From contig NC_016633.1 in assembly GCF_000236685.1 (NCBI RefSeq), positions 1,488,001 through 1,552,000 on the forward strand: a DNA stretch of 64,000 nt, read 5' to 3'. The notes under the pieces are model-generated. The model had not been told where the DNA came from and did not search any database. It was given only the letters and a program-made list of their open reading frames with translations. Of this stretch, positions 1-64,000 are shown piece after piece. The number at the start of each line of letters is the position of its first letter. Within the stretch, counting starts at the first letter, position 1. The position numbers and the translations under genes are program-made. This DNA comes from Sphaerochaeta pleomorpha str. Grapes (GTDB lineage: Bacteria; Spirochaetota; Spirochaetia; Sphaerochaetales; Sphaerochaetaceae).

Positions 1-308
1 CCATTGCATATCTGAGCATCCTCTCCAACAACAGAAAAGGCTTCGAAGTAGCAATATCTGCCACTCCACTTGCCTCTTCCACTGATGGCAACTCGTACAA
101 AATCAACTACGTGGTGCATGCAGGAACAGCTTCCTTTGATACTTCTGCCAATGCCACTAATACCTCCAACAAACTTACCGGTGGAGTCATTGCAGGCCTC
201 AAGGCTTACAGCTTCCCAGTTTCAGTGGCCGTCAACGGTACCGAATATGCAGCAGCCCTTGAAGACACCTACAGAGCAACAGTCACCTTCGCCTACACTG
301 CAAAATAA
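1..308 (+). CDS. secreted beta-rich repeat-family protein, C-terminal part
   Basis: Only the C-terminal ~101 residues are in the window; the reading frame is open from base 3 and stops at TAA 306-308. The translated end aligns by eye with the next gene: both have an IAxLSILxNxRxGF stretch, an SATPL motif, then SYP/SFP followed by YAAALEDTY and a TVTF ending. No function is recognised. The pattern (alternating hydrophobic residues, short length, terminal GTVTF-like strand) suggests an exported beta-sandwich, reminiscent of pilin- or adhesin-like small surface proteins, but that is inference. It is the first of three tandem paralogues. Confidence 0.75.
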   Translation, partial: IAYLSILSNNRKGFEVAISATPLASSTDGNSYKINYVVHAGTASFDTSANATNTSNKLTGGVIAGLKAYSFPVSVAVNGTEYAAALEDTYRATVTFAYTAK

Positions 309-337
309 TCCCGGATTCATTCCAAGCTTGTCTGTCC

Positions 338-369
338 AAAAAGCTACCCCTGCACCGGGTAGCTTTTTT
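338..369 (+). terminator. rho-independent terminator after first paralogue
   Basis: An 11-bp stem (AAAAGCTACCC with GGGTAGCTTTT) closes a short loop and runs into a T-tract, 30 bp after the stop codon of the truncated first gene. Confidence 0.85.
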
Positions 370-682
370 ATTGATGAATGCTAAAGGTTCATTACCATAT
401 TTGCAAAACAATTGGTTCTTTCACATCACAGGGCAATACCTCTTTCCCTAGCTGTAGCAACTGATCAGGGTCTCTCTTGCATTTTATTGCCTAGGTGTCA
501 TATAGTATGGCAATTAGTGACTATGTATCTTGATTTGTTGTTTATAGTTAATTTAGTATTATACGTTTAGCTATAGCTGTTAATAGAAGACCTTTTTCTC
601 TTTAATGATACAACCGTGCTCAGGGAAAGTGCACTGTTCTAAAATCTTGCACAGGAGCCTACACTCCTAAAGGAATACTACC
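370..682 (+). promoter_or_regulatory. intergenic region with candidate promoter and 5' UTR hairpin
   Basis: No gene is seen here. A possible sigma-70 promoter lies at 535-562 (TTGTTG, 16-bp spacer, TATTAT), which would give a leader of about 115 nt. Just before the ribosome-binding site (AAAGGA at about 669) a small hairpin AGGAG/CTCCT at 655-670 could fold next to it. The promoter call is by eye only. Confidence 0.4.
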
Positions 683-1219
683 ATGAAAAAACCCTTCATA
701 GTTCTTATCCTGATTGCTTTAGTAACTACGGTAAGCTTGTTTGCTGGTTCTGAGACAACTGCAGATGCGAGCCTTACCCTATCTGCCGAAATCTTGGGTA
801 TCAACATGATGAAACTGACTGCGTCTCCATTCACCCCCGAAACTCCTAGTATCGACCTATTCAATGGAGCTGCCGACAACGAAAATCTGGAAGAAATCAG
901 CAGCGCAGAAGAAGTCGCGGACATCGCTTGGTTGAGCATCCTTACCAACAGGAGAACGGGTTTTTCAATCTATGTTTCAGCTACCCCTTTGGTAAATGCT
1001 GACAAAAACTATGAAATCGATTACAAGATTTCAATGAATGAAACCTTCACGTACGCATCAAAACCGACAAGTCTCCCCTTCGTAGAAATAAAGCCAGGAA
1101 TAACAGGCCTTTCCGCTTTCAGTTATCCGATCTCAATCGATATCAATGATGATCAATATGCAGCTGCCTTGGAAGGAACCTACACCGGAACTGTTACCTT
1201 CACCTACAAAGCAAATTAA
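683..1219 (+). CDS. secreted beta-rich repeat-family protein (paralogue 2)
   Basis: A 178-residue protein with a clear signal peptide (MKKPF start, hydrophobic core, cleavage near FAGS at residues 18-21). The mature part is rich in Thr, Ser and alternating hydrophobic residues. Its second half matches the truncated gene upstream (IAWLSILTNRRTGF, SATPL, SYPISI, YAAALEGTY, GTVTFTY), so the two are paralogues. RBS AAAGGA precedes the ATG. The gene has its own leader and terminator, so each copy is probably transcribed separately. No catalytic motif or lipobox is present. Function is unknown; a small surface or periplasmic structural protein is a reasonable guess. Confidence 0.8.
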   Translation: MKKPFIVLILIALVTTVSLFAGSETTADASLTLSAEILGINMMKLTASPFTPETPSIDLFNGAADNENLEEISSAEEVADIAWLSILTNRRTGFSIYVSATPLVNADKNYEIDYKISMNETFTYASKPTSLPFVEIKPGITGLSAFSYPISIDINDDQYAAALEGTYTGTVTFTYKAN

Positions 1220-1242
1220 CCAGGGTAACCATTTTTACCCAG

Positions 1243-1274
1243 AAAGCTTCTCTTGAAAAGAGGAGCTTTTCTTC
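1243..1274 (+). terminator. rho-independent terminator after paralogue 2
   Basis: Stem AAGCTTCTCTT / AAGAGGAGCTT (one G-T pair) with a GAAA-like loop, followed by TTTTCTTCTTC. Confidence 0.75.
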
Positions 1275-1593
1275 TTCTTTCCTTATCAGAAGTTCATGAA
1301 AAGTAAGAACTCCGTGCAGAAATCAGGATTAATCGAAAAACCAGCAGTATTTTCAAGTTATTTACAAGAATATTAATCCATTATGCTATTTTTTTCTGAA
1401 GTTATGTAACATGTTTGTCATAACAATTTTTTTTCACTTCTTTTCACTATATAACTTTATACTTTCCTACATATTTTTTTTCTGTTTTATTCACTATTAA
1501 TATATCTTTCTATTGACATATGTTTCCAACGGTTACATTCTATATACGTATTCAAAGATAATTCGCTTGAAGCGATTACATACGGAGAAAAAA
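1275..1593 (+). promoter_or_regulatory. AT-rich intergenic leader of paralogue 3
   Basis: No gene is seen. The stretch is strongly AT-rich. A perfect TTGACA hexamer lies at 1513-1518, but no convincing -10 sits at 16-18 bp from it (best CATTCT at 1536-1541), so the promoter position is uncertain. Confidence 0.3.
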
Positions 1594-2178
1594 ATGAAAA
1601 GGCTTTTTGCAATCATAGTATCGATAGCTATTCTCTGTTCACTCTCACTATTTGCCGCTGATGGAACAGCAACTACTTCTAGCGCTAAGTTAACCATTTC
1701 TGCAACAATACAAGAAGAAAGCAATATCAAGATAACCGACGCAACCCATTCAAGCATAGACAGGAAGGATTTCGATTCTGTCACGCCTTTTACCAAATAT
1801 GTAATTCTGGGATCGGGGAAAACCGGAGTAATCGCATATGTCCATGTCAAAACCAACAAACATTCAAACTTCACCATCACAATGACCGCCACCCCATTAA
1901 CCTCAGAAAACAACTCGGCAAAAATTGATTATACAGTCTACTTGGATGAAGGTACTAACGATGTCACCTTCACTACAAATGCATCATCCAACACGAACAA
2001 TGTCCTTACCGATGGGTATGGAAATGGCCATGGAAACGACAATGGAAACGGTAATGGATGGGGCCATCTGAAAGTTTTTTCCTATCCCCTAGCAATTGAC
2101 TTAGAAGATACATCCTATGAGGCAGCACTTGAGGATACCTATTCGGGAACGGTCACCTTCAACTACGCATCTATTTAA
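1594..2178 (+). CDS. secreted beta-rich repeat-family protein (paralogue 3) with Gly/Asn-rich insert
   Basis: Start chosen at 1594 because ACGGAGAAA sits just upstream and the residues that follow (MKRLFAIIVSIAIL, cleavage near LFAAD) form a signal peptide; the frame is open further upstream but that part does not look coding. The 194-residue product shares the family pattern: SAKLTISA near the N-terminus, a TATPL motif, FSYPLAI, YEAALEDTY and a GTVTF end. It differs by a low-complexity insert of about 18 residues rich in Gly and Asn with His (around residues 147-166) just before the conserved C-terminal strands. Function is unknown. The insert looks like a flexible surface loop. Confidence 0.8.
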   Translation: MKRLFAIIVSIAILCSLSLFAADGTATTSSAKLTISATIQEESNIKITDATHSSIDRKDFDSVTPFTKYVILGSGKTGVIAYVHVKTNKHSNFTITMTATPLTSENNSAKIDYTVYLDEGTNDVTFTTNASSNTNNVLTDGYGNGHGNDNGNGNGWGHLKVFSYPLAIDLEDTSYEAALEDTYSGTVTFNYASI

Positions 2179-2203
2179 AAAAATAGTTCCTACACTGTCT
2201 TAT

Positions 2204-2236
2204 AAACGGCTACCCTCTTTTTGGTAGCCGTTTCTT
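2204..2236 (+). terminator. rho-independent terminator after paralogue 3
   Basis: Perfect 11-bp stem AAACGGCTACC / GGTAGCCGTTT followed by TTCTTATC. Confidence 0.85.
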
Positions 2237-2249
2237 ATCTGTTGACCAA

Positions 2250-2415
2250 GGAAGGAACTTGCACTAGCATGGGGTTGCTGGTTCTGGAAAAACGGAACGG
2301 GGTGTGATTCCCCGACGGTCCCGCCACTGTAATCGATGATGAAAACAGAGTTTACCATTGTCCCAAGGATGAGAAGGTCTGCTAGTAAGAAGAATCGTAA
2401 GTCAGGAGACGTTTC
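2250..2415 (+). ncRNA. cobalamin riboswitch
   Basis: Recognised from the class hallmarks in order: GGTTCTGGAAAAACGGAAC near 2279, a GGGG...CCCC helix, GACGGTCCCGCCACTG with the B12 box GCCACTG at 2323-2329, and the 3' AAGTCAGGAGAC element at about 2399-2410. It lies directly upstream of a TonB-dependent receptor gene, the classic target. Adenosylcobalamin-type binding is expected to lower expression of the downstream uptake operon. No protein should be called from the short open frame that crosses this element. Confidence 0.95.
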
Positions 2416-2425
2416 CAGATTGAAA

Positions 2426-2505
2426 TTCTTCGTGGAAAAAGAGACAGCATCCCAGGACTATTCCTGTTTTCGCACTATACCTCCACGAAGAAAGCATATA
2501 TTTTT
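2426..2505 (+). promoter_or_regulatory. candidate riboswitch expression platform
   Basis: A perfect 11-bp inverted repeat (TTCTTCGTGGA at 2426-2436 with TCCACGAAGAA at 2482-2492) follows the aptamer. A T-run lies at 2500-2505, immediately before the CTGGAGG ribosome-binding site of the receptor gene. This could be a long-loop terminator or a stem that controls access to the RBS; which one cannot be decided by eye. Confidence 0.55.
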
Positions 2506-2519
2506 TCTGGAGGCCCTTC

Positions 2520-4427
2520 ATGAAGAAGCGCGGAATCTTCTCCCTGGTCTTGCTGCTTGCAGTTTTTACAACGCTTGCCGCACAAGATTACACTGACATC
2601 GGAACTGCCTACGAACTCGTCATCTCTGACGAAGCCCTCGCAGAAGCAGAAACAAACAGCTCCTCAAGCGTCACTACTATCACTAGCGAGGAGATCAAAG
2701 CATACAATGCTGAGACTACCGCAGAACTGGTAAACAAGGCGATAGGAACAACCTTTTCCTCCTATGGGGCTTTAGGTGCCGCACAGAACGTCCAGATTCG
2801 GGGAGCTAGCTCAGACAAAACAGCAGTATATCTCGATGGGGTCCCCCTTACTTCGGCGCACCAGGGAACCTATGACCTTTCCTCCATTCCCCTCAATATG
2901 ATCGATCACATCGAAATCATCAAAAGCGGTGCAGGAAACCTTGCAAGGACCAATGCCATCGGCGGCATGGTAAACCTAATTACCAAAAAGGGGACTGTAA
3001 CGGAGAAGCCGTATACCCTCTCGTTTGAGAACGGGTCATTCCTTCCTCTTTCGTATGGTTCATCTGATGTGAGGAATTGGGCCTCACTGACAGACAGCCA
3101 GAAACTCGACCTCTCTTACTCCAACAACCTCAACGGCCTTGGTGTTTCTGCAAACCTCGGTGGTATCGTGGCACAGAATGCCTATACCTATGATACCTCT
3201 ACTGACAGGGCCCTCAGGGAAAATGCAGGGGTAAAGAATATGCATGGGAGTGTGAACCTCGATGGGAATGTAGGTGAGAATATTGCATTCAAGTCGAACA
3301 ATATGGCTTTTTACCAGAACCTTGGAGTACCGGGATCAACATCCTGGCCTTCTGCGGATACCTATCAAAATGATTTCCAGGCAACCACAAACAATGACTT
3401 TACGTTCTCTAATTTGGGATTTGACCCAGTCGAGAGTGTAAAAGCTGTTGTCAGCTATACCTTTGCAAGAACGTTTTTCCATGATGCGATCAATGGGGAC
3501 AGTACCCATAACAAGCATAAAGCCTACACCCAGGTGGAACAGAACTGGGACCTTGGAGAAAACTACTCCCTTACCTCAGGGATTGACGGCACCTTGGACT
3601 ATGTTGACAGCACCAAGATCGGGAAGGAAGGACGGTTCATTCCATCGATCTATGCCAATGGAAGCATCTACCTGCCCACTGGCCTTGTCTCATTGCATCC
3701 AAGTGTCAACATTGCCTATATCAGCGACACGAACCAAGTGTCACCCAATGCTTCCCTTGGTGTAATCTATGCAATCCTTGATACAACGTCTCTCAAGGCA
3801 ACGGTAAGCTATGCGGAAAATGTTCCCACGTTCAGCCAGATGTACTGGCCAGACGACTGGGGTTACCATGGAAATCCTGATTTAAAGACTGAAAAAGGTA
3901 TCAATGGAGATTTGGGGGCATCCTATACGAACGGTCCTCTTTCCTACGAGGGATCCCTGTTTGGAAGGAATATCTACGATGCAATCGCGGGGGACCCCAA
4001 TGACAATTACATCCCTTATAACATTGCCCATAGCGTCTATTTCGGAACAGAGCAGAGTGTGGAATGGACAATCAATGCAATGTTTGCCTTACAGTCCAGT
4101 TACCAGTACAACAAAAGTTTCGACCTTTCCAACGGGCAGACCCTTTCGGACAATATCGAGGTCTCCTCGGTGCGAAAACATACGGCAAAAGCCTCTGTTT
4201 CTTACACACAGAACATCTATGATGTGGTGCTGTCAGGCGAATACCTTGGGAAAACCACGTACTCCGATGCAATCGTGTTGCTGAACCTCAGTGCAAACGC
4301 CCAGGTTACTGAAAATCTAAAAACCTATATTGCTATCGACAACCTGCTTAATACGTCCTATGAGTTATATAGCGGTTACCCGATGCCCAAGATGAAGGTC
4401 CGTCTCGGTGGAAGCTGGAATTTCTAA
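2520..4427 (+). CDS. btuB: TonB-dependent outer-membrane receptor, BtuB-like
   Basis: 635 residues, the usual size for BtuB-type receptors. A signal peptide (residues 1-21, cleavage after LAA) is followed by a plug domain at about residues 45-155 (VTTITSEEI, NVQIRGASS, VYLDGVPL, IDHIEIIKSG, IGGMVNLITKKG) and a beta-barrel of alternating aromatic strands to a C-terminal Phe (GGSWNF), the outer-membrane insertion signal. It sits under a cobalamin riboswitch and 1 bp before exbB, so cobalamin (or a corrinoid) is the likely substrate. The substrate call rests on the riboswitch; the fold call rests on the plug motifs. RBS GGAGG lies 6 bp before the ATG. Confidence 0.9.
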   Translation: MKKRGIFSLVLLLAVFTTLAAQDYTDIGTAYELVISDEALAEAETNSSSSVTTITSEEIKAYNAETTAELVNKAIGTTFSSYGALGAAQNVQIRGASSDKTAVYLDGVPLTSAHQGTYDLSSIPLNMIDHIEIIKSGAGNLARTNAIGGMVNLITKKGTVTEKPYTLSFENGSFLPLSYGSSDVRNWASLTDSQKLDLSYSNNLNGLGVSANLGGIVAQNAYTYDTSTDRALRENAGVKNMHGSVNLDGNVGENIAFKSNNMAFYQNLGVPGSTSWPSADTYQNDFQATTNNDFTFSNLGFDPVESVKAVVSYTFARTFFHDAINGDSTHNKHKAYTQVEQNWDLGENYSLTSGIDGTLDYVDSTKIGKEGRFIPSIYANGSIYLPTGLVSLHPSVNIAYISDTNQVSPNASLGVIYAILDTTSLKATVSYAENVPTFSQMYWPDDWGYHGNPDLKTEKGINGDLGASYTNGPLSYEGSLFGRNIYDAIAGDPNDNYIPYNIAHSVYFGTEQSVEWTINAMFALQSSYQYNKSFDLSNGQTLSDNIEVSSVRKHTAKASVSYTQNIYDVVLSGEYLGKTTYSDAIVLLNLSANAQVTENLKTYIAIDNLLNTSYELYSGYPMPKMKVRLGGSWNF

Positions 4428-4428
4428 G

Positions 4429-4848
4429 ATGGAAGCAACCAATCTACTTTCACTCTTACAAAAGGGAGGAGCGGTCATGTGGCCGCTCTTTGCCCTCCTG
4501 GTCATCACCTTGGTGGTAGCAGCACAGCGGGCGATAACGCTTGTCATGCTCTATCGAAACGGGGAAAAGGAAACCAAGGCAAAACTCGAAAACCCGCTTT
4601 CGATTCTAGACCTCATCGCCATGATCAGCCCGGTTATTGGATTTTTGGGAACCGTAACGGGTATGATCAATGCATTCAAGTCAGTGTCGGAAGCAACGTC
4701 GGTACAGCTACAGGTTGTGGCCTCCGGGCTCTATGAAGCGCTGTTCACTACGGCCTTCGGCCTTATCATATCCATTGTGGCTACTATCTTTAGTTTTCTC
4801 CTGGATATGGCAATAGGAAAGGTATGCGAAGACGAAAACAAGAGTTAG
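4429..4848 (+). CDS. exbB: ExbB/MotA/TolQ-family proton channel (short)
   Basis: A 139-residue inner-membrane protein with three hydrophobic segments (about 17-36, 56-80 and 104-130). The conserved core SPVIGFLGTVTGMINAF matches the ExbB/TolQ motif. It is shorter than typical ExbB (over 200 residues) because most of the cytoplasmic loop and tail are missing. It starts 1 bp after the receptor stop codon; a GTG start at 4408 inside the receptor is possible but less likely. With the two ExbD proteins it should form the motor that energises TonB. Confidence 0.88.
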   Translation: MEATNLLSLLQKGGAVMWPLFALLVITLVVAAQRAITLVMLYRNGEKETKAKLENPLSILDLIAMISPVIGFLGTVTGMINAFKSVSEATSVQLQVVASGLYEALFTTAFGLIISIVATIFSFLLDMAIGKVCEDENKS

Positions 4849-5171
4849 CACAGCCAAGCGATATAGCCTTCCTGCTTATCATCTTTTTTTTACTCCTCTC
4901 TGGCATAGAGGTGTCCAAAAGCCTCGATTTGCAGAGTGGAAATAAAATTCAGACGCAGAGTGAATCCATTTCCCTGACTATCCACAGTAACGGGGAAATG
5001 AGCAATGGAAACACACAAACCAGCCTTGCCGAACTGGAAGGTCTTCTGAATGAAGGAACCTCCCTGTCTGTATTTGTTGAGGGAGAGGCTCTATGGCAGG
5101 CAGTAGTCGATGTTCTTTCCATTGCCCAGAGACACCAGGTGGCCTCAATCCTGGTGGAGATGGCACTATGA
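4824..5171 (+). CDS. exbD: ExbD/TolR-family protein (first copy)
   Basis: 115 residues. A short basic N-terminus leads to PSDIAFLLIIFFLLL, the single ExbD membrane helix with the Asp that carries protons (DIAF). A small periplasmic domain follows (LQSGNKIQ..., SISLTIHSNGEM). It overlaps exbB by 25 bp and the next exbD by 4 bp (ATGA), so translation is coupled. The protein is somewhat shorter than classical ExbD (~140). Confidence 0.88.
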   Translation: MRRRKQELAQPSDIAFLLIIFFLLLSGIEVSKSLDLQSGNKIQTQSESISLTIHSNGEMSNGNTQTSLAELEGLLNEGTSLSVFVEGEALWQAVVDVLSIAQRHQVASILVEMAL

Positions 5172-5518
5172 GAAAAAAACAATCAGCCCCAGCCACTGCC
5201 ATGACCGACATTGCCTTTCTGCTCCTGTTGTTCTTCTTGATCTTGGCCCTCTCGACACGATTGACCCCAATACCGCTCACCCCGGCTATAAGTGAGGATG
5301 CCTTAGCAGCACAGGCTGGCAATACAATTGTTATAGGACGTGACGGTTCCCTTTTCTATCAGGACAATCCGATTTCGCTCTATACAATACCCAGCGAAAC
5401 GGAAATAACCTTGTTAGCTGACAAGGACACCCCATTCAAACTCATCAGTCCGGTCCTTGAGGCTTTACAGAAAAATGGGACAACAACCATTCATTGCCTA
5501 GTGGGACAAAGCCAATGA
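5168..5518 (+). CDS. exbD: ExbD/TolR-family protein (second copy)
   Basis: 116 residues, start chosen at the ATGA overlap with the preceding exbD. MTDIAFLLLLFFLILA near the N-terminus again gives the membrane helix with its conserved Asp. The periplasmic part (NTIVIGRDGSLFYQDNPI) has the ExbD pattern of a short beta strand around a Gly-Ser turn. The two ExbD copies are only distantly alike outside the helix, so this is an old duplication; they may form a heteromeric ExbD dimer. The stop codon overlaps the start of tonB by 4 bp. Confidence 0.88.
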   Translation: MRKKQSAPATAMTDIAFLLLLFFLILALSTRLTPIPLTPAISEDALAAQAGNTIVIGRDGSLFYQDNPISLYTIPSETEITLLADKDTPFKLISPVLEALQKNGTTTIHCLVGQSQ

Positions 5519-6279
5519 AACTACCTGCCACAATACTTTTGACAATCACAATTACTGCAATCTCTATTGGAAGCCTCTTCATCCCCTTTACGATGCAAGA
5601 CAAGCAAGCTATGCAGGTTACCCATGCAACTGCAGCAACTATTTCCTTTAGCGAAAAAGTAGAACAGACTGCATCTTCCCTTAACACAGAACAGCCCGTT
5701 GCAGTCGAACAGCCCGTTGCAGTCGAACAGCCCGTTGCAGTCGAACAGCCCGTTGCAGTCGAACAGCCCGTTGCAGTCGAACAGCCCGTTGCAGTCGAAC
5801 AGCCCGTTGCAGTCGAACAGCCCGTTGCAGTCGAACAGCCCGTTGCAGTTGAGCAGCCCGTTGCCGTTGAGCAGCCCATTTCTATGACTTCAAAGATCTC
5901 CTCTGTTGAAGTTGCTGCAAGCAGTAAGAGCCATGCCGCCTCAGCAGTCTCAGAGGATATACGTACTACCTTGGTGGAAGGATATTATGCTATTGATTCG
6001 GTAGATGAAGGACCCCAGTTCGACCGTTCTGTCCTTGCAGGGCGAATAAAATACCCTGCCGCAGCCAAGCGACAGGGAAAAGAGGGATTGGTTGTCCTCA
6101 GACTGCATATTTCTGCAACAGGTGTAATAGAGTCGATTGCCGTGGAGGAAGACCCAGGGTATGGGTTTGCCGATGCTGCCGTCGCCGCCTTTTCCAACTT
6201 GACCTGCCAGCCTGCCTTCCTTCTTGGGAAAGCCGTTGCAGTAACCCTGCTCTACCCGGTACGGTTTACTCTGAGGTAA
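5515..6279 (+). CDS. tonB: TonB-family energy transducer with tandem VEQPVA repeats
   Basis: 254 residues from the ATGA overlap start. N-terminal membrane anchor (about residues 5-25), then a periplasmic spacer, then the TonB C-terminal domain (about residues 175-254) with YPAAAKRQGKEGLVVLRLHI, a G-x-I-x-S-I-A-V-E strand and a final YPVRFTL. The spacer contains ten exact six-residue units (EQPVAV) plus a partial one, replacing the usual Pro-Lys/Pro-Glu region; it should span the periplasm as an extended rod. Last gene of the riboswitch-controlled operon. It overlaps the convergent gene that follows by 14 bp. Confidence 0.92.
   Translation: MKLPATILLTITITAISIGSLFIPFTMQDKQAMQVTHATAATISFSEKVEQTASSLNTEQPVAVEQPVAVEQPVAVEQPVAVEQPVAVEQPVAVEQPVAVEQPVAVEQPVAVEQPVAVEQPISMTSKISSVEVAASSKSHAASAVSEDIRTTLVEGYYAIDSVDEGPQFDRSVLAGRIKYPAAAKRQGKEGLVVLRLHISATGVIESIAVEEDPGYGFADAAVAAFSNLTCQPAFLLGKAVAVTLLYPVRFTLR
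5689..5880 (+). repeat. 18-bp tandem repeat inside tonB
   Basis: Ten 18-bp units (GAACAGCCCGTTGCAGTC and near copies) plus a 12-bp partial unit, 192 bp in all. The first eight or nine are identical at DNA level; the last ones differ at wobble positions. The period is a multiple of three, so gain or loss of units keeps the frame. Confidence 0.97.
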
Positions 6280-7513
6280 GCAACCGCTTGGTCAGTCGCT
6301 TTAGACTGTGGAAGGTGGAGTCGGCAGAAATAAAGGCCCAGGATTTTGTTCTTTTCAGTACAAGCCCTTCCACAACCTGTTCCACCGTATAGAAATTCCC
6401 ACCGATGCGGGTATTGTCATAGGGACAGAACGCCTTGGCATAATACAACGTCTTCGTCTCCCCGTCCTTGATAGTGACCGTGGTAGGGGCACCTAACAGC
6501 GTATCATTTGGACTAAGGTTTTCGGTTCCCCTGTACAATCTATTGGTTCCCGAACCACAGTTGATTGAATACTGTTGGCTCATCCCCCCTGCATAGAAAG
6601 CCCAGGGGGGCTCAATCCTTCCCCCGTACTCAAAGAGGAAATTATTGAAATTGACAGGGATATCGTCAGGACCAAGCGCATTCGGCCCCGGAAAGAAAGT
6701 AAAGTAAATCATCTGTTGCCTGGGGTTGATCACACTCGACCAACCTAGGTTAGAGGAACGGGGGACCAAACCGGATATGAAATCGGTCTTCCCTATCGGG
6801 GAGGGAACTTCAGTCAAGTCAGCAGTCCCGCCCCCGAGCAAGGGAGCCTTTTTCCAGTCTTCAAACTGTGTGTTCGGCTGCAAGCGCGAAACAGAACCCT
6901 GAATCTGGCCAGCGGGGGAAGACACCCATGACTGGGCACAGGCATTGAGCACACACCCCGATTCAAAGAACGGAGACCCGAGTTCATTGCTCCAGGTAGC
7001 ATTCGTCACCATATCTGCACCGCTATTGTTGGTAATAATGCAGGCGGTGTAATGGACTGGCTGGTTGGGAAGCAACATATCAATCTTGCGAACCTGCCAC
7101 TTTTCCTTGCGGTTGCGCACTAGACTCATAAGCCAGACTCCCCCGAACTCAGGGTCGGTGCCATAGCGCTCGACCATCCAGTAGGCACTGGGGGTGAACC
7201 CACTCTGTCCCTGCTGTGTATTGTCTTCCTGGGAAGTGGGAGGCCCATAATTGGGGAAACTGAAATAGGAACCCGCCCTTTGATACAGATGGGGACTGTT
7301 TTTCCAGAAATCCCTGTTTTCATCGCTGAATACAGAAGTGCCGGTGCCCCGGTAGTAAGGAAGCAGATGGGCGTTGATACGCCCCCCGTTTGGGGCTACA
7401 GAACTAAGTTCAAGTTCCATACCCCCTTGGTCTTCGAGGACAACCCTGATCAAATCATTGTTCAGAACAGTAGCATTACGGCTTTCCCAAAGTCTCAGAC
7501 GCCGGATATCCAT
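6266..7513 (-). CDS. uncharacterised protein, probably a beta-sandwich sugar-active or sugar-binding protein
   Basis: 415 residues. The start at 7513 is preferred over an upstream one because AGGAG lies 7 bp before it. No signal peptide is seen, so the product is probably cytoplasmic. The start (RLRLWESRNATVLNNDLIRVVLEDQGGMELELSS) and repeated short strands with Trp, Tyr and Gly resemble the galactose-mutarotase-like superfold, but no catalytic His/Glu set could be identified with confidence. It is divergent from an alpha-galactosidase gene across a 98-bp region with a 12-bp palindrome, which suggests a shared role in galactoside use. Other possibilities are an uncharacterised glycoside-binding protein or a domain of unknown function. 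Confidence 0.7.
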   Translation of the reverse strand: MDIRRLRLWESRNATVLNNDLIRVVLEDQGGMELELSSVAPNGGRINAHLLPYYRGTGTSVFSDENRDFWKNSPHLYQRAGSYFSFPNYGPPTSQEDNTQQGQSGFTPSAYWMVERYGTDPEFGGVWLMSLVRNRKEKWQVRKIDMLLPNQPVHYTACIITNNSGADMVTNATWSNELGSPFFESGCVLNACAQSWVSSPAGQIQGSVSRLQPNTQFEDWKKAPLLGGGTADLTEVPSPIGKTDFISGLVPRSSNLGWSSVINPRQQMIYFTFFPGPNALGPDDIPVNFNNFLFEYGGRIEPPWAFYAGGMSQQYSINCGSGTNRLYRGTENLSPNDTLLGAPTTVTIKDGETKTLYYAKAFCPYDNTRIGGNFYTVEQVVEGLVLKRTKSWAFISADSTFHSLKRLTKRLLTSE

Positions 7514-7564
7514 GATTCTTCTCCTAAAATTCACAAAAAAGCGGGGTGTTTAATTCCCTTTGTC

Positions 7565-7576
7565 ACAGTATACTGT
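7565..7576. promoter_or_regulatory. 12-bp perfect palindrome between divergent genes
   Basis: ACAGTATACTGT is a perfect palindrome located between the two divergent starts (7513 and 7612). It could be an operator for both genes; the regulator is not in the window as far as can be told. Confidence 0.4.
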
Positions 7577-7611
7577 TACCAGATATCCCCTCATTTTTCA
7601 AGGAGAGCAAA

Positions 7612-9969
7612 ATGATAACCAAGAAGGACCAATGCTTCTATCTTTCTACCAAAAATACAACCTATTTATTCTCCGTCACAGAGACAGGACATCTAGAGCA
7701 CCTCTATTATGGAAAAACAATTGCACCAGATTCTATCAACCTGGAAGCACTCAGTGAAAAACGATCGCTCCCGATCGGAACCGGTACAGCCTATGACAAC
7801 GCCCATAAAACCCTTTTTCTTGGCAACCTCTGCCTTGAGTATTCTACCATGGGAAAGGGCGATTGCAGAGAAAGTTCGGTAGATATTGAATATGGACGGG
7901 GAATGCACACCCTCGATTTCACAGTCAAGGACTTCAGGATCCTGCAGGGAAAGCCAAGAACCTTCGGGGGCCTTGCCGAGTCCTATGGGGACAAGGAAAC
8001 CTGCACCACCCTTGAAATAACACTTAAGGACACCTGCCTGCCCATACGCCTTGCCCTCTCCTACACCGCCTTCGAAGACTCCGATGTCATAACCAGGCGA
8101 TCAACCCTCTTCAACGACAGCGACAGAACTATCACCATACGCAACCTGGCTTCCCTGCAGCTCGATCTCGATGAGGATGACTGGAATTTCGTCACCTTCG
8201 ATGGCGCCTGGTCAAGGGAGCGCTATCAGCATGAGAGACCTTTGATGCCTGGTATCATGATCAACGATAGCAAGACAGGGGTCAGCTCTGCAGAGCACAA
8301 CCCCTGTGTTTTCCTTACCAAACAGGGAAGCACCCCTTCAAACGGAGAATGCATAGGTTGCAACCTCGTCTACAGCGGAAACCATAGGGAACTGGTAGAA
8401 ACCTCCCCCTATGGGAAAGTCAGGCTTTTGACCGGCATCAACCCAGCGACCTTCAGCTGGGAGCTTTCCAGCCAGGACAGGTTCCAGAGTCCCGAGGCTG
8501 TGTTAACCTTCTCGTCCTTGGGAATGAACGGGGCAAGCAACAACTTCCATCACTTTATCAACAACCATATCGTCAGGGGACCTTGGAAATTCAGGGAAAG
8601 ACCCGTATTGGTAAACAACTGGGAAGCTACTTATTTCAATTTCTCCGAAGACAAACTCATCGCCCTTGCAAAACAATCGGCAGAGCTCGGGGCAGAACTC
8701 TTCGTCCTCGATGACGGCTGGTTCGGTATCCGCAACGACGATACCACTAGCCTCGGGGACTGGACGGTCAACCCAAAGAAACTGCCTTCCGGCCTTTCCA
8801 GGCTGTCGCTTGAAATACACCGTCTGGGTATGATGTTCGGCCTCTGGGTTGAACCGGAAATGATCAGCGTTGAAAGCGAACTCTACAAGAAACACCCCGA
8901 CTGGATGGTAGCCATCCCGGGGCGCACTCCCAGTGTCGGAAGAAACCAACACCTCCTCGACCTTACCCGGCTTGACGTTAGGGAATACCTGTTCAAAATA
9001 CTTTCAGACACCTGGCACCTGGCCGATGTAAACTATATCAAGTGGGATATGAACAGAACCTTCTCCGACCTGTATAGTGCAAACAGCGAAATCCACAACC
9101 ACGGGGAATTCATCCATCGCTACGTCCTTGGCCTGTATGAATTGCTTTCCCGCCTGACAGCCGCATTCCCCAATGTACTGTTTGAGTCGTGTGCAAGCGG
9201 CGGAAACCGTTTCGACCTCGGCATGCTGTGCTTTATGCCGCAGACCTGGACCAGTGACAATACCGATGCCCTTTGCCGGCTCTACATCCAGGAAGGAACC
9301 TCCTGCGGATATCCTCTCTCTACAATGGGGTCGCATGTAAGTGCTTCACCCAACCACCAAACCCTTCGAAAGACCGATTTAGATTCACGGTTCAACATAG
9401 CGGCCTTTGGAGTCCTAGGATACGAACTTGACATAACCAAGCTTACCCGCCAACAGAAAGAAGCGGTCAAGGCCCAGATTTCTTTTTACAAAGCCCACCG
9501 GGCAATTTTGCAGTTCGGTACCTTTAACCGGATAAAACTGGCAAACAGCAGTTCCAACCAGGTGGTATGGCTCGTGCACAACGCTGACAAATCGGAACTA
9601 TTGGTGCTTTTTGCCCAGAAACTGAATCCGAGCAACCCGGGAACGGATAAACTTCGCATTGAAGGTGCTCATCTCGAAGCTATATATGAAGTCTTCCCAC
9701 GGCAGCAGAAAATTGACCTGAAATCAATCGGGGACCTTATCAACCAGATAAGCCCCTTTGCCATCAGCGAGGGAAGCAAAACCCAGGATGCTCTCAGTAA
9801 TGCCGTCTCCCTGGACAGCGAAATCGAACATTACAGGGTTAGCGGGGAATTGTTGGCTAATGCAGGGATCAAGCTGAACCAACAGTTCGGCGGAACCGGA
9901 TATAATGCAGAAACCCGTGTCCTCGGTGATTTCGGGAGTCGGCTCTACATCTTTAAAAGGATCAACTAG
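7612..9969 (+). CDS. alpha-galactosidase, glycoside hydrolase family 36
   Basis: 785 residues from the ATG that follows an AAGGAG site by 6 bp. It hydrolyses terminal alpha-1,6-galactosides such as melibiose and raffinose. Landmarks: FVLDDGWFG (beta-strand with substrate-binding Asp pair), KWDMNR with nucleophile Asp479, SCASGGNRFD loop, and TWTSDNTD with the acid/base Asp549; the 70-residue gap between the two carboxylates matches that of characterised GH36 enzymes of similar length. No signal peptide, so it acts inside the cell on imported oligosaccharide. The end overlaps the convergent oxidoreductase gene by 4 bp. No transporter for alpha-galactosides is adjacent. Confidence 0.95.
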   Translation: MITKKDQCFYLSTKNTTYLFSVTETGHLEHLYYGKTIAPDSINLEALSEKRSLPIGTGTAYDNAHKTLFLGNLCLEYSTMGKGDCRESSVDIEYGRGMHTLDFTVKDFRILQGKPRTFGGLAESYGDKETCTTLEITLKDTCLPIRLALSYTAFEDSDVITRRSTLFNDSDRTITIRNLASLQLDLDEDDWNFVTFDGAWSRERYQHERPLMPGIMINDSKTGVSSAEHNPCVFLTKQGSTPSNGECIGCNLVYSGNHRELVETSPYGKVRLLTGINPATFSWELSSQDRFQSPEAVLTFSSLGMNGASNNFHHFINNHIVRGPWKFRERPVLVNNWEATYFNFSEDKLIALAKQSAELGAELFVLDDGWFGIRNDDTTSLGDWTVNPKKLPSGLSRLSLEIHRLGMMFGLWVEPEMISVESELYKKHPDWMVAIPGRTPSVGRNQHLLDLTRLDVREYLFKILSDTWHLADVNYIKWDMNRTFSDLYSANSEIHNHGEFIHRYVLGLYELLSRLTAAFPNVLFESCASGGNRFDLGMLCFMPQTWTSDNTDALCRLYIQEGTSCGYPLSTMGSHVSASPNHQTLRKTDLDSRFNIAAFGVLGYELDITKLTRQQKEAVKAQISFYKAHRAILQFGTFNRIKLANSSSNQVVWLVHNADKSELLVLFAQKLNPSNPGTDKLRIEGAHLEAIYEVFPRQQKIDLKSIGDLINQISPFAISEGSKTQDALSNAVSLDSEIEHYRVSGELLANAGIKLNQQFGGTGYNAETRVLGDFGSRLYIFKRIN

Positions 9970-11093
9970 AAGGACAGCAGTTCTGCAATTTCCTCAGGGG
10001 TAACGGCCTTCAGATAGTGAGAACGAAGGAAGGCCACGTTTTCGACACTGCCATAGAGCAGAGCTCCCTTGAGCTTTCCATCCTCGACGAAATACGCTTC
10101 ATACCGCCCATCCTTCAATTTATTGGTGCTTGCTCCCGAGACATCCCCCACGCTCACAATTTCCAACTTCTCATCTTTGAAACGAGTCATCAGCACGGGG
10201 GGAATATAGTCCTTTGTTTCCCCGAGCAATGTAGCCATAACGCTCTGGGCCATCCCAATGGCAACGGGAAGAATGCCTGGCACCTGTCCCTTATATTGGG
10301 CGCAGTCTCCGATTGCAAAGATATGCTCATCGCTGGTCCTCAGCTTTTCATCGACGACAATACCCCTGTCGACTTCAAGATCGGCATCCTTGGCCAAGGA
10401 AGTCTCAGCGTTCACCCCCAAGGAGAGAATAAGGGTTTTGCAGGGGATATCCTCTCTGCCTTCCACGACCAAGGCCTCGATCCGATTGTCTTGGTCGACT
10501 CGTTTGCCAGTAGCTTTTATGCATTCATTGATTACAAGGCCGTCCGACTCCAGCTGGACGCGTAACAGTTTTGAGGCCTTTGCATCAAGCTGCCTTGCAA
10601 GGATATGCGAAGCACCTTCACATACAGTGACACCATAACCTTTGCGCAGTATGGCCAAAGCAGCCTCGAGGCCAAGCAATCCACCGCCTAGTACCACCAC
10701 GGGATCTGCAAGGGTCTGGCTTATCAACAAGGCATCCTCGAGGGTTCTCAGCGTGCTGACTCCTTTCGTATTGGCAAAAGCATCGAGTACCCTTCCCCTG
10801 CTTCCGGTTGCAAGTACAAGGAAATCATAAGGGGAGGTTTCACCATCATCCAGAAGGATTTCCTGTTTCTGGCGGTCAATTTTCTTTACTGCCTTATGGA
10901 CCAGGTAGGGAGCCTCCCTCGTAGAGGGAAGTGCGCAGAGCCCCTCTTCATCACAGAGCAGCTGGGGAAGTTTAATCCTGCTGTAGAACCCATACGGTTC
11001 CTCCGTGTATAAAGTAACAGCAACACCTCGGCTGGAAAGTCTCTCAGCTACCATGGAACCTGCCACACCATTACCAATCACACATACTCGCAT
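9966..11093 (-). CDS. FAD/NAD(P)-dependent oxidoreductase (rubredoxin/NirB-type reductase fold)
   Basis: 375 residues. An N-terminal FAD-binding motif (CVIGNGVAGSMVAE, residues 4-17), an ATGS turn near residue 95, an NAD(P)-binding motif (VVVLGGGLLGLEAA, near 132-145) and the second FAD motif (IFAIGDCAQY, near 258) are all in family order. No CxxC redox pair is present, so it is not a thioredoxin-reductase or lipoamide-type enzyme. It fits the group of rubredoxin reductases, NADH oxidases and NirB N-terminal domains that pass electrons from NAD(P)H to small iron proteins or oxygen. The partner is not obvious from the neighbours. Role in oxygen or NO defence is a guess. Confidence 0.85.
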   Translation of the reverse strand: MRVCVIGNGVAGSMVAERLSSRGVAVTLYTEEPYGFYSRIKLPQLLCDEEGLCALPSTREAPYLVHKAVKKIDRQKQEILLDDGETSPYDFLVLATGSRGRVLDAFANTKGVSTLRTLEDALLISQTLADPVVVLGGGLLGLEAALAILRKGYGVTVCEGASHILARQLDAKASKLLRVQLESDGLVINECIKATGKRVDQDNRIEALVVEGREDIPCKTLILSLGVNAETSLAKDADLEVDRGIVVDEKLRTSDEHIFAIGDCAQYKGQVPGILPVAIGMAQSVMATLLGETKDYIPPVLMTRFKDEKLEIVSVGDVSGASTNKLKDGRYEAYFVEDGKLKGALLYGSVENVAFLRSHYLKAVTPEEIAELLSF

Positions 11094-11184
11094 AGTTTCC
11101 TCTCCCTTACAAAACTATAGCACAAACAGTACCCTGTCCACTGCCAAATTAAGATACTTGCCCCAATCTCCTGCGAGCTGTATT

Positions 11185-11679
11185 ATGGCGATCATGGAAC
11201 AAATCGTTATATATATCGAAGAGAACGCCCAAGGCAATACGCTCTATCAGCGCTATCTAAGCGAATGCCAGGCTATCAGGAAAACCGTGTTCATCGAAGG
11301 ACAGGACGTTGCCCCCGAGATAGACCTGGACGGCCTTGATACCTCGTGTGCCCATCTGCTTTTGCTCCTGGGTGAAAAACCGGCGGCGACACTGAGGATA
11401 CGCAAAACCGCCGAAGGAACAAAACTTGAACGGGTAGCGGTTTTGCAAGAGTTCCGAGGTCACAACTATGGCAAACTCCTTGTCCAGTGCGCACTCGCTC
11501 TCAGTGAACCTCCTGTATATATCCATGCCCAGGTACCAAGTGAAGGGTTCTACAAGAATCTGGGCTTCACCGTGGAAGACCCAACGATTTTCTATGAAGC
11601 AAACATCCCCCACAGAACCATGTTCTGGCCAAACCATATAAAAGGAAAAACACAGTGCAACATCATAAGACTATCGTAA
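11185..11679 (+). CDS. GNAT-family N-acetyltransferase
   Basis: About 164 residues. The start is uncertain: ATG at 11185 or 11194, with no strong RBS; codons upstream of 11185 do not look like part of the protein. The acetyl-CoA loop is visible as ERVAVLQEFRGHNYGKLLVQ (V-x-x-x-x-R-G-x-x-x-G-x-x-L), followed by the strand VYIHAQ and the FYKNLGF motif near the end. This layout fits the ElaA/YjcF-like acyltransferases. The substrate is unknown. It overlaps the following gpsA by 25 bp, so the two are probably co-translated. Confidence 0.82.
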   Translation: MAIMEQIVIYIEENAQGNTLYQRYLSECQAIRKTVFIEGQDVAPEIDLDGLDTSCAHLLLLLGEKPAATLRIRKTAEGTKLERVAVLQEFRGHNYGKLLVQCALALSEPPVYIHAQVPSEGFYKNLGFTVEDPTIFYEANIPHRTMFWPNHIKGKTQCNIIRLS

Positions 11680-12623
11680 TTGCAGGGGCTGGCGTATTCG
11701 GGACAGCCATTGCCGAACGCCTTGCCTGGAATGATACAAATACAGTCATCCTCTGGACTATTGAAGAGGATGTAGTACAGGACATCAATAAAAACCATAG
11801 GAATAGCAAATATTTCCCCACCCACTTTTTGAACACGACTATCAGGGCAACCAATGACAAGGAAATATTCCGTTCTGCGGACTGCATTCTGCTTGTGATC
11901 CCCTCAAAGGCCATAGTGCCCTTTACCAATGAAATCCAGTCGATGACCAAAGAAGGCTGCATGGTAATAAACCTTGCAAAGGGAATGAGTGACGACGGGG
12001 CCTTCATCACCGAAAAAATCCCGTTTGCCCGGACGGCAAGCATGAAAGGGCCGACCTTTGCCATAGAGGTGCTCAACGGCCTTCCTTCGGCATTCACCTT
12101 CGGAGGAAGCAAAGCAGACTACCTGGAATTCAAGGAAGAAGTACTGAAAGGAACCGGTCTCTACCTGGACCATACCGTCGATATCCGCTCCGTTGAACTG
12201 ATGAGTGTCTTGAAAAATATGTATGCAATAGCCATTGGTCTGGTCTCGGGCAGATTCAATTCCCCTAATGTTGATTTTCTGGTCTATACGAAGGCTGTCA
12301 ATGAAATGAGAAAATTCCTCACCCTTTTTGATTGCGATCCACAGACTATCTTCTGTTACTGCGGACTCGGAGACCTGGGACTTACCAGTCTCAATGACCT
12401 TTCCAGGAACAGAACCATGGGATTGCTGATGGGCAAAGGTTTTTCCATCGACAACAGCGGCAGCTCATCGACAGTAGTGGAAGGGTGCAGAACCATAAAA
12501 CTCATGGGGGAAATGACAAGGGAAAAAGGCCTCAAGGAAGAATACCCGCTCGTCCAGGCACTCTACAGGCTGATGAATGAAGGTGAATCACTCAATGACT
12601 ATATGATGGCTACCTTTTCCTGA
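11655..12623 (+). CDS. gpsA: NAD(P)-dependent glycerol-3-phosphate dehydrogenase
   Basis: 322 residues, normal for GpsA, which makes sn-glycerol 3-phosphate from dihydroxyacetone phosphate for phospholipid synthesis. The N-terminal Rossmann motif is GAGVFGTAIAERLAW (residues 11-25). The middle has INLAKGM and the GPTFA motif, then VLKNMYAIAIGLVSG, where the Lys is the catalytic one of the family, and GLGDLGLTS followed by SRNRTMG in the C-terminal helical domain. It overlaps the GNAT gene by 25 bp. A 16-bp near-perfect inverted repeat follows 80 bp downstream. Confidence 0.9.
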   Translation: MQHHKTIVIAGAGVFGTAIAERLAWNDTNTVILWTIEEDVVQDINKNHRNSKYFPTHFLNTTIRATNDKEIFRSADCILLVIPSKAIVPFTNEIQSMTKEGCMVINLAKGMSDDGAFITEKIPFARTASMKGPTFAIEVLNGLPSAFTFGGSKADYLEFKEEVLKGTGLYLDHTVDIRSVELMSVLKNMYAIAIGLVSGRFNSPNVDFLVYTKAVNEMRKFLTLFDCDPQTIFCYCGLGDLGLTSLNDLSRNRTMGLLMGKGFSIDNSGSSSTVVEGCRTIKLMGEMTREKGLKEEYPLVQALYRLMNEGESLNDYMMATFS

Positions 12624-12703
12624 CCAGATAGGGGCCAATTAAGAAAAACAGGGAAATAAACCGGTACCAATAAAACGGACAATTGTATAAAAGATTCCTT
12701 TTC

Positions 12704-12750
12704 AACAAGTAGACTCTGTCAAACACAGGGTCTACTTGTTCTTCAATCCT
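12704..12750 (+). terminator. terminator-like inverted repeat after gpsA
   Basis: AACAAGTAGACTCTGT and ACAGGGTCTACTTGTT form a 16-bp stem with one G-T pair and a 5-nt loop, followed by CTTCAATCCTTGG. The T-tract is poor, so it may be a weak terminator or a processing hairpin. Confidence 0.6.
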
Positions 12751-12961
12751 TGGCTCTCTTGTGACCTTGAAATCTGGTAAATGTAAGATGGATTTGGTAT
12801 ACTGTTGCATGGGCGTCCGTCCTTGTTAGCTTGTTTTTTGGTTAAATCAATACTAACAGATGGATTGCCCATTTTCTATAATGATAGGTCAGGTCTCTTT
12901 TTTGGCTGTTTCATCATTCCCCACAGATATTTCCCATGAACCAGATATTTCCCCTACACTC

Positions 12962-13125
12962 AATAAAAAACTCCCTCAAGCTTGCACCCTTGAAGGAGTT
13001 CCGCATAATGCGGGAAGTGTATCCTGCCGTTACCTCAGAAATGAGGGGGAAAAAACTAAACAGGATATAAACGGTGAATCACGTAATGGCCTAAACCAAA
13101 GCAGTCCACACGTCGGACATGTATA
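12962..13125 (-). ncRNA. candidate structured small RNA with own promoter and terminator
   Basis: On the minus strand a good sigma-70 promoter (TTAACA at 13147-13152, 17-bp spacer, TATAGT at 13124-13129) is followed by about 155 nt without a convincing reading frame and then by a rho-independent terminator (AACTCCTTCAAG / CTTGAGGGAGTT and a six-T run ending near 12965). The transcript contains further hairpins: CCTCA/TGAGG, CCGCA/TGCGG, and a longer-range TATCCTG/CAGGATA pairing. No gene follows on that strand before gpsA, so it is unlikely to be a leader. It does not match tmRNA, SRP RNA or RNase P hallmarks that I can recognise. Confidence 0.6.
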
Positions 13126-13242
13126 CTATAACAGTATCTGAGACAAATGTTAAGCCTTTTATTTTTTAAAATACATATATTCGAACCCGAAGGTTGGTTT
13201 TCCATCATATTCAAATATATAGCAATAAAACGTAGGGCAATG

Positions 13243-13965
13243 CTAGAACATCTCCAAAACCATGGAAATGGTTGCCGACACTGTCATCGAACCGGAAGGG
13301 ACCTCGGTTCCCGCTGAAAAACTCTCGGAAGCCATCATTACCTTGGCCCGCACAGAATAGCCGTTCGAGGCAAAGGATGATTCGGTTATGGAAATAGGTC
13401 GCCCTACTTTCATATTCGAACTCTTGGCATACATCTCGGCCTTCTCAAACGCTTCGTCCACGGCTTTCTTCCGGGCTTCCTGGATAGCAGCACTCTTGTC
13501 TTCCTTATCGAACCTGACCGAGTCCAACTGAATTGAGGAAACAGATCCAAGCTGGTCGATCAAAGAGCCAAGCAGGGGAAGGTCCCTAAGGGTTACCGAC
13601 AGGCTCTGGCTTGCTACCTGGCCTGCAAGGAACTGCTTGTTGTCGACCCATTCATACTCTGGCCTCAGGTTCAAGGAGGTAGTGGAAATATCTTTCTCGG
13701 CAATACTGTTAGAGCGGAGCACTGTTAGCAATTCAGCCATCTTGGCATTTGCAAAGGCTTGGGCTTCGCTTGTCGTCGGGGCCCTCTCGCTTACCTGGAT
13801 GGAGAATGTAGCGATATCGGGTTGCAGCACTACCTCACCTGATCCTGAAATCTCAATTGTACGTACCAAACCTGGTTCTCCGCCTTTCGCACTCATGCAG
13901 GAGGAAAGGAAAAGAACCAATACCATCGACAGGGCGCAATAAGAGAGTACGTGTAATCTTTTCAT
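13243..13965 (-). CDS. SIMPL-domain (DUF541) lipoprotein
   Basis: 240 residues. The N-terminus has a lipoprotein signal with lipobox LSSC (Cys at about residue 23), so the mature protein is membrane-anchored on the periplasmic side. The rest matches the SIMPL/DUF541 pattern: an opening strand IEISGSGEVVLQPDIATFSIQV, an ENxA-like helix, LNLRPEYEW, and a late repeat of the beta-alpha-beta unit ending VSATISMVLE. Members include the oxidative-stress protein family of E. coli YggE; the molecular role is not known. It is the last gene of a leftward Mrp-Nudix-SIMPL group, 14 bp after the Nudix gene. Confidence 0.87.
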   Translation of the reverse strand: MKRLHVLSYCALSMVLVLFLSSCMSAKGGEPGLVRTIEISGSGEVVLQPDIATFSIQVSERAPTTSEAQAFANAKMAELLTVLRSNSIAEKDISTTSLNLRPEYEWVDNKQFLAGQVASQSLSVTLRDLPLLGSLIDQLGSVSSIQLDSVRFDKEDKSAAIQEARKKAVDEAFEKAEMYAKSSNMKVGRPISITESSFASNGYSVRAKVMMASESFSAGTEVPSGSMTVSATISMVLEMF

Positions 13966-13979
13966 GGAACCACTCCTAA

Positions 13980-14588
13980 TTATGTATAGAGATACGGTCT
14001 TAGTTTTGCTTCCCGAAGGAAGAACCCAAGGGCAATCATCATAATACCATTGTCATAAAGGCCTGTTCCCATGGAAAGAAGAATCTCCTCTACAGGGACA
14101 GAAAGAACATCAAGCTGTTCATTTGGGTCAAGGTTCTGGGCAGCTACCAAGTCCAAACCCTCGGCAAGGTAAAAATAGGACCTGTTGTTCATGAACGCAG
14201 AGTTGGGACTGACATTGCCCAATAGTTTTATGGGGTCGGCATCAAGCCCTGTCTCTTCTTTCAATTCCCGAATTGCAGCCTTGACCGGTTCTTCGCCTTT
14301 CTCGATAACCCCAGCGGGGAATTCCCTGGTTACCGTAGAGGAACCATGTCGGAACTGCTGGACCATGACAAACATAGGCCTGCCGTCTTCACCTCGGTAC
14401 CAGGGGATTACCGTGACCCAGTCAGGGCTGTCTACTTCGATAAAACGGGAAACCCTACCATCTGAAGAAGTCCGTTCAATGGTACAAATGTCAAAGATCG
14501 GACCCTTGAAAACCTCTTTCCGCTCCCCGCTTTTCCATATTAGGTGGTCGATGTCGCAGGTATCACCAACATTGAACGGATCTCTCAT
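13980..14588 (-). CDS. Nudix hydrolase, ADP-ribose pyrophosphatase type
   Basis: 202 residues. The Nudix box is complete: G-V-I-E-K-G-E-E then REL-K-E-E-T-G-L (about residues 93-117), the metal-binding site for nucleoside-diphosphate hydrolysis. The size and the preceding FVMVQQFRHG stretch are typical of ADP-sugar pyrophosphatases, which recycle ADP-ribose. It starts 2 bp after the stop codon of the Mrp gene, with a GGAAA site, so the two are co-transcribed. Confidence 0.88.
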   Translation of the reverse strand: MRDPFNVGDTCDIDHLIWKSGERKEVFKGPIFDICTIERTSSDGRVSRFIEVDSPDWVTVIPWYRGEDGRPMFVMVQQFRHGSSTVTREFPAGVIEKGEEPVKAAIRELKEETGLDADPIKLLGNVSPNSAFMNNRSYFYLAEGLDLVAAQNLDPNEQLDVLSVPVEEILLSMGTGLYDNGIMMIALGFFLREAKLRPYLYT

Positions 14589-14590
14589 GA

Positions 14591-15520
14591 CTATTTTTCC
14601 TTTCTTGAGGTACAGTGGCTACTACAGGAAGAACAAGCAGAAGCGCTACAGGTTTCAGTTCCTGCAAAATCTGTTGAACGTGAGGTAGAACAAGCAGTCC
14701 CGGCATTGATTATCTGGGCAATTTGCTTGAGGGCCATCGAAGAGGCACTACCCGGCTGAGACTGCAGATAACTCTTTCCTGCATCTTCGGCTTCCCGCAA
14801 AGAAACTTCTATGGGAATCCTTCCAAGGAACGGCACTTTCATATCCTCGGCCATCTTCTTACCGCCGCCAATTCCGAAAAGAGGGATTTCCTCATTGCAA
14901 TGGGGGCAGATCAATCCACTCATATTCTCAACGACCCCAAGAATCGCGACTTGAAGTTTGCGTGAAAAATTAACCGAACGACGTGCGTCGAGAACGGCAA
15001 CTTCCTGGGGGGTTGTCACAATGATGGTACCGGTCAACTCGGGAATCGTCTGGCAGACTGTCAGCTGCTCATCCCCTGTTCCCGGAGGAGAATCGATGAG
15101 CAGGTAGTCGAGCGTTCCCCAATCGGCCTGGGCCAGAAACTGACGGATCGCTGCCATTTTCATGGGACCGCGCCAGACAATGGGGGCATCTTTGTCCGGG
15201 ATAGCGAAAGCAAGGCTCATCACCTTCAGACCGGGCCGGGACTCAACCGGGAAGAAACTCTTGCCACCGTCTTCGGTCTGCAAAATCCCATCCTCGCATC
15301 CAAGCATCTTTGCCACATTGGGCCCATGGAGGTCGGTATCGAGGATACCGACGGTGCAACCGCTGTCTACCAACGCATTCGCCAGATTGATGGTAACAGT
15401 GGTTTTTCCAACCCCACCTTTGCCGCTCATGATAAGAATCTTGCGTCCGATCTTATCCATATGGGCCCTGATTGCCTTATCCTCGGCAATCCTTTCTGCA
15501 AAATCCATTCCTTCAGCCAT
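14591..15520 (-). CDS. mrp: Mrp/NBP35-family iron-sulfur carrier ATPase with Cys-rich tail
   Basis: 309 residues. Start at 15520 chosen because AAGGAG lies 11 bp upstream and the preceding open frame is unlike coding sequence. A deviant Walker A (MSGKGGVGKTT, residues 29-39), LDTDLHGPN, and DSPPGTGDEQ define the P-loop ATPase. The CPHC pair in GLICPHCNEE is the conserved cluster-binding motif. It should deliver Fe-S clusters to apo-proteins in the cytoplasm. Unusual: the last ~35 residues hold about six Cys and a His, mostly in Ser/Thr-rich sequence (CST, CSAS, CSSC, HC). Confidence 0.9.
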   Translation of the reverse strand: MAEGMDFAERIAEDKAIRAHMDKIGRKILIMSGKGGVGKTTVTINLANALVDSGCTVGILDTDLHGPNVAKMLGCEDGILQTEDGGKSFFPVESRPGLKVMSLAFAIPDKDAPIVWRGPMKMAAIRQFLAQADWGTLDYLLIDSPPGTGDEQLTVCQTIPELTGTIIVTTPQEVAVLDARRSVNFSRKLQVAILGVVENMSGLICPHCNEEIPLFGIGGGKKMAEDMKVPFLGRIPIEVSLREAEDAGKSYLQSQPGSASSMALKQIAQIINAGTACSTSRSTDFAGTETCSASACSSCSSHCTSRKEK

Positions 15521-15749
15521 ATTGTGACATACTCCTTGCGGAAACTTTTTTCCATGGAAAACATACGACAAAGTAACAAAACAGACAAGGGCAACGGGAA
15601 CAAGGCACCCTATTGAATTTGTTTGGGATAAAGGAGGAACAAAGATTGTGACTGAGGGAAAAACAGCCAAACATAAACAGTTTACGCAACAAACTGCAAC
15701 AAACAAGAGAGAGCAACCTAGATTAAATTACCATTTATCATACCTTTAC

Positions 15750-15779
15750 TTGAAACGGGTCAACTATATCTTGTATACT
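15750..15779 (+). promoter_or_regulatory. sigma-70-type promoter of oadGAB
   Basis: TTGAAA (15750-15755), 18-bp spacer, TATACT (15774-15779). A 13-bp palindrome AGGCC-CTA-GGCCT lies just downstream at 15801-15813, between the promoter and oadG, and could be an operator. The remaining part of the 322-bp gap (15521-15749) shows no gene. Confidence 0.6.
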
Positions 15780-15842
15780 ATTTCACGGTGAATTCATCGT
15801 AGGCCCTAGGCCTCGATCACTATTATACAATCAGGAGTTCGT

Positions 15843-16115
15843 ATGATATTCTTAGCGCAGCTACCGAAAGAACAACTCATGGAACAGTTGCAGAATGGTT
15901 TAATCCTTATGCTTCTTGGAATGGGAACGGTATTCGTGTTTCTTACGCTGCTTGTCTTCTTGACGAAAGGTCTAAGTGCCTTAATCAGGAAGTTTGCCCC
16001 CCAGAAACCCGTTACCATCGTAAAAACACCAGCATCAAACGTCGCCGTAGCCTCTGGCTCGGAATCAGAAATCGCAGCAGCTATCGTCGCTGCATTTGCA
16101 AAATCAAAACATTAA
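15843..16115 (+). CDS. oadG: oxaloacetate decarboxylase gamma subunit
   Basis: 90 residues with one N-terminal membrane helix (about residues 17-42, LILMLLGMGTVFVFLTLLVFL), the MGxGTVF-like pattern being typical of OadG/MmdC subunits, then an Ala-rich linker and a short tail ending in SKH. The gamma subunit anchors the alpha subunit to the membrane pump and helps bind Zn. It is the first gene of an oadGAB operon; 24 bp separate it from oadA. RBS AGGAG lies 6 bp before the ATG. Confidence 0.9.
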   Translation: MIFLAQLPKEQLMEQLQNGLILMLLGMGTVFVFLTLLVFLTKGLSALIRKFAPQKPVTIVKTPASNVAVASGSESEIAAAIVAAFAKSKH

Positions 16116-16139
16116 GATACCAACCGGAGGTTATCCCCA

Positions 16140-17969
16140 ATGAAAAAGCAAGTTAATTTCATGTGCACCGCATTCCGCGACGGATTCCAGTCTGTCTATG
16201 GTGCCCGTGTGTTCACCAAAGATTTTATGCCTGCAGTAGCAGCTGCCCGCGAAGCTGGCATTACCCATTTCGAAGCCGGCGGTGGTGCACGGTTCCAGTC
16301 CCTTTATTTCTACACCAATGAAGATGCCTTTGCCATGATGGATGAGTTCCGCACGGTAGCAGGACCTGATGCCGACCTACAGACCCTCTCCCGTGGTGTC
16401 AACGTTGTCGGACTCGATTCCCAGTCCAGGGACATCATCGACTTGCACGCCAAGTTGTTCAAGAAGCACGGAATTTCCACAATCAGGAACTTCGACGCCC
16501 TCAATGATGTCAACAACCTCATCGACAGCGGACGCGCTATCAACGAAGCCGGACTCAGGCATGAAGTAACCGTCACCATGATGAGCCTTCCCCCGAATAC
16601 CGAAGGTGCCCATGATCCGGATTTCTACGAAGGCGTACTCAAACAGATCCTCGATGCCGGTATCAAATTTGAATCAGTTTGTTTCAAGGATGCCTCAGGT
16701 ACTTCTACCCCAGCGTATGTATTCGAGACTATCAAACGCGCACGCAAGTTGCTCGGAAAAGATATGAACATCGTGTTCCACACCCATGATACCGCAGGCG
16801 TAAGCATCCAGCAGTATATGTGTGCCATCGAAGCCGGTGCAAACCAGGTTGACCTCTCCATGGCTCCCGCTTCCGGCGGTACCTGCCAGCCTGACATCGT
16901 CACCATGTGGCATGCTCTCAGGGGTACCGACTACGACTTGGGAATCGACATCATGAAAGTCCGCAAAGCCGAGGAAGTATTCAAGGATTGCATGAAAGAC
17001 TACATCATTCCCCCCGAAGCCATGACCGTCAACCCTGAAATCCCCTTCTTCCCGCTTCCAGGCGGTGCCCTTACCGCGAACACCCAGATGCTCCGCGACA
17101 ACAAGATGATGGATAAATATCCTGCAATCGTCGAAGAGATGGGAGAAACAGTTGCCAAAGGTGGTTTCGGAACTTCTGTTACCCCTGTTTCCCAGTTCTA
17201 TTTCCAGCAGGCTTTCAACAACGTTATGTTCGGACCTTGGAATAAGATTGCTGAAGGCTATGGAAAGATGGTCCTCGGCTATTTCGGAAAGACCCCTGTC
17301 GCCCCCGATCCAGCGGTAGTAAAGGCTGCTGCAGAACAGCTCAAGCTTGAGCCTACCACCAAGCTGGTTGCCGATATCAACGATGCCGACCCTACCAAGG
17401 GTATAAAGGCTGCCACTGCGTTGCTTGAAGCTGCAAAGCTCCCGATCACTGACGAAAACATTTTCATTGCAGCTTCCTGCAAAGAAAAAGGTATTCTGTA
17501 TTTGACCGGCAAGGCAAAGCCGAACGGGATCCGCAAGATTGACCATGAAGCAGAAGCTGCCAAGGCAAGCGGTGAATACACCGTTACCGTCAATGGCAAG
17601 GCTTATGGCGTCAAACTCGGAAAAGCCAATGCAACGGTTAACGGCGTAGAGTACCCGATGAATGTCGTAAACGGAATCGATGCTGCAGCCATTGCCGCAA
17701 CCTCGGCTCCTGCCGTGTCCGATGGGGCAGCAGGTGTAGTCCTGCCTACCGGCGCTGGGGTTACCGTCAAGGCTCCGATGCCTGGTTTGATCCTTCGCCT
17801 CGAGGTAAAAGTCGGCCAGAAAGTGACCAAAAACCAGTGCGTGCTCGTCATGGAAGCCATGAAGATGGAAAATGAGATCTTTGCCCCTTGCGACGGTACC
17901 GTAACAAAAATCTGTGTAAGCCAAGGCCAGCAGATGCAAAACGATGACGATCTTATCGTAATCGCCTAA
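16140..17969 (+). CDS. oadA: oxaloacetate decarboxylase alpha subunit (carboxyltransferase plus biotin domain)
   Basis: 609 residues, normal length. The N-terminal TIM-barrel carboxyltransferase domain shows FRDGFQS (residues 12-18), KDASG and the metal-binding HTHDTAG. A PYC/OadA-type middle domain follows. The C-terminal biotinyl domain (about residues 535-609) has EAMKMEN with the biotinylated Lys575. An Ala/Pro-rich linker joins the two. The enzyme transfers CO2 from oxaloacetate to biotin, making pyruvate; the beta subunit then releases the CO2 with export of Na+. Related decarboxylases use other 2-oxo acids or malonyl-type substrates; oxaloacetate is the most likely from sequence. Confidence 0.93.
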
Positions 17970-17983
17970 AGGAGAATGCTGAG

Positions 17984-19180
17984 ATGATTGGTTCCGCACT
18001 AAATAACCTCTGGCAGTCCACAGGGCTGTTCGGATTCCTAGGGATGGCAGAAGGCTTCGGGATCGGGAATATCATAATGATCCTGATCGGCTTCGTGCTT
18101 CTCTATCTTGCCATCAAGAAGGGGTTCGAACCCCTCTTGCTGGTTCCCATTGGGTTCGGATGTATTCTATCAAACATTCCCTTTGCCTTTATTGCAGGTA
18201 TCGACCCCTCCACAGGTGATGCTGGCTTTATCAAGCTTTTGTTTGACATGGGCATCAGTTCAGGACTTTTCCCGATCTTGATTTTCATGGGCGTTGGTGC
18301 CATGACCGATTTCGGGCCGCTTATTGCAAACCCGAAAACCTTGTTGCTCGGTGCTGCTGCCCAGTTTGGCATTTTCGTTGCCCTGCTCGGAGCCCTCGGC
18401 CTGAGTTTCATTCCCGGTATCAACTTCACGTTGCATGATGCTGCCTCCATTGGTATCATCGGAGGAGCGGATGGACCTACGGCAATTTATGTTACCAGCC
18501 GTCTGGCCGCGGATCTACTCGGGCCCATTGCCGTTGCAGCCTATAGCTACATGGCCTTGGTTCCTATTATCCAGCCCCCGATCATGCGCCTCTTGACTAC
18601 CGAAAACGAACGGAAAATCAGGATGCAGCAGCTCAGACCTGTTAGCAAGCTCGAAAAGATGCTTTTCCCTATTGTTGTTTTGACAACCTGTGCAATTCTC
18701 CTCCCCTCAGCCACCCCACTCATCGGTTCACTGATGTTCGGTAACCTGGCTAAGGAATGTGGAGTGGTAAACAGGCTCTCCGATACCATGCAGAACGCAC
18801 TGATGAACATCGTAACGATTTTCCTCGGCTTGGCTGTCGGTTCGAAGATGGAAGCCTCACACTTCCTCAACCTCAACACATTGGGAATTTTGGTTCTCGG
18901 TATGGTTGCTTTCAGCATCGGAACCGGAGCAGGCGTCCTTATTGCGAAGTTGATGAACAAGCTCGACCCGAAACACCCGGTCAACCCGCTTATCGGAAGC
19001 GCCGGGGTATCGGCAGTTCCGATGGCTGCCCGTGTTTCCAGTAAGGTCGGTCAGGAATCAGACCCCCAGAACTTCTTGCTCATGCATGCCATGGGTCCGA
19101 ACGTTGCCGGTGTTCTCGGTTCTGCCGTAGCCGCAGGCGTATTGCTTGCAGTTGTCCCTTTCATGGAAGTACTGGCCTAA
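17984..19180 (+). CDS. oadB: oxaloacetate decarboxylase beta subunit, Na+ pump
   Basis: 398 residues, very hydrophobic with about nine membrane helices. Conserved stretches include [17 protein letters not shown]-like [10 protein letters not shown] (around residues 159-168), with the Asp that takes part in Na+ transport, and the C-terminal [17 protein letters not shown] and [14 protein letters not shown]. It decarboxylates carboxybiotin on the alpha subunit and drives Na+ export, giving the cell a sodium gradient from fermentation. It starts 14 bp after oadA with an AAAGGAGAA site and is followed by a terminator. Confidence 0.93.
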
Positions 19181-19204
19181 ACCGGTTGCAAATCAACTAT
19201 TCTG

Positions 19205-19236
19205 CAAAGGTCCGTCAAATGACGGGCCTTTGCTTA
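19205..19236 (+). terminator. terminator of oadGAB
   Basis: Stem CAAAGGTCCGTCA / TGACGGGCCTTTG with a 2-nt loop, then CTTATCTT. A second small hairpin with T-run (AGGGG/CCCCT then TTTTT) follows at 19243-19261, directly before the next gene. Confidence 0.75.
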
Positions 19237-19270
19237 TCTTCCAGGGGTTCAGCCCCTTTTTGGTCTACCA

Positions 19271-20218
19271 ATGAAACCTACTGTCGGCTATAGTACCTGT
19301 ATCATGGTCATTATTCTTATCAGCGTCTTCATTCTCCTCCTGTTCTGGAACACCGCCCTGTGGGGGTATCAGGATAAAAACATCAACGACATCGAAAGCG
19401 ATGATGCTGCCTGTTTCTGCGAGGAAGCGAAAAGCATTGTCCTGAAGGCAAACAATAAAAAGGCTATCATCCTGGTACATGGATACCCTTCATGCCCCAG
19501 ATTATATACCTATAGTGCCAAGCGTTTTGCTGAGGCAGGGTATGATGTCTATGCACCCCTTCTGCCCGGTTTCGGTACCGATGTAAAGGAATTTGAGAAG
19601 ACCTACTTCACGCAGTGGTTCAATTACCTTTGCCGTTATTATGAAACGATCAGAGCTTCCTACCCTACGGTAGTTGTCTTGGGAACAAGCATGGGGGGCA
19701 TGATGACTCTCAAGCTCGGAGAAATCTACAGCAATACGCCCCAGGCCCCTGCTGCCTTGGTTTCCATCTCCGCTCCCGTAGTCTACAATAGTATCCGCGA
19801 CTGGATATTTACCGATATCAGGCTTTCTGTCATGCGGACCATTTCCCTTTTCAAACCTACCTTCGCTGCAAAAACCGTGCGTGGAAACCCCAAGGGCGAA
19901 GATGGCAATGAACTATGGACGGGGTATGCAGGGTTGTTTATTAACCAAGGACTCAGCCTGATTAACGCCATGGGCCCTGTCAGGAGAGACCTGGGGAAAA
20001 TCTCCTGCCCGCTCTATGCAATCCAGGACGTCAATGACAAGACGGTCCCTTTCAAGAACTTGAAAATCATCCAAAGGGAGAATGGAAGCCACGACTTCCA
20101 GACCCTCGAGACCGAAATGGGCAATTACGGGCATACACGTCATGCGTTGCTCATGTATTATTCTATCCAAAGTGAATTGACCGATTCCATTCTCGATTTT
20201 CTCAAAGACAAGGAGTAA
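19271..20218 (+). CDS. alpha/beta-hydrolase, membrane-anchored
   Basis: 315 residues. Residues 11-32 form a hydrophobic N-terminal helix (MVIILISVFILLLFW), probably a membrane anchor that leaves the enzyme outside the cytoplasm. The hydrolase domain shows VHGYPSCP (oxyanion region, about residue 72), GTSMGG with nucleophile Ser140, and a late QDVNDKTVP loop with the likely catalytic Asp, then GHTRHAL with the His. The pattern fits carboxylesterases or monoacylglycerol lipases. There is no clear RBS at this ATG. It is 3 bp upstream of the dCMP deaminase gene and may form an operon with it. Confidence 0.85.
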   Translation: MKPTVGYSTCIMVIILISVFILLLFWNTALWGYQDKNINDIESDDAACFCEEAKSIVLKANNKKAIILVHGYPSCPRLYTYSAKRFAEAGYDVYAPLLPGFGTDVKEFEKTYFTQWFNYLCRYYETIRASYPTVVVLGTSMGGMMTLKLGEIYSNTPQAPAALVSISAPVVYNSIRDWIFTDIRLSVMRTISLFKPTFAAKTVRGNPKGEDGNELWTGYAGLFINQGLSLINAMGPVRRDLGKISCPLYAIQDVNDKTVPFKNLKIIQRENGSHDFQTLETEMGNYGHTRHALLMYYSIQSELTDSILDFLKDKE

Positions 20219-20221
20219 AAA

Positions 20222-20704
20222 ATGGCAAAACGTGAAGACTATATCAGCTGGGACGAGTATTTCATGGGCGTTGCAGTCCTTTCCTCTATGCGGAGCAAGG
20301 ATCCCCATACGCAAGTAGGTGCCTGTATTGTCAACTCAGAGAAAAAAATCGTTGGCGTCGGCTACAATGGCTTTCCCATCGGATGTAATGATGATGAAGT
20401 TCCCTGGGAACGCGAAGGAGAATGGCTTGACACCAAGTACCCCTATGTCTGCCACGCCGAGCTCAATGCAATTCTCAATAGCATCAGCAGCAACCTCAAG
20501 GGATGTACGCTCTATGTCGGTCTTTTTCCCTGTAACGAATGTGCAAAGGCAATCATCCAGGCCGGAATCAAGGAAGTGGTATATCTCTCGGACAAATATG
20601 CAGAGGCCGATAATACAAAGGCCTCCAAATGGATGTTTGACCAGACAGGGGTCTCCTACCGGAAGCTTGCATTCACCCACCCTTCCATAACTATAGGGTT
20701 CTGA
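20222..20704 (+). CDS. comEB: deoxycytidylate (dCMP) deaminase-type protein
   Basis: 160 residues with the cytidine/deoxycytidylate deaminase zinc site: HAE at 78-80 (His78 ligand, Glu80 proton shuttle) and PCNEC at 103-107 (Cys104 and Cys107 ligands). Opening [25 protein letters not shown] and the VGYNGFPIG strand are typical of dCMP deaminases, which give dUMP for thymidylate synthesis. AAGGAG sits 7 bp upstream. The gene lies between a hydrolase and a PfkB kinase with almost no gap. Confidence 0.92.
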
Positions 20705-20706
20705 AC

Positions 20707-21630
20707 ATGATACTTACCGTATGCCTCAACCCAACCTTCCAGAATACCATGCTTTTCGACTCGTTCACCCTTGGCGAAGTAAACCGTTGCATCACTCATT
20801 TTCTCGATGCCTCGGGCAAAGGAATGAATACTGCAAGAATCCTCTCCCAGCTAGGTGAAGATGCTTCCCTGCTCACCCATCTCGGGGGAGTGAGGAAAGA
20901 GGAAATGCTCAGCCTGTGCAAAAAAGACAGGGTAGAAATCCTCCATGCAGACAGTGAAAGCGAGATACGGACCTGTACAACCATCATTTCCCAAGGGCAA
21001 TGCACGGAACTTGTCGAGGAACCCTTTGCAGTAGCCCCTTCCACGGAATTAAAAATCAGGCAACTATATTCCCAGGCTTTGAGCCGGGCAGAGGCAGTCA
21101 TCATCTGCGGGACACGGGCTCCAGGATATAGCGAGAACCTGTATAGCGACTTCACCTTCGAGGCAAAGCAACAGGGGAAATTCGTGCTTCTGGATGTAAA
21201 GGGCCATGACCTGCTTTCCTCCCTTCCCTTTCGTCCCGATGTTATCAAACCGAATCTTTCCGAATTCATGAAAACCTTTTTCGATGAAGCTATCGGGGAG
21301 CAAGAGGCAACAGAAGAATGTAAGGCTAAGGTGATTGCCAAGCTGAAAAGCCTCCATACCCTGTATGGATGTTCAATTGTACTCTCCCGGGGCAAAGCCG
21401 ATACCTGGCTGTACGATGGGTCTTTTTACACGTGTCCGGTTATTCCTGGACAGGTGGTGAACACCATAGGTTGCGGCGATACCTTGAGTGCAGTCCTGAC
21501 CTCAAGGTTGCAAAAGGGCCAAACTCTGCAACAGGCAATCAATGAAGCAACCCGCTATGCAACAAAGAACGCCGAAAACATCCATCCGGGAAATATCAGT
21601 AGCGAACCAATACAGCCAATAAGCTATTAA
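20707..21630 (+). CDS. PfkB-family sugar kinase (1-phosphofructokinase/tagatose-6-phosphate kinase group)
   Basis: 307 residues, usual for this group. The N-terminus MILTVCLNPTFQNTM and the glycine-rich ASGKGMNTARIL (residues 36-47) are the first PfkB signature of the phosphofructokinase/tagatose kinase branch. The second signature is NTIGCGDTLSAVL near residue 253, with catalytic base Asp258. It phosphorylates a sugar phosphate with ATP in the cytoplasm. No PTS or tagatose genes are nearby, so the exact substrate is not clear. It starts 2 bp after the dCMP deaminase stop. Confidence 0.85.
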   Translation: MILTVCLNPTFQNTMLFDSFTLGEVNRCITHFLDASGKGMNTARILSQLGEDASLLTHLGGVRKEEMLSLCKKDRVEILHADSESEIRTCTTIISQGQCTELVEEPFAVAPSTELKIRQLYSQALSRAEAVIICGTRAPGYSENLYSDFTFEAKQQGKFVLLDVKGHDLLSSLPFRPDVIKPNLSEFMKTFFDEAIGEQEATEECKAKVIAKLKSLHTLYGCSIVLSRGKADTWLYDGSFYTCPVIPGQVVNTIGCGDTLSAVLTSRLQKGQTLQQAINEATRYATKNAENIHPGNISSEPIQPISY

Positions 21631-21751
21631 TTTTTGATTTATTTCTAAATTTTGCAACACTTTTATGCCAGTAATAGCAAAAAATTTTAGTATAAATAAT
21701 CTATATCTCAATGTAATCAATCTTTTTTTATCAATTAGCGAACGATAGCCT

Positions 21752-21781
21752 TTGACAGTTTGAAGATTATCCATCTATACT
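21752..21781 (+). promoter_or_regulatory. sigma-70-type promoter of the first BMP transporter operon
   Basis: TTGACA (21752-21757), 18-bp spacer, TATACT (21776-21781). A small hairpin CCCAC-CTA-GTGGG follows at about 21797-21809, before the GAGGAGAG ribosome-binding site. Confidence 0.7.
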
Positions 21782-21834
21782 GGTAAAAATTAATTCCCAC
21801 CTAGTGGGTAGTCATTCATTGAGGAGAGAGTTCT

Positions 21835-22869
21835 ATGAAAAAACTAATGACAATTGTCTTATGCCTTGCCATGGTAAGTTCCGTAGCCTTTGCAAACGGA
21901 AGCAAAGAAACTGCCCCTGTTGCTGAAACCAAATCAAATGTTGTAAAGATTGCATTGATTATCGAGAATACTGTCGATGACAAAGGGTGGGGTCAAGCAA
22001 TGCATGACGGCATCCTCCAGGCCCAAGCAGCACTGCCCGGTCGCATCGAATACAGTTACAGCGAGAAAATGAAACCTGTTGATGCAGGTTCCGCTGCCCG
22101 CCAGTATGTTGCCCAGGGTTATAATATCATCATTGGACATGGTGCCCAGTACAAGAACCTGATGCTTGAAATGGCTGACGAATATCCTAATGTCACCTTT
22201 GCATTCGGAACCAGTGCCGAGGTCGGTCCTGCCAATGTATTTACCTACATGCCTGAAAGCGAAGAAACCGGATATCTCTCTGGCTTGATCGCCGGTCTGA
22301 CCACCAAAGAAAACACTATCGGTATTGTCGGTCCTGTAGACGGTGGCGATGCTGCCCGTTACAACCGTGGTTTCGTACTCGGCGTACAGGCTGTAAACCC
22401 TGCTGCCAAGATCATGGTTGCCCATACCGGATCCTTCGGTGACTTCGTAAAAGCCGGTGAAGTGGCCCAGTCCCAGATCAAAGCCGGTGCAGACGTTCTT
22501 ACCGGTTCTTCCCAGCAGGCTCTTGGAGCACTCCGTGCTGTTGCAGACTACAAAGATCAGCCCATTTGGTGGGTTGGCCAGGACCTTGCACAGCTCAGTA
22601 TTGCCGAGGGTTACAAGTGTATCGCAGCTTCTTCCTACAACTATGCTTCAGTCATCATTGGTCTGATCGAGAAACATGATGCCGGTATCATGGGTGGTGC
22701 ATGCATCCCTATGAACTTCAATAACGGTGGATTCGTATTCAAGTTCAACGATTCTTTGAAGAGCATGTACACTGGAGCAATCGAGACCAAAGTCAACGAA
22801 GCTCTCGCAACGTTCAAATCGAAGCCCAATACTATCGATTGGAGTTCTGTAGATTACGCAAAGCTTTAA
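21835..22869 (+). CDS. BMP-family ABC transporter substrate-binding protein
   Basis: 344 residues. Signal peptide 1-20 with cleavage near FANGS; no lipobox Cys, so it is a soluble periplasmic protein. The mature part matches the basic-membrane-protein (BMP/PnrA/Med) family: VVKIALIIENTVDDKGWGQAMHDGI, a GYNIIIGHGAQY strand, FAFGTSAEV, and YMPESEETGYLSGLIAG. Members bind purine nucleosides or related ligands. The gene heads an operon with an ATPase and two permeases of the nucleoside transporter type, separated from them by a terminator hairpin. Confidence 0.92.
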   Translation: MKKLMTIVLCLAMVSSVAFANGSKETAPVAETKSNVVKIALIIENTVDDKGWGQAMHDGILQAQAALPGRIEYSYSEKMKPVDAGSAARQYVAQGYNIIIGHGAQYKNLMLEMADEYPNVTFAFGTSAEVGPANVFTYMPESEETGYLSGLIAGLTTKENTIGIVGPVDGGDAARYNRGFVLGVQAVNPAAKIMVAHTGSFGDFVKAGEVAQSQIKAGADVLTGSSQQALGALRAVADYKDQPIWWVGQDLAQLSIAEGYKCIAASSYNYASVIIGLIEKHDAGIMGGACIPMNFNNGGFVFKFNDSLKSMYTGAIETKVNEALATFKSKPNTIDWSSVDYAKL

Positions 22870-22881
22870 TCTCATACTATA

Positions 22882-22918
22882 AGAGTCATGGGAGGGAAAC
22901 CTCCATGACTCTTTTTTT
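22882..22918 (+). terminator. intra-operon terminator/attenuator after the binding-protein gene
   Basis: Stem AGAGTCATGG(AGG) / (CCT)CCATGACTCT with a short GAAA-type loop and a seven-T run. It lies between the binding-protein gene and the ATPase gene of the same operon, so it likely lets only part of the transcripts go on. Confidence 0.9.
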
Positions 22919-22941
22919 GAACTAATCCGGAGGATTTTCGT

Positions 22942-24480
22942 ATGGAATTGACAACAAAAAAAATTACCAGCCTTCGGGTGGAACACATTACCAAACGATT
23001 TCCCGGCGTTCTCGCCAGCGACGATATCTCCCTTTCGATTGCAGAAGGTGAAGTATTGGCACTCGTAGGGGAAAATGGTGCCGGAAAAACCACCTTGATG
23101 AACATCCTGATGGGACTTTACCAGAGCGATGAGGGACGTATCCTTATCAACGGGGAAGAAGTCAAGTTCCGTTCACCCAACGATGCCTTTGCAGCTGGTT
23201 TGGGGATGGTACACCAACAGTACATGCTGGTCCCCAATATGTCTGTACTTGAAAACATTGCACTTGGCTACAAAAACGCCTGGGGCCCCTTCAAACTCGA
23301 CCTGAAAATGGTCAGGAACCGAATCAATGAAGTCTCCAAGAAATATGGATTGGCTGTAGACCCTGATGCCTATATCTGGCAACTCTCCGTAGGCGAACAA
23401 CAAAGGGTCGAATTGGTCAAAACCCTCTGCCTCGGTGCACGTTTCCTCATCCTGGACGAACCGACCAGCGCCTTGACCCCACAGGAAACAGACGAGCTCA
23501 TCATTCTGCTAAAAAGAATGTCCAGTGAGCTCTCGATTATCTTTATCAGCCACAAGCTCCAGGAAGTAAAAGATCTCTCTGACAAGATTGTAATCCTGCG
23601 CCACGGCGCGGTCGTCTTTGAAGGGAAAACCAGCGAGCACTCACCGAGTGATATCGCAGCCTTGATGACGGGACATGAAGTCGAACTCCCCCAGAACGAC
23701 GAACCTCCCTGTGAAGGTGAGACTGTTCTGGATATTAAAAATCTCAACGTGAAGAGTGACAGGGGCTTTTTGGCCCTGAGAGACCTCAACCTGTCTATCA
23801 AGGCTGGGGAAATAGTAGGGCTGGCTGGAGTTTCGGGAAATGGACAGCGAGAACTCGCAGAGGCGATTAACGGACTGAGGAAGGTCGAGGATGGCGAGAT
23901 CCTTTTCTTCGGGAAAGACCTTGCCAACAAATCGCCCAGCCATATCATTGAGGCGGGAATGGGATATATTCCTGAGGAACGGAATACCGAGGGTATCGTG
24001 CCTTCTTTCTCAATGAAGGAGAACTTGATCCTCAAGGATTCTTCACACACCCAATTTTCAAAGTACTCTTTCCTCAAGAAAAAAGAGATTGAAAAGAATG
24101 CAACGGATCTTAGGATAAAGTTTGATATCCGCAGCCCGAATACGTCTGTTACAGCCGGATCACTTTCCGGAGGAAATATCCAGAAGGTTATCCTGGCCCG
24201 TGAGCTTTCACGGAAACCAAAATTCCTAATCGCAGTCTACCCGATCAGGGGGCTCGACCTAGGGGCAGCGGAGTTTATCCACAAGCAGCTTTTGGAGAAA
24301 AGACGGGAAGGAATCGGAATATTGCTGGTCAGCGAAGAGCTGGATGAAATCCTTGACCTCTCTGACCGTGTAGCAGTTATTTTCAAGGGACAAATCCAAA
24401 AAGTATTGGACAGAAAGGATGCAAACCGCAGAAGCCTTGGCATCCTGATGGCAGGAGTGAAAGATGACCAAACAGTTTAG
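22942..24480 (+). CDS. ABC transporter ATP-binding protein, nucleoside type (two ATPase domains)
   Basis: 512 residues with two ATPase domains, as in the sugar/nucleoside group. The first has Walker A GENGAGKTT (about residues 46-54), signature LSVGEQQRVE and Walker B FLILDEPTSAL. The second has the family's degenerate Walker A GVSGNGQRELA and the signature LSGGNIQKV. Unlike the second BMP operon (NQPTRGLD), the last loop here reads VYPIRGLD, a change at normally conserved Q and T positions. RBS CCGGAGGA precedes the ATG. It overlaps the next gene by 17 bp. It powers uptake through the two permeases that follow. Confidence 0.92.
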   Translation: MELTTKKITSLRVEHITKRFPGVLASDDISLSIAEGEVLALVGENGAGKTTLMNILMGLYQSDEGRILINGEEVKFRSPNDAFAAGLGMVHQQYMLVPNMSVLENIALGYKNAWGPFKLDLKMVRNRINEVSKKYGLAVDPDAYIWQLSVGEQQRVELVKTLCLGARFLILDEPTSALTPQETDELIILLKRMSSELSIIFISHKLQEVKDLSDKIVILRHGAVVFEGKTSEHSPSDIAALMTGHEVELPQNDEPPCEGETVLDIKNLNVKSDRGFLALRDLNLSIKAGEIVGLAGVSGNGQRELAEAINGLRKVEDGEILFFGKDLANKSPSHIIEAGMGYIPEERNTEGIVPSFSMKENLILKDSSHTQFSKYSFLKKKEIEKNATDLRIKFDIRSPNTSVTAGSLSGGNIQKVILARELSRKPKFLIAVYPIRGLDLGAAEFIHKQLLEKRREGIGILLVSEELDEILDLSDRVAVIFKGQIQKVLDRKDANRRSLGILMAGVKDDQTV

Positions 24481-25567
24481 GATTATGTATAAAGTCGCCA
24501 TCATCATTCTGGCTATTCTCTCTGCAATGTTGATCGGTGCCATTATTCTCTGGACAATCGGGGCTGATGTAATGAAAACCTACACAGTCATCCTTCTGGA
24601 ACCGCTGAAAAGCACATTGTCTATCAGCGAGGTCCTTCTCAGGGCAATACCGTTGACGCTCATTGCCCTCGGTATTTCGGTTGCCTACCGCAGTGGCATC
24701 ATCAACATCGGTGCTGAAGGCCAGATGGCTATGGGAATTCTGGGAACCACGGCAGTTGCCTTGCTGTTCCCTGATCTTCCCAAACCGGTACTGATGCCTA
24801 TGGCAATCCTTGCAGGTGCGCTTTGCGGGGCTTTCTGGGGCTTTATCCCGGGGATTCTCAAGGCAAAGCTCCAGGTAAGCGAATTGCTTTCCACTGTTAT
24901 GCTCAACTATATTGCAGCCCAGTTCTATACGTTCTTTCTCCGCGGGCCGATGCTCGACCCTGCCGAGATTACCATGGGAAGCGGGACTCCCCAGTCGATG
25001 CGCTTGACCAAGAACATTTGGCTGGATCGTTTCCTTCCTGGCACACGGCTCCATACAGGGCTTTTCCTTGCCCTTGCCTTGGCCCTTATCATTTACCTGG
25101 TGCTCTGGAAAACCTCCTTCGGCTACAAGATGCGCGCTGCAGGGGCAAGTGCCCGGGCTGCCAAGTATGGTGGTATCAATGTGGCTTGGTATCTGATAAT
25201 CGCCATGGCAATCAGTGGTGCCTTTGCGGGTATCGCCGGTTACGTTGAGGTAGCTGGTGTCCACAGGAGAGCCATCGAAGGCATTACCGGTGGTTACGGT
25301 TTCAGCGGCATCGTCGTTGCCCTCTTCGGAGGATTGCATCCGGCAGGAATTATCCCGGCCTCTTTCTTCTTTGGCCTTTTGCTTGTAGGCGCAGACATGA
25401 CCCAGCGAATGGTGGGAGTACCTGCCAATATGGTGTATGTATTGCAAGGCATCATCATTTTGGTCATTGTAGCTACCCAGATGATCCTGGCTGACCCCTA
25501 TCTGATGGAAAAAGTCTGGCGTAAATTCCAGAAACTTACACACCACACCAAGGAGGTGGAAGCATGA
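24464..25567 (+). CDS. ABC transporter permease, nucleoside type (first)
   Basis: 367 residues, about nine to ten membrane helices. Hallmarks of the BPD_transp_2 group: SGIINIGAEGQMAMG (residues 76-90), GALCGAFWGFIPGILKAKLQVSELLSTVMLNYIA, and AGASARAAKYGGINVAW, which is the coupling (EAA-like) loop. Length and the NIGAEGQM motif match the YufP/NupP-type permease of purine nucleoside importers. It overlaps both neighbours (17 and 4 bp). Confidence 0.92.
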   Translation: MTKQFRIMYKVAIIILAILSAMLIGAIILWTIGADVMKTYTVILLEPLKSTLSISEVLLRAIPLTLIALGISVAYRSGIINIGAEGQMAMGILGTTAVALLFPDLPKPVLMPMAILAGALCGAFWGFIPGILKAKLQVSELLSTVMLNYIAAQFYTFFLRGPMLDPAEITMGSGTPQSMRLTKNIWLDRFLPGTRLHTGLFLALALALIIYLVLWKTSFGYKMRAAGASARAAKYGGINVAWYLIIAMAISGAFAGIAGYVEVAGVHRRAIEGITGGYGFSGIVVALFGGLHPAGIIPASFFFGLLLVGADMTQRMVGVPANMVYVLQGIIILVIVATQMILADPYLMEKVWRKFQKLTHHTKEVEA

Positions 25568-26508
25568 GCTTTATAGAAAATATCCTTTCGCTTGGAATTC
25601 CCTTTTCCGTAGCCCTGTTGATTGCCTCCCTTGGGGAGATGTTCAACCAGCGCGCCGGTATCTTCAACCTCGGATGCGAGGGGATCATGGCAATGGGAGC
25701 CTTTTTGGGAATGTTGGTTCCTTTTAGCTTTGGGCATGGCGGGGCAACCCCGGGAATTTATAATATCCTCGGGCTGTTGCTGGCAATGGGAGTCGGAGCA
25801 CTGTTTGGGATGCTATTCGGTCTGGTCGTCGTAACCTTCCGTGCACCCCAGGGAATTGCCGGTATCGGGTTGCAGATGTTTGGTGTAGGAACTGCCGGAA
25901 CCCTCTTCAGGCATTTCGTAGGTGGCTCTCAGAGTATCCCTGGCATCAGCGAACTCCCGATCCCTGTTCTCTCGAAAATACCTCTTCTTGGGCCTATTCT
26001 ATTTTCCCACAACCCATTGGTGTATCTGGCTTTTGCTTTTGTCCCTGTTTCCTGGTACATTCTTTTCAAAACCCCCTGGGGGTTGAAAGTTCGTGCAGTA
26101 GGGACCAACCCAAGGGCTGCTGACTCTATCGGTATTGAAGTAAACAAGGTACGTTTCCAAGCTCTTGCAGTCGGAGGGGCCCTTGCAGGTCTTGCCGGGG
26201 CTTACCTGAGCCTTTGCCAGGTAAAGATGTTCAGTGATGAAATCATTGCAGGAAGAGGGTTCATCGCCGTTGCCTTGGTCTATTTCGGCCACTGGAATCC
26301 TGTAAAGATTATGGCTGGCGCTTTGCTTTTCAGCCTTGCACAATCCCTTCAACTAGCAATTCAGGGCCAGGGAATCAATTTCCCCTATGAATTTGCAGTA
26401 ATGCTTCCCTATGTTCTGGTTATCATTGTATTGGCTTTCAGCCGTGAAAGCCAGTTGCTTGGACCTACAGCACTAGGCAAGCCGTTTAATAGGGAAAAAA
26501 GAACCTGA
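25564..26508 (+). CDS. ABC transporter permease, nucleoside type (second)
   Basis: 314 residues, about eight to nine helices. The motif RAGIFNLGCEGIMAMGAF near residue 30 is the second-permease form of the NxGxEG signature, and RAVGTNPRAADSIGIEVNKVR is the coupling loop. It matches the YufQ/NupQ type partner. It overlaps the first permease by 4 bp (ATGA), ends the operon and is followed by a strong terminator. Confidence 0.92.
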   Translation: MSFIENILSLGIPFSVALLIASLGEMFNQRAGIFNLGCEGIMAMGAFLGMLVPFSFGHGGATPGIYNILGLLLAMGVGALFGMLFGLVVVTFRAPQGIAGIGLQMFGVGTAGTLFRHFVGGSQSIPGISELPIPVLSKIPLLGPILFSHNPLVYLAFAFVPVSWYILFKTPWGLKVRAVGTNPRAADSIGIEVNKVRFQALAVGGALAGLAGAYLSLCQVKMFSDEIIAGRGFIAVALVYFGHWNPVKIMAGALLFSLAQSLQLAIQGQGINFPYEFAVMLPYVLVIIVLAFSRESQLLGPTALGKPFNREKRT

Positions 26509-26555
26509 CCGACAATTGTCAGCCGGGTATTGACCGATTTCTCATGTGTTGGAAT

Positions 26556-26586
26556 GGGGGCTGCGTTGCAGCCCCCTTCCTCTTTT
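26556..26586 (+). terminator. terminator of the first BMP transporter operon
   Basis: Perfect 9-bp GC-rich stem GGGGGCTGC / GCAGCCCCC with a GTT loop, followed by TTCCTCTTTT. Confidence 0.9.
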
Positions 26587-26733
26587 CATGCAACAATGAT
26601 TCGGCTTTTTAAAGGTAGGATATGAAGTAGGACTGTTCCAAGAAGTGCTAAGAATATATTAATAATAAATAGTTGCTTAAAGCATAATTGAAGAATACGA
26701 TATGTAGATAACATTTCTTAGGATAATCCCAAT

Positions 26734-27729
26734 ATGCAACAGTATAAAAAACGAAAATTAAGTATTGACCAACAAATTGCCCATATGAGAGAAACAAAAG
26801 GAATAAAATTCAGCGTATCTACAGAAGACGATGCAAAAGATTTTTTACAAACGAGCAATTACTATTTCAGAGTCAAGTCTTATGCCAAGAATTATGATAA
26901 ATTTCAAGCCCCCCCACGTGAAGGTAAATATATTAATCTGGATTTTGCATATCTAAAAGAATTGTCAATAATAGATATGCATTTCAAAGATATAATCCAT
27001 AGAATCCTTGAAGCAATAGAACATTTTGCGAAGTTGCAAATAGTAAATGATTTGGAGAACAATCCAAGTGAAGACGGTTATAATATAGTTAGACTTTTCT
27101 TTGAAAATGACCTAATGATAAATGAAAACAGAATCTTGAATACAATTTCGAAACACAAAAATAGTTACTGTGGTAATTTGATCAATAAATATTGTCCATC
27201 ATATAACCCTTCACCAAATGACCAAGCGTTTGCTTTATGGAATGTAGAGGAAGTACTATCCTTCGGAGATTTTATCAAACTATTCGAATTCTATTATACA
27301 AAGTATCCAAGCCAAACATTTGATATTAAAAAAACCAGAAGTCTGCTCTGGTCAGCAAGAATGCTTCGTAATGCGGTAGCCCATGACAACTGTTTGCTTA
27401 ATAGCGTCCGGACTGGTTATGCTAATAACAATTTTAAAATTAACCTGTATCTAAATACCTATATTCAGAAAAATATAAAAACAATTTCTCAACAAACTCG
27501 TAGTTCAAAATTATCAAATCCCGTAATTCATGATTTTGTTGCATCCTTGATTCTGTTTGATGAAATAGTAACAAGCAGAGAAATAAAAAAATCAAGAATC
27601 GATGAGTTATCTTCTTTTATTAATACAAGATGCAGAAACCACAAAGAGTATTTTGAAAAAAATTCATATCTAAGCTCAACCTATCAGTTCATAAAGAAAA
27701 TCGTTGACTATTATGCCAGCGTTATATAA
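26734..27729 (+). CDS. AbiD/AbiF-like (Abi_2 family) HEPN protein, probable abortive-infection toxin
   Basis: 331 residues. The order of motifs fits the Abi_2 family: LSIDQQIAHMRETKG near the start, FLQTSNYYFRVKSY (residues 30-45), an AFALWNVEEVLSFGDFIKLFEFY segment near 165-190, and LRNAVAHDNCLLN. The last holds R212-N-A-V-A-H217, an R-x4-H HEPN motif, the RNase centre of this class. Members act in phage defence as abortive-infection RNases. The gene is visibly more AT-rich than its neighbours, with many AAA/AAT/ATA codons, and stands alone between two terminators, which suggests horizontal gain. A possible RNA partner lies downstream on the other strand. Confidence 0.85.
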   Translation: MQQYKKRKLSIDQQIAHMRETKGIKFSVSTEDDAKDFLQTSNYYFRVKSYAKNYDKFQAPPREGKYINLDFAYLKELSIIDMHFKDIIHRILEAIEHFAKLQIVNDLENNPSEDGYNIVRLFFENDLMINENRILNTISKHKNSYCGNLINKYCPSYNPSPNDQAFALWNVEEVLSFGDFIKLFEFYYTKYPSQTFDIKKTRSLLWSARMLRNAVAHDNCLLNSVRTGYANNNFKINLYLNTYIQKNIKTISQQTRSSKLSNPVIHDFVASLILFDEIVTSREIKKSRIDELSSFINTRCRNHKEYFEKNSYLSSTYQFIKKIVDYYASVI

Positions 27730-27746
27730 GATAATACATGATGAAC

Positions 27747-27925
27747 AAAAAAATGCCTTGCCGGCATCTTTTATAGGAGGGGATCCCGCCGTCGTATACG
27801 GACAGATTCACTCCGATTTTTTTTGCTTTTTCAGTTAATTCCATCCTATTTATCCAGGTTTTCCACCTTCCGTCCCCTCCTCCTGCAACAAGACGCAACT
27901 GCTCCTTGACTATTTCCACAATTCA
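27747..27925 (-). ncRNA. candidate structured RNA convergent with the Abi gene
   Basis: Read on the minus strand, the region ends in a terminator: ATGCC-GGCAA-GGCAT extended by A-T pairs into seven Ts at 27747-27753. Upstream of it a perfect 9-bp long-range pair AGGAGGGGA / TCCCCTCCT (27873-27881 with 27775-27783) encloses about 90 nt with two small hairpins, AGGT/ACCT and CCGT/ACGG. No clear promoter was found. A 65-codon frame with a GTG start also exists on this strand, so coding cannot be excluded. The call is tentative and made because Abi genes of the AbiF type are known to be linked to a conserved non-coding RNA. Confidence 0.4.
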
Positions 27926-27936
27926 AGTGAAAATAT

Positions 27937-27960
27937 ATCGGTATAGTATCACAGACCGAT
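27937..27960. promoter_or_regulatory. inverted repeat upstream of the molybdenum hydroxylase gene
   Basis: ATCGGT and ACCGAT are separated by 12 bp. A TTGACT hexamer lies at 27906-27911 with a possible -10 (GAAAAT) 17 bp further. The repeat could be an operator for the hydroxylase gene, or a hairpin of the neighbouring RNA candidate. Confidence 0.35.
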
Positions 27961-28060
27961 GTATCCATTCTCAGGATGCTGACGCTAAGCGGCTAACAAC
28001 TGTTCCCAACTTAATCAAATGGTCCCATTACATTCCGGTTTCATAAGGAATCAGGGTGCA

Positions 28061-30646
28061 ATGGTATTGGAGGGCAAAGCTGTGTATGCTTTCAGCGTAA
28101 ATGGAAACCAGATTTCCTATGAAGGTGAAGATAAGAAACTTCTCCGTTTCCTACGGGAAGACCTTAACCTTACCGGAACCAAAGATGGTTGCAGTGAAGG
28201 GGCCTGTGGCACCTGTACTGTTTTGATAGATGGCAAGAAGACAAAGGCGTGTGTACCTTCCCTTTCAAAGCTGGAAGGAAAATCAATCATAACCATAGAA
28301 GGCCTGACAGAAAGGGAAGACGAGGTCTATTCCTACTGTTTTGCTGAAGCTGGTGCAGTCCAGTGCGGCTTCTGTACCCCTGGGATGATCCTTTGTGCAA
28401 AAAGTCTCATTGATGTCGAGAAGAATCCTACTCTCGATATGGTAAAGAAAACCATTAAAGGTAACATCTGCCGATGCACCGGGTATAAGAAAATCGAGGA
28501 AGCCATTTTGATGGCTGCAACCTTTATGCGGGAAGATAAACCCGTCCCCAAGCAAGAAGAAGAGCCTAAACTTACAAAGAAATTCCGTCGCGTCGATGCA
28601 GTGGAAAAAGCCCTGGGAACAGGGCTCTATACCGACGATATCCGTATCGATGGCATGGTGTTTGCAAAAGCACTCCGGTCAGCCTACCCCAGGGCCCGGG
28701 TGTTAGAAATCGACTCAAGTGAAGCGGAAAAACATCCTGACTTCATACGCATGATCACAGCCTCCGATATACCGGAAAACAAACTCGGGCACCTCACCCA
28801 GGACTGGGATGTCTTTATTGCCAAGGGAGATATTACCCGTTATATCGGTGACGCCATTTGCCTGGTCGTTTCAAAAAGAAGGGAAACCCTCGACGAAATC
28901 GCTTCTCTGGTCAAGGTAGACTATGAGGTACTCAAGCCCGTGCTCTCCATCGAGGAAGCACTAGCTGAAGAAGCCCCCTTGATCCATGAGGGGGGGAATA
29001 CCCTTTCGGTGGAACATATTGTCAGGGGTGATGCTGATTCTGCGATTGCAAACAGCAAGCATGTAATCTCACGGATTTACCATACCCCCTATACCGAACA
29101 TGCCTTCATGGAACCGGAATGTGCAGTAGCCCTCAGCGAAGGGAAAGATGGTGTCCTTGTATATACTTCTGGGCAATCAATTTATGATGAACAGCATGAG
29201 ATTTCGCGTATGCTACGATTGCCTACTTCTAAGGTCCACTGCCACAGTATGCTCGTAGGGGGAGGCTTCGGCGGCAAAGAAGACATGAGTGTACAGCACC
29301 ATGCAGCCTTGGCTGCCTGGATACTCAAGCAACCGGTCAAAGTAAAGCTCAGCAGGCAGGAAAGCCTGATGGTTCACCCCAAACGCCATCCTATGGACAT
29401 CGAGTTGACCACAGCCTGCGACGAAAACGGAAAACTGACTGCAATGAAAGCCGTTATCCTGGCAAATACAGGAGCCTATGCTTCCCTTGGGGGGCCGGTT
29501 TTGCAAAGGGCCTGCACCCATGCCTCCGGTCCTTACAATTTCCAGAACTTCGATGTCCTGGGAAAAGCGATTTATACAAATCTGGTACCGGCTGGAGCCT
29601 TCAGGGGCTTTGGGGTTACCCAGAGTTGCTTTGCAGTCGAGTCGAATATCAACCTGCTTGCCGACGAACTGGGATTGGATTACTGGACGTTCAGGAGATT
29701 AAATGCCCTTAAACCAGGCGACATCATGCCAAACGGCCAGATAGCCGGTGGCGATACCGGTATCATAGAATGCCTCGATGCTGTCAAGGAAGCGTATTTT
29801 GCATCACCGCGTTCAGGCATTGCCTGTGCTTTGAAAAACAGCGGAGTCGGGGTTGGGGTGCCAGATAGCGGCCGCTGCATCCTCTCGGTTGAGCAGGGAA
29901 TCGTGCACATCCGAACCAGTGCAGCCTGCATGGGGCAGGGAGTTGCTACCATGTGCACCCAGATGCTTGGGGAGACTTGCAGCTTAAAAACCTCACAGAT
30001 GCTCGTTGAGCGACCCGATACCGTCAGAACCCCGGATTCGGGAACCAGTACAGCCTCAAGGCAGACTGTATTTACCGGAGAAGCTGTAAAACGGGCAGCC
30101 CTTCAATTGAAGGATGCGCTTGCCGAAAAAATGCTTGCCGATCTTGAAGGCAGGGAATTCTATGGTGAATATACCAGTGAGACAGACCCGATAACCTCGA
30201 CTAAAAAAAATCCAGTCAGCCATGTAGCCTACAGTTATTCTGCCCAGGTGGTTACTTTGGATGAAAGCGGTAGACTGGAAAACGTCGTCGCTGCCTGTGA
30301 TGTCGGGACAATAGTGAATATGCAAGCTTTGACAGGCCAGATTGAAGGTGGAGTGGCCATGGGACTGGGTTACGGCTTGACGGAAGACTTCCCCATGAAA
30401 GATGGCTATCTTGATGTGAAATACGGGACCCTTGGGTTGCTCAGGGCAACCGATGTCCCCAATATCGAGGTCAAACTGGTGGAAGGGCCGAACAAGAGCC
30501 CTATTGCCTACGGGGTAAAGGGAGTCGGTGAACTCTGTACCATTCCAACTGCCCCGGCATGCCAGAATGCCTACTACCGCTTTGACGGCAAGTTCCGCAC
30601 TTCTCTTCCGTTGGAAGAAACTGCATACAGGAAGAAAAAGAACTGA
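28061..30646 (+). CDS. fused 2Fe-2S/molybdopterin hydroxylase, selenium-dependent xanthine dehydrogenase type
   Basis: 861 residues from the ATG at 28061; an earlier in-frame start at 28019 is possible. Residues 1-155 are the xanthine-dehydrogenase small-subunit part: Cys44, Cys49, Cys52 (CSEGACGTC) for a plant-type 2Fe-2S cluster, then CGFCTPG and CRCTGY for the second. The rest is the molybdenum subunit: GTGLYTDD, GGGFGGKED near residue 407, GAFRGFGV, and KGVGE with the catalytic Glu824. No FAD subunit is in the window. This fused layout is that of the selenium-dependent molybdenum hydroxylases that act on purines; the Se is a bound cofactor, not selenocysteine. The neighbours (nucleoside importer, amidohydrolases) support purine catabolism. 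Confidence 0.9.
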   Translation: MVLEGKAVYAFSVNGNQISYEGEDKKLLRFLREDLNLTGTKDGCSEGACGTCTVLIDGKKTKACVPSLSKLEGKSIITIEGLTEREDEVYSYCFAEAGAVQCGFCTPGMILCAKSLIDVEKNPTLDMVKKTIKGNICRCTGYKKIEEAILMAATFMREDKPVPKQEEEPKLTKKFRRVDAVEKALGTGLYTDDIRIDGMVFAKALRSAYPRARVLEIDSSEAEKHPDFIRMITASDIPENKLGHLTQDWDVFIAKGDITRYIGDAICLVVSKRRETLDEIASLVKVDYEVLKPVLSIEEALAEEAPLIHEGGNTLSVEHIVRGDADSAIANSKHVISRIYHTPYTEHAFMEPECAVALSEGKDGVLVYTSGQSIYDEQHEISRMLRLPTSKVHCHSMLVGGGFGGKEDMSVQHHAALAAWILKQPVKVKLSRQESLMVHPKRHPMDIELTTACDENGKLTAMKAVILANTGAYASLGGPVLQRACTHASGPYNFQNFDVLGKAIYTNLVPAGAFRGFGVTQSCFAVESNINLLADELGLDYWTFRRLNALKPGDIMPNGQIAGGDTGIIECLDAVKEAYFASPRSGIACALKNSGVGVGVPDSGRCILSVEQGIVHIRTSAACMGQGVATMCTQMLGETCSLKTSQMLVERPDTVRTPDSGTSTASRQTVFTGEAVKRAALQLKDALAEKMLADLEGREFYGEYTSETDPITSTKKNPVSHVAYSYSAQVVTLDESGRLENVVAACDVGTIVNMQALTGQIEGGVAMGLGYGLTEDFPMKDGYLDVKYGTLGLLRATDVPNIEVKLVEGPNKSPIAYGVKGVGELCTIPTAPACQNAYYRFDGKFRTSLPLEETAYRKKKN

Positions 30647-30684
30647 GAAACATATCTAGATTTTGAGTCAGAGCCTACATACAG

Positions 30685-30714
30685 GAAAAGGTCGCCTTGG
30701 CGACCTTTTCCCTT
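30685..30714 (+). terminator. terminator of the molybdenum hydroxylase gene
   Basis: Perfect 12-bp stem GAAAAGGTCGCC / GGCGACCTTTTC with a TT loop, followed by CCTT. Confidence 0.85.
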
Positions 30715-30726
30715 AAAAGCCTAGTC

Positions 30727-30912
30727 TTATTTCTCGACTTTTCTACTTACCTTCCGCACTGCGCGGAACGGTCTCCCCCCTAGTTTCTGGCTGAGGAATT
30801 GCTTGCATGGGTTTCGGCCTAGCATACTTGGGGGCATCGAGTGCCTTTCATGGCTTTTGTGCTTGGATCTCAACAATGTTGAGTCCTCTTCGTTAGGAAG
30901 TTTTGTAAGCAT
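30727..30912 (-). CDS. small basic hypothetical protein
   Basis: A 61-codon frame preceded by AAGGAGG at 8 bp from the ATG, a strong ribosome-binding site. The product is basic (many Lys, Arg and His, for example RSKHKSHERH and a KVSRKVEK end) and has no membrane segment. I recognise no family. The strong RBS is the main support; the frame also has a longer upstream extension (to 31023) without its own RBS. It could be a real small protein or a chance frame. Confidence 0.4.
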   Translation of the reverse strand: MLTKLPNEEDSTLLRSKHKSHERHSMPPSMLGRNPCKQFLSQKLGGRPFRAVRKVSRKVEK

Positions 30913-31011
30913 ACTGAATCCTCCTTCCTGATGAGAAACAAACAGCCTCTCCCTAAAGTATAATCCATATTCTTCAAAATTCAAGGCACGCAACGACCTT
31001 GAGAAACTCGC

Positions 31012-31045
31012 AAACCTGTGCATACTTTGAGAGGACAGGTTTCTT
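31012..31045. promoter_or_regulatory. inverted repeat upstream of the AraC-type regulator
   Basis: AAACCTGT and ACAGGTTT (8 bp, perfect) are about 17 bp apart and end about 35 bp before the regulator start. A TATACT hexamer follows at about 31057. It could be an autoregulatory site. Confidence 0.4.
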
Positions 31046-31081
31046 TGGAGTCTTTATACTTCTTTTTGCGAGGCCGATGAA

Positions 31082-31936
31082 ATGCAGTGGTTACAGAACC
31101 TGAACGACGCACTCACCTACATTGAAAACAATCTTGATGGCGAAATCTCCTATGAGAAGGCTGCCCGGCTTGGAGGATGCTCTACCTACCACTTCCAGAG
31201 GATGTTTGCCTATGTCAGCGGAGTTCCTCTCTCTGAGTATATTCGTAGAAGAAGACTTACCAAGGCTGCTTTCGATTTGCAACGGGGAGATAAAGTACTG
31301 GAGGTAGCCCTTCGCTATGGGTATGAGTCTCCAACTTCATTCAACCGGGCATTTTGCAATCTGCACGGAATGGTTCCTTCCCTGGCTCGCAAACAAGGGT
31401 CTGCCTTGAAGGCATATCCCAGGATGACATTCAGCATGACTATCAAAGGAGATCAGGAAATGGATTACAGAATCGAAAAGAAAGAAGCGTTTAGAACAAT
31501 CGGTGTCAAGCTTTCACTAGAGAAAGACTCAGATTCGAGTTTTGAAAAAATTCCCCATTTCTGGGCACAAAAACAACAGGATGGAACCATTGCAAAGCTC
31601 TGTTCTATGATGGGAGAAAAACCCGAGGGCTTATTTGGTATCTGCAGCAGCCAAGAGAAACTCTGGCAGTGGAATTATTACATTGCAGTAACCTCTTCTG
31701 GTACAGCGCCGCAGGGTTTTGAGAGTTATACGGTCCCCGCTGCCACCTGGGCCGTATTCCCCTCAAGAGGCCCCATGCCCCAGGCTATACAGAATCTGCA
31801 GAAACAGATTATGAGCGAATGGCTTCCCACATCAAACTACGAACTGGGGACGGCCCCTGACATAGAGGTCTATCTATCGGAAGATCCCTCAGACCAGAGT
31901 TTCGAGGTCTGGCTACCGATAGAGGCCAAGGGTTGA
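31082..31936 (+). CDS. AraC-family regulator with GyrI-like effector-binding domain
   Basis: 284 residues. Residues 1-105 are the AraC DNA-binding domain with two helix-turn-helix units: YEKAARLGGCSTYHFQRMFAYVSG and EVALRYGYESPTSFNRAFCNLHG. Residues 125-284 are a GyrI/Rob-like ligand-binding domain (MDYRIEKKEAFRTIGVKL, then AATWAVFPSRGPMPQAIQNL and a final DIEVYLSEDPSD...FEVWLPI). This order is that of Rob/SoxS-like multidrug or small-molecule sensors. Targets are unknown; it stands alone on the plus strand with its own leader. Confidence 0.92.
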   Translation: MQWLQNLNDALTYIENNLDGEISYEKAARLGGCSTYHFQRMFAYVSGVPLSEYIRRRRLTKAAFDLQRGDKVLEVALRYGYESPTSFNRAFCNLHGMVPSLARKQGSALKAYPRMTFSMTIKGDQEMDYRIEKKEAFRTIGVKLSLEKDSDSSFEKIPHFWAQKQQDGTIAKLCSMMGEKPEGLFGICSSQEKLWQWNYYIAVTSSGTAPQGFESYTVPAATWAVFPSRGPMPQAIQNLQKQIMSEWLPTSNYELGTAPDIEVYLSEDPSDQSFEVWLPIEAKG

Positions 31937-31974
31937 TAGCTTGCCAAGGAGTATATGCATGATATCATATACAT

Positions 31975-33237
31975 ATGATATTAAAACATGCACGATACCT
32001 GGGAAGTGACCACTTGGTCCACACCGGCGATATTAAAATCTCCTCTTCCGTCATTGGTGAGATTGCTGACAATCTTGACCCCAATAGGGGTGAGGAGATT
32101 TTCGACTGTACCCACTACCTCATTTTACCCTCCCTTGCCGATTGTCATGTGCATACCCCCGACACCCTGCTCAGGGGTTTGAACAGGGATATGCCCATGA
32201 AGGACTGGTGTAATGATAGCGTTCAGGGAAAACTACAGAGATTTATTTTTGACTACCTCGACGGCATTGTCGAAACCCCGGCTTTCAGGACCTTGGTTCT
32301 GTATGCCTATATGCAGTATGTCAAACAAGGGGTTTCCTTTATTGTTGAAACCGGGCAGGCAGACGAATCCTCAGCTGTCTTGCAAGAATGTGCCCAAGAA
32401 ATCGGGATAAAAGCCCTCGTCGACTATTACGACCAATATCCGCCAGAAAAAGAGGAAACCGATCTCGTGATTCAAGGCACCCACCTGAGTGAAGAAGAAG
32501 ACCTCACTGAGGAAATCCTGGAGAAAACAAGGATCCGATACGCGCAGGACAAGCCTTTCTTGATGACCCATTGCCTGGAGACAAGCTGGAGACGGGCAGA
32601 AATAAAGAAAAAGTTCGGGCTGTCTACCATTGAACTACTTGCCCGTGAGCATATGCTTGGGGAAAAAACCATTCTGTTTCACTGCGTAGAAACCACAGAA
32701 GATGACATCTTACTTTTGGCCAAACATCAGGCAAATGTTGTACATTGCCCACTTTCCAATATACAAAGCAGCGAGGGGAACATGAACCTCTGCTCTATGC
32801 TCCAGCAAAAGATCAATGTAACGCTAGGCACCGATTTTATAACCCATGACCTCTGGGATGTCATGAGAACCACCTATGGGGAATTGAAGCAGGGAATGCA
32901 CCCTGAGCTCTATACGGCAAACATCGTCTTTGACATGGTTACCACCCATGCCGCCCCGTTAGCAGAAGGTACCGGATATTGTGGAATAATCGAAGAAGGC
33001 AATAGCGCTGACCTATGCTTTATCAAACTCAACAACCAGGTAAGCCCACTCATCTCGTTACCCGGATTCTCCAATATCATGCACAACATTGTCCTCTATA
33101 CCCGCAATGAGATGATAGACCATGTCATGTCCAACGGCGTGTGGATCATGCAGGATAAAAAATTCCTGACCATTGACGAAGAGAAAATCAGAAGGGAATA
33201 TTCTCTGCTTGTTGCCCAGCTATTCCAGAATAAATAG
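31975..33237 (+). CDS. amidohydrolase-superfamily enzyme, deaminase/chlorohydrolase type
   Basis: 420 residues. The metal and substrate sites are visible in order: DCHVHTP (HxH, near residue 59), MTHCLE (near 199), HCVETTEDD (near 231) and LGTDF (near 284). The layout is the ATZ/TRZ group that includes guanine deaminase, SsnA and adenosylhomocysteine deaminase. The substrate cannot be read from sequence; the purine-related neighbours make a purine or pterin amine likely. No good RBS is seen; the gene begins 38 bp after the AraC gene, inside ATATGATATCATATACATATG-like AT sequence. Confidence 0.85.
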   Translation: MILKHARYLGSDHLVHTGDIKISSSVIGEIADNLDPNRGEEIFDCTHYLILPSLADCHVHTPDTLLRGLNRDMPMKDWCNDSVQGKLQRFIFDYLDGIVETPAFRTLVLYAYMQYVKQGVSFIVETGQADESSAVLQECAQEIGIKALVDYYDQYPPEKEETDLVIQGTHLSEEEDLTEEILEKTRIRYAQDKPFLMTHCLETSWRRAEIKKKFGLSTIELLAREHMLGEKTILFHCVETTEDDILLLAKHQANVVHCPLSNIQSSEGNMNLCSMLQQKINVTLGTDFITHDLWDVMRTTYGELKQGMHPELYTANIVFDMVTTHAAPLAEGTGYCGIIEEGNSADLCFIKLNNQVSPLISLPGFSNIMHNIVLYTRNEMIDHVMSNGVWIMQDKKFLTIDEEKIRREYSLLVAQLFQNK

Positions 33238-33255
33238 AAAGCGATAGGCTACCAC

Positions 33256-33281
33256 TAAAAAAGCTCCCCCTGGTGGGGGAG
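33256..33281 (-). terminator. terminator of the NUP gene (minus strand)
   Basis: Stem CTCCCCC / GGGGGAG with a four-base loop. The adenine run 33257-33262 gives a six-T tail on the minus strand. Confidence 0.85.
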
Positions 33282-33319
33282 AGACTTTACAATAATAGTT
33301 TAGCTGTCTATCTATTTGC

Positions 33320-34324
33320 TCACTTTACCGAAGGAATGGTAGTACCGTAGGAATCCCAATTGGCAACAAGAGAATCGATCACCTTCGACCCGACTAAAAA
33401 CCCGTTCTTCATCCCCATCGAGAAAGCACCTGAGCTTGCGCTAAGGCTTTCAAGCACCGTTTGACCGGGATACGGTTGATCAAAATTGACAACATCACGA
33501 CAGACAAGCAAACGGTCGAGCAAGCCGTAATTCATGGCAGCAACACCGAAAGCACTGTCTTCCATCTGGGTTACCATATAGGTTCCAGCCCCATAGGCAG
33601 CACAGACTTCATCTGCATGCAAAGAAGAGTGTTCACCATGCCAGTAGCTGTCTCCGGTTACCGAGACGCCCATGCGAACGGCAGGGGTTTCCAGAGCCTC
33701 TGCAGCACCGTAATTGGCTCTGTATGCGGCTGCCTTTGGATCATCGACAAGCACAACATCCTTTGTAGTCTCATAGGCCCACTGGGAAAGGCTTGCGTTG
33801 AGCTTGATATACCCTGCCCTGTCGTATCCTTCGCTACGAAGGAAGGTAGCAGAGGTGCCAGGGGCAATATCGGACTCAGTCCAGGCATGGCCAAGCTCGA
33901 AGTCTACCAATTCATTTGCCCAGACAACGTCCCCCAAGGTCCCACGCTGCGGAGGCATCCCGGAACATCCGGAAACCAAGATATAGGTCTGGGAGAAATC
34001 AAACCGTGGGTCACTGAGAATTGCAGTGAGCGTTGATGAGGCTTGAGCCTTGCCCATACCTGCGATACATCCTGCAACACCATCATCGTTGATATACAAG
34101 GTCAAAGGCATGGAATTGAGCGTGTAACTTTCAGCACCATCAAAATAGGTTTCATAGTAATTCTGAAATTCACCGGCAAAGTCCCCTTTATTTGCACCAA
34201 CTTCAAACATGTCGAGCACGAGTACCTTGACTACGGGTTTTTCGACCACGCCCTGCGCCATAAGGTTTGTTGCAGAAATTACCAATACAAGCAACAAGAT
34301 TGTCATCTTCACATACTTTTTCAT
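33320..34324 (-). CDS. purine nucleoside permease (NUP) family protein, periplasmic
   Basis: 334 residues. Signal peptide 1-23 (MKKYVKMTILLLVLVISATNLMAQ). The mature chain matches the NUP family: VKVLVLDMFEVGANKGDFAGEFQ, MPLTLYINDDGVAGCIAGMGKAQASSTLTAIL, VSGCSGMPPQRGTLGDVVWAN. No set of membrane helices is seen, so despite the family name it is not a classic permease; the fold is likely nucleoside-phosphorylase-like, and a periplasmic nucleoside-binding or nucleoside-cleaving role is inferred. The neighbouring purine genes fit. It is divergent from the NMO-type gene. Confidence 0.85.
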   Translation of the reverse strand: MKKYVKMTILLLVLVISATNLMAQGVVEKPVVKVLVLDMFEVGANKGDFAGEFQNYYETYFDGAESYTLNSMPLTLYINDDGVAGCIAGMGKAQASSTLTAILSDPRFDFSQTYILVSGCSGMPPQRGTLGDVVWANELVDFELGHAWTESDIAPGTSATFLRSEGYDRAGYIKLNASLSQWAYETTKDVVLVDDPKAAAYRANYGAAEALETPAVRMGVSVTGDSYWHGEHSSLHADEVCAAYGAGTYMVTQMEDSAFGVAAMNYGLLDRLLVCRDVVNFDQPYPGQTVLESLSASSGAFSMGMKNGFLVGSKVIDSLVANWDSYGTTIPSVK

Positions 34325-34629
34325 TCTAGACTCCCCACATTGTGTTTCGTTTCATGAAAGATACTTGAATTTATGTTGCAAAAACAAGGGTGTTTTTGTT
34401 TTTAGTCATATTTCTTACTTTGTACAACAGTACACAAAGGAACCCTGTACAAGACTTTTACAAGAATTTCACCAAGGGACATACTTCTTTTCCATCAGTG
34501 ATTACTTACCAGACCGAAAGGTATTTCTTCTTTGCTTACCACTATGACACTTTTTGTAATTATGTTAAAATAAACTCACGGGTTTATTCCCGAATAAATC
34601 AGCAGTAACCAAAGAAAGGAAACAAGCCG
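34325..34629. promoter_or_regulatory. 305-bp divergent control region
   Basis: No gene is supported. For the rightward gene a promoter is likely at 34532-34560 (TTGCTT, 17-bp spacer, TGTAAT). A small inverted repeat TTTATT-CCCG-AATAAA (34583-34598) lies between it and the start codon, and TGTAC-AACA-GTACA is at about 34421-34434. Either could be an operator. Confidence 0.45.
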
Positions 34630-36102
34630 ATGAATACATCACGTTTCGATACATTACTGACCTCACTTCGCACCGTATCGGATAACCTCTCGAAAACGCT
34701 CCCCTTCAAAAAGATTTCAGGATTCATTGAAGAAATACAACAAACCAAACCAGCTTGGCCCCCACTGAGAATAGGAAGGCTTGTAGCTCCTGTTCCTATC
34801 GTACAGGGTGGAATGGGCGTAGGAATCTCTCTTTCATCCCTAGCCTCTGCTGTCGCAGAAGCCGGTGGTATCGGTGTCATTGCGGCAAATGGGATTGGAC
34901 TTCTGGAAAAGGATTACTTTGAGGATGGGCAGGCAGCAGGTCTGCGTGCCTTCAGAAGGGAAATCAGGACAGCCAGGGAAAAGACAAAGGGGATTATCGG
35001 GGTCAACATCATGGTTGCCCTCAATGATTTCCACCAGATGCTCGACGTCGCTATTGAAGAAAAGGTCGATATCGTTTTCATGGGTGCAGGACTGCCTATC
35101 AAAGGGCTCCCGGTAGCACGGATGAGAGAAAACGGTGTTGCCGTTGCCCCTATCGTAAGTTCGGCAAGAGCTGCCGAAATGATTTTCAAAATGTGGGGGA
35201 AAATCTACCAGGATATTCCCGATGCCGTAGTCTTTGAAGGTCCATTGGCCGGAGGACACCTCGGGTTTGCCCCTGAACAACTGGACAAGGAAGAGTTCCA
35301 GCTCAAGGCAATTGTCCCTCAGATTGTAGAGGCCTTGATTCCCTTTTCCAAAGAGTTCGGAAGGGAAATACCGGTTATCGCAGGTGGCGGGGTATATTCA
35401 GGACAGGATGTCTACGATACCTTGCAACTCGGCGCCAGCGGTGTCCAAATGGCTACCCGCTTCGTTGCTACTGATGAATGCGACGCAGACATCAAATTCA
35501 AACAAGCCTATGTCGATTGCACAGAGGACCAGATCGGTCTCATAAAAAGCCCTGTCGGCATGCCAGGACGTGCAATACGCAATGACTTCATACTTGCAGC
35601 AGAGGAAGGGAGACGCCCCTCCTTCCGTTGTGCCTGGAAATGTCTAGCTTCCTGCAAAGCCCAGGATGCCAACTATTGCATTTCCATTGCATTGAACAAT
35701 GCGCGCAAAGGTCTTTTACGTCAGGGCTTTGTATTCGTAGGGGCAAATGCCTATAAGATTGATTCCATTGTACCCGTCGCATCGCTTGTGAATGAATTGG
35801 CCGAAGGATATTGGCTCGCAGCCCATGAAAAAGCCTCGGTCAAACTGGAACAACTGGTAGAGCGGGCCGAGAAACTCTGGAAAAAATATGAGGGTATGGA
35901 TTCTCTGGTGATCGAACTGGGAAAAGCCTATGAGCAGGCATTGCATGCGCTGCCCGAGATTTCCCTGACAGAGCTCCGCAACCAGTATAACAGTGCAATA
36001 TCCAAAGCAAGGAATCTACAACTACAGACAGTGGAACATGTGGTAGGCGCTTGGGATTTGTTCAAAGCTTCCCCGGCAACCGTCCCACAGACTTCCAAGT
36101 AA
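34630..36102 (+). CDS. nitronate monooxygenase/2-nitropropane dioxygenase-family flavoprotein
   Basis: 490 residues. FMN-barrel motifs: IVQGGMGVGISLSSLASAVAEAGGIGVIAA (residues 57-86), VNIMVAL, VDIVFMGAGLP, then EGPLAGGHLGF near residue 207 with the family His, and VIAGGGVYSGQDV followed by GASGVQMATRFVATDECDA. The C-terminal ~150 residues form an extra helical part with several Cys. The enzyme class is NMO or the related FabK-like enoyl reductases; the substrate is not known. RBS AAAGGAAA lies 9 bp upstream. Confidence 0.85.
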   Translation: MNTSRFDTLLTSLRTVSDNLSKTLPFKKISGFIEEIQQTKPAWPPLRIGRLVAPVPIVQGGMGVGISLSSLASAVAEAGGIGVIAANGIGLLEKDYFEDGQAAGLRAFRREIRTAREKTKGIIGVNIMVALNDFHQMLDVAIEEKVDIVFMGAGLPIKGLPVARMRENGVAVAPIVSSARAAEMIFKMWGKIYQDIPDAVVFEGPLAGGHLGFAPEQLDKEEFQLKAIVPQIVEALIPFSKEFGREIPVIAGGGVYSGQDVYDTLQLGASGVQMATRFVATDECDADIKFKQAYVDCTEDQIGLIKSPVGMPGRAIRNDFILAAEEGRRPSFRCAWKCLASCKAQDANYCISIALNNARKGLLRQGFVFVGANAYKIDSIVPVASLVNELAEGYWLAAHEKASVKLEQLVERAEKLWKKYEGMDSLVIELGKAYEQALHALPEISLTELRNQYNSAISKARNLQLQTVEHVVGAWDLFKASPATVPQTSK

Positions 36103-36149
36103 GAAAGAAACCGGGAATTGCTTTCAGCTTCTCACCGGTAAGGCAAAGC

Positions 36150-36195
36150 AACGAGCGACCATCCAGATGTAATACTGTAGGGTCGCTCGTTTTAG
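36150..36195 (+). terminator. terminator of the NMO-type gene
   Basis: Perfect 11-bp stem AACGAGCGACC / GGTCGCTCGTT with a 20-nt loop, followed by TTAGTCTCTTT. Confidence 0.8.
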
Positions 36196-36214
36196 TCTCT
36201 TTCGTTTACATATG

Positions 36215-36592
36215 TTACAGAAGTTTCTCTTTGCCACTGAAAATTTCTGAAACCTTCAACACAGCAGCACCATGACCGGGATGCTTGCTCGGGTTCCAGG
36301 TTTTCATGAAACTATAGTAAGATCCTTCAGTATGGTACTCGAGCTCACCCTTTATCTGGAAGGATTTCCCTTCCTTGGTAATAAACAGAACAGTAGCCTT
36401 GCTGCCCTGTTGGATATTCTCAAAGGTTTTCTGAAAATAGTTATTGGCTATGACAATCTCGCTCTCTTGGTAAAGGCCGACACAGGTTGCATAGATGCTG
36501 TTAGGAATCCCTTCGCCATTGACGGTGGTAAATACTACCGCCGGTTCCCTCTGTTCCCAGGCATCTAATACCCTTTTTGGCAATTTCTCCAT
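36215..36592 (-). CDS. pyridoxamine 5'-phosphate oxidase-family flavin-binding protein
   Basis: 125 residues. The split-barrel flavin fold is indicated by AWEQREPAVVFTTVNGEGIPNSIYATCVGLYQ near the N-terminus and IVIANNYFQKTFENIQQGSKATVLFI in the middle. Such short members bind FMN, F420 or heme and reduce small substrates; the substrate is unknown. It lies 21 bp upstream of the stop codon of the ABC exporter on the same strand, and its downstream end faces the terminator of the NMO-type gene. Confidence 0.85.
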   Translation of the reverse strand: MEKLPKRVLDAWEQREPAVVFTTVNGEGIPNSIYATCVGLYQESEIVIANNYFQKTFENIQQGSKATVLFITKEGKSFQIKGELEYHTEGSYYSFMKTWNPSKHPGHGAAVLKVSEIFSGKEKLL

Positions 36593-36613
36593 GATTCACT
36601 CCTTATTCTTTAT

Positions 36614-38527
36614 TCAGACAGCTTTTTCAAACTGGCTATTATACAAAGATGCATAAAACCCATTCTTTGCCAAAAGATCGTTGTGCGTGCCCTGCTCCAC
36701 GATATCGCCATCATTCATTACCAAGATTAAATCTGCATTCTTGATCGTAGACAGCCGATGGGCGATGATAAAACTCGTACGGTTCTCCATGAGGGTATCC
36801 ATGGCCTTCTGGATCAAGATTTCGGTTCGGGTGTCGACACTGCTCGTTGCTTCATCAAGGATGAGAATCTTCGGATCGGCCAGAATGGCCCTGGCAATGG
36901 TCAGCAATTGCTTCTGCCCTTGGGATATATTGTTTGCCTCTTCATTCAGCACCTGCGAATATCCATCGGGCAACGTTCGCACAAAGTGATCAACCTGGGC
37001 TGCAATGGCAGCTTCCTTCACTTCTTCATCAGTCGAACCGAGTTTTCCGTAGCGGATATTGTCGGCAATGGTACCGTTGAAGAGCCAGGTATCCTGTAGG
37101 ACCATACCAAAAAGGGAGCGGAGTTCGCCCCGCTTGAAGTTCTTGATATCGCGTCCGTCAATCAGGATTGCGCCGTTATCGACATCATAATATCGCATCA
37201 AAAGCTTTACCATAGTTGTTTTTCCAGCACCGGTAGGACCTACGATGGCAATTTTCTGTCCAGGCATAACCGACGCGCTAAAATTATGGATGACCGTTTT
37301 GTCAGGGGTATATCCAAAAGAAACCCTATCGAAACAAATATTTCCATCCACATGCACCACAAGGTCAGTGTCACTGATAGTATCGTCATTTTGAATTGAC
37401 AAGGCATGTTCGGTTTCCCTCAGTTCCTCTTTTTCCCCAAGGAATTCAAAGACTCTCTCTGCCGCGGCCGCTGTCTGCTGGAGAATATTGGAAATATTTG
37501 CAATCTGGGAAATTGGCTGGTTGAATGAGCGCACATACTGGATGAAGGCCTGGATTCCCCCAACGGTCATCGTACCGTTTGCGGCAAAATATCCTCCGAA
37601 GATACAGATGGAAACATAGGAAAGGTTCCCGATAAACATAATTATGGGCATCATGAGCCCGGAAAGGAAATTCGATTTCCATGCCGAATCATACAGGGCT
37701 TCGTTATAGTCCTTGAAAATCCTTGCAGAATCCTCTTCCCCGTTAAACGCCTTGACCACTACATGTCCTGAAAGCATCTCCTCGACATGTCCGTTTACCT
37801 TACCGAGATACTTCTGCTGGGCCTTGAAGTGTTTCTGCGATTTTTTGACAATTCTCACTACCACCACAAGGGAAACAGGAATCACCACCAAGGCAATCAG
37901 GGTCAGGCGCCAGCTAATGGAAAACATCATGATTCCGATCCCGATAATCGAGGTAACGGAGGTAATGATCTGGGTCATACTCTGGTTCATTGTCTGGCTG
38001 ATAGTATCGACGTCATTGGTAATTCGGCTAAGCACTTCACCATGGGTTGTCTTGTCATAATAACCAAGAGGCAGACTGTGCATTTTCTCACTGATGTTGT
38101 TTCTGAGCCTAAAGGTAACCTTTGCGGTTATGCCTGACATCACAAACCCCTGCAGATACATGAAGACAGCACTGGTGACGTACAGGACAACCAGAAAGAG
38201 GATAATCTCCCCTATCCTTGAAAAGTCGATACTGCCACTCCCGGCAATCTTTGCCATCATGCCGGTAAACAATACATCGGTAGCCTGACCCAACATTTTT
38301 GGTCCGATAATCGTAAAGACAGTGGATAGTACGGCAAGAATCCAGACAATCAGAATCATCCAGACATATTTGCCGAGGTACCCGATCAATTTAGCCATAG
38401 TACCGGAGAAATCTTTTGCCTTTTCCCCTGCCATCATACCATGCCTTCCCGGTCCTCCGCCTATGGGACCACGGCCCAGGGGACCTTTCTGAGAATTGGT
38501 TTTTGGTTCGTTTGAATTCTGGCTCAT
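36614..38527 (-). CDS. ABC exporter half-transporter (second subunit), catalytic-competent Walker B
   Basis: 637 residues. A Gly/Pro-rich N-terminal extension (about 40 residues) precedes six membrane helices (residues ~50-340), then an ATPase domain. Walker A is GPTGAGKTT (near 416), the signature is ISQGQKQLL, a variant of LSGGQ, and Walker B ILILDEATSSVD keeps the catalytic Glu. The H-loop is IAHRLST. It overlaps the upstream exporter gene by 4 bp, and the two should form a heterodimer of the BmrCD/TM287-288 type, exporting drugs or lipids. Confidence 0.9.
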   Translation of the reverse strand: MSQNSNEPKTNSQKGPLGRGPIGGGPGRHGMMAGEKAKDFSGTMAKLIGYLGKYVWMILIVWILAVLSTVFTIIGPKMLGQATDVLFTGMMAKIAGSGSIDFSRIGEIILFLVVLYVTSAVFMYLQGFVMSGITAKVTFRLRNNISEKMHSLPLGYYDKTTHGEVLSRITNDVDTISQTMNQSMTQIITSVTSIIGIGIMMFSISWRLTLIALVVIPVSLVVVVRIVKKSQKHFKAQQKYLGKVNGHVEEMLSGHVVVKAFNGEEDSARIFKDYNEALYDSAWKSNFLSGLMMPIIMFIGNLSYVSICIFGGYFAANGTMTVGGIQAFIQYVRSFNQPISQIANISNILQQTAAAAERVFEFLGEKEELRETEHALSIQNDDTISDTDLVVHVDGNICFDRVSFGYTPDKTVIHNFSASVMPGQKIAIVGPTGAGKTTMVKLLMRYYDVDNGAILIDGRDIKNFKRGELRSLFGMVLQDTWLFNGTIADNIRYGKLGSTDEEVKEAAIAAQVDHFVRTLPDGYSQVLNEEANNISQGQKQLLTIARAILADPKILILDEATSSVDTRTEILIQKAMDTLMENRTSFIIAHRLSTIKNADLILVMNDGDIVEQGTHNDLLAKNGFYASLYNSQFEKAV

Positions 38528-40752
38528 GCAAGTTCCTCCTCACTAAGCTGCGAAGATGCAATCTCATAATACTGCGGACATTTTTCCAGCAGTTCTGAGT
38601 GGGTTCCCTTCCCGACGATTTTCCCTTCATCAAGCACGATAATCTGCTCTGCTTTCATGATGGTACTTACCCGCTGGGCAATTATGAGAACGGTACTTGT
38701 ACCAGTATGTTCTTTCAGGGCTTTTCGCAGCTTCATATCTGTCTTGAAATCCAAGGCAGAAAAGCTGTCGTCGAAAATGAAAACCTCGGGGTTCTTTATC
38801 AAGGCCCTGGCTATGGATAGCCTCTGTTTCTGCCCTCCTGAGACATTGGAACCACCTTGGGAAATCTCTGAAGCGAAGCCTTCGCTCTTCTCATTGATAA
38901 AATCCATAGCCTGGGCTACCGTGGCTGCAGTCTGCACTTCTTCCTCAGTGGCATCTTTCTTCCCATACAGTAAGTTCGAGGCTATGGTACCGGAAAGGAG
39001 AATGCCCTTCTGGGGGACATACCCGATCTTGTCACGCAAATCTTTCTGGCGTACCTGCCGGATATCAACGCCATCCAAAAGGATTGCACCTTCGGTGACA
39101 TCATAAAAGCGCATGGCCATATTGGCTATGGTCGATTTTCCAGAACCGGTCGATCCGATAATGGCCGTCATTTTCCCAGGTTCTGCTACGAAGGAAATAT
39201 CCTGCAAGGCATCTTCTTCAGCCCCATGATACCTAAAAGATACATTCCTGAATTCCAGTAGGCCCTTTTTCTGTTCATCGAAGGCTTGGCTCTCTTTAGG
39301 ATCTACGATGGAATTCTCGGTTTCCAGGATCTCAGCGATGCGGGTTGCCGAAACTACTGCACGAGGGGCAAGGATAAACATCATCGAAAGCATGAGGAAG
39401 GCCATGATTATCTGCATGGAATATTGCATGAAAGCCATCATGTCGCCTACTTGCAATGCCGAGTTGGCAATCTGACGGGCCCCTACCCAGACAATGGCCA
39501 AAGAAACCCCGCTCATCACCAAAGTCATGAGCGGAAAGAGCAAAGACATTACCCTATTTACAAAGAGGGTGGTACCTGTCAGGTTGTCATTGGCAACTTC
39601 GAACCGTTTTTTCTCATAGTCCTGTGTCCCAAAGGAACGGATGACCATCAGACCAGTGAGGTTTTCCCGCGAAACCAGGTTCAATTTATCTACCAGGATT
39701 TGGATTGCCTTGAACTTAGGCATGACGATTGACATCAAAACCATGATGGTCCCGATGAGAACAAGGCAGGCAACCGCGATAATCCAACTCATGGAAACGG
39801 ATTTGTCCAAAGCCATGATAACCCCTCCGATACCAATGATCGGGGCATAGCAAATCATCCGGATTCCCATCATAAAGAAACGCTGGATCTGGGTTATGTC
39901 GTTTGTACACCTTGTAATAAGGGAAGCAGATGAAAACTTGTCAAATTCATTGTTCGAAAAACTTTCAATCTTCTCAAATACGTCTTTTCTAAGATTCTTT
40001 GCAATTCTTGCTGCAATTCGGGATGATAGAAAGCTAACCATGATAGTTGCAAGCCCCCCCAACAGGGCAATGAGCAACATCTTCACCCCGATTGCCAGAA
40101 TGTAGGCAGACTGGGTCGAACGCATATCGGCACCCAATTCAACAAGGAATAGTTGCGATAACATTATTCCACTTTGGTTGCGTATAGTTTCATTGCTTTC
40201 CAAGGCTTTCTGATGGGCTGTTTCCAGAACTTGGGGAGGTAATTGGCTGATCAACGGGAGGATCTGGTAGAGCTTTGAAATATCCATAGTTGAAATTTGC
40301 ATCCCCGTTTCGCTGCCCGACTGGCTACCCATTGCCTGGAGGCTGTTGATCATTGTCCAGGTTGCAATCCCGAAAGCAGCATCAAGACGAGAGGAATCAT
40401 TGCTATCCTGCATTTCTTTCACATAGAACTGTACCCCTGCCTGTGGATAGAGTTGCGCATAGGAATTGTCATCCTTTGCTACCAGCCGATAGTTTGTAGA
40501 GACCAACTCTTTTTCCCCAGAATCCATGAATGTGGTAATCAGTTGCATTCCTTCTTGGCTGATGGCCTCAGGGGAGGCATGCTCCAACCCGTTTTGCTGA
40601 AGTCCTACATTCACGATATCCGACATGAGGTTCGGAAGATTAAGTTCACAGATTGCCTGCACAAAAAGAATTGCAAGGGTTATCAAGAAACCAATTGCGA
40701 AAGGCTTCAAATATTTTACCAGTTTAATCAAGGTGTTCTTCCTTCTTGTCAT
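38524..40752 (-). CDS. ABC exporter half-transporter (first subunit) with large extracytoplasmic insert
   Basis: 742 residues. After the first helix (about 18-37) there is an insert of about 170 residues with no hydrophobic segment before the second helix (about residue 220), so the first extracytoplasmic loop is enlarged. The ATPase domain has Walker A GSTGSGKST, signature VSGGQKQRLS and Walker B VFIFDDSFSALD, where Asp replaces the catalytic Glu, and AQRVST replaces the switch His. This is the degenerate site of an asymmetric heterodimer. It overlaps the MarR gene by 29 bp and the second subunit by 4 bp. Confidence 0.9.
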   Translation of the reverse strand: MTRRKNTLIKLVKYLKPFAIGFLITLAILFVQAICELNLPNLMSDIVNVGLQQNGLEHASPEAISQEGMQLITTFMDSGEKELVSTNYRLVAKDDNSYAQLYPQAGVQFYVKEMQDSNDSSRLDAAFGIATWTMINSLQAMGSQSGSETGMQISTMDISKLYQILPLISQLPPQVLETAHQKALESNETIRNQSGIMLSQLFLVELGADMRSTQSAYILAIGVKMLLIALLGGLATIMVSFLSSRIAARIAKNLRKDVFEKIESFSNNEFDKFSSASLITRCTNDITQIQRFFMMGIRMICYAPIIGIGGVIMALDKSVSMSWIIAVACLVLIGTIMVLMSIVMPKFKAIQILVDKLNLVSRENLTGLMVIRSFGTQDYEKKRFEVANDNLTGTTLFVNRVMSLLFPLMTLVMSGVSLAIVWVGARQIANSALQVGDMMAFMQYSMQIIMAFLMLSMMFILAPRAVVSATRIAEILETENSIVDPKESQAFDEQKKGLLEFRNVSFRYHGAEEDALQDISFVAEPGKMTAIIGSTGSGKSTIANMAMRFYDVTEGAILLDGVDIRQVRQKDLRDKIGYVPQKGILLSGTIASNLLYGKKDATEEEVQTAATVAQAMDFINEKSEGFASEISQGGSNVSGGQKQRLSIARALIKNPEVFIFDDSFSALDFKTDMKLRKALKEHTGTSTVLIIAQRVSTIMKAEQIIVLDEGKIVGKGTHSELLEKCPQYYEIASSQLSEEELA

Positions 40753-41203
40753 CCTGAGGAGAAATATCCTTCAGGTCTTCGGTTATATCGGTCAGTCGGG
40801 CTACAAGGGAGATGAACTGTCGGGTATTCTCTTCGCCGAACCGTGCAATAGCCTGGTTTACCAGATTGTTGAAATTAGTCTTTCCCTGTTTGAGAACTTC
40901 CTCACCATCTGCTGTAAGGGTAACTACAATTCTTCTACGGTCATTCTTGTCGATTTCCCGATGTACATACCCTTTTTTCTCAAGCGAATTGAGCATCTGG
41001 GACACTGCAGGTTTGGTAAATTGCGGATGATTCTGCATTTCTGAGGCAGATATATCGGTACTGGAACAGGGCATATCACGAGAAATCCTTTCCATGACAA
41101 AGAATTCACCCATGTTGATCCCACAGCAAGGGAGGAAACTTCTCCCTACCTTCTTGAATCGGTGCATGGCAGCGATGAACTCTTCTTTCAATAAAACATC
41201 CAT
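40724..41203 (-). CDS. MarR-family transcriptional regulator
   Basis: 159 residues from the ATG at 41203 (AAGGA 11 bp upstream; another start at 41215 lies too close to that site). The winged helix is visible as QFTKPAVSQMLNSLEKKGYVHREIDKNDRRRIVVTLTADGEEVL. It is the first gene of the leftward marR-ABC-ABC operon and probably represses it in the absence of a drug-like ligand, as is common in this family. A direct repeat lies just upstream of its start. Confidence 0.92.
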   Translation of the reverse strand: MDVLLKEEFIAAMHRFKKVGRSFLPCCGINMGEFFVMERISRDMPCSSTDISASEMQNHPQFTKPAVSQMLNSLEKKGYVHREIDKNDRRRIVVTLTADGEEVLKQGKTNFNNLVNQAIARFGEENTRQFISLVARLTDITEDLKDISPQDDKKEEHLD

Positions 41204-41218
41204 TTTTATTTGCATCCT

Positions 41219-41255
41219 TAACTATTAAATACTATAACTATTAAACATAGTACAA
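41219..41255. promoter_or_regulatory. direct repeat, likely MarR operator
   Basis: TAACTATTAAA occurs at 41219-41229 and 41235-41245, a 16-bp period, and the second copy extends into the palindrome ACTAT-TAAAC-ATAGT. It sits immediately upstream of the marR start, where an autorepressor would bind. Confidence 0.6.
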
Positions 41256-41357
41256 ATAATACTGAATACCAGTGACTGAAGACAAGATGTTTCTTATGGT
41301 TTTTTATGTAGATTGCTGGGCTACGAGTATTGGAAGCCCAAGCAACCATTTCTGAGA

Positions 41358-41388
41358 CAAAAACCTCCCCCGTCAGAAAAGGGGGAGG
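41358..41388 (-). terminator. terminator of the second BMP operon
   Basis: On the minus strand: perfect 8-bp stem CCTCCCCC / GGGGGAGG with a 9-nt loop, followed by five Ts. It lies 30 bp past the FGGY kinase stop. Confidence 0.85.
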
Positions 41389-41419
41389 AACCTGTAATTA
41401 TCGAAGAAGAACATTGTTG

Positions 41420-42892
41420 CTAGGCTTTTTTCGTAATAGGTTTCAACGCTTCATAGATTAATCGGAAAGTTTCATAAGGACGTCCATACCTTGCATGATT
41501 TTCCACTGAAAAAGGAATGGTAATCGTTTCCTCAAGAAAACGGTCTGCAACCTTTTCCTCCATAAGGCCACATCCTATACCAGCCAGCAGGGCAGCTCCC
41601 AGACAAGACCCAGGATTGTGTTTTACATACTGTAAATCAAACCCTGTCACATCGGCCATTATTGAACGCCAGAGGGTACTTTTGGACCCCCCGTTGGTTA
41701 TGAACACCCGTTGTATAGGTAACCCAAGTTCAGTAAAAACTTCAATATGATGACGAAAACTAAAGGCTACCGATTCAAGCATTGCCCGATAAACGTGATC
41801 TTTGGAATGGGAGAGAGACAACCCATAGATAACTCCTTTTGCATCGACATCGAACAAGGGCGTTTTCTCTCCTAGAAAATACGGGAGGATTACAACCCCC
41901 TCGGAACCGGGGGGGACAACAGAGGCCCGTTCATCCATCACCGTAAAATCGGCAAAGGAAAATTCTTTTTGGAACCATTTGAGCATTGAGCCGCTACTGG
42001 CAGTACAGCCATTGAGCAGATATGGGACACCTGAACTGCAACCGTAATCAATAAATAGCCGGTTGTCCGTGACCAGATGATCCAAGGCAAGCAGAATATC
42101 CCCGGCTCCACCGAGTTTGAAAACGAGATCCCCTGCTCTCCTAGCTCCGGTACAGAAGGAAGAGGCTACATGGTCTGCAGTCCCTGCGATTACCGGAATT
42201 CCTGCCCTAAGTCCTGTCAATTGCTCAATTTTAGAGGTTGTAGAGCCAATAATATCAGTCGAGTTTGAAACGGGAGGAAGCCATTTGCTATCCACACCCC
42301 CGAGTTGCATGATTTCTTCCAGCCAGGAATCTTCGGATAAATCCCACATGCCACTTTCCAGAGCCCAGTTATGTTCGACCTGGACAACCCCGGTCAAGAG
42401 AAACGCCAGATAGTCGTAAGAACCCAGAATATAGCGTATCTGCTTTATTATTTGTGGATGATGTCTGGTAATCCAGAGGATTTTAGGGAAAATATGCTGC
42501 TGGTTGACACGGTTTCCTGTTTTTGAAAAAAACCAGTCAGAATCAAGCTGAGATTCCAATTCAGCTATTTCTTTTTCTGAGCGAATATCATTCTGCTGGA
42601 TTGAATGCATCAAAGGTTTCTTATCATTGCCTAAGGCGATTAAGGCAGGAACCATTCCCGTAACACCAATTGCCCTGATTTTTTCCGTATCCGTTGCCGA
42701 AACAACCTCACGCAATAAATCATACATATGGTTTTCCCAAATCATCGGGTCTTCTTCTGCATAACCAGGTTTCGGACTCAAAAGGTCATGGGGTTTTGTC
42801 CAAGTTCCTAGTATCTCACCTGTAGCAGACACCAAGATCATTTTGATGGCAGTGGTACCGATATCGATTCCCAAAGAAAAAGCTTCATTCAT
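41420..42892 (-). CDS. FGGY-family carbohydrate kinase (xylulokinase-like)
   Basis: 490 residues. ATPase-fold motifs of the family: LGIDIGTTAIKMILVS (residues 7-22, phosphate loop 1), IRAIGVTGMVPALIALG, GIPVIAGTADHVASSFCTGA (around 230-250) with the catalytic Asp, and ITNGGSKSTLWRSIMADVTG near 398, the adenine-binding signature. It phosphorylates a pentulose, hexulose or polyol; the exact sugar cannot be told. It is the last gene of the operon, following an amidohydrolase and a BMP-type transporter, so it may act on the sugar part of an imported nucleoside-like compound. Confidence 0.88.
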   Translation of the reverse strand: MNEAFSLGIDIGTTAIKMILVSATGEILGTWTKPHDLLSPKPGYAEEDPMIWENHMYDLLREVVSATDTEKIRAIGVTGMVPALIALGNDKKPLMHSIQQNDIRSEKEIAELESQLDSDWFFSKTGNRVNQQHIFPKILWITRHHPQIIKQIRYILGSYDYLAFLLTGVVQVEHNWALESGMWDLSEDSWLEEIMQLGGVDSKWLPPVSNSTDIIGSTTSKIEQLTGLRAGIPVIAGTADHVASSFCTGARRAGDLVFKLGGAGDILLALDHLVTDNRLFIDYGCSSGVPYLLNGCTASSGSMLKWFQKEFSFADFTVMDERASVVPPGSEGVVILPYFLGEKTPLFDVDAKGVIYGLSLSHSKDHVYRAMLESVAFSFRHHIEVFTELGLPIQRVFITNGGSKSTLWRSIMADVTGFDLQYVKHNPGSCLGAALLAGIGCGLMEEKVADRFLEETITIPFSVENHARYGRPYETFRLIYEALKPITKKA

Positions 42893-42930
42893 TATTCAGT
42901 ATTCTCCCTATCCTTGCCAGTTTGCATGGA

Positions 42931-44253
42931 TTACTGTTCCATTCTCCGGAGCAACTCAGTAGTTGCCTTTTCTAAATCCTGTGAACATTGACCCATATCT
43001 AGCGTCTGGAGGATTTTGTCTTTCATCAGCCAAACACCATCGACCATTGTATGGGTAACACTTAGGCCTGATACGGAATAAACGAGTTGCGTATAGAAAT
43101 CTTGCCCGCAAAGAGGTCCCCAGCCAATATCGCCAAGGTCTAGTGCAATGATGTCTGCTTTCTTCCCTGCTTCAAGAGAACCAATCTCATGTTCTTTTCC
43201 CAAGGCCTTAGCTCCTCCTTGGGTAGCCATCATTACCAAATCCTGGGCAGTGATGGCTTTGACATCCTGCTCACGATGAATAATCAGCTTTCCAGCGGTC
43301 CCCATTTCACCAAACATATCATAACTATTCGAATTGCACACATTATCTGTTCCCAGTACAACAGTAAGACCTGCTTCCCTCATGGCTTTCACGGGAGCAG
43401 CAGGAAAACCACTTCTCATAGCAGCAGATGGAGCCATTACTGGGAAAAACGGGTGTTTTGCAAGTAACTCAATATCTTCTTGGCCAATGGTTATCGAATG
43501 GGCAGCCAGAATAGGTATATCCAAGATACCGATTTCTTCCATTTTTTGGGCTGCGGAGCATCCAAATCGAGGTATACAATAATCATTCTCTTCATTACTT
43601 GTTGCAAAATGAATATGAAATCCTGAATTATATTTCTTCGCTAAGGCAATCTCACGCTTGATTAGCTCCAAGCTATTGTCCACGAAAAAAGCATGGGGAC
43701 CAACCCATCCAGTAATGCGGCTATTGTCTTTTGCCATTTCCAAAAATGATTCACATTTTACAAGTTCTCTCTCCCGTGAGGTGGCATCCCCTAGTTCCAC
43801 AATTCCATAGGCCAGCACACCACGCAAGCCTGATTTTTCAACCTGCTCAAAAATTTTGTCTGTGTAAAAATATTGGTCAGCAAAACAAGTCGTACCGGTA
43901 CGGATCATTTCGGCACAGGAAATGGGAGTAGTGAGACTTGCCATCTGCCCATCTGCAAACGATTCATAGCGTCTGAGCGTATTGAGAAACCCATCCATGG
44001 TAAACAGGGAGACTCCTTCACACATTCCCCTGGTGAGAACCATGGGGGTATGGTTATGACAGTTCACCAGCCCTGGCATGAGCAACCGATTCCCCAATTG
44101 TATTACCTCATCTTCAGGTCCAAAGGGGAAAGAACCCTCTCCTACCTCCATGATGGTATTTCCTTGTATTACGACGAACCCTGGGTTATATATACGAAAT
44201 GACAAATCCATGGTTAACACATATTTTGCTTCAAGAACTGTTCTCTTAGGCAT
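42931..44253 (-). CDS. amidohydrolase, SsnA/guanine deaminase-like
   Basis: 440 residues from the ATG at 44253, where GGAGGG lies 6 bp upstream. Metal-site motifs: NCHNHTPM (near residue 63), FHIHFATS (near 206), LAAHS (near 248) and LGTDNVC (near 300). This is the SsnA/atrazine-chlorohydrolase/adenosylhomocysteine-deaminase layout; length fits. A second, distant homologue is at 31975-33237. The context (BMP transporter permeases upstream, FGGY kinase downstream) suggests deamination of an imported purine or related nucleoside. Confidence 0.87.
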   Translation of the reverse strand: MPKRTVLEAKYVLTMDLSFRIYNPGFVVIQGNTIMEVGEGSFPFGPEDEVIQLGNRLLMPGLVNCHNHTPMVLTRGMCEGVSLFTMDGFLNTLRRYESFADGQMASLTTPISCAEMIRTGTTCFADQYFYTDKIFEQVEKSGLRGVLAYGIVELGDATSRERELVKCESFLEMAKDNSRITGWVGPHAFFVDNSLELIKREIALAKKYNSGFHIHFATSNEENDYCIPRFGCSAAQKMEEIGILDIPILAAHSITIGQEDIELLAKHPFFPVMAPSAAMRSGFPAAPVKAMREAGLTVVLGTDNVCNSNSYDMFGEMGTAGKLIIHREQDVKAITAQDLVMMATQGGAKALGKEHEIGSLEAGKKADIIALDLGDIGWGPLCGQDFYTQLVYSVSGLSVTHTMVDGVWLMKDKILQTLDMGQCSQDLEKATTELLRRMEQ

Positions 44254-44273
44254 TTTGCCCTCCATTTTTCTGA

Positions 44274-45236
44274 TTAGTGAAGTGAATTACGGCTTTTTCG
44301 TATCTTGGCTTTATAGGAAACAATACCGAGAATTGCCAAAGTCATGAAATATGGCAGAATTTGGATGATATAGGGTGGAATCTTTGTAACATTCTGCAAT
44401 CGAAGGGCAACTGCATCTGCTACACCAAAGAACAACCCGGCCAAGAAAGAACCTCCGGGATTATTAAAACCAAACAAAGCGGCGGCATTGCCCAGCCATC
44501 CCCTACCACTACTCATATCCCTGGTAAACAAGGTCAGATGACCTACCGAGAGAAAAGCTCCCCCCAGACATGCCATTGCTCCACTGAGTATTAAAGCTGA
44601 GTATTGAACGTTTTTGACAGATATCCCAACGGATTTTGCAGCATCTGGATTTTCTCCGACTGCTTTGAGATGTCTTCCATATTTAGTTTTCCCAAAAACA
44701 ATTATCATGCATATTGCCAGAATCCAAGTTACATACACAATACTATTATACCCAGAAAATAGTTTTCCTATCAGGGGAATCTTAGATAACAAAGGCAGGG
44801 AATAGGAAGGTAATTGAACAATGCTTGCATCAGACCACGTACCTGACTGATGGAAGATAGCCCTCATTAAAAAGACGGTAGTCTCACTGGCAAGCATATT
44901 GATTGCAATAGACAAAATAACAAGATTGACTCGAAAACTTGTATGCAACCAGGCAAAAAACCAACCCATTAAGGCACCGAACCCCATTGAGACAAGAACC
45001 CCTAAGTAGGTAGCCAAAACCGGATGGATGACCCCAAAGGCAGTATGGTTCCTAAATAAATACGTCGCCACGATTGCAACAAAGGAACCCCAAAGCATTT
45101 CTCCCTCAATGGCAAGGTTCAACACACCGGCTTTGTTACATAAAGCTGCTGCAAGTGCTGCCAAAATAACTGGAGTGGCAAGCCTTAGCGAGCTACTAAG
45201 GAGATTCATGGTAAAAAAATCCAATAAAGCATTCAT
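44274..45236 (-). CDS. ABC transporter permease, nucleoside type (second operon, second permease)
   Basis: 320 residues with eight to nine helices. NKAGVLNLAIEGEMLWGSF (residues 34-52) is the NxxxEG signature of the second permease, and KAVGENPDAAKSVGISVKNVQ the coupling loop. It is the homologue of the permease at 25564-26508. It overlaps the upstream permease by 4 bp. Confidence 0.9.
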   Translation of the reverse strand: MNALLDFFTMNLLSSSLRLATPVILAALAAALCNKAGVLNLAIEGEMLWGSFVAIVATYLFRNHTAFGVIHPVLATYLGVLVSMGFGALMGWFFAWLHTSFRVNLVILSIAINMLASETTVFLMRAIFHQSGTWSDASIVQLPSYSLPLLSKIPLIGKLFSGYNSIVYVTWILAICMIIVFGKTKYGRHLKAVGENPDAAKSVGISVKNVQYSALILSGAMACLGGAFLSVGHLTLFTRDMSSGRGWLGNAAALFGFNNPGGSFLAGLFFGVADAVALRLQNVTKIPPYIIQILPYFMTLAILGIVSYKAKIRKSRNSLH

Positions 45237-46342
45237 TGTGCCGACTCCTTTTTCCCTCTGATGTTTTTATACGATCTCTGGAAAAAATTGCTCACTTTTT
45301 TACAGGTCATTTCAACAACCGGTCTATATACATTCTCAGTTGCAACGAAGAAAATAATCAGAGCAATGAGAACACCCCCTAGCTCCCTAGGTATTTTAAG
45401 GTTTATCTGGAGCCCTAATTGGGCACCCTGCCGTATTCCAGCGAGAAGGATAGCAACTAGCATTACTCCAAAAGGATGGGAACCTCCAAGCATTGCAACA
45501 CTAAGGCCATCAAAGCCAAGGCCGGAAGAAAAACCGGTCATAATCCTATGGTAATTGCCCAAAATCTCCATGCATCCGGCAAGACCAGCGAGCCCTCCTC
45601 CTATGAACATGGTACGAAGGACGACACGCTCAGATTTTATGCCACCATACCTGGCAAACATCGGGGCTTTACCAACCATTCTCATTTCATAGCCCCCAGG
45701 GGTTTTCCAGATATATAGATACGAAAGGATTACCAGAAGTATTGCTATCACAAAGGAGATTCCCCACCGTGAACCTTTCACAAATTGAGGTAACCAGAGT
45801 GCTTGATCAAGTACCGCAGACTGGGCTTTTTGCCCGGCATCAGCCCGTAGGGGAAAGGCTACAAGATATTCCAAAGCTAACGTAGCTATGTTGTTCAGCA
45901 TAATTGAAGAAATAATCTCGTTAACCCCTAGCTTTACCTTCAACAACCCTGGTATCAAACCATAGAGACCACCAGCTAGGATTGAAGCGGCAATAATAAC
46001 AGGAACCATTAGATAAGGAGGAAGATTGAGTTGAATTCCCAGCCATGCCGCCATAACAGCCCCAAAAACATATTGCCCTTCCTGCGCAATACAAAACACG
46101 CCAACCCGAAAACCGTACATTGCAGCCAGACCAGTCAAGATCAAGGGTGTCGACTGACCCAAGGTAATCAGCAAGGGCCAGACTTTCCCTGAAAACCCGA
46201 ACGCACCGGAAACTAGAACCTTAAAGGCTTTCAACGGAGAAACCCCGGTTAAAGCAATTAATATAAAAGAGAAGGCTATTCCGAGCAAAATTGCGGTTAT
46301 CGAGACAAAAACAGCACTTCCAAATCTCTTTCCTCTTTTCAT
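45233..46342 (-). CDS. ABC transporter permease, nucleoside type (second operon, first permease)
   Basis: 369 residues. MYGFRVGVFCIAQEGQYVFGAVMAAWLG is the first-permease NxGxEG region in variant form (here CIAQEGQY), followed by GGLYGLIPGLLKVKLGVNEIISSIMLNNIA and the coupling loop MRMVGKAPMFARYGGIKSERV. It overlaps both neighbours by 4 bp, so the four transporter genes are tightly coupled. Confidence 0.9.
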   Translation of the reverse strand: MKRGKRFGSAVFVSITAILLGIAFSFILIALTGVSPLKAFKVLVSGAFGFSGKVWPLLITLGQSTPLILTGLAAMYGFRVGVFCIAQEGQYVFGAVMAAWLGIQLNLPPYLMVPVIIAASILAGGLYGLIPGLLKVKLGVNEIISSIMLNNIATLALEYLVAFPLRADAGQKAQSAVLDQALWLPQFVKGSRWGISFVIAILLVILSYLYIWKTPGGYEMRMVGKAPMFARYGGIKSERVVLRTMFIGGGLAGLAGCMEILGNYHRIMTGFSSGLGFDGLSVAMLGGSHPFGVMLVAILLAGIRQGAQLGLQINLKIPRELGGVLIALIIFFVATENVYRPVVEMTCKKVSNFFQRSYKNIRGKKESAQ

Positions 46343-47856
46343 ATTGATATGCCTCCAACCATTAACAGGCCGATAGTTTGTTCGTTAATTTCAGAGCCCT
46401 GCAATTCCCCCTGAATTTTTCCTGAATACATTACGCCTACGCGGTCACTAAGTGAAAGAATTTCCTCAAGTTCAACGGAAACAAGCAGTACAGCGACCCC
46501 TGCATCCCTCTGCTCGACTATCATTCTATGAACAAACTCAATGCTACCTACATCAAGCCCTCTCGTCGGTTGATTGACTATCAGTAACTTGGGATTAGTC
46601 GCCAGTTCACGTCCTAACACTACTTTCTGCATATTTCCACCACTCAGCTTAATCACAGGACTATCAATGGTCGCTCCTGCTATGGAATAGGAATCAATAA
46701 TCTGCTGTGCATGAATATTGCATACCTCTTCGTTTAGCAAACAGCCTCTTCGGAACTCTTTTCTATCTTCAAATCCAAGCAAAGTATTTTCAGAAACTGA
46801 GGCTTCAGGATTTAGCCCCATTGCAAGCCGGTCTTCAGGGACATGGGCAATCCCTTCTTTTCGCCTTCCTTGTACAGTCATCAGGGAAATATCCTTTCCA
46901 AGAAGACGTATTTTCCCTGATGTTGGCTGTATCATTCCGCAAATGCAGGAAACCAAAGCATCCTGACCATTGCCACTCACTCCTGCTACACCATAGATTT
47001 CACCTGAGCGAATCTGCATCGATACTGAATCCAACTTTACAATTCCGCTTCCATTACGGAATCGTAGGTTTTCAACAGAAAGGACGATATCTTTGGGCTC
47101 GGCTTTTTTCTTAAAGACCTGTAGAACCACATCTCTGCCAACCATCATATTTGCAAGATCTGCTATGGAGGTCTCCTTTGTTTCCCGCGTACCAATCACC
47201 ATACCTTTTCGCATTACAGTTATTCGGTCGGAAACATCCAAGACTTCCTGCAATTTATGGCTTATGAACAAGATGGTCGTTCCATTTTTTGCCAATCCCC
47301 GAAGGGTCTGGAGAAATTCCTTGACCTCTGAGGGGGTAAGCACGGCAGTCGGCTCATCAAGAATGAGAATCTTGACATTACGGGCAAGCATCTTGAGAAT
47401 TTCCAGTCTCTGAAGAAGCCCTACAGGCAGTGTTTCAGTTATGGCATCAGGATCGATGGGCAAATGATACTTCCGGGATAATTCCTTGACGAAGGCAATT
47501 TCTTTTCGATGGTTGAGTAACCCAAGACGAGTAGTTTCCATCCCCAGCACAACATTCTCTGCTACAGTAAAGGAATTCACCACCATAAAATGCTGATGTA
47601 CCATACCTATTCCTGTCTCGATAGCCTCAGAAGGGTTTTTAAAATGGACAGGATCTCCACCCACATAGATAGTACCGTTATCAGCCTGTTCCAGACCAAA
47701 CAGAATGTTCATGAGCGTAGATTTTCCAGCTCCGTTTTCTCCACAGATAGCATGGATTTCTCCCTCTACAATGGAAAAGCTTACAGCATGGTTTGCCTGT
47801 ACATTTGTTTCGGAATAGAATCGACTTATATTCTCAAACTTAATCACTTCTTTCAT
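46339..47856 (-). CDS. ABC transporter ATP-binding protein, nucleoside type (second operon)
   Basis: 505 residues, two ATPase domains. First domain: Walker A GENGAGKST, LPVGLLQRLEI, Walker B ILILDEPTAVL. Second: GVSGNGQDALV, LSGGNMQKVVLGRELA and NQPTRGLD. The second-domain sequence keeps the QPTRGLD loop that the paralogue at 22942-24480 has lost. It lies directly after a terminator hairpin that follows the binding-protein gene. Confidence 0.92.
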   Translation of the reverse strand: MKEVIKFENISRFYSETNVQANHAVSFSIVEGEIHAICGENGAGKSTLMNILFGLEQADNGTIYVGGDPVHFKNPSEAIETGIGMVHQHFMVVNSFTVAENVVLGMETTRLGLLNHRKEIAFVKELSRKYHLPIDPDAITETLPVGLLQRLEILKMLARNVKILILDEPTAVLTPSEVKEFLQTLRGLAKNGTTILFISHKLQEVLDVSDRITVMRKGMVIGTRETKETSIADLANMMVGRDVVLQVFKKKAEPKDIVLSVENLRFRNGSGIVKLDSVSMQIRSGEIYGVAGVSGNGQDALVSCICGMIQPTSGKIRLLGKDISLMTVQGRRKEGIAHVPEDRLAMGLNPEASVSENTLLGFEDRKEFRRGCLLNEEVCNIHAQQIIDSYSIAGATIDSPVIKLSGGNMQKVVLGRELATNPKLLIVNQPTRGLDVGSIEFVHRMIVEQRDAGVAVLLVSVELEEILSLSDRVGVMYSGKIQGELQGSEINEQTIGLLMVGGISI

Positions 47857-47869
47857 GCGAACTCCCTAT

Positions 47870-47913
47870 AAAAACAGCCCCCCTCCCATATAGTTTGGGA
47901 TGGAGGCATTGAA
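47870..47913 (-). terminator. intra-operon terminator/attenuator after the second BMP gene
   Basis: On the minus strand GCCTCCATCCCA pairs with TGGGAGGGGGGC (12 bp, one mismatch), then TGTTTTTATAGG. It is between the binding-protein and ATPase genes, as in the first BMP operon. Confidence 0.8.
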
Positions 47914-47923
47914 TGGGAAAATA

Positions 47924-48988
47924 TTACTTGAGAGATTCCCAGAGAGGTTCGGTTAATGCATCATATACCTTATACTCACCGCTCAGAATCTTTGCCCGAT
48001 AATCAGCAGCGACCTTCTGGATTTCAGGAAGTTTAGCTACCATATCGGAAGGTCCTTTGTCAGCAAAGGTAGTTACACCCGTATCCCAGGAAAGTCCTGT
48101 TGCCCCATCTTCCATATCAAGGGTACGGAAGCCCCCCTGGAAAGTTCCTTGTACATATTCTTTGATTAAATCATAGGTACTGTTATCTACCCTTTTGATT
48201 ACAGAGGTAATGATATGCCCTGGATAAAATCCATCCTGGACATTGTCTACCCCGATAGCAAACAGATTACGCTCTGCAGCGGCAGCAAGAACACCTTCTC
48301 CAGAAAGTCCACAGACCTGATAAAGAATGTCACAGCCTTCATCATACAAGGCGATTGCGCTTTCTTTTCCCAGGGTAGGGTTCGAAAAATCGAATCCAAG
48401 ATAGTTTACATACACCTTACATTCGGGATTAACAGCGAGAACACCTTGCTTAAAGCCATAGTAGAACTGATTGATACCAGGGGCATCACCACCGCAGACT
48501 ACACCGACTTTATCAGTCTTTGTAAGCATACCGCTCACAACACCCGCTAGGAAACTGGATTTATTCACATTGATTAAGAGGGAAGCAAGGTTCGAAGGAA
48601 GTTTTTCTGCAAACAGTTCGCTTGGGGATCCAAACAACTGTTCAGGATATTCAGTTGCCAAATCCAGCATCATTTGAGTGTCCAGTCCAACTCCAAGAAT
48701 CAAGTCATATCCTTTATTAATGGCACTTCGCATTGCTGTTTCGTGCTCATGGACCCCTTGGGTCTCAATTAAATCTACTTTGACAGGCAATTCCTTATTT
48801 GCCCGTTCAACTCCAATTGCAGCGCTATCACAGAAAGAACGATCCCCAAGGGGGCTGGGAAGGACAACAGCAACTGTAATCAGGTCTTTTTCGGCTTCTA
48901 CTGCAGCTGATTCCTTTGCTCCACTTGCAAAAAGTGAAATAGAGGCTGCCAGAACCATGAGCACAACAAAACAGAACTTTTTTTTCAT
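47924..48988 (-). CDS. BMP-family ABC transporter substrate-binding protein (second operon)
   Basis: 354 residues from the ATG at 48988, which follows GGGAGATGAG. Signal peptide 1-21, cleaved near LFASG; no lipobox. The mature part has VAVVLPSPLGDRSFCDSAAIGVERA, GYDLILGVGLDTQ, SSFLAGVVSGML, VGVVCGGDAPGINQFYYGFKQGV and the QVCGLSGEGVLAAA strand, all typical of BMP proteins. Ligand not known; the operon genes point to a nucleoside or a modified nucleoside. Confidence 0.9.
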   Translation of the reverse strand: MKKKFCFVVLMVLAASISLFASGAKESAAVEAEKDLITVAVVLPSPLGDRSFCDSAAIGVERANKELPVKVDLIETQGVHEHETAMRSAINKGYDLILGVGLDTQMMLDLATEYPEQLFGSPSELFAEKLPSNLASLLINVNKSSFLAGVVSGMLTKTDKVGVVCGGDAPGINQFYYGFKQGVLAVNPECKVYVNYLGFDFSNPTLGKESAIALYDEGCDILYQVCGLSGEGVLAAAAERNLFAIGVDNVQDGFYPGHIITSVIKRVDNSTYDLIKEYVQGTFQGGFRTLDMEDGATGLSWDTGVTTFADKGPSDMVAKLPEIQKVAADYRAKILSGEYKVYDALTEPLWESLK

Positions 48989-49008
48989 TTTCTCATCTCC
49001 CATAGATA

Positions 49009-49821
49009 TTATTTCCTGAATGCCGTAACGACATCCATGAATCTCAATACTTCTTCCTTGTCGACCATCTCAAAAAAATCCCCATTCCGTTTGAAAGCCG
49101 ACCCAACTACAGCACCATCAACCACTGACAATTTCGATGCAACACTCTCAACGGTACATCCGGTATTTGCGAAGACAGGAGTATCAGGTACCGCTTCTGC
49201 AACCCGGGCCAGTAATTCAGAAGAAGTCTCAGCCCCTGCAGTTCTCCCAGAGATACAGAGGATATCAGGCTGATGATTGAAAACTGTTGTTTTTGCAATA
49301 TCCACAAGATCCCTGTTTCCAAGATATACACTTGCCTCTGGGAATATATTGAACATCAGTTTGACAGATTCTCCCCCGATATCACGTCTCCTTCTGGCAA
49401 TGCTTCCATAGTTGGTATCCCAGAGACCAAAGTCACTAGCATAGACTCCGCTAAATATCTCACGAACAAAGGTAGCTCCTGTCACTACGGCAAGTTCAAC
49501 ACTTGCTTTTGCATCCCAAAGAACATTCACCCCATAGGGAATCTTTATCTCGGATTTGATTTCCCCTATTATCCTTCCCATTGCTGCGATCGTTATAGGC
49601 TCTACTTTGGTCAGATACGGAAGACTGAACTCATTGGAAAACATTACCGCATCAACACCACCTTCCTGCAATGCAGTCAAGTTCTTCAATGCTCGGTCAA
49701 CCACCCATTCCATTCCTTTGTTGTTATCATACTTAGGGTCCCCAGGAAGGGGATCAAGATGACACATTGCAATAATGGGTTTTTCGGTCCCATATGCATC
49801 TTTCAACCAATTCTTACTCAT
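49009..49821 (-). CDS. BtpA/SgcQ-family protein
   Basis: 270 residues. The start PIIAMCHLDPLPGDPKYD is the family hallmark, followed by LQEGGVDAVMFSNEFSLPYL, IPYGVNVLWDAKASVELAVVTGATFVREIFSGVY and FANTGCTVESVASKLSVVDGAVVGSAFKRNG. The fold is TIM-barrel-like, similar to phosphoribosylanthranilate isomerase. BtpA acts in photosystem I biogenesis in cyanobacteria, but SgcQ-type members occur in sugar operons, where an enzyme role (for example on a phosphorylated sugar or base-linked sugar) is likely but unproven. It sits between the DeoR regulator and the BMP gene. Confidence 0.87.
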   Translation of the reverse strand: MSKNWLKDAYGTEKPIIAMCHLDPLPGDPKYDNNKGMEWVVDRALKNLTALQEGGVDAVMFSNEFSLPYLTKVEPITIAAMGRIIGEIKSEIKIPYGVNVLWDAKASVELAVVTGATFVREIFSGVYASDFGLWDTNYGSIARRRRDIGGESVKLMFNIFPEASVYLGNRDLVDIAKTTVFNHQPDILCISGRTAGAETSSELLARVAEAVPDTPVFANTGCTVESVASKLSVVDGAVVGSAFKRNGDFFEMVDKEEVLRFMDVVTAFRK

Positions 49822-49841
49822 GTTTCCTCCACAGTGCCAAA

Positions 49842-50600
49842 CTATTTCGGTTGGATCACCGTTATTCCTTGTTGCTGAAATGAATCGCGAAGAGGCTCAG
49901 GTACCTTACCGTCGGTAACAACAATATCAAGAACCTCCAGATCACAGATTTTTGCAAATGTGATCTTATTAAATTTAGAATAATCAGCCAAAGCGATAAC
50001 CTGATGGGAGTTTTCCACCAAGATCCTTTTTACAGCAGCATCCTCTGCATTGTATTCAGTTACCCCTACTTTGCTGTCAATCCCACCAATGCCCATAAAA
50101 AATTGGTCAACGTGGATATTCCTCAAAAACTCAAGTGTGTAACTACCTATCAGAGAACCTTCTCCGGGGCGAAGCAATCCTCCAGGTACAATTACCTGTA
50201 GGTTGCTATGACTGAGACAGAAATTCATAACCCGAAGGTTAGTGGTGATAATAGTAATCTCTTGATAATCTGCTAGGCTTTGAGCCAACGCCAAGGCTGT
50301 TGTCCCACTATCAAGAGCTATGGTAGTGCCTTCCTTAACCAGGGAAGCCGCCAAGCGTGCAATTGTTTGTTTTGCTTCCAAAGAACTGGAAGCACGCAAA
50401 TCAAACTGTGGTTCCTGGATGCATTTATTAATGGTCATTGCCCCGCCGTGAACCCTACGGATCATCATTTTTTCCTCAAGCGGTTGAAGATCTCGTCGAA
50501 TTGTCATTTCAGATACCTGCAAACGGGCAGAAAGATCTGCAACAGAAATGAAACCTGATTGATCCAATAACCCAAGGATTACTTGTTGTCTCTTATTCAT
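49842..50600 (-). CDS. DeoR-family transcriptional regulator
   Basis: 252 residues from the ATG at 50600, with AGGGAGA 5 bp upstream. The N-terminal HTH is MNKRQQVILGLLDQSGFISVADLSARLQVSEMTIRRDLQPLEEKMMIRRVHGGAM. The rest is the sugar-phosphate-binding domain (ALDSGTTALALAQSLA, VIVPGGLLRPGEGSLIGS, AALADYSKF-like IALADYSKFNKI). It probably senses a phosphorylated intermediate of the pathway and controls the operon 49821-41420. A promoter on the minus strand lies just upstream. Confidence 0.92.
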   Translation of the reverse strand: MNKRQQVILGLLDQSGFISVADLSARLQVSEMTIRRDLQPLEEKMMIRRVHGGAMTINKCIQEPQFDLRASSSLEAKQTIARLAASLVKEGTTIALDSGTTALALAQSLADYQEITIITTNLRVMNFCLSHSNLQVIVPGGLLRPGEGSLIGSYTLEFLRNIHVDQFFMGIGGIDSKVGVTEYNAEDAAVKRILVENSHQVIALADYSKFNKITFAKICDLEVLDIVVTDGKVPEPLRDSFQQQGITVIQPK

Positions 50601-50641
50601 AATCTCCCTGCTTTGTTCGACTACGCTCACCATGCCTTTTA

Positions 50642-50670
50642 CTTATCATGCATGCAACACAATCTGTCAA
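50642..50670 (-). promoter_or_regulatory. promoter of the deoR-btpA-BMP operon
   Basis: On the minus strand: TTGACA (50665-50670), 17-bp spacer, GATAAG (50642-50647). The spacer contains the palindrome CATGCATG. Confidence 0.6.
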
Positions 50671-51034
50671 TAAAAGGTTTTTGTAATGAATCGAGTCTTA
50701 CATAGTAAAAAAAAAGGAAAAACAACATAGATATAAACAGGATAAATAAGAATGGTTAATCTTACAAATTCATCATTTTTTATATACTAACAGCAATTTT
50801 GTTTTAGCAGATTTGAATATTTTATCAAATTTTTCGATAGTATTTTTATTAATTTCTGTGCAGTCTCATTGTAAATAGAGAATAATAATTGAGCTCAAGG
50901 AGAAACCAGATGAGCTTTATCGAACATATTTTGGTGTGAATTCGAACATTTACCTTTTTTTGGGTTTTATTTGTGTTAATTCACACAAACTTCAAATTTG
51001 ATCTTTTGTTGCAATTACAAGCCATTTATGCAAC
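50671..51034. other. gene-free stretch with RBS-linked 9-codon frame and palindrome
   Basis: No full gene is seen. An AAGGAG site and ATG at 50910 start a 9-codon plus-strand frame that ends at TGA 50937-50939; its first codons (MSFIE) match those of the permease gene at 25564. Next to it TTGTGTTAATTCACACAA (50971-50988) is a near-perfect palindrome, and GTGTGAATT/AATTCACAC form an outer pair (50934-50942 with 50978-50986). These look like remains of an expressed unit. Confidence 0.45.
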
Positions 51035-51077
51035 AAAAAAATCTCCCTGATCTCATCTTTCAAAGACCGGGGAGATT
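51035..51077 (-). terminator. terminator of the alcohol dehydrogenase gene
   Basis: On the minus strand AATCTCCC pairs with GGGAGATT (one extra G bulge), followed by seven Ts (51034-51040 region). Confidence 0.8.
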
Positions 51078-51099
51078 GAAGAAATACCCTGACAGAAGT

Positions 51100-52269
51100 T
51101 TAGGCAAAAGACTTTGAGTAAATCTTGAGACAATCCTCATCGGACAATACTACAGGATCGACAGCAAAAAGACCGCCCATGTTGGCTCTGGCATTTGCAA
51201 CCATAGGAAGCAACTCTTGCTGTGTAATCTGGTAGTCTGACATTTTAAGCGAGTCAACCTGACAGGCTTTCTGCAATTCGACAAGAGCCTGCACAAAATC
51301 CATAGGATCCTTTGCATCGGTCTTTCCCATTGCCTTGGCCATATCAACCATTCGCTGGTCACAGGCATGAACCGAAGCCATGTGGGTATAGTATTCACGG
51401 CTAATCATGATCAGGCCTGCCCCATGGGGAAGATTTGGATGATAAGCACTCATTGCATGTTCGAGAGAATGTTCAGAGATACAACCCGAGGTCGACTCTA
51501 CCATACCAGCTAGGGTATTTCCCAGGGCCACATCTTCCCTTGCCTTAAGGTTGCTACCATCTTTCACTGCGGTTTCAAGACTCCGGGCAATAACCTTGAT
51601 AGCCTCGAGGCTATAAAGGTCGCTGAGTGTATTCGCTGTATTGTTGATATACCCCTCTGTGCTGTGGAACAAGGCATCAAAGCCCTGGTAGGCAGTCAGA
51701 TGGGGAGGAACCGTAACCATGAGTTCTGGGTCTACGATGCTTAACACAGGGAAGGTCCCGAGGTAGCCCGAACCAATTTTCTCGTTGGTCTCTTCTTTGG
51801 TGATTACCAGCCAAGGATCGGCTTCTGTACCGGTTCCTGCAGTCGTAGTGATTGCCACGATGGGAAGAGGCCAGGTTGGGATAGCTTTTTGGCCTCCACT
51901 GCCACCACCGATATAATCCCAGAATTCACCTTCATTGGTAGCCATGATTGCAATGGCTTTCGCTGAGTCAATCGTGGAACCACCACCCAGGCCGATTACA
52001 AAATCACAGCCGTGCTCTTTGGCAAAGGCTGCTCCTTCGCTCACATGTCTTCTTACTGGATTGGGTAGGATTTTGTCGAACACGACAGATGCCACCTTGG
52101 CTTTTTTAAGTTCGTCTTCCACTCTCTGTAAATATCCGTTGGCCCGGGTCGATTTACCGGAAGAAATAACGATCAGGGCTTTCTTTCCAGGCAGGTCCTG
52201 TTCATGCAGGTGATTAAGTTGACCAATGCCAAAAAGAACCTTCGTTGGAATGTGATATGTAAATGTCAT
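51100..52269 (-). CDS. iron-containing alcohol dehydrogenase
   Basis: 389 residues from the ATG at 52269, which follows GGAGG by 6 bp. NAD-binding motif GLGGGSTIDSAKA (near residues 94-106), TTAGTGTEAD, DPELMVTVP, then the metal site: DALFHSTEGYI with Asp and His, SEHSLEHAMSAYHPNLPHGAGL with three His. This is the Fe-ADH family (lactaldehyde reductase, 1,3-propanediol and butanol dehydrogenases). The substrate is unknown; the sugar-acid context of the next operon makes an aldehyde from sugar cleavage plausible. Confidence 0.9.
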   Translation of the reverse strand: MTFTYHIPTKVLFGIGQLNHLHEQDLPGKKALIVISSGKSTRANGYLQRVEDELKKAKVASVVFDKILPNPVRRHVSEGAAFAKEHGCDFVIGLGGGSTIDSAKAIAIMATNEGEFWDYIGGGSGGQKAIPTWPLPIVAITTTAGTGTEADPWLVITKEETNEKIGSGYLGTFPVLSIVDPELMVTVPPHLTAYQGFDALFHSTEGYINNTANTLSDLYSLEAIKVIARSLETAVKDGSNLKAREDVALGNTLAGMVESTSGCISEHSLEHAMSAYHPNLPHGAGLIMISREYYTHMASVHACDQRMVDMAKAMGKTDAKDPMDFVQALVELQKACQVDSLKMSDYQITQQELLPMVANARANMGGLFAVDPVVLSDEDCLKIYSKSFA

Positions 52270-52334
52270 CGTTGCCTCCAATTTTTAATACCTATTGCTA
52301 ATATAGGGATTTATAGGCTATTAGGCAAATAAAA

Positions 52335-52378
52335 ACAGTACAGGCTGCCACACCGAAAGGTGCAACAGCCTGTTTCCT
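52335..52378 (-). terminator. terminator of the first dctPQM operon
   Basis: On the minus strand ACAGGCTG pairs with CAGCCTGT around an inner hairpin (GCACC/GGTGT), then TACTGTTTTTATT. The same element, almost base for base, lies at 58543-58585. Confidence 0.8.
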
Positions 52379-52397
52379 ATTTACATACGATGAAGGG

Positions 52398-53693
52398 TCA
52401 AGCCATCAGCGAAGGCAGGAACATGGTAACCTGCGGAACGAAGGTGACCAGCATCAGATCGGCAACCATCATCAGGTAGAAAGGCAGAACTGCCTTGGTA
52501 GCCTTCTCGATGGATATCTTGCCGATTGAGCAACCTACGAACAGCGCCGAGCCTACCGGGGGAGTCGTGAGACCGATGGCCAGGTTGAGAATCATCATGA
52601 TGCCGAACTGCACGGGGTCCATGCCCAGGTGCCCTACGATTACCGGGTAGAGGATCGGGGTGCAGATGATGATCAGCGGTGCCATATCCATGATACACCC
52701 GAGGACCAGCAGCATGAGGTTGATCATCAACAGCAAAAGAATCCTGTTGTCGGTTATCGTGAGCAGCCCGTTGGTAACTGACTGGGGGATGCGCAAAAAC
52801 GCCATCAGGTACCCGAACGAACTTGCAGCGGCAATGAGGCTCATTACCATAGCCAAGGTCTTCAGGGAGTTGCGCAGAATCGATTTCATCTGCCTAAGCG
52901 GAATCTCCTTGTAGACGAAGAAGGTTATGAGGAACGAATACACTGCGGCAACAGCTGCCGACTCGGTCGCGGTGAACACGCCGGAGACAACCCCGCCCAT
53001 GATTATGATGATCGTGAACAGGCCCATAACCGCCTCGCGGGCGATTTTAAGCGTTTTCCTCCAGCCGTAGGGCTTTTCCTTGGGGTATTTCCTCAGGTAG
53101 GCGATGATTCCTGTCGGGATCATCAGCAGAAGGCCGAGCCCCACACCGGGGATGACCCCGCCGAGGAACAGCTTCCCCACCGATACCCCGCCTCCGGCTG
53201 CCATTGCAAAGATAATCATGTTGTGGCTCGGCGGGATGAGGATTCCCTCGCAGGCACTGGTGACCGTAACGGCAACGGCAAAATCCTCGTCGTATCCGTC
53301 GTCGACCATCATGGGGATGAGCATGGCACCGATTGACGATACATCAGCTACTGCAGACCCAGAGATGCCACCGAAGAACATCGAGGCAAGGATGTTTACC
53401 TGGGCCAGACCACCACGGAAACGTCCGATGAGGGCATTGGCGAACCCGACGAGCCTGCGGGAGATACCGCCCTGGCTCATGATCTCGCCTGAGAGGATGA
53501 AAAACGGGATTGCAAGCAGGGAGAAGGAGTTTACTCCGCTTACCAGCCTCTGCACGATGGACATCATCGGGATATGCAAGAACATAGCCGTGAACACCGA
53601 GGAGAGGAAGAGGGAGAAGGTGATGGGGAACTTCATGATGAGCATGAAAACAAATGAACCGAGGAGAATGAATGAAGCCATACTTGTATTCAT
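52398..53693 (-). CDS. dctM: TRAP transporter large permease subunit DctM (copy 1)
   Basis: 431 residues from the ATG at 53693; GGGAGG lies 9 bp upstream and the stop of dctQ overlaps the start. About twelve membrane helices. Landmarks: MASMFFGGISGSAVADVSSIGAMLIP (near residue 100), IPPSHNMIIFAMAAGG, and a C-terminal MMILNLAIGLTTPPVGSALFVGCSIGKI. This subunit forms the Na+-coupled translocation path. The copy at 58605-59900 differs at only two residues (Lys/Gln and Arg/Lys near position 210). Confidence 0.93.
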   Translation of the reverse strand: MNTSMASFILLGSFVFMLIMKFPITFSLFLSSVFTAMFLHIPMMSIVQRLVSGVNSFSLLAIPFFILSGEIMSQGGISRRLVGFANALIGRFRGGLAQVNILASMFFGGISGSAVADVSSIGAMLIPMMVDDGYDEDFAVAVTVTSACEGILIPPSHNMIIFAMAAGGGVSVGKLFLGGVIPGVGLGLLLMIPTGIIAYLRKYPKEKPYGWRKTLKIAREAVMGLFTIIIIMGGVVSGVFTATESAAVAAVYSFLITFFVYKEIPLRQMKSILRNSLKTLAMVMSLIAAASSFGYLMAFLRIPQSVTNGLLTITDNRILLLLMINLMLLVLGCIMDMAPLIIICTPILYPVIVGHLGMDPVQFGIMMILNLAIGLTTPPVGSALFVGCSIGKISIEKATKAVLPFYLMMVADLMLVTFVPQVTMFLPSLMA

Positions 53694-54181
53694 CTGGAAT
53701 CGCCTCCCTTGAACTTGCAAAAGTCTTCATATACGTGGATAAGGGAATAGGCAACGATGAATACTCCCGAGACAGGCAGGACCAGATAGTTCACCGCATT
53801 GGATATATGGGTGGCAGGAAGGAACGACTTGGCGCCATTCACTGTCAGCTTCCAGCCGTAGTAGAACATGATGACCCCTATCAGGATTTCAAGGACATCC
53901 TTTGCTGTGTCGAGGGTAAGGAAAAATTTCACGGGCAATTTTTTTGGCAATATGGATACGTTGATGTGGAGGTTCTCCTTGACGCCGAGGGCCATGGCGA
54001 TAAACGTAAACCAGATGACGATAACCAGGGAAATCTCTTCGGACCAATGGATTCCAGATTTGAACCCGTATCGCAGTACGACATTGAAAAATACGATGAC
54101 AACCATCGCAAGCAACAACACCATGGCCAGTTTGAGAACCCAATCAAATACGGAGTCAAGAATCTTCTTGAACTGCTCCAT
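53690..54181 (-). CDS. dctQ: TRAP transporter small permease subunit DctQ (copy 1)
   Basis: 163 residues, four membrane helices. MVVIVFFNVVLRYGFKSGIHWSEEISLVIVIWFTFIAMALGVKENLHINV carries the RYxF...WSEE pattern of DctQ. It overlaps dctM by 4 bp. The protein is identical to the copy at 59897-60388. Confidence 0.92.
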   Translation of the reverse strand: MEQFKKILDSVFDWVLKLAMVLLLAMVVIVFFNVVLRYGFKSGIHWSEEISLVIVIWFTFIAMALGVKENLHINVSILPKKLPVKFFLTLDTAKDVLEILIGVIMFYYGWKLTVNGAKSFLPATHISNAVNYLVLPVSGVFIVAYSLIHVYEDFCKFKGGDSR

Positions 54182-54211
54182 GGGATACCTCCAAAAGGAT
54201 ATATATCAAAA

Positions 54212-54240
54212 AGCGTGGGGTTCCAAAGGAAACCCCACAT
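54212..54240 (-). terminator. attenuator-like hairpin between dctP and dctQ (copy 1)
   Basis: On the minus strand GTGGGGTT pairs with AACCCCAC across a short loop, then GCTTTTTGATA. It follows the binding-protein gene inside the operon. An identical copy is at 60419-60447. Confidence 0.75.
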
Positions 54241-54262
54241 CCAGACTAGTTCATGATGAACC

Positions 54263-55267
54263 TTATTTTACAGCCTTGATCTTTTCAACCCAAATACGAC
54301 CTTGCTCATCGAGCTGATCTTGGTATAGGGGGGCCATTGCAGCTGCAAACTCAGCCTGGTCGTTGATCGTGTTGATCTGGCAACCGGCAGCGCGGACCTT
54401 TGCCTCTGAGGTCTTCTCAAATTCAGCCCAAGCTGCAATCTCAACAGCCTGAGAATCCATGGCAGCCTTCTTGATGAGGGCCTGGTCGTCGGTTGAGAGC
54501 TTATCCATATTAATTTTGGAAGCAACAATCATCTCAGGGACCCTGGTGTGCTGGTCGATCGAGTAGAACTTTGCCACCTCAAAATGGGCTGAAGTCGCAT
54601 ACGAGGGCCAATTGTTCTCGGCACCGTCGATAACACCGGTCTGCAATGCACTGTATACATCGCCATAGGCCAATGCTGTAGGAACTGCACCGAGAGATTT
54701 GATCATACCCATCATCAAAGAAGATTCCTGAACACGGATCTTCATGCCCTTGAGGTCGGCAACAGTGTAGATCGGTTTTTTGGTGTTGTAGAAGGAACGT
54801 GATCCAGCATCAACATATACCAAACCTAAAAAACCATCTTTCTCAACAGATTTAAGAAAATATTCACCGATTTCACCATTCAGAACATTCCAATAATGAT
54901 TAGCATCCCTGTAGAGATATGGCATCTGCAGGATATCAAGTTCAGGGCTAAAGGAAGCAAGAGGACTAATCGAAGTTCTAGTAAAGTCAATTCCACCAAA
55001 CTGAAGTTGTTCGATAACAGACTTTGCATCACCAAGCTGGGCACTAGGATACACCTCAATAGTAATTCGGCCGTTGGTCCTTTCCTTCACCAAGCGAGCA
55101 AATTCCTTGCATCCAACAACAGTTGGATAACCATCAGGCTGATTATCAGCAAGTCGCATGGTAATATTCTTCTGCACAGGTGCTTTTTCTTCCTGAGATC
55201 CGTTCGCAAACATAGGAACCATTGCCAGTGAAAGGACAAATAAACAAATCATAACCTTTTTTAACAT
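54263..55267 (-). CDS. dctP: TRAP transporter substrate-binding protein DctP (copy 1)
   Basis: 334 residues from the ATG at 55267, GAGAGA just upstream. Signal peptide 1-21 (LFVLSLAMVPMFA). The mature part is DctP-type: ITMRLADNQPDGYPTVVGCKEFARLV, ITIEVYPSAQLGDAKSVIEQLQFGGIDFTR, SRSFYNTKKPIYTVADLKGMKIRVQESSLMM, and GVIDGAENNWPSY with the ligand-binding Arg and Asn region. It is roughly 70-75% identical to the copy at 60470-61468, with identical DNA only in blocks. Likely ligand: a sugar acid or other C5-C6 carboxylate, given iolB and the epimerase upstream. Confidence 0.92.
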   Translation of the reverse strand: MLKKVMICLFVLSLAMVPMFANGSQEEKAPVQKNITMRLADNQPDGYPTVVGCKEFARLVKERTNGRITIEVYPSAQLGDAKSVIEQLQFGGIDFTRTSISPLASFSPELDILQMPYLYRDANHYWNVLNGEIGEYFLKSVEKDGFLGLVYVDAGSRSFYNTKKPIYTVADLKGMKIRVQESSLMMGMIKSLGAVPTALAYGDVYSALQTGVIDGAENNWPSYATSAHFEVAKFYSIDQHTRVPEMIVASKINMDKLSTDDQALIKKAAMDSQAVEIAAWAEFEKTSEAKVRAAGCQINTINDQAEFAAAMAPLYQDQLDEQGRIWVEKIKAVK

Positions 55268-55356
55268 TCTCTCTCTCCATTTTGATTTTTCCGAACCAGT
55301 TATAGAATAATGCCAGGGCGCCACAAAAGTGGCACCCAGTCCTCGCCCCCATCGAA

Positions 55357-56043
55357 TTAAATCTTACCAGAATGCGCTTCTTCCATTTCTTCTTTGAATT
55401 TCCTGCATGCTAAAAGCAACGATTCCTGTTGCTTGAATATGGTAAAGTTTCCAGTAACATAGACCTCAACGCCCAACCGTGCACATTCTCTTGCATGGGA
55501 ATAATCGATACCACCATCTACAGAAATTAAGAAATCCAATCCTCTTGCTTCTCGCAACAGGACCAACTCTTCGATTCTTTGCATACTACCTGACATAAAT
55601 CTTTGTCCGGCGTAGCCAGGTTCAACGGTCATCACCACCACGTAGTCGACATAATCAAGCACAGGGATTACAGATGAAATGCTTTGGCTTGGATTGATTA
55701 CTACCCCACCTTTCATCCCATTTTGGTGTATCAGGTCTAAAACCCTGCGACTAAAAGGGGTAGAATCCAGATGAAAACTTATATAGTCAGCTCGGTTTTC
55801 CTTGAGTTGGGGTATATACGCAATCGGATCAGTAACCATTAGATGTACATCAGCTTTAATCTCTGGATAATTTTCCTTCAGCTCCCCAACCAATTTGACC
55901 GGAAAACAAAGATTCGGGACATAATGACCATCCATGATATCGATATGAAACCAAGAAGCGCCTCCCTCTACAAGCTCATTGACTTGCCTTCCAAATTCTA
56001 AAAATTGACAGTTTGCCAACGAAGGTGAATTAATTATGGCCAT
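55357..56043 (-). CDS. rpe: ribulose-phosphate 3-epimerase-family protein
   Basis: 228 residues, usual size. Metal and catalytic motifs: HIDIMDGHYVPN (Asp near residue 36, general acid/base), ADVHLMV (His), VVMTVEPGYAGQRF and ISVDGGI with the second catalytic Asp. The first residues (SPSLANCQFLEFGRQ) match the family. It may be a true ribulose-5-phosphate epimerase or a relative acting on allulose-6-phosphate or another ketose phosphate; the catabolic operon makes the latter plausible. 5 bp separate it from the iolB gene. Confidence 0.88.
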   Translation of the reverse strand: MAIINSPSLANCQFLEFGRQVNELVEGGASWFHIDIMDGHYVPNLCFPVKLVGELKENYPEIKADVHLMVTDPIAYIPQLKENRADYISFHLDSTPFSRRVLDLIHQNGMKGGVVINPSQSISSVIPVLDYVDYVVVMTVEPGYAGQRFMSGSMQRIEELVLLREARGLDFLISVDGGIDYSHARECARLGVEVYVTGNFTIFKQQESLLLACRKFKEEMEEAHSGKI

Positions 56044-56048
56044 GCATT

Positions 56049-56798
56049 CTACTCCAAACGATCACCATAGATTTGCTGTGTATGCAAATCCATGAAATTT
56101 CTATCTTCAGCGGTTTTTGAAACCATGCAATAAATATACCTAAGACCAGTTTTGGGACAGCCGACATTCGGGTGATATCCAGAGGGAATAGAGATAACAT
56201 GACCTTCTTGAACCATTACAACAGAATCCTTCTGACCCATCTCGTCATAAACACATTGCAAGCCAAAACCGTCTTCCATATTGAAATAACAGTAGGTTTC
56301 TTCCCTTTTTTCACCATGTTCATGGGGAGGCCAGGCTGTCCAACCACCAAGATTTCCAAAACAAATTCCAACTAGAAACCGACTTGAATCAAATTTTTCA
56401 TCTATACAATTCCAAACATCACGTTCTGTTCCACCACATGCTTTGCCATATCGGTTATGGCGACTATCTGCATCAACATCAGTAAACAAGATTGATGAGA
56501 ATGAGGTTTTTCGAGAACAAGAAGCGCCGAATCTCATTACTACGGCATTTTCTGCAGCTAATAGAAGGGAATCATCAATAGGAAGATATAGAATATCGCA
56601 GAGTTGGACATTTCCCGTTTCATGTTGATGTTGATAGAACACATCTCCCTTGATAACCACAAGACAAAGTTCCTCGCTACCACTTTCTACAGAAATTTGA
56701 CCCTTAATCTCAAGTCTTTGGACACTTGTATATTCAAGTCCGAGGTTACAGGGTTCCTGTTTTGTAAGTACTTCCTGAGGTAATAAATGATGTAACAA
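56049..56798 (-). CDS. iolB: 5-deoxy-glucuronate isomerase-like protein (IolB)
   Basis: 249 residues. The double cupin layout of the IolB/KduI family: LGLEYTSVQRLEI at the start, LCDILYLPIDDSLLLAAENAVVMRFGA, then GGWTAWPPHEHGEKREETYCYFNMEDGFG, which holds the His-x-His...Glu metal ligands, and SIPSGYHPNVGCPKTGLRYIY with the last His. IolB isomerises 5-deoxy-glucuronate in inositol breakdown. No other iol genes are here, so the true substrate could be another uronate-like compound brought in by the TRAP system. Confidence 0.88.
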   Translation of the reverse strand: MLHHLLPQEVLTKQEPCNLGLEYTSVQRLEIKGQISVESGSEELCLVVIKGDVFYQHQHETGNVQLCDILYLPIDDSLLLAAENAVVMRFGASCSRKTSFSSILFTDVDADSRHNRYGKACGGTERDVWNCIDEKFDSSRFLVGICFGNLGGWTAWPPHEHGEKREETYCYFNMEDGFGLQCVYDEMGQKDSVVMVQEGHVISIPSGYHPNVGCPKTGLRYIYCMVSKTAEDRNFMDLHTQQIYGDRLE

Positions 56799-56847
56799 TG
56801 TATGAACTCCTTATATGATTAATAGAAAGATTTTGTTTTTGGATGCC

Positions 56848-57177
56848 CTAAAAATGAAACAGAAAAATCTTAAGCTTTGCTTCCCCGGTCTTTCGTATTG
56901 CATGGACCGTATGTGCTGGAACTATCATCGAGAAACCTGCTGAAATTGCAAATTCTTCATCGGCCACGATCATGCTTCCCGTACCCTCAAGCACAAAGAA
57001 TCCTTCGTTATCCTCGTGGATACCAAAGGGTAGAAATTCAGTGTTCTGAAATTCATTGACCATTGCTGAAAAACCTGTGATAGGAGAATTTTCTTCATCG
57101 AATACTATCTGGCTTATAGCGCCAGGAAAATTTTTAATCACCTTTGGTTCTCTATTCATCACATAACATTTTTTCAT
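56848..57177 (-). CDS. small cupin-domain protein
   Basis: 109 residues forming one cupin barrel: FGIHEDNEGFFVLEGTGSMIVADEEFAISAGFSMIVPAHTVHAI, with His, Glu and the late His as likely metal ligands. Single-domain cupins often bind sugar acids or act as isomerases or sensors. It is the first gene of the leftward operon, opposite the LacI gene; 49 bp separate it from iolB. Confidence 0.85.
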   Translation of the reverse strand: MKKCYVMNREPKVIKNFPGAISQIVFDEENSPITGFSAMVNEFQNTEFLPFGIHEDNEGFFVLEGTGSMIVADEEFAISAGFSMIVPAHTVHAIRKTGEAKLKIFLFHF

Positions 57178-57276
57178 TACAAAACTCCCCCGGCTCAGGA
57201 TAGCTCCTCATTAGAGTCACTTAGAAAGCCTCATTGGAGCCAATATACCATTGATCAAATCAAAGCGCAAGAAAAA

Positions 57277-57360
57277 TAATAACCGTTTACCCTTATTTTT
57301 TATTACTTATTTAAGCTTTTTTTATATTTTCTTTACTTTTATAGTAATCGTTTACCCTTT
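57277..57360. promoter_or_regulatory. twin LacI-type operators between cupin and lacI genes
   Basis: AATAACCGTTTACCCTTA (57277-57294) and AGTAATCGTTTACCCTTT (57343-57360) share 13 or more bases and the LacI-family half-palindrome around a central CG (TAAxCGTTTA). Their centres are 65 bp apart, about six helical turns, fit for looping. The tract between them is T/A-rich. Confidence 0.7.
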
Positions 57361-57424
57361 CCAATAAATTTATTCCAACTTTTCCAATATTCTGATACTA
57401 TCAGTTTGTAAGGAATAAACCCAA

Positions 57425-58465
57425 ATGCGATCCACACTCAATGATATTGCCCAAAAGGCAAATGTTTCAAAAGTCACAGTCCATAAAGCTCTTCATGGGA
57501 AACCAGGAGTCAGTAAAGAAACCCGTAATCGAATTTTGAAAATTGTTAGTGAAATGGATTATTCCATCAACCCAATGGCTTCATCTCTGAAGAGAGAAAC
57601 TTTGAAAATCGCATTGGTATACCCAGAACTAGAACCAGAGATGAATTTCTTTTTCAGGCAAATCAAGCAGGGAGTTGATGATGCCGAAAGAAAATTACTC
57701 GACTTCAATGTATCATTATTACGATATACCTGTGGTGAAACTTGGGAACAACAAGCTGAAATCCTCAAGCAGATAGCAAAAGAAAATCTGGTTGATGGCG
57801 TCGTAATCTATTGCTGGAATGATAAAGCCCTTAACCCGTATTTCGAAAATCTCGACAAACTCAATATACCTGTAGTGACTTTTCATTCGGATGCTATTAA
57901 TTCTTGCAGAATTGCTTCTGTTACCGCTCCTGATGAGAAGACTGGCAATCTAGCTGCTGAATTTATGAGTCAAATAGAGCCAGATTCTGGACATATCCTT
58001 TTACTGAGTGGAAATACAACGCAAAAGGTTCTTCGTGACAATTCTCTTGGCTTCCATGCATATCTTCATGAGAATCGTCCAGATTTGAAAATAATTGAAA
58101 TCGAGAATTTCCAAACCCTGGAAAATCTTTCCGAAACGATTCCGAAGCTAATGGAAGTTTTTGGAGATATAAAAGGAATTTATTGTACAAATGCTCGAAA
58201 CAGCATTTCTCTCTGTACAATTATTGAAAACCTACACTTAACAAATATTAAAATCATCACTACCGACGTATTCCAAGAACTGAAGCCTTACATAGACAAC
58301 GGAATTGTCAACGGGACAATCTGGCAAGACCCGATGCACCAAGCCTATGATGCAATTATGCTTATGTTTGATTTCCTAACAGCGCACCCTTTCACAAAAG
58401 GAGTGCTTACTGAGGTAAAAATTGGAATAGTAATGAAAAACAATTTTGATTGCTTCCTTACTTGA
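57425..58465 (+). CDS. LacI-family transcriptional regulator
   Basis: 346 residues. HTH and hinge: TLNDIAQKANVSKVTVHKALHGKPGVSKETRNRILKIVSEMDYSINPMASSLKRE. The rest is a periplasmic-binding-protein-like sensor domain (IALVYPELEPEMNFFFRQIKQGVDDAE, GVVIYCWN, HILLLSGN). An AAGGAA site lies upstream. It is divergent from the cupin-iolB-rpe-dctPQM operon and probably represses it through the twin operators. Its ligand is likely the imported sugar acid or a product. Confidence 0.93.
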   Translation: MRSTLNDIAQKANVSKVTVHKALHGKPGVSKETRNRILKIVSEMDYSINPMASSLKRETLKIALVYPELEPEMNFFFRQIKQGVDDAERKLLDFNVSLLRYTCGETWEQQAEILKQIAKENLVDGVVIYCWNDKALNPYFENLDKLNIPVVTFHSDAINSCRIASVTAPDEKTGNLAAEFMSQIEPDSGHILLLSGNTTQKVLRDNSLGFHAYLHENRPDLKIIEIENFQTLENLSETIPKLMEVFGDIKGIYCTNARNSISLCTIIENLHLTNIKIITTDVFQELKPYIDNGIVNGTIWQDPMHQAYDAIMLMFDFLTAHPFTKGVLTEVKIGIVMKNNFDCFLT

Positions 58466-58542
58466 TCTGACTAATTGCGAAGCAAGGTTTCATTCTCAAC
58501 CATTCTATATGATTTTCTGAAACAACTGCTGAAAAACAAAAA

Positions 58543-58585
58543 CAGTACAGGCTGTCACACCGAAAGGTGCAACAGCCTGTTTCCT
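58543..58585 (-). terminator. terminator of the second dctPQM operon
   Basis: Same nested hairpin as at 52335-52378, with one base change in the outer stem (C to T, giving a G-T pair). Confidence 0.8.
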
Positions 58586-58604
58586 ATTTACATACGATGA
58601 AGAG

Positions 58605-59900
58605 TCAAGCCATCAGCGAAGGCAGGAACATGGTAACCTGCGGAACGAAGGTGACCAGCATCAGATCGGCAACCATCATCAGGTAGAAAGGCAGAACTGC
58701 CTTGGTAGCCTTCTCGATGGATATCTTGCCGATTGAGCAACCTACGAACAGCGCCGAGCCTACCGGGGGAGTCGTGAGACCGATGGCCAGGTTGAGAATC
58801 ATCATGATACCGAACTGCACGGGGTCCATGCCCAGGTGCCCTACGATTACCGGATAGAGAATCGGGGTACAGATGATGATCAGCGGTGCCATATCCATGA
58901 TACACCCGAGGACCAGCAGCATGAGGTTGATCATCAACAGCAAAAGAATCCTGTTGTCGGTTATCGTGAGCAGCCCGTTGGTAACTGACTGGGGGATGCG
59001 CAAAAACGCCATCAGGTACCCGAACGAACTTGCAGCGGCAATGAGGCTCATTACCATAGCCAAGGTCTTCAGGGAGTTGCGCAGAATCGATTTCATCTGC
59101 CTAAGCGGAATCTCCTTGTAGACGAAGAAGGTTATGAGGAACGAATACACTGCGGCAACAGCTGCCGACTCGGTCGCGGTGAACACGCCGGAGACGACCC
59201 CACCCATGATTATGATGATCGTGAACAGGCCCATAACCGCCTCACGGGCGATTTTAAGCGTTTTCTTCCAGCCGTAGGGCTGTTCCTTGGGATACTTTCT
59301 CAAATAGGCGATGATTCCTGTCGGGATCATCAGCAGAAGGCCGAGCCCCACACCGGGGATGACTCCGCCGAGGAACAGCTTCCCTACAGATACGCCGCCT
59401 CCGGCTGCCATTGCAAAGATAATCATGTTGTGGCTCGGGGGAATGAGGATTCCCTCGCAGGCACTGGTGACCGTAACGGCAACGGCAAAATCCTCGTCAT
59501 ATCCGTCGTCGACCATCATGGGGATGAGCATGGCACCGATTGACGATACATCAGCTACTGCAGACCCAGAGATGCCACCGAAGAACATCGAGGCAAGGAT
59601 GTTTACCTGGGCCAGACCACCACGGAAACGTCCGATGAGGGCATTGGCGAACCCGACGAGCCTACGGGAGATACCGCCCTGGCTCATGATCTCGCCTGAG
59701 AGGATGAAAAACGGGATTGCAAGCAGGGAGAAGGAGTTTACTCCGCTTACCAGCCTCTGCACGATGGACATCATCGGGATATGCAAGAACATAGCCGTGA
59801 ACACCGAGGAGAGGAAGAGGGAGAAGGTGATGGGGAACTTCATGATGAGCATGAAAACAAATGAACCGAGGAGAATGAATGAAGCCATACTTGTATTCAT
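58605..59900 (-). CDS. dctM: TRAP transporter large permease subunit DctM (copy 2)
   Basis: 431 residues; differs from copy 1 only at two positions (PKEQPYGWKK here, PKEKPYGWRK there). Same start arrangement (ATG at 59900 overlapping the dctQ stop). It belongs to the operon headed by the dctP at 61468, next to a two-component system. Confidence 0.93.
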   Translation of the reverse strand: MNTSMASFILLGSFVFMLIMKFPITFSLFLSSVFTAMFLHIPMMSIVQRLVSGVNSFSLLAIPFFILSGEIMSQGGISRRLVGFANALIGRFRGGLAQVNILASMFFGGISGSAVADVSSIGAMLIPMMVDDGYDEDFAVAVTVTSACEGILIPPSHNMIIFAMAAGGGVSVGKLFLGGVIPGVGLGLLLMIPTGIIAYLRKYPKEQPYGWKKTLKIAREAVMGLFTIIIIMGGVVSGVFTATESAAVAAVYSFLITFFVYKEIPLRQMKSILRNSLKTLAMVMSLIAAASSFGYLMAFLRIPQSVTNGLLTITDNRILLLLMINLMLLVLGCIMDMAPLIIICTPILYPVIVGHLGMDPVQFGIMMILNLAIGLTTPPVGSALFVGCSIGKISIEKATKAVLPFYLMMVADLMLVTFVPQVTMFLPSLMA

Positions 59901-60388
59901 CTGGAATCGCCTCCCTTGAACTTGCAAAAGTCTTCATATACGTGGATAAGGGAATAGGCAACGATGAATACTCCCGAGACAGGCAGGACCAGATAGTTCA
60001 CCGCATTGGATATATGGGTGGCAGGAAGGAACGACTTGGCGCCATTCACTGTCAGCTTCCAGCCGTAGTAGAACATGATGACCCCTATCAGGATTTCAAG
60101 GACATCCTTTGCTGTGTCGAGGGTAAGGAAAAATTTCACGGGCAATTTTTTTGGCAATATGGATACGTTGATGTGGAGGTTCTCCTTGACGCCGAGGGCC
60201 ATGGCGATAAACGTAAACCAGATGACGATAACCAGGGAAATCTCTTCGGACCAATGGATTCCAGATTTGAACCCGTATCGCAGTACGACATTGAAAAATA
60301 CGATGACAACCATCGCAAGCAACAACACCATGGCCAGTTTGAGAACCCAATCAAATACGGAGTCAAGAATCTTCTTGAACTGCTCCAT
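59897..60388 (-). CDS. dctQ: TRAP transporter small permease subunit DctQ (copy 2)
   Basis: 163 residues, identical in protein sequence to copy 1, with four membrane helices and the RYGF...WSEE pattern. It starts 81 bp after the dctP stop, past the attenuator-like hairpin. Confidence 0.92.
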   Translation of the reverse strand: MEQFKKILDSVFDWVLKLAMVLLLAMVVIVFFNVVLRYGFKSGIHWSEEISLVIVIWFTFIAMALGVKENLHINVSILPKKLPVKFFLTLDTAKDVLEILIGVIMFYYGWKLTVNGAKSFLPATHISNAVNYLVLPVSGVFIVAYSLIHVYEDFCKFKGGDSR

Positions 60389-60418
60389 GGGATACCTCCA
60401 AAAGGATATATATCAAAA

Positions 60419-60447
60419 AGCGTGGGGTTCCAAAGGAAACCCCACAT
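60419..60447 (-). terminator. attenuator-like hairpin between dctP and dctQ (copy 2)
   Basis: Same hairpin and T-run as at 54212-54240. Confidence 0.75.
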
Positions 60448-60469
60448 CCAGTCTAGTTCGTGAAGAACC

Positions 60470-61468
60470 TTATTTTACAGCCTTGATCTTGGCTACCCAT
60501 GCCTGCTGGTCAGCATTGAGCTGGCTCTGATACAGGGGGGCCATGGCAGCTGCAAACTCAGCCTGGTCGTTGATCGTGTTGATCTGGCAACCGGCAGCGC
60601 GGACTTTTGCCTCGGACTTTTTCTCGTACTCGGCCCATGCGGCTACTTCAACAGCCTGGGACTCTTTGGCAGCCTTCTTGATGAGGGCCTGGTCGTCAGC
60701 AGAGAGCTTGTCCATGGAAATCTTGGAAGCAATGATCATCTCAGGGACCCTGGTGTGCTGGTCGATCGAGTAGAACTTTGCAACTTCGTAGTGTGAGGAA
60801 GAATCGTAGGAAGGCCAGTTGTTTTCAGCACCGTCGATAACGCCGGTCTGCAATGCACTGTATACATCACCATAGGACATCGGGGTAGGAACAGCACCGA
60901 GAGCCTGTACAAGACCCATCATCAATGCAGATTCCTGAACACGGATCTTCATGCCCTTGAGGTCGGCAACCGTGTAGATCGGTTTTTTGGTGTTGTAGAA
61001 GGAACGAGCACCTGAATCGTAATATACGAGACCGACAAAACCCTTGTCACTCATTGAATCGAGGAAATACTGACCAATTTCGCCATTGAGTACTTTCCAC
61101 ATGTGATCAGCGTCCCTGTAGAGGTACGGCATCTGCAGTGCGTTGAGCAAGGGCTGGAAAGAAGCAAGGGGGGAAATGGAGACACGGGTGAAGTCGATGC
61201 CACCGAACTGAACCTGCTCGATTGCGCTCTTCTCGTCAGCGAGCTGAGCCTGGGGATATACTTCTACCTTGATACGACCATTGGAATATTCACCGACAAG
61301 ACGGGCAAAGGCTTCGTCACCGAGAACGGTAGGATAGCCAAGAGGCTGGTTATCAGCCAAGCGGAGAACGACCTGCTTGGGAGCAGCAGTACCCTCAGAT
61401 TGACCGGCTGCAAAAACCGGTGCAACGAGAAGGGAAAGTAACATTACAGCTAACAGAACTTTTTTCAT
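60470..61468 (-). CDS. dctP: TRAP transporter substrate-binding protein DctP (copy 2)
   Basis: 332 residues. Signal peptide 1-20 (VMLLSLLVAPVFAAG). DctP motifs as in copy 1: VVLRLADNQPLGYPTVLGDEAFARLV, VYPQAQLADEKSAIEQVQFGGIDFTR, YNTKKPIYTVADLKGMKIRVQESALMMG and DGAENNWPSY. Changes relative to copy 1 lie mainly in the N-terminal lobe and in the helix after LLNALQMPYLYRDADHM, so the ligand may differ. RBS AAGGAGG lies 6 bp before the ATG. It is divergent from the sensor kinase, which probably controls it. Confidence 0.92.
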   Translation of the reverse strand: MKKVLLAVMLLSLLVAPVFAAGQSEGTAAPKQVVLRLADNQPLGYPTVLGDEAFARLVGEYSNGRIKVEVYPQAQLADEKSAIEQVQFGGIDFTRVSISPLASFQPLLNALQMPYLYRDADHMWKVLNGEIGQYFLDSMSDKGFVGLVYYDSGARSFYNTKKPIYTVADLKGMKIRVQESALMMGLVQALGAVPTPMSYGDVYSALQTGVIDGAENNWPSYDSSSHYEVAKFYSIDQHTRVPEMIIASKISMDKLSADDQALIKKAAKESQAVEVAAWAEYEKKSEAKVRAAGCQINTINDQAEFAAAMAPLYQSQLNADQQAWVAKIKAVK

Positions 61469-61737
61469 GAGTTCCTCCTTAAGGAACGAGATATTGGATT
61501 TATGAATAGTATGGGGGATGCTTTTTGCTATTTGAAGCCAGAAAAAAAGGATAATTTGCCCAATTTTCTTCCTATTGTACTACTGTATTTAGCAAAACCC
61601 GGTCATACGATAGCCAATACAAAAAAGGCCCTTTCCTAATAGATGCTACTGTTTTCTATGGGTTTCTTATCAGACATGCATTGCATATTTGCCTTACATC
61701 CCCTTATCCTTGCAAAGCCGTGTTATACTTACATGAA
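61469..61737. promoter_or_regulatory. divergent control region of dctP copy 2 and the kinase
   Basis: For dctP (minus strand) a weak promoter TTCAAA, 17-bp spacer, CATACT lies at about 61516-61544. For the kinase a TTATACT hexamer is at 61722-61728 without a matching -35. No gene is seen here. Confidence 0.35.
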
Positions 61738-63240
61738 ATGAAAGCTGTGGAAAAACCAATAAAGAAAAAACAACCAGGAACGCTGAGAAGCTGGTTGCTT
61801 TCCTATAACCTGGCAATGCTGTGTGTAATTCTGATATTCGTCATCATCCTTTTCAGTTCAATATTCTCGCTTCTTGGGAATATGCAAAGCAGGACAAACC
61901 AATATCAGGCAATAAATGTCCTGACAACCCAGCTTATTGAAAGCAGAGACCTGTATCATAGGTATGGGAATGCCCCTGACAAGCAGTCACGTGAAGAAAT
62001 CCTCTCTGACTATACGATACTCAACAGGGAAATTGCCATTTCCCTCCAGCGCCTGAAAGTTTCCTATGAGGAAAACCCCAAGCTCTATTTCCTATATAAA
62101 GGCATCGACAACGGACTCGATTTCATCAAGCTTTCGCTCGACCAGATGGAAGGCCTCGACCCTAACACACAGACAAAAGAATACTTCAGCATCTATTATT
62201 CAGGAGACAAGGTTTATCCCTACCTACAGGATTATGCTTTCAACAAGTATTTGTCCTATGAAGTTGAGGCCGATGCCACCTGGATGGCAGAAGCCCAGAG
62301 CAGGGTTTCACAGTATCGAACGTTTTCGGTTTTCCTATTCGTCATCATCGCCCTGAGTTACAGCCTTCTCGTGTACAAGATGACCATGCGGCTGGTACGG
62401 CCGGTCAACACCATGGTAGAGACCGCAGACCAAATCTATCACGGTAATTTCGACGGTCCCCCCATTCCCCTTGACGGGCCGGAAGAACTGATCTATCTGG
62501 AACAGAACCTGAACCAGATGAAGCAAAGCCTGCGAGAACGCCTTGATATGATCGAACAGAATGCCCAGTTGGAGAAACTGGTCCATTCGCAGGAGCTCGA
62601 GCAGATGAGAACAACCAGAGAGTTGGAAAAAGCTCGTTACAAGGCCTTGCAGTCACAGATTAATCCTCATTTCTTGTTCAACACACTCAATATCATAAGC
62701 AGGACCGCCCTCTTTGAGGATGCAAATTCCACAGTCGACCTGATAGACAGCCTAGCCTCCATCTTCCGCTATACCCTTGAGTACCATGACGATGTATTGC
62801 TAAAAGATGAATTGGAATTTGTCAGACAATATCTGACCATCCAACAATTCCGATTCGGCGAGCGGCTGGAATTTTCCATTGATTGTCCGCTGGAATTCAA
62901 TGACGTCAAGATTCCACCGTTAGTCATCCAGCCATTTGTAGAGAACGCTATGGTGCATGGGCTTGAACCAAAAGAGGAAGGCGGGAAAATTGAGGTAGCT
63001 GTCAAGAAGGAAGGGAGACGGCTGGTTATCTCCATTATCGACACCGGGGTGGGAATAGACTTGGCAAAACTGAATCTGCCAAAACCGAACGGAAAGCAAC
63101 ATATCGGGGTGAAGAATATCGGAGACCGTCTGAAACTCTACTATAAAGGAAAAGCAAACCTTGCAATTTCGCGAGTAAGTGAGGAAGGGGGCACTTCGGT
63201 AACGATTACCCTACCATATAGGATAAGGAGGGAAGCCTGA
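61738..63240 (+). CDS. sensor histidine kinase, YesM/LytS type
   Basis: 500 residues from the ATG at 61738; a TTG start at 61681 is possible, and no clear RBS is seen for either. TM1 at about residues 21-46, an extracytoplasmic region of ~150 residues without a known domain, TM2 at about 195-218, a HAMP segment (VRPVNTMVETADQIYHGNFDG), a coiled stretch, then the His_kinase domain: LQSQINPHFLFNTLNIISR with phospho-His311, and a HATPase domain with NPFVENAMVHG-like QPFVENAMVHGLEP and DTGVGID. It is next to a YesN-type regulator and a TRAP operon, whose ligand it probably senses. Confidence 0.92.
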   Translation: MKAVEKPIKKKQPGTLRSWLLSYNLAMLCVILIFVIILFSSIFSLLGNMQSRTNQYQAINVLTTQLIESRDLYHRYGNAPDKQSREEILSDYTILNREIAISLQRLKVSYEENPKLYFLYKGIDNGLDFIKLSLDQMEGLDPNTQTKEYFSIYYSGDKVYPYLQDYAFNKYLSYEVEADATWMAEAQSRVSQYRTFSVFLFVIIALSYSLLVYKMTMRLVRPVNTMVETADQIYHGNFDGPPIPLDGPEELIYLEQNLNQMKQSLRERLDMIEQNAQLEKLVHSQELEQMRTTRELEKARYKALQSQINPHFLFNTLNIISRTALFEDANSTVDLIDSLASIFRYTLEYHDDVLLKDELEFVRQYLTIQQFRFGERLEFSIDCPLEFNDVKIPPLVIQPFVENAMVHGLEPKEEGGKIEVAVKKEGRRLVISIIDTGVGIDLAKLNLPKPNGKQHIGVKNIGDRLKLYYKGKANLAISRVSEEGGTSVTITLPYRIRREA

Positions 63241-64000
63241 TGTACACCTTGCTTATTGCCGATGATGAACGAATCGAATGTGATGCTATAGAACTGTTAG
63301 TCAACAGGGCAAAACTCCCTCTGGAATGCATCAAAGCAAAGAATGGCAGGGAAGCTGTCGAGTTGGCCCTCCAACATCAACCAGATATTGCCTTTCTCGA
63401 TATCAAGATGCCTGGGATGGATGGGATCGAGGCCGCAAAGCATATTCGCGAAAACAACCCTGAATGCCATATAATTTTCCTTACGGCCTGGAGTTCCTTT
63501 GAATTCGCCCAACAGGCTATTCGCCTCGGGGCAAGCGAATACCTGGTTAAACCGGTACAAAGAAAAGATGTCTACGACCTGCTCGATTCCCTTATTGAAA
63601 AACTTGATGAAAAAAAACTTGCCAAGGAACAGCATTCAGGGGAAATTCAGGAAGTATTGAATCTATTTTCCCGAGAATTCTTTGCAGCGTTGAAATTTGG
63701 CGAGTTACCCTTGGATTCGGTGAAATCCTATTTTGCCATGCAAGGCATTACCTCAGAACAAGGGGTAGCCTTGGTTATCGGTGGTATGGAAGAATCTGAT
63801 GTCAAATCATTTTTCCAAAACAACCAGAAATTGCCAAAACTACAGCTTTGCTATTTCCCGGCTGTCGACCGTATTACCGTATTGGTTTTTACCAACCAGC
63901 CAGCCAAGATAATTGAGCAACTGGCAGGTTTCCAAAGCCTTGCCTACTCCAACATTGGCTCGGGGATGTTTTTTTCCGACCTTGCAGGAATCCCTCAATC
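63240..64000 (+). CDS. response regulator, YesN type (truncated by window end)
   Basis: 253 residues are visible and the frame is still open. Receiver domain (residues 1-120): acidic pair Asp8-Asp9, phospho-acceptor Asp54 in FLDIKMPGMDG, Thr82 and Lys104 of the switch. Residues 130-253 form the linker region usual in YesN proteins; the AraC-type DNA-binding domain would lie past the window. The ATG overlaps the kinase stop by one base (TGATG), so the pair is co-translated. Confidence 0.9.
   Translation, partial: MYTLLIADDERIECDAIELLVNRAKLPLECIKAKNGREAVELALQHQPDIAFLDIKMPGMDGIEAAKHIRENNPECHIIFLTAWSSFEFAQQAIRLGASEYLVKPVQRKDVYDLLDSLIEKLDEKKLAKEQHSGEIQEVLNLFSREFFAALKFGELPLDSVKSYFAMQGITSEQGVALVIGGMEESDVKSFFQNNQKLPKLQLCYFPAVDRITVLVFTNQPAKIIEQLAGFQSLAYSNIGSGMFFSDLAGIPQ

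Follow-up and report, generated by a model that had tools for sequence, protein, structure and literature searches.

6S RNA has the shape of a closed rod with a large central bubble. In Bacillus, the small RNAs FsrA and RoxS act on their targets through C-rich regions, as described in part of PMC8216469. For Sphaerochaeta, literature on small and non-coding RNAs yielded nothing on an RNA of the kind described below, by title or by the start of the abstract, and a search for its transcriptome found none by title among the best 10 of 85 records; the excerpts of PMC8632094 and PMC7160235 contain nothing on this RNA.

The window analyzed is a stretch of 64,000 nucleotides from the Sphaerochaeta pleomorpha genome (3.59 Mb, a single contig). 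Sequence comparison gives good support for a free-standing gene for a small RNA on its minus strand, at 13118-12962, and we judge the RNA to be a new family within a known class, that of bacterial sRNAs. The transcription unit (minus strand, 13153-12962) comprises a promoter, an RNA of four hairpins and an intrinsic terminator. Its features and neighbors are as follows, with gene names taken from resemblance and from the original prediction.

13148-13153, minus strand: -35 element TTAACA, from the sequence, its position conserved in relatives
13125-13130, minus strand: extended -10 element TATAGT with TG two bases before it, from the sequence, its position conserved in relatives
12962-13118, minus strand: small RNA transcript of ~157 nt, its start predicted from where the -10 element lies and from a conserved GUCC
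13070-13114, minus strand: hairpin P1, from the single-sequence fold, its outer stem with two-sided changes at 5 of 8 pairs among 16 same-genus sequences
13020-13067, minus strand: hairpin P2, from single-sequence folds and covariation
13047-13053, minus strand: internal loop of P2, UUUUCCC (motif UUUCCCC) opposite a single U, from folds; proposed seed 1
13001-13013, minus strand: hairpin P3 (CCGCA..UGCGG), from folds, with two-sided changes at 5 of 5 pairs
12969-13000, minus strand: hairpin P4, the 12-pair intrinsic-terminator stem with an 8-nt loop, from folds and covariation
12981-12988, minus strand: terminator loop GGUGCAAG (family RKUGCAAG), from the alignment; proposed seed 2 or protein site
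12965-12970, minus strand: terminator U-run TTTTTT, from the sequence
13243-13965, minus strand: SIMPL-type gene, upstream and outside the RNA, a conserved neighbor in the relatives' loci
13980-14588, minus strand: NUDIX-type gene, upstream of the SIMPL gene, by resemblance
11655-12623, opposite in direction to the RNA: gpsA, converging from the other side, by resemblance

The original prediction at this locus was of a small RNA gene standing on its own, with a promoter, several hairpins, a terminator and no coding frame; the folding score, the conserved promoter and the covariation described below bear this out. The transcript folds at -50.7 kcal/mol, compared with -38.3 ± 3.8 in 200 dinucleotide shuffles, none of which folds as well (z = -3.29). 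The P4 terminator is apparent in both folds and alignments; a simple terminator consensus scan left it unlisted and listed two other, weaker ones. Neither the transcript nor its relatives contain long sense reading frames, and the short ones are unrelated and not shared, leading us to reject a small protein. Comparison of the relatives' sequences establishes a predicted sigma-70 promoter of the RNA's own at a fixed distance, four covarying hairpins, an intrinsic terminator, the lack of a conserved reading frame and a single copy per genome. Its own promoter and terminator and its lack of coding content are as expected of a trans-acting bacterial sRNA, whereas pattern searches for targets encoded elsewhere were negative (see below).

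The prediction had been made to depend on conservation in close relatives, and the RNA is kept in 30 of the 139 genomes in our Sphaerochaetaceae set. Searching these genomes with blastn matched 23, own included (E ≤ 2.2e-12), whereas a covariance model built from 16 same-genus sequences (R1) matched 31 and a core model built from 20 sequences of five genera (R2) matched 32, 30 of them at E ≤ 2.5e-13. The two models agree on 30 genomes from five genera, each with one sense-strand copy; matches on the antisense strand are mostly the self-complementary terminator. Genomes G127 and G137 (E 0.01-0.03) were left out, as was G005, which R1 matched at E 0.001 and R2 did not match. The own genus (g1) contributes 20 members from its 26 genomes, own genome included, with four more in g13, three in g14, two in g2 and one in g17, and the family's other genera (22 are in the set) mostly gave no match to the RNA. 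The six g1 genomes without the RNA need not be real absences, because the SIMPL gene was found in only two of them, in G098 100 bases separate it from the start of the contig, on the side expected for the RNA, and in G108 its match ends at residue 196 of 240.

Beyond the family, an even sample of 392 genomes from the phylum gave good scores only in its five family members. Ten other genomes showed weak matches (E 0.002-0.09) without the combined motifs and shape, and these were rejected as members, being fewer than chance predicts at the threshold and missing the features. An exact-pattern scan (TTTCCCCCTC, a gap, then GTGCAAGCNTG) of a collection of named genomes from 84,980 species, which is narrow and misses variants, returned 23 stretches. 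Fifteen of them are from spirochaetes, including Sphaerochaeta sp., S. halotolerans, Pleomorphochaeta sp. and Spirochaetales, and all 15 match R2 at about 1e-17 or better; the remaining eight have no such match. Plasmid records held no match to the RNA. As the matches outside the family in the sample and the scan are at chance level, the RNA family appears on present evidence to be confined to Sphaerochaetaceae.

Aligning the region from relatives and testing it for covariation had been proposed as a check, which we carried out on a sequence-only alignment (A5) of 20 of the 30 members. Folded singly, 18 of these 20 form P3, P4 and a P2 whose C-rich bulge measures 6-8 nt. Of the 34 core pairs, 24 show compensatory changes on both sides, a count that none of 500 shuffles equals, and neither the fraction of cells that pair (83.9%) nor the covariation score (0.387) was reached in 500 shuffles; sliding the partners brings the score to 0.07-0.14. 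With MAFFT and RNAalifold (23 sequences), hairpin 1 and the lower stem of P2 were misaligned, so that nothing beyond the terminator and the upper P2 helix was recovered, and the structures were therefore taken from single-sequence folds. Control (b) of the covariation tests favors a structure taken in this way. Since the structure also derives from the same sequences and the shuffles keep shared ancestry, these figures are supportive rather than formal probabilities. The comparative data indicate that the structure of the RNA is under selection. P1 varies between genera, being altered in g14 and apparently missing in g2.

Two motifs are fixed within this structure. UUUCCCC is unpaired in all 20 single folds, as a bulge in 18 and as a terminal loop in the two g2 members, and UGCAAGC is invariant in all 20 aligned members; member extraction was anchored on TGCAAG and TTTCCCC, and no chosen member was lost for want of them. 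The terminator loop keeps UGCAAG though its stem varies from CAAG/CUUG to CAUG/CAUG or AAAG/CUUU, and an invariant loop in a terminator is unusual and testable. The g2 members lose the helix above the bulge yet retain UUUCCCC, which argues that sequence rather than bulge shape matters.

On a modest balance of probability, we read the RNA as a regulatory sRNA that acts in trans, exposes two recognition motifs, is probably independent of Hfq and is found in Sphaerochaetaceae only, as far as searched. Its action in trans would probably be by base pairing, which is the inferred part of this reading. RNA polymerase would transcribe the RNA from its own promoter, and stable hairpins would protect it while keeping two segments single-stranded, UUUCCCC within P2 and RKUGCAAG at the loop of the terminator. 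On target RNAs, the motifs would then pair with G-runs and with stretches of the CUUGCA type, and this pairing would alter target translation or decay, without Hfq, as in the Firmicutes C-rich sRNAs. The RNA would act without Hfq because none was detected, the best match to the Hfq profile in the genome scoring 12 bits against a cut-off of 27. The model misses divergent members, and only 5 of 14 control genomes gave a score above the cut-off, so the absence of Hfq is not proven. B. burgdorferi is likewise without Hfq, according to a portion of PMC11607428, and Hfq-free action would thus not be odd in a spirochaete.

When duplexes with 53 start regions of the window were scored, 196 of 200 shuffles of the C-rich stretch paired better than the stretch itself, and 126 of 200 shuffles of the terminator loop did at least as well as the loop. 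The C-rich site would therefore need special G-run targets and is not a general anti-Shine-Dalgarno sequence, although individual strong sites may exist despite the weak average. Two target pattern searches gave 36 and 52 sites compared with 16 and 34 for the reversed-pattern control (sums over 26 rows), totals in which near-identical genomes repeat the same sites. The sites analyzed, 30 loci per search, are for the most part internal to reading frames, and the searches showed no site conserved in a start region. Separately, two 440-aa reading frames in the window, around 53693 and 59900 on the minus strand, have identical start regions, which suggests a recent duplication or a mobile element. 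We propose only tentatively that the terminator hairpin is itself a working part, its invariant 8-nt loop RKUGCAAG serving as a second recognition site beside the C-rich site in P2, so that one Hfq-free, family-wide RNA would read two target signals.

Just past the terminator, at 12905-12960, the direct repeat CAGATATTTCCC occurs twice along with a further TTCCCC. Read on the sRNA strand, this region contains GGGGAAA/GGGAAA/GGGGAA, the exact complement of UUUCCCC, and could form a sponge-like read-through extension; the repeats are not conserved in the relatives' loci. A plus-strand promoter-like site lies at 12853-12882.

The same two motifs allow a serious rival to the pairing sRNA, in which a structural RNA binds a protein through the asymmetric P2 loop and the terminator loop and titrates or guides it, with no base pairing. 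Both motifs sit in defined structural contexts, where an invariant bulge and loop could equally be protein sites, and neither the start-region duplexes nor the two pattern searches revealed a conserved pairing target. However, the shift of UUUCCCC from a bulge to a terminal loop in g2 is less likely to be tolerated by a protein pocket, and no candidate protein is known. We consider protein binding without pairing rather unlikely, and retain the trans-acting sRNA as our preferred reading.

Whether the RNA is a gene of its own depends on its promoter and its neighbors. The promoter (TTAACA-17-TATAGT) matches the consensus at 10 of 12 positions with a 17-nt spacer. Taken alone, it exceeds chance only moderately: scores as high arise in 12 of 300 shuffles of the 65 nt upstream, and 2.2 kb contain five promoter-like sites against 2.4 ± 1.7 in shuffles. 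It is for its conservation that we take the promoter, and with it the gene, as real. Of 30 sequences, own one included, 26 have their best promoter match equally far from the RNA and with a 17-nt spacer, and a 27th (L008) shows a tie between this site and another. It was unrecognized at the expected place in L021, L059 and L060 among the 30 scanned, and the conserved-place promoter was not found in L021 and the two g2 members. The g13 members have TTGACA as the -35 element, and some members have a weak one (TTCCCA or TTCCCT) with the extended -10 intact, an arrangement that may reflect regulation.

The RNA had also been called an orphan, with no gene behind it. Its own promoter agrees with this description, but in three of the five genera (g1, g14 and g17) the RNA comes after the NUDIX-SIMPL pair and shares its strand, so the term holds only in part. 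In g2 the RNA follows the NUDIX gene. In g13 (L026, L027 and L029) it lies away from the pair, near a homolog of the window's FAD-type oxidoreductase gene (9966-11093), which in the window is separated from the RNA by gpsA. Among the loci fetched, gpsA adjoins the RNA in this species alone. The RNA could instead derive from the NUDIX-SIMPL mRNA, as a 3′ end released by processing or as its terminator region, and not be an independent gene, an explanation that draws on the shared gene order and on the three loci without a recognized promoter. We think it improbable, as the promoter is conserved at a fixed place in most members and the g13 RNAs have neither NUDIX nor SIMPL nearby. Moreover, the gap between the SIMPL gene and the RNA contains a strong terminator in L053 and, in the window, a hairpin that resembles one, so the RNA looks like its own unit.

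Comparison with known families identifies no relative. Searching Rfam 15 gave nothing above threshold for the RNA in the window or in seven relatives' loci; at E ≤ 1, the sole match in these loci (25 bits compared with the 80 required, E 0.47) lies well away from it. The suggestion that the RNA is not yet described therefore stands as regards Rfam. That it is not tmRNA, SRP RNA or RNase P also holds, the window's only gathering-level match being a cobalamin riboswitch. This riboswitch is located at 2248-2427 on the plus strand (84.3 bits).

The suggestion that the RNA is 6S-like did not survive. A 6S variant that binds RNA polymerase would share with 6S RNA (RF00013) the length class of a free-standing RNA, which is the extent of the likeness. 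There is no match to RF00013 in 12600-13260 at E ≤ 10, nor at gathering level anywhere in the window, and the RNA folds as the separate hairpins P1-P4 rather than as a closed rod with a central bubble. The same genome also has a separate candidate at G000:C1:3352596-3352783 (L032; 45.8 bits, E 7e-8, 0.6 under the gathering score of 46.4), which is probably its real 6S RNA. We regard a 6S variant as very improbable. A chance arrangement of promoter-like and hairpin sequences is less credible still, for although a single promoter match of such quality is not rare, the RNA is conserved with covariation across five genera, while the 337 nt on its other side (12624-12960) share just one 19-base stretch with the relatives' loci.

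With one copy per genome, covarying stems, a defined promoter and two exposed motifs that stay fixed, this RNA family offers a direct entry to RNA-based regulation in a spirochaete lineage without detectable Hfq, and could join the catalogs of RNA families. Among described RNAs, RybB (RF00110) resembles it in the 3′ terminator hairpin with a U-run, but the match reaches 18.3 bits compared with a gathering score of 40 (E 0.4), and its alignment is carried by the terminator and leaves out 13 positions of the 5′ part. RoxS, FsrA, CsfG and RsaE of Firmicutes resemble the Sphaerochaeta RNA in other respects: all are small independent RNAs with a terminator and an exposed C-rich stretch beside U's, held by hairpins, and Hfq-free action is likewise proposed here. 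RoxS/RsaE-type families are absent from the Rfam matches at E ≤ 10 in the window region and at E ≤ 1 in the seven relatives' loci. The Sphaerochaeta RNA differs in belonging to another phylum, in combining a single C-rich site with a fixed terminator loop, and in that its C-rich site is not generally complementary to start regions. Its resemblance to the C-rich sRNAs of Firmicutes is thus one of working principle only.

Follow-up and report, generated by a model that had tools for sequence, protein, structure and literature searches.

In Sphaerochaeta pleomorpha str. Grapes, two neighbouring TRAP transporter loci carry nearly identical dctQM genes next to diverged dctP genes, and we report here that this layout derives from one ancestral operon into which an AT-rich block has been inserted, a feature that was missed when the repeat was originally predicted. 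The analysis covered a window of 64,000 nt (positions 1488001-1552000 of the genome) and demonstrates a mosaic divergence profile between the two copies, the ancestral gene order and the AT-rich block between the repeats (Table 1). A foreign catabolic cassette probably joined the native TRAP operon by homologous recombination, with dctQM homogenised later.

Table 1. Features of the duplicated TRAP locus, in window coordinates
Feature	Position	Strand	Remarks
Fe-containing alcohol dehydrogenase (Fe-ADH)	51100..52281	-	PF00465; ancestral 3' neighbour, directly downstream of the single dctM in several relatives
Intrinsic terminator at the 3' limit of the duplicated segment	52331..52397	-	Stem 52373-52340, 15 pairs; similarity of copies ends at T-tract
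dctM, copy A	52398..53720	-	PF06808, E 2.6e-120
Difference-rich dctM patch	52989..53292	-	17 of 27 copy differences; dS about 0.2
dctQ, copy A	53690..54181	-	PF04290; same as copy B, 0 differences
dctP/dctQ intergenic hairpin	54214..54239	-	Identical in both copies; also in relatives
dctP_A, 3' part (middle step)	54245..54799	-	16% from copy B by segmentation; native-like GC3
dctP_A, 5' part	54800..55267	-	About 39% from copy B; third positions AT-rich; ATG at 55267 the likely start
Ribulose-/allulose-phosphate 3-epimerase family gene (rpe)	55357..56043	-	PF00834; best NCBIfam hits below equivalog cut-offs
KduI/IolB family isomerase-like gene (iolB-like)	56049..56798	-	PF04962; in 1 of 393 Spirochaetota genomes
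Small cupin protein	56848..57177	-	PF07883
LacI-type regulator	57425..58465	+	PF00356, PF13407; divergent from the cupin-iolB-rpe-dctP_A-dctQM operon
Copy B of segment: terminator, dctM, dctQ, end of dctP_B	58538..60490	-	Gap-free alignment
dctM, copy B	58605..59927	-	Within copy B segment
dctQ, copy B	59897..60388	-	Within copy B segment
dctP_B	60470..61468	-	Orthologue of relatives' single dctP; 82-90% amino acid identity in genus
Sensor histidine kinase	61681..63240	+	PF06580; ancestral divergent neighbour of dctP

The three TRAP subunits are encoded in one operon and match PF03480, PF04290 and PF06808 well above the cut-offs. The predicted gap-free match of about 1.96 kb at an offset of 6207 was confirmed: positions 52331-54283 align with 58538-60490 with 27 differences over 1953 bp. 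The further claims that dctQ is identical and that DctM differs at two residues were also correct, there being no DNA differences in dctQ (163 aa) and 2 changes among the 440 residues of DctM. The shared segment is limited on one side at 52331, where the T-tract of the intrinsic terminator located 3' of dctM ends, and on the other at 54283, inside the last codons of dctP. The longest run free of differences extends for 787 bp (permutation p = 0.00015), and 17 of the 27 differences are clustered within 305 bp, a concentration reached in none of 20,000 permutations. A foreign source of this dctM patch was considered but not supported, as within the patch neither copy is closer than the other to relatives. 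The differences that could be polarised are divided 9 versus 11 and indicate no clear donor.

Several other features of the segment and the window were recorded. At 19 of the differing sites a G or C in copy A is matched by an A or T in copy B, with the reverse at 4 sites (p 0.003), perhaps reflecting an AT-rich source of the 3' end of copy B. The hairpin between dctP and dctQ (54214-54239 and 60421-60446) recurs in every relative examined, though its sequence varies, and probably sets the ratio of the binding protein to the membrane parts. No Rfam family was found at 48-64 kb, and no tRNA gene in the 64,000 nt. Elsewhere in the window there are an AT-rich (31% GC) Abi_2 family gene at 26734-27726, likely a phage-defence gene, and a purine-related cluster at 28019-49003 with a gene for a xanthine-dehydrogenase-like protein, a purine nucleoside permease family gene, amidohydrolases, a Bmp-type ABC transporter and BtpA.

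The two DctP proteins, expected to be only about 70-75% alike, are 75% identical overall, and this identity is uneven, rising from about 64% in the N-terminal half to 84% in the C-terminal half. The dctP_A gene, too, is a mosaic, its break lying near 54800, which had not been noticed before. A change-point fit resolved three steps of divergence between the copies, namely 1.3% in dctQM, 16% in the 3' half of dctP and 38.7% in its 5' half, with clear breaks at 54245 and 54800, and pS between the copies is 0.06 in dctM, 0 in dctQ, and 0.43 and 0.80 in the two halves of dctP. The three parts of the unit were thus separated, or were homogenised, at three different times. At 54800 the GC3 of dctP_A drops from about 0.5-0.65 to 0.23-0.38 (0.57 for the 3' half and 0.33 for the 5' half), so that the compositional switch coincides with the divergence break. 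In the 3' half, the distance between the copies is close to that between the nearest species (pS 0.43 between A and B, 0.50 between B and relative G006), and the C-half DNA tree joins A and B as sisters with support 91/97. The 5' half of dctP_A is about equally distant from all relatives (54-65% nucleotide identity), a search of 392 other Spirochaetota genomes gave nothing close to its N-half (67% at best), and in the best N-half tree A falls outside the clade of B. DctP_A is nevertheless a spirochaete-type protein; a clostridial origin was tried and rejected, as clostridial DctPs are no closer to DctP_A than to DctP_B.

Relatives that keep the flanking genes possess a single dctPQM in the order dctP-dctQ-dctM-Fe-ADH with a divergent histidine kinase gene. 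Both flanks are retained in three genomes (G006, G003 and G008), the kinase alone in two (G007 and G009), and in G002 Fe-ADH follows dctM. The proposal to look for the same pair in related strains accordingly met with single copies in these genomes, and with a tandem dctPQM pair in another genus of the family. In S. pleomorpha the kinase adjoins dctP_B and Fe-ADH adjoins dctM_A; since the two flanks lie on different copies, the old operon has been opened by a 6.2-kb insertion that ends in the second dctQM. Recombination between the direct repeats could restore the ancestral gene order exactly, with loss of one repeat, and the excised circle, if lost, would be the complete cupin-iolB-rpe-dctP_A-dctQM operon with its divergent LacI gene; a junction left by such a deletion was not observed. 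As a separate observation, the dctP orthologue of G003 (7043-8035 on the Sphaerochaeta halotolerans contig L090) is interrupted by a stop at codon 21, either in the signal peptide or immediately behind it, which may be a matter of start assignment or sequencing.

The inserted LacI-cupin-iolB-rpe cassette combines atypical composition (GC3 0.28-0.38, versus a window mean of 0.50 with sd 0.10) with patchy distribution, both being marks of horizontal acquisition; none of the 392 other Spirochaetota genomes sampled yielded its iolB-like gene. Judged by sequence, the block resembles a clostridial gene cluster, a likeness missing from the original prediction. In five Clostridia loci the LacI, dctQ, dctM, iolB, rpe and dctP genes are clustered, with a cupin gene in four. 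The cupin-rpiB-dctQM-iolB-rpe-dctP cluster with divergent LacI (L150, L156, L162) has gene families and LacI orientation in common with S. pleomorpha, with protein identities of 54-59% for IolB-like, 50-53% for Rpe and 44-46% for LacI. The clostridial gene order is different, the S. pleomorpha locus lacks rpiB and its dctQM and dctP are spirochaetal; the clostridial DctP and DctQM are not the source of its genes. A search centred on the clostridial class recovered the iolB gene in the starting genome only, and TRAP and IolB matches on plasmids were weak and ordinary.

In the history that we infer, the ancestral operon dctP-dctQ-dctM-Fe-ADH, with its divergent kinase gene, would have undergone duplication and been interrupted by an AT-rich catabolic cassette comprising the LacI-regulated cupin-iolB-rpe genes and a divergent dctP, or at least its 5' half. 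The cassette would have been joined or integrated through homologous recombination within dctP-dctQ-dctM. The layout would fit a single crossover with a circle that bore LacI and the divergent cupin-iolB-rpe-dctP_A-dctQM genes, or alternatively a tandem duplication whose two copies were then separated by insertion of the cassette; both the circular intermediate and the order of events are deduced from the present arrangement. A single crossover alone cannot make dctQM identical, so a second process is required, and later gene conversion or an equivalent exchange would have rendered the dctQM copies nearly identical. An older exchange may have reached the 3' half of dctP, and none would have reached its 5' half.

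Recombination, whether gene conversion or an equivalent, is the best reading of the dctQM identity. The suggested comparison of synonymous sites gave a clear outcome, as silent sites of dctM differ by 6% between the copies and by 56-58% from the nearest relatives (pS 0.06 versus 0.58 for G006 and 0.56 for G008), and dctQ is 100% identical between the copies versus 71-77% in same-genus relatives. Silent divergence is far below that expected for the age of the paralogues, and in part of the unit only, as homogenisation predicts. In the dctM tree A and B are sisters (100/100) well inside the genus, and among named relatives those nearest in DctM belong to Sphaerochaeta. The conservation of DctM, and the changes in DctP_A at otherwise invariant sites, would suit an old duplication in which purifying selection kept dctQM identical while dctP diversified. 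Silent sites, however, are free to change between species, so the dctQM identity is not due to constraint, and this explanation, which we regard as having almost no chance of being true, is refuted by the contrast between dctM pS of 0.56-0.58 among species and 0-0.06 in the dctM and dctQ copies. The original argument against a duplication of equal age holds in that the three-step profile and the contrast with relatives exclude such a duplication unless recombination also took place. Of the two readings then offered, recombinational homogenisation stood, and selection for a common membrane part is neither shown nor needed, because a separate case in the same family homogenises dctP and stops inside dctM.

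A recent duplication only, in which the native dctQM was copied once behind the divergent dctP of the cassette without conversion between older paralogues, would give near-identity of dctQM and a divergent 5' dctP in one step, and a recent tandem dctPQM duplication is known in another genus of the family. We consider it unlikely, as it leaves the 16% middle step of dctP and the dctM patch with 17 of the 27 differences unaccounted for and would need at least one further exchange. A near-identical direct repeat of 1.95 kb is a classic assembly hazard, and the second dctQM or the position of the cassette might have arisen by misassembly across it; the genome is, however, one closed 3.59-Mb contig with exactly two dctQM copies (the next best match being 68% over 315 bp), 27 sites differ, and the distinct flanks are coherent with the ancestral neighbours on both sides, which makes an artefact highly improbable. 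A local duplication followed by rapid evolution of dctP_A stays formally compatible with the data, as the N-half tree does not significantly reject A and B as sisters (AU p about 0.19).

The separate case is found at locus L210, where two tandem dctPQM units (4949-8096 and 8393-11540) are 97.6% identical over 3.1 kb; in this draft genome of another genus nearly all differences fall in the 3' part of dctM, so that dctP, dctQ and the 5' part of dctM scarcely differ. This independent duplication suggests a homogenisation of tandem TRAP genes that was not aimed at dctQM. In two other relatives (L209 and L211) a single dctQM is accompanied by two dctP genes, which lie around or before it. The S. 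pleomorpha locus shares with known gene conversion of bacterial tandem paralogues the direct repeats, the near-zero silent divergence in part of the unit and the sharp breaks to diverged flanks, and differs in that the homogenised part comprises membrane subunits and a terminator beside an older break inside dctP. Within the literature searched, no paper described gene conversion at TRAP loci. In ABC systems, a single membrane unit can be served by several binding proteins. Such an arrangement has also been suggested for IctPQM/DctP (PMC12599236). S. pleomorpha likewise has two DctPs with practically one DctQM sequence; unlike in those systems, each DctP has its own dctQM gene pair.

The nearest solved relatives of both DctPs are 4x8r, 4n8y and 4mhf, which belong to a DctP group that includes glucuronate and galacturonate binders, with ligands reported for 4MHF/Bpro_3107 (PMC7660916). 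The DctP, DctQ and DctM Pfam families are common to S. pleomorpha and this hexuronate-binding group (STM3169, Bpro_3107), and the glucuronate-binding Asn-Gln, two Arg and Asn (PMC7660916) appear conserved by motif in both DctP_A and DctP_B. In the Q-L-x-D-E-K motif the Glu common to all 11 aligned relatives is replaced by Ala in DctP_A, which is changed at further conserved sites as well; the lost Glu is probably the Glu74 glucuronate contact of STM3169 (PMC7660916). It is plausible that the two DctPs serve different ligands and that DctP_A binds a different sugar acid, a reading taken from sequence, as the structure model of DctP_A (pLDDT 43) was set aside. The IolB/KduI-like and epimerase enzymes would fit catabolism of sugar acids or sugar phosphates.

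The locus does not represent a new kind of system; it illustrates a known process clearly, and its cassette history is instructive. The editing of gene copies is unusually clear, though precedented. A more general proposal, that dctQM from the dctP stop to the terminator is a module kept identical by repeated conversion and fitted to cassettes with their own regulation and binding proteins, the repeats giving reversible gain and precise loss, is doubtful at present, and we hold it for speculation. The favoured history of cassette capture would have one locus showing how a new catabolic cassette and a binding protein are attached to an existing transporter: the native operon would meet foreign DNA by homology, and the membrane part would be kept uniform by recombination, with binding proteins that differ. 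The locus offers a testable system for asking whether a single DctQM may serve two DctPs.
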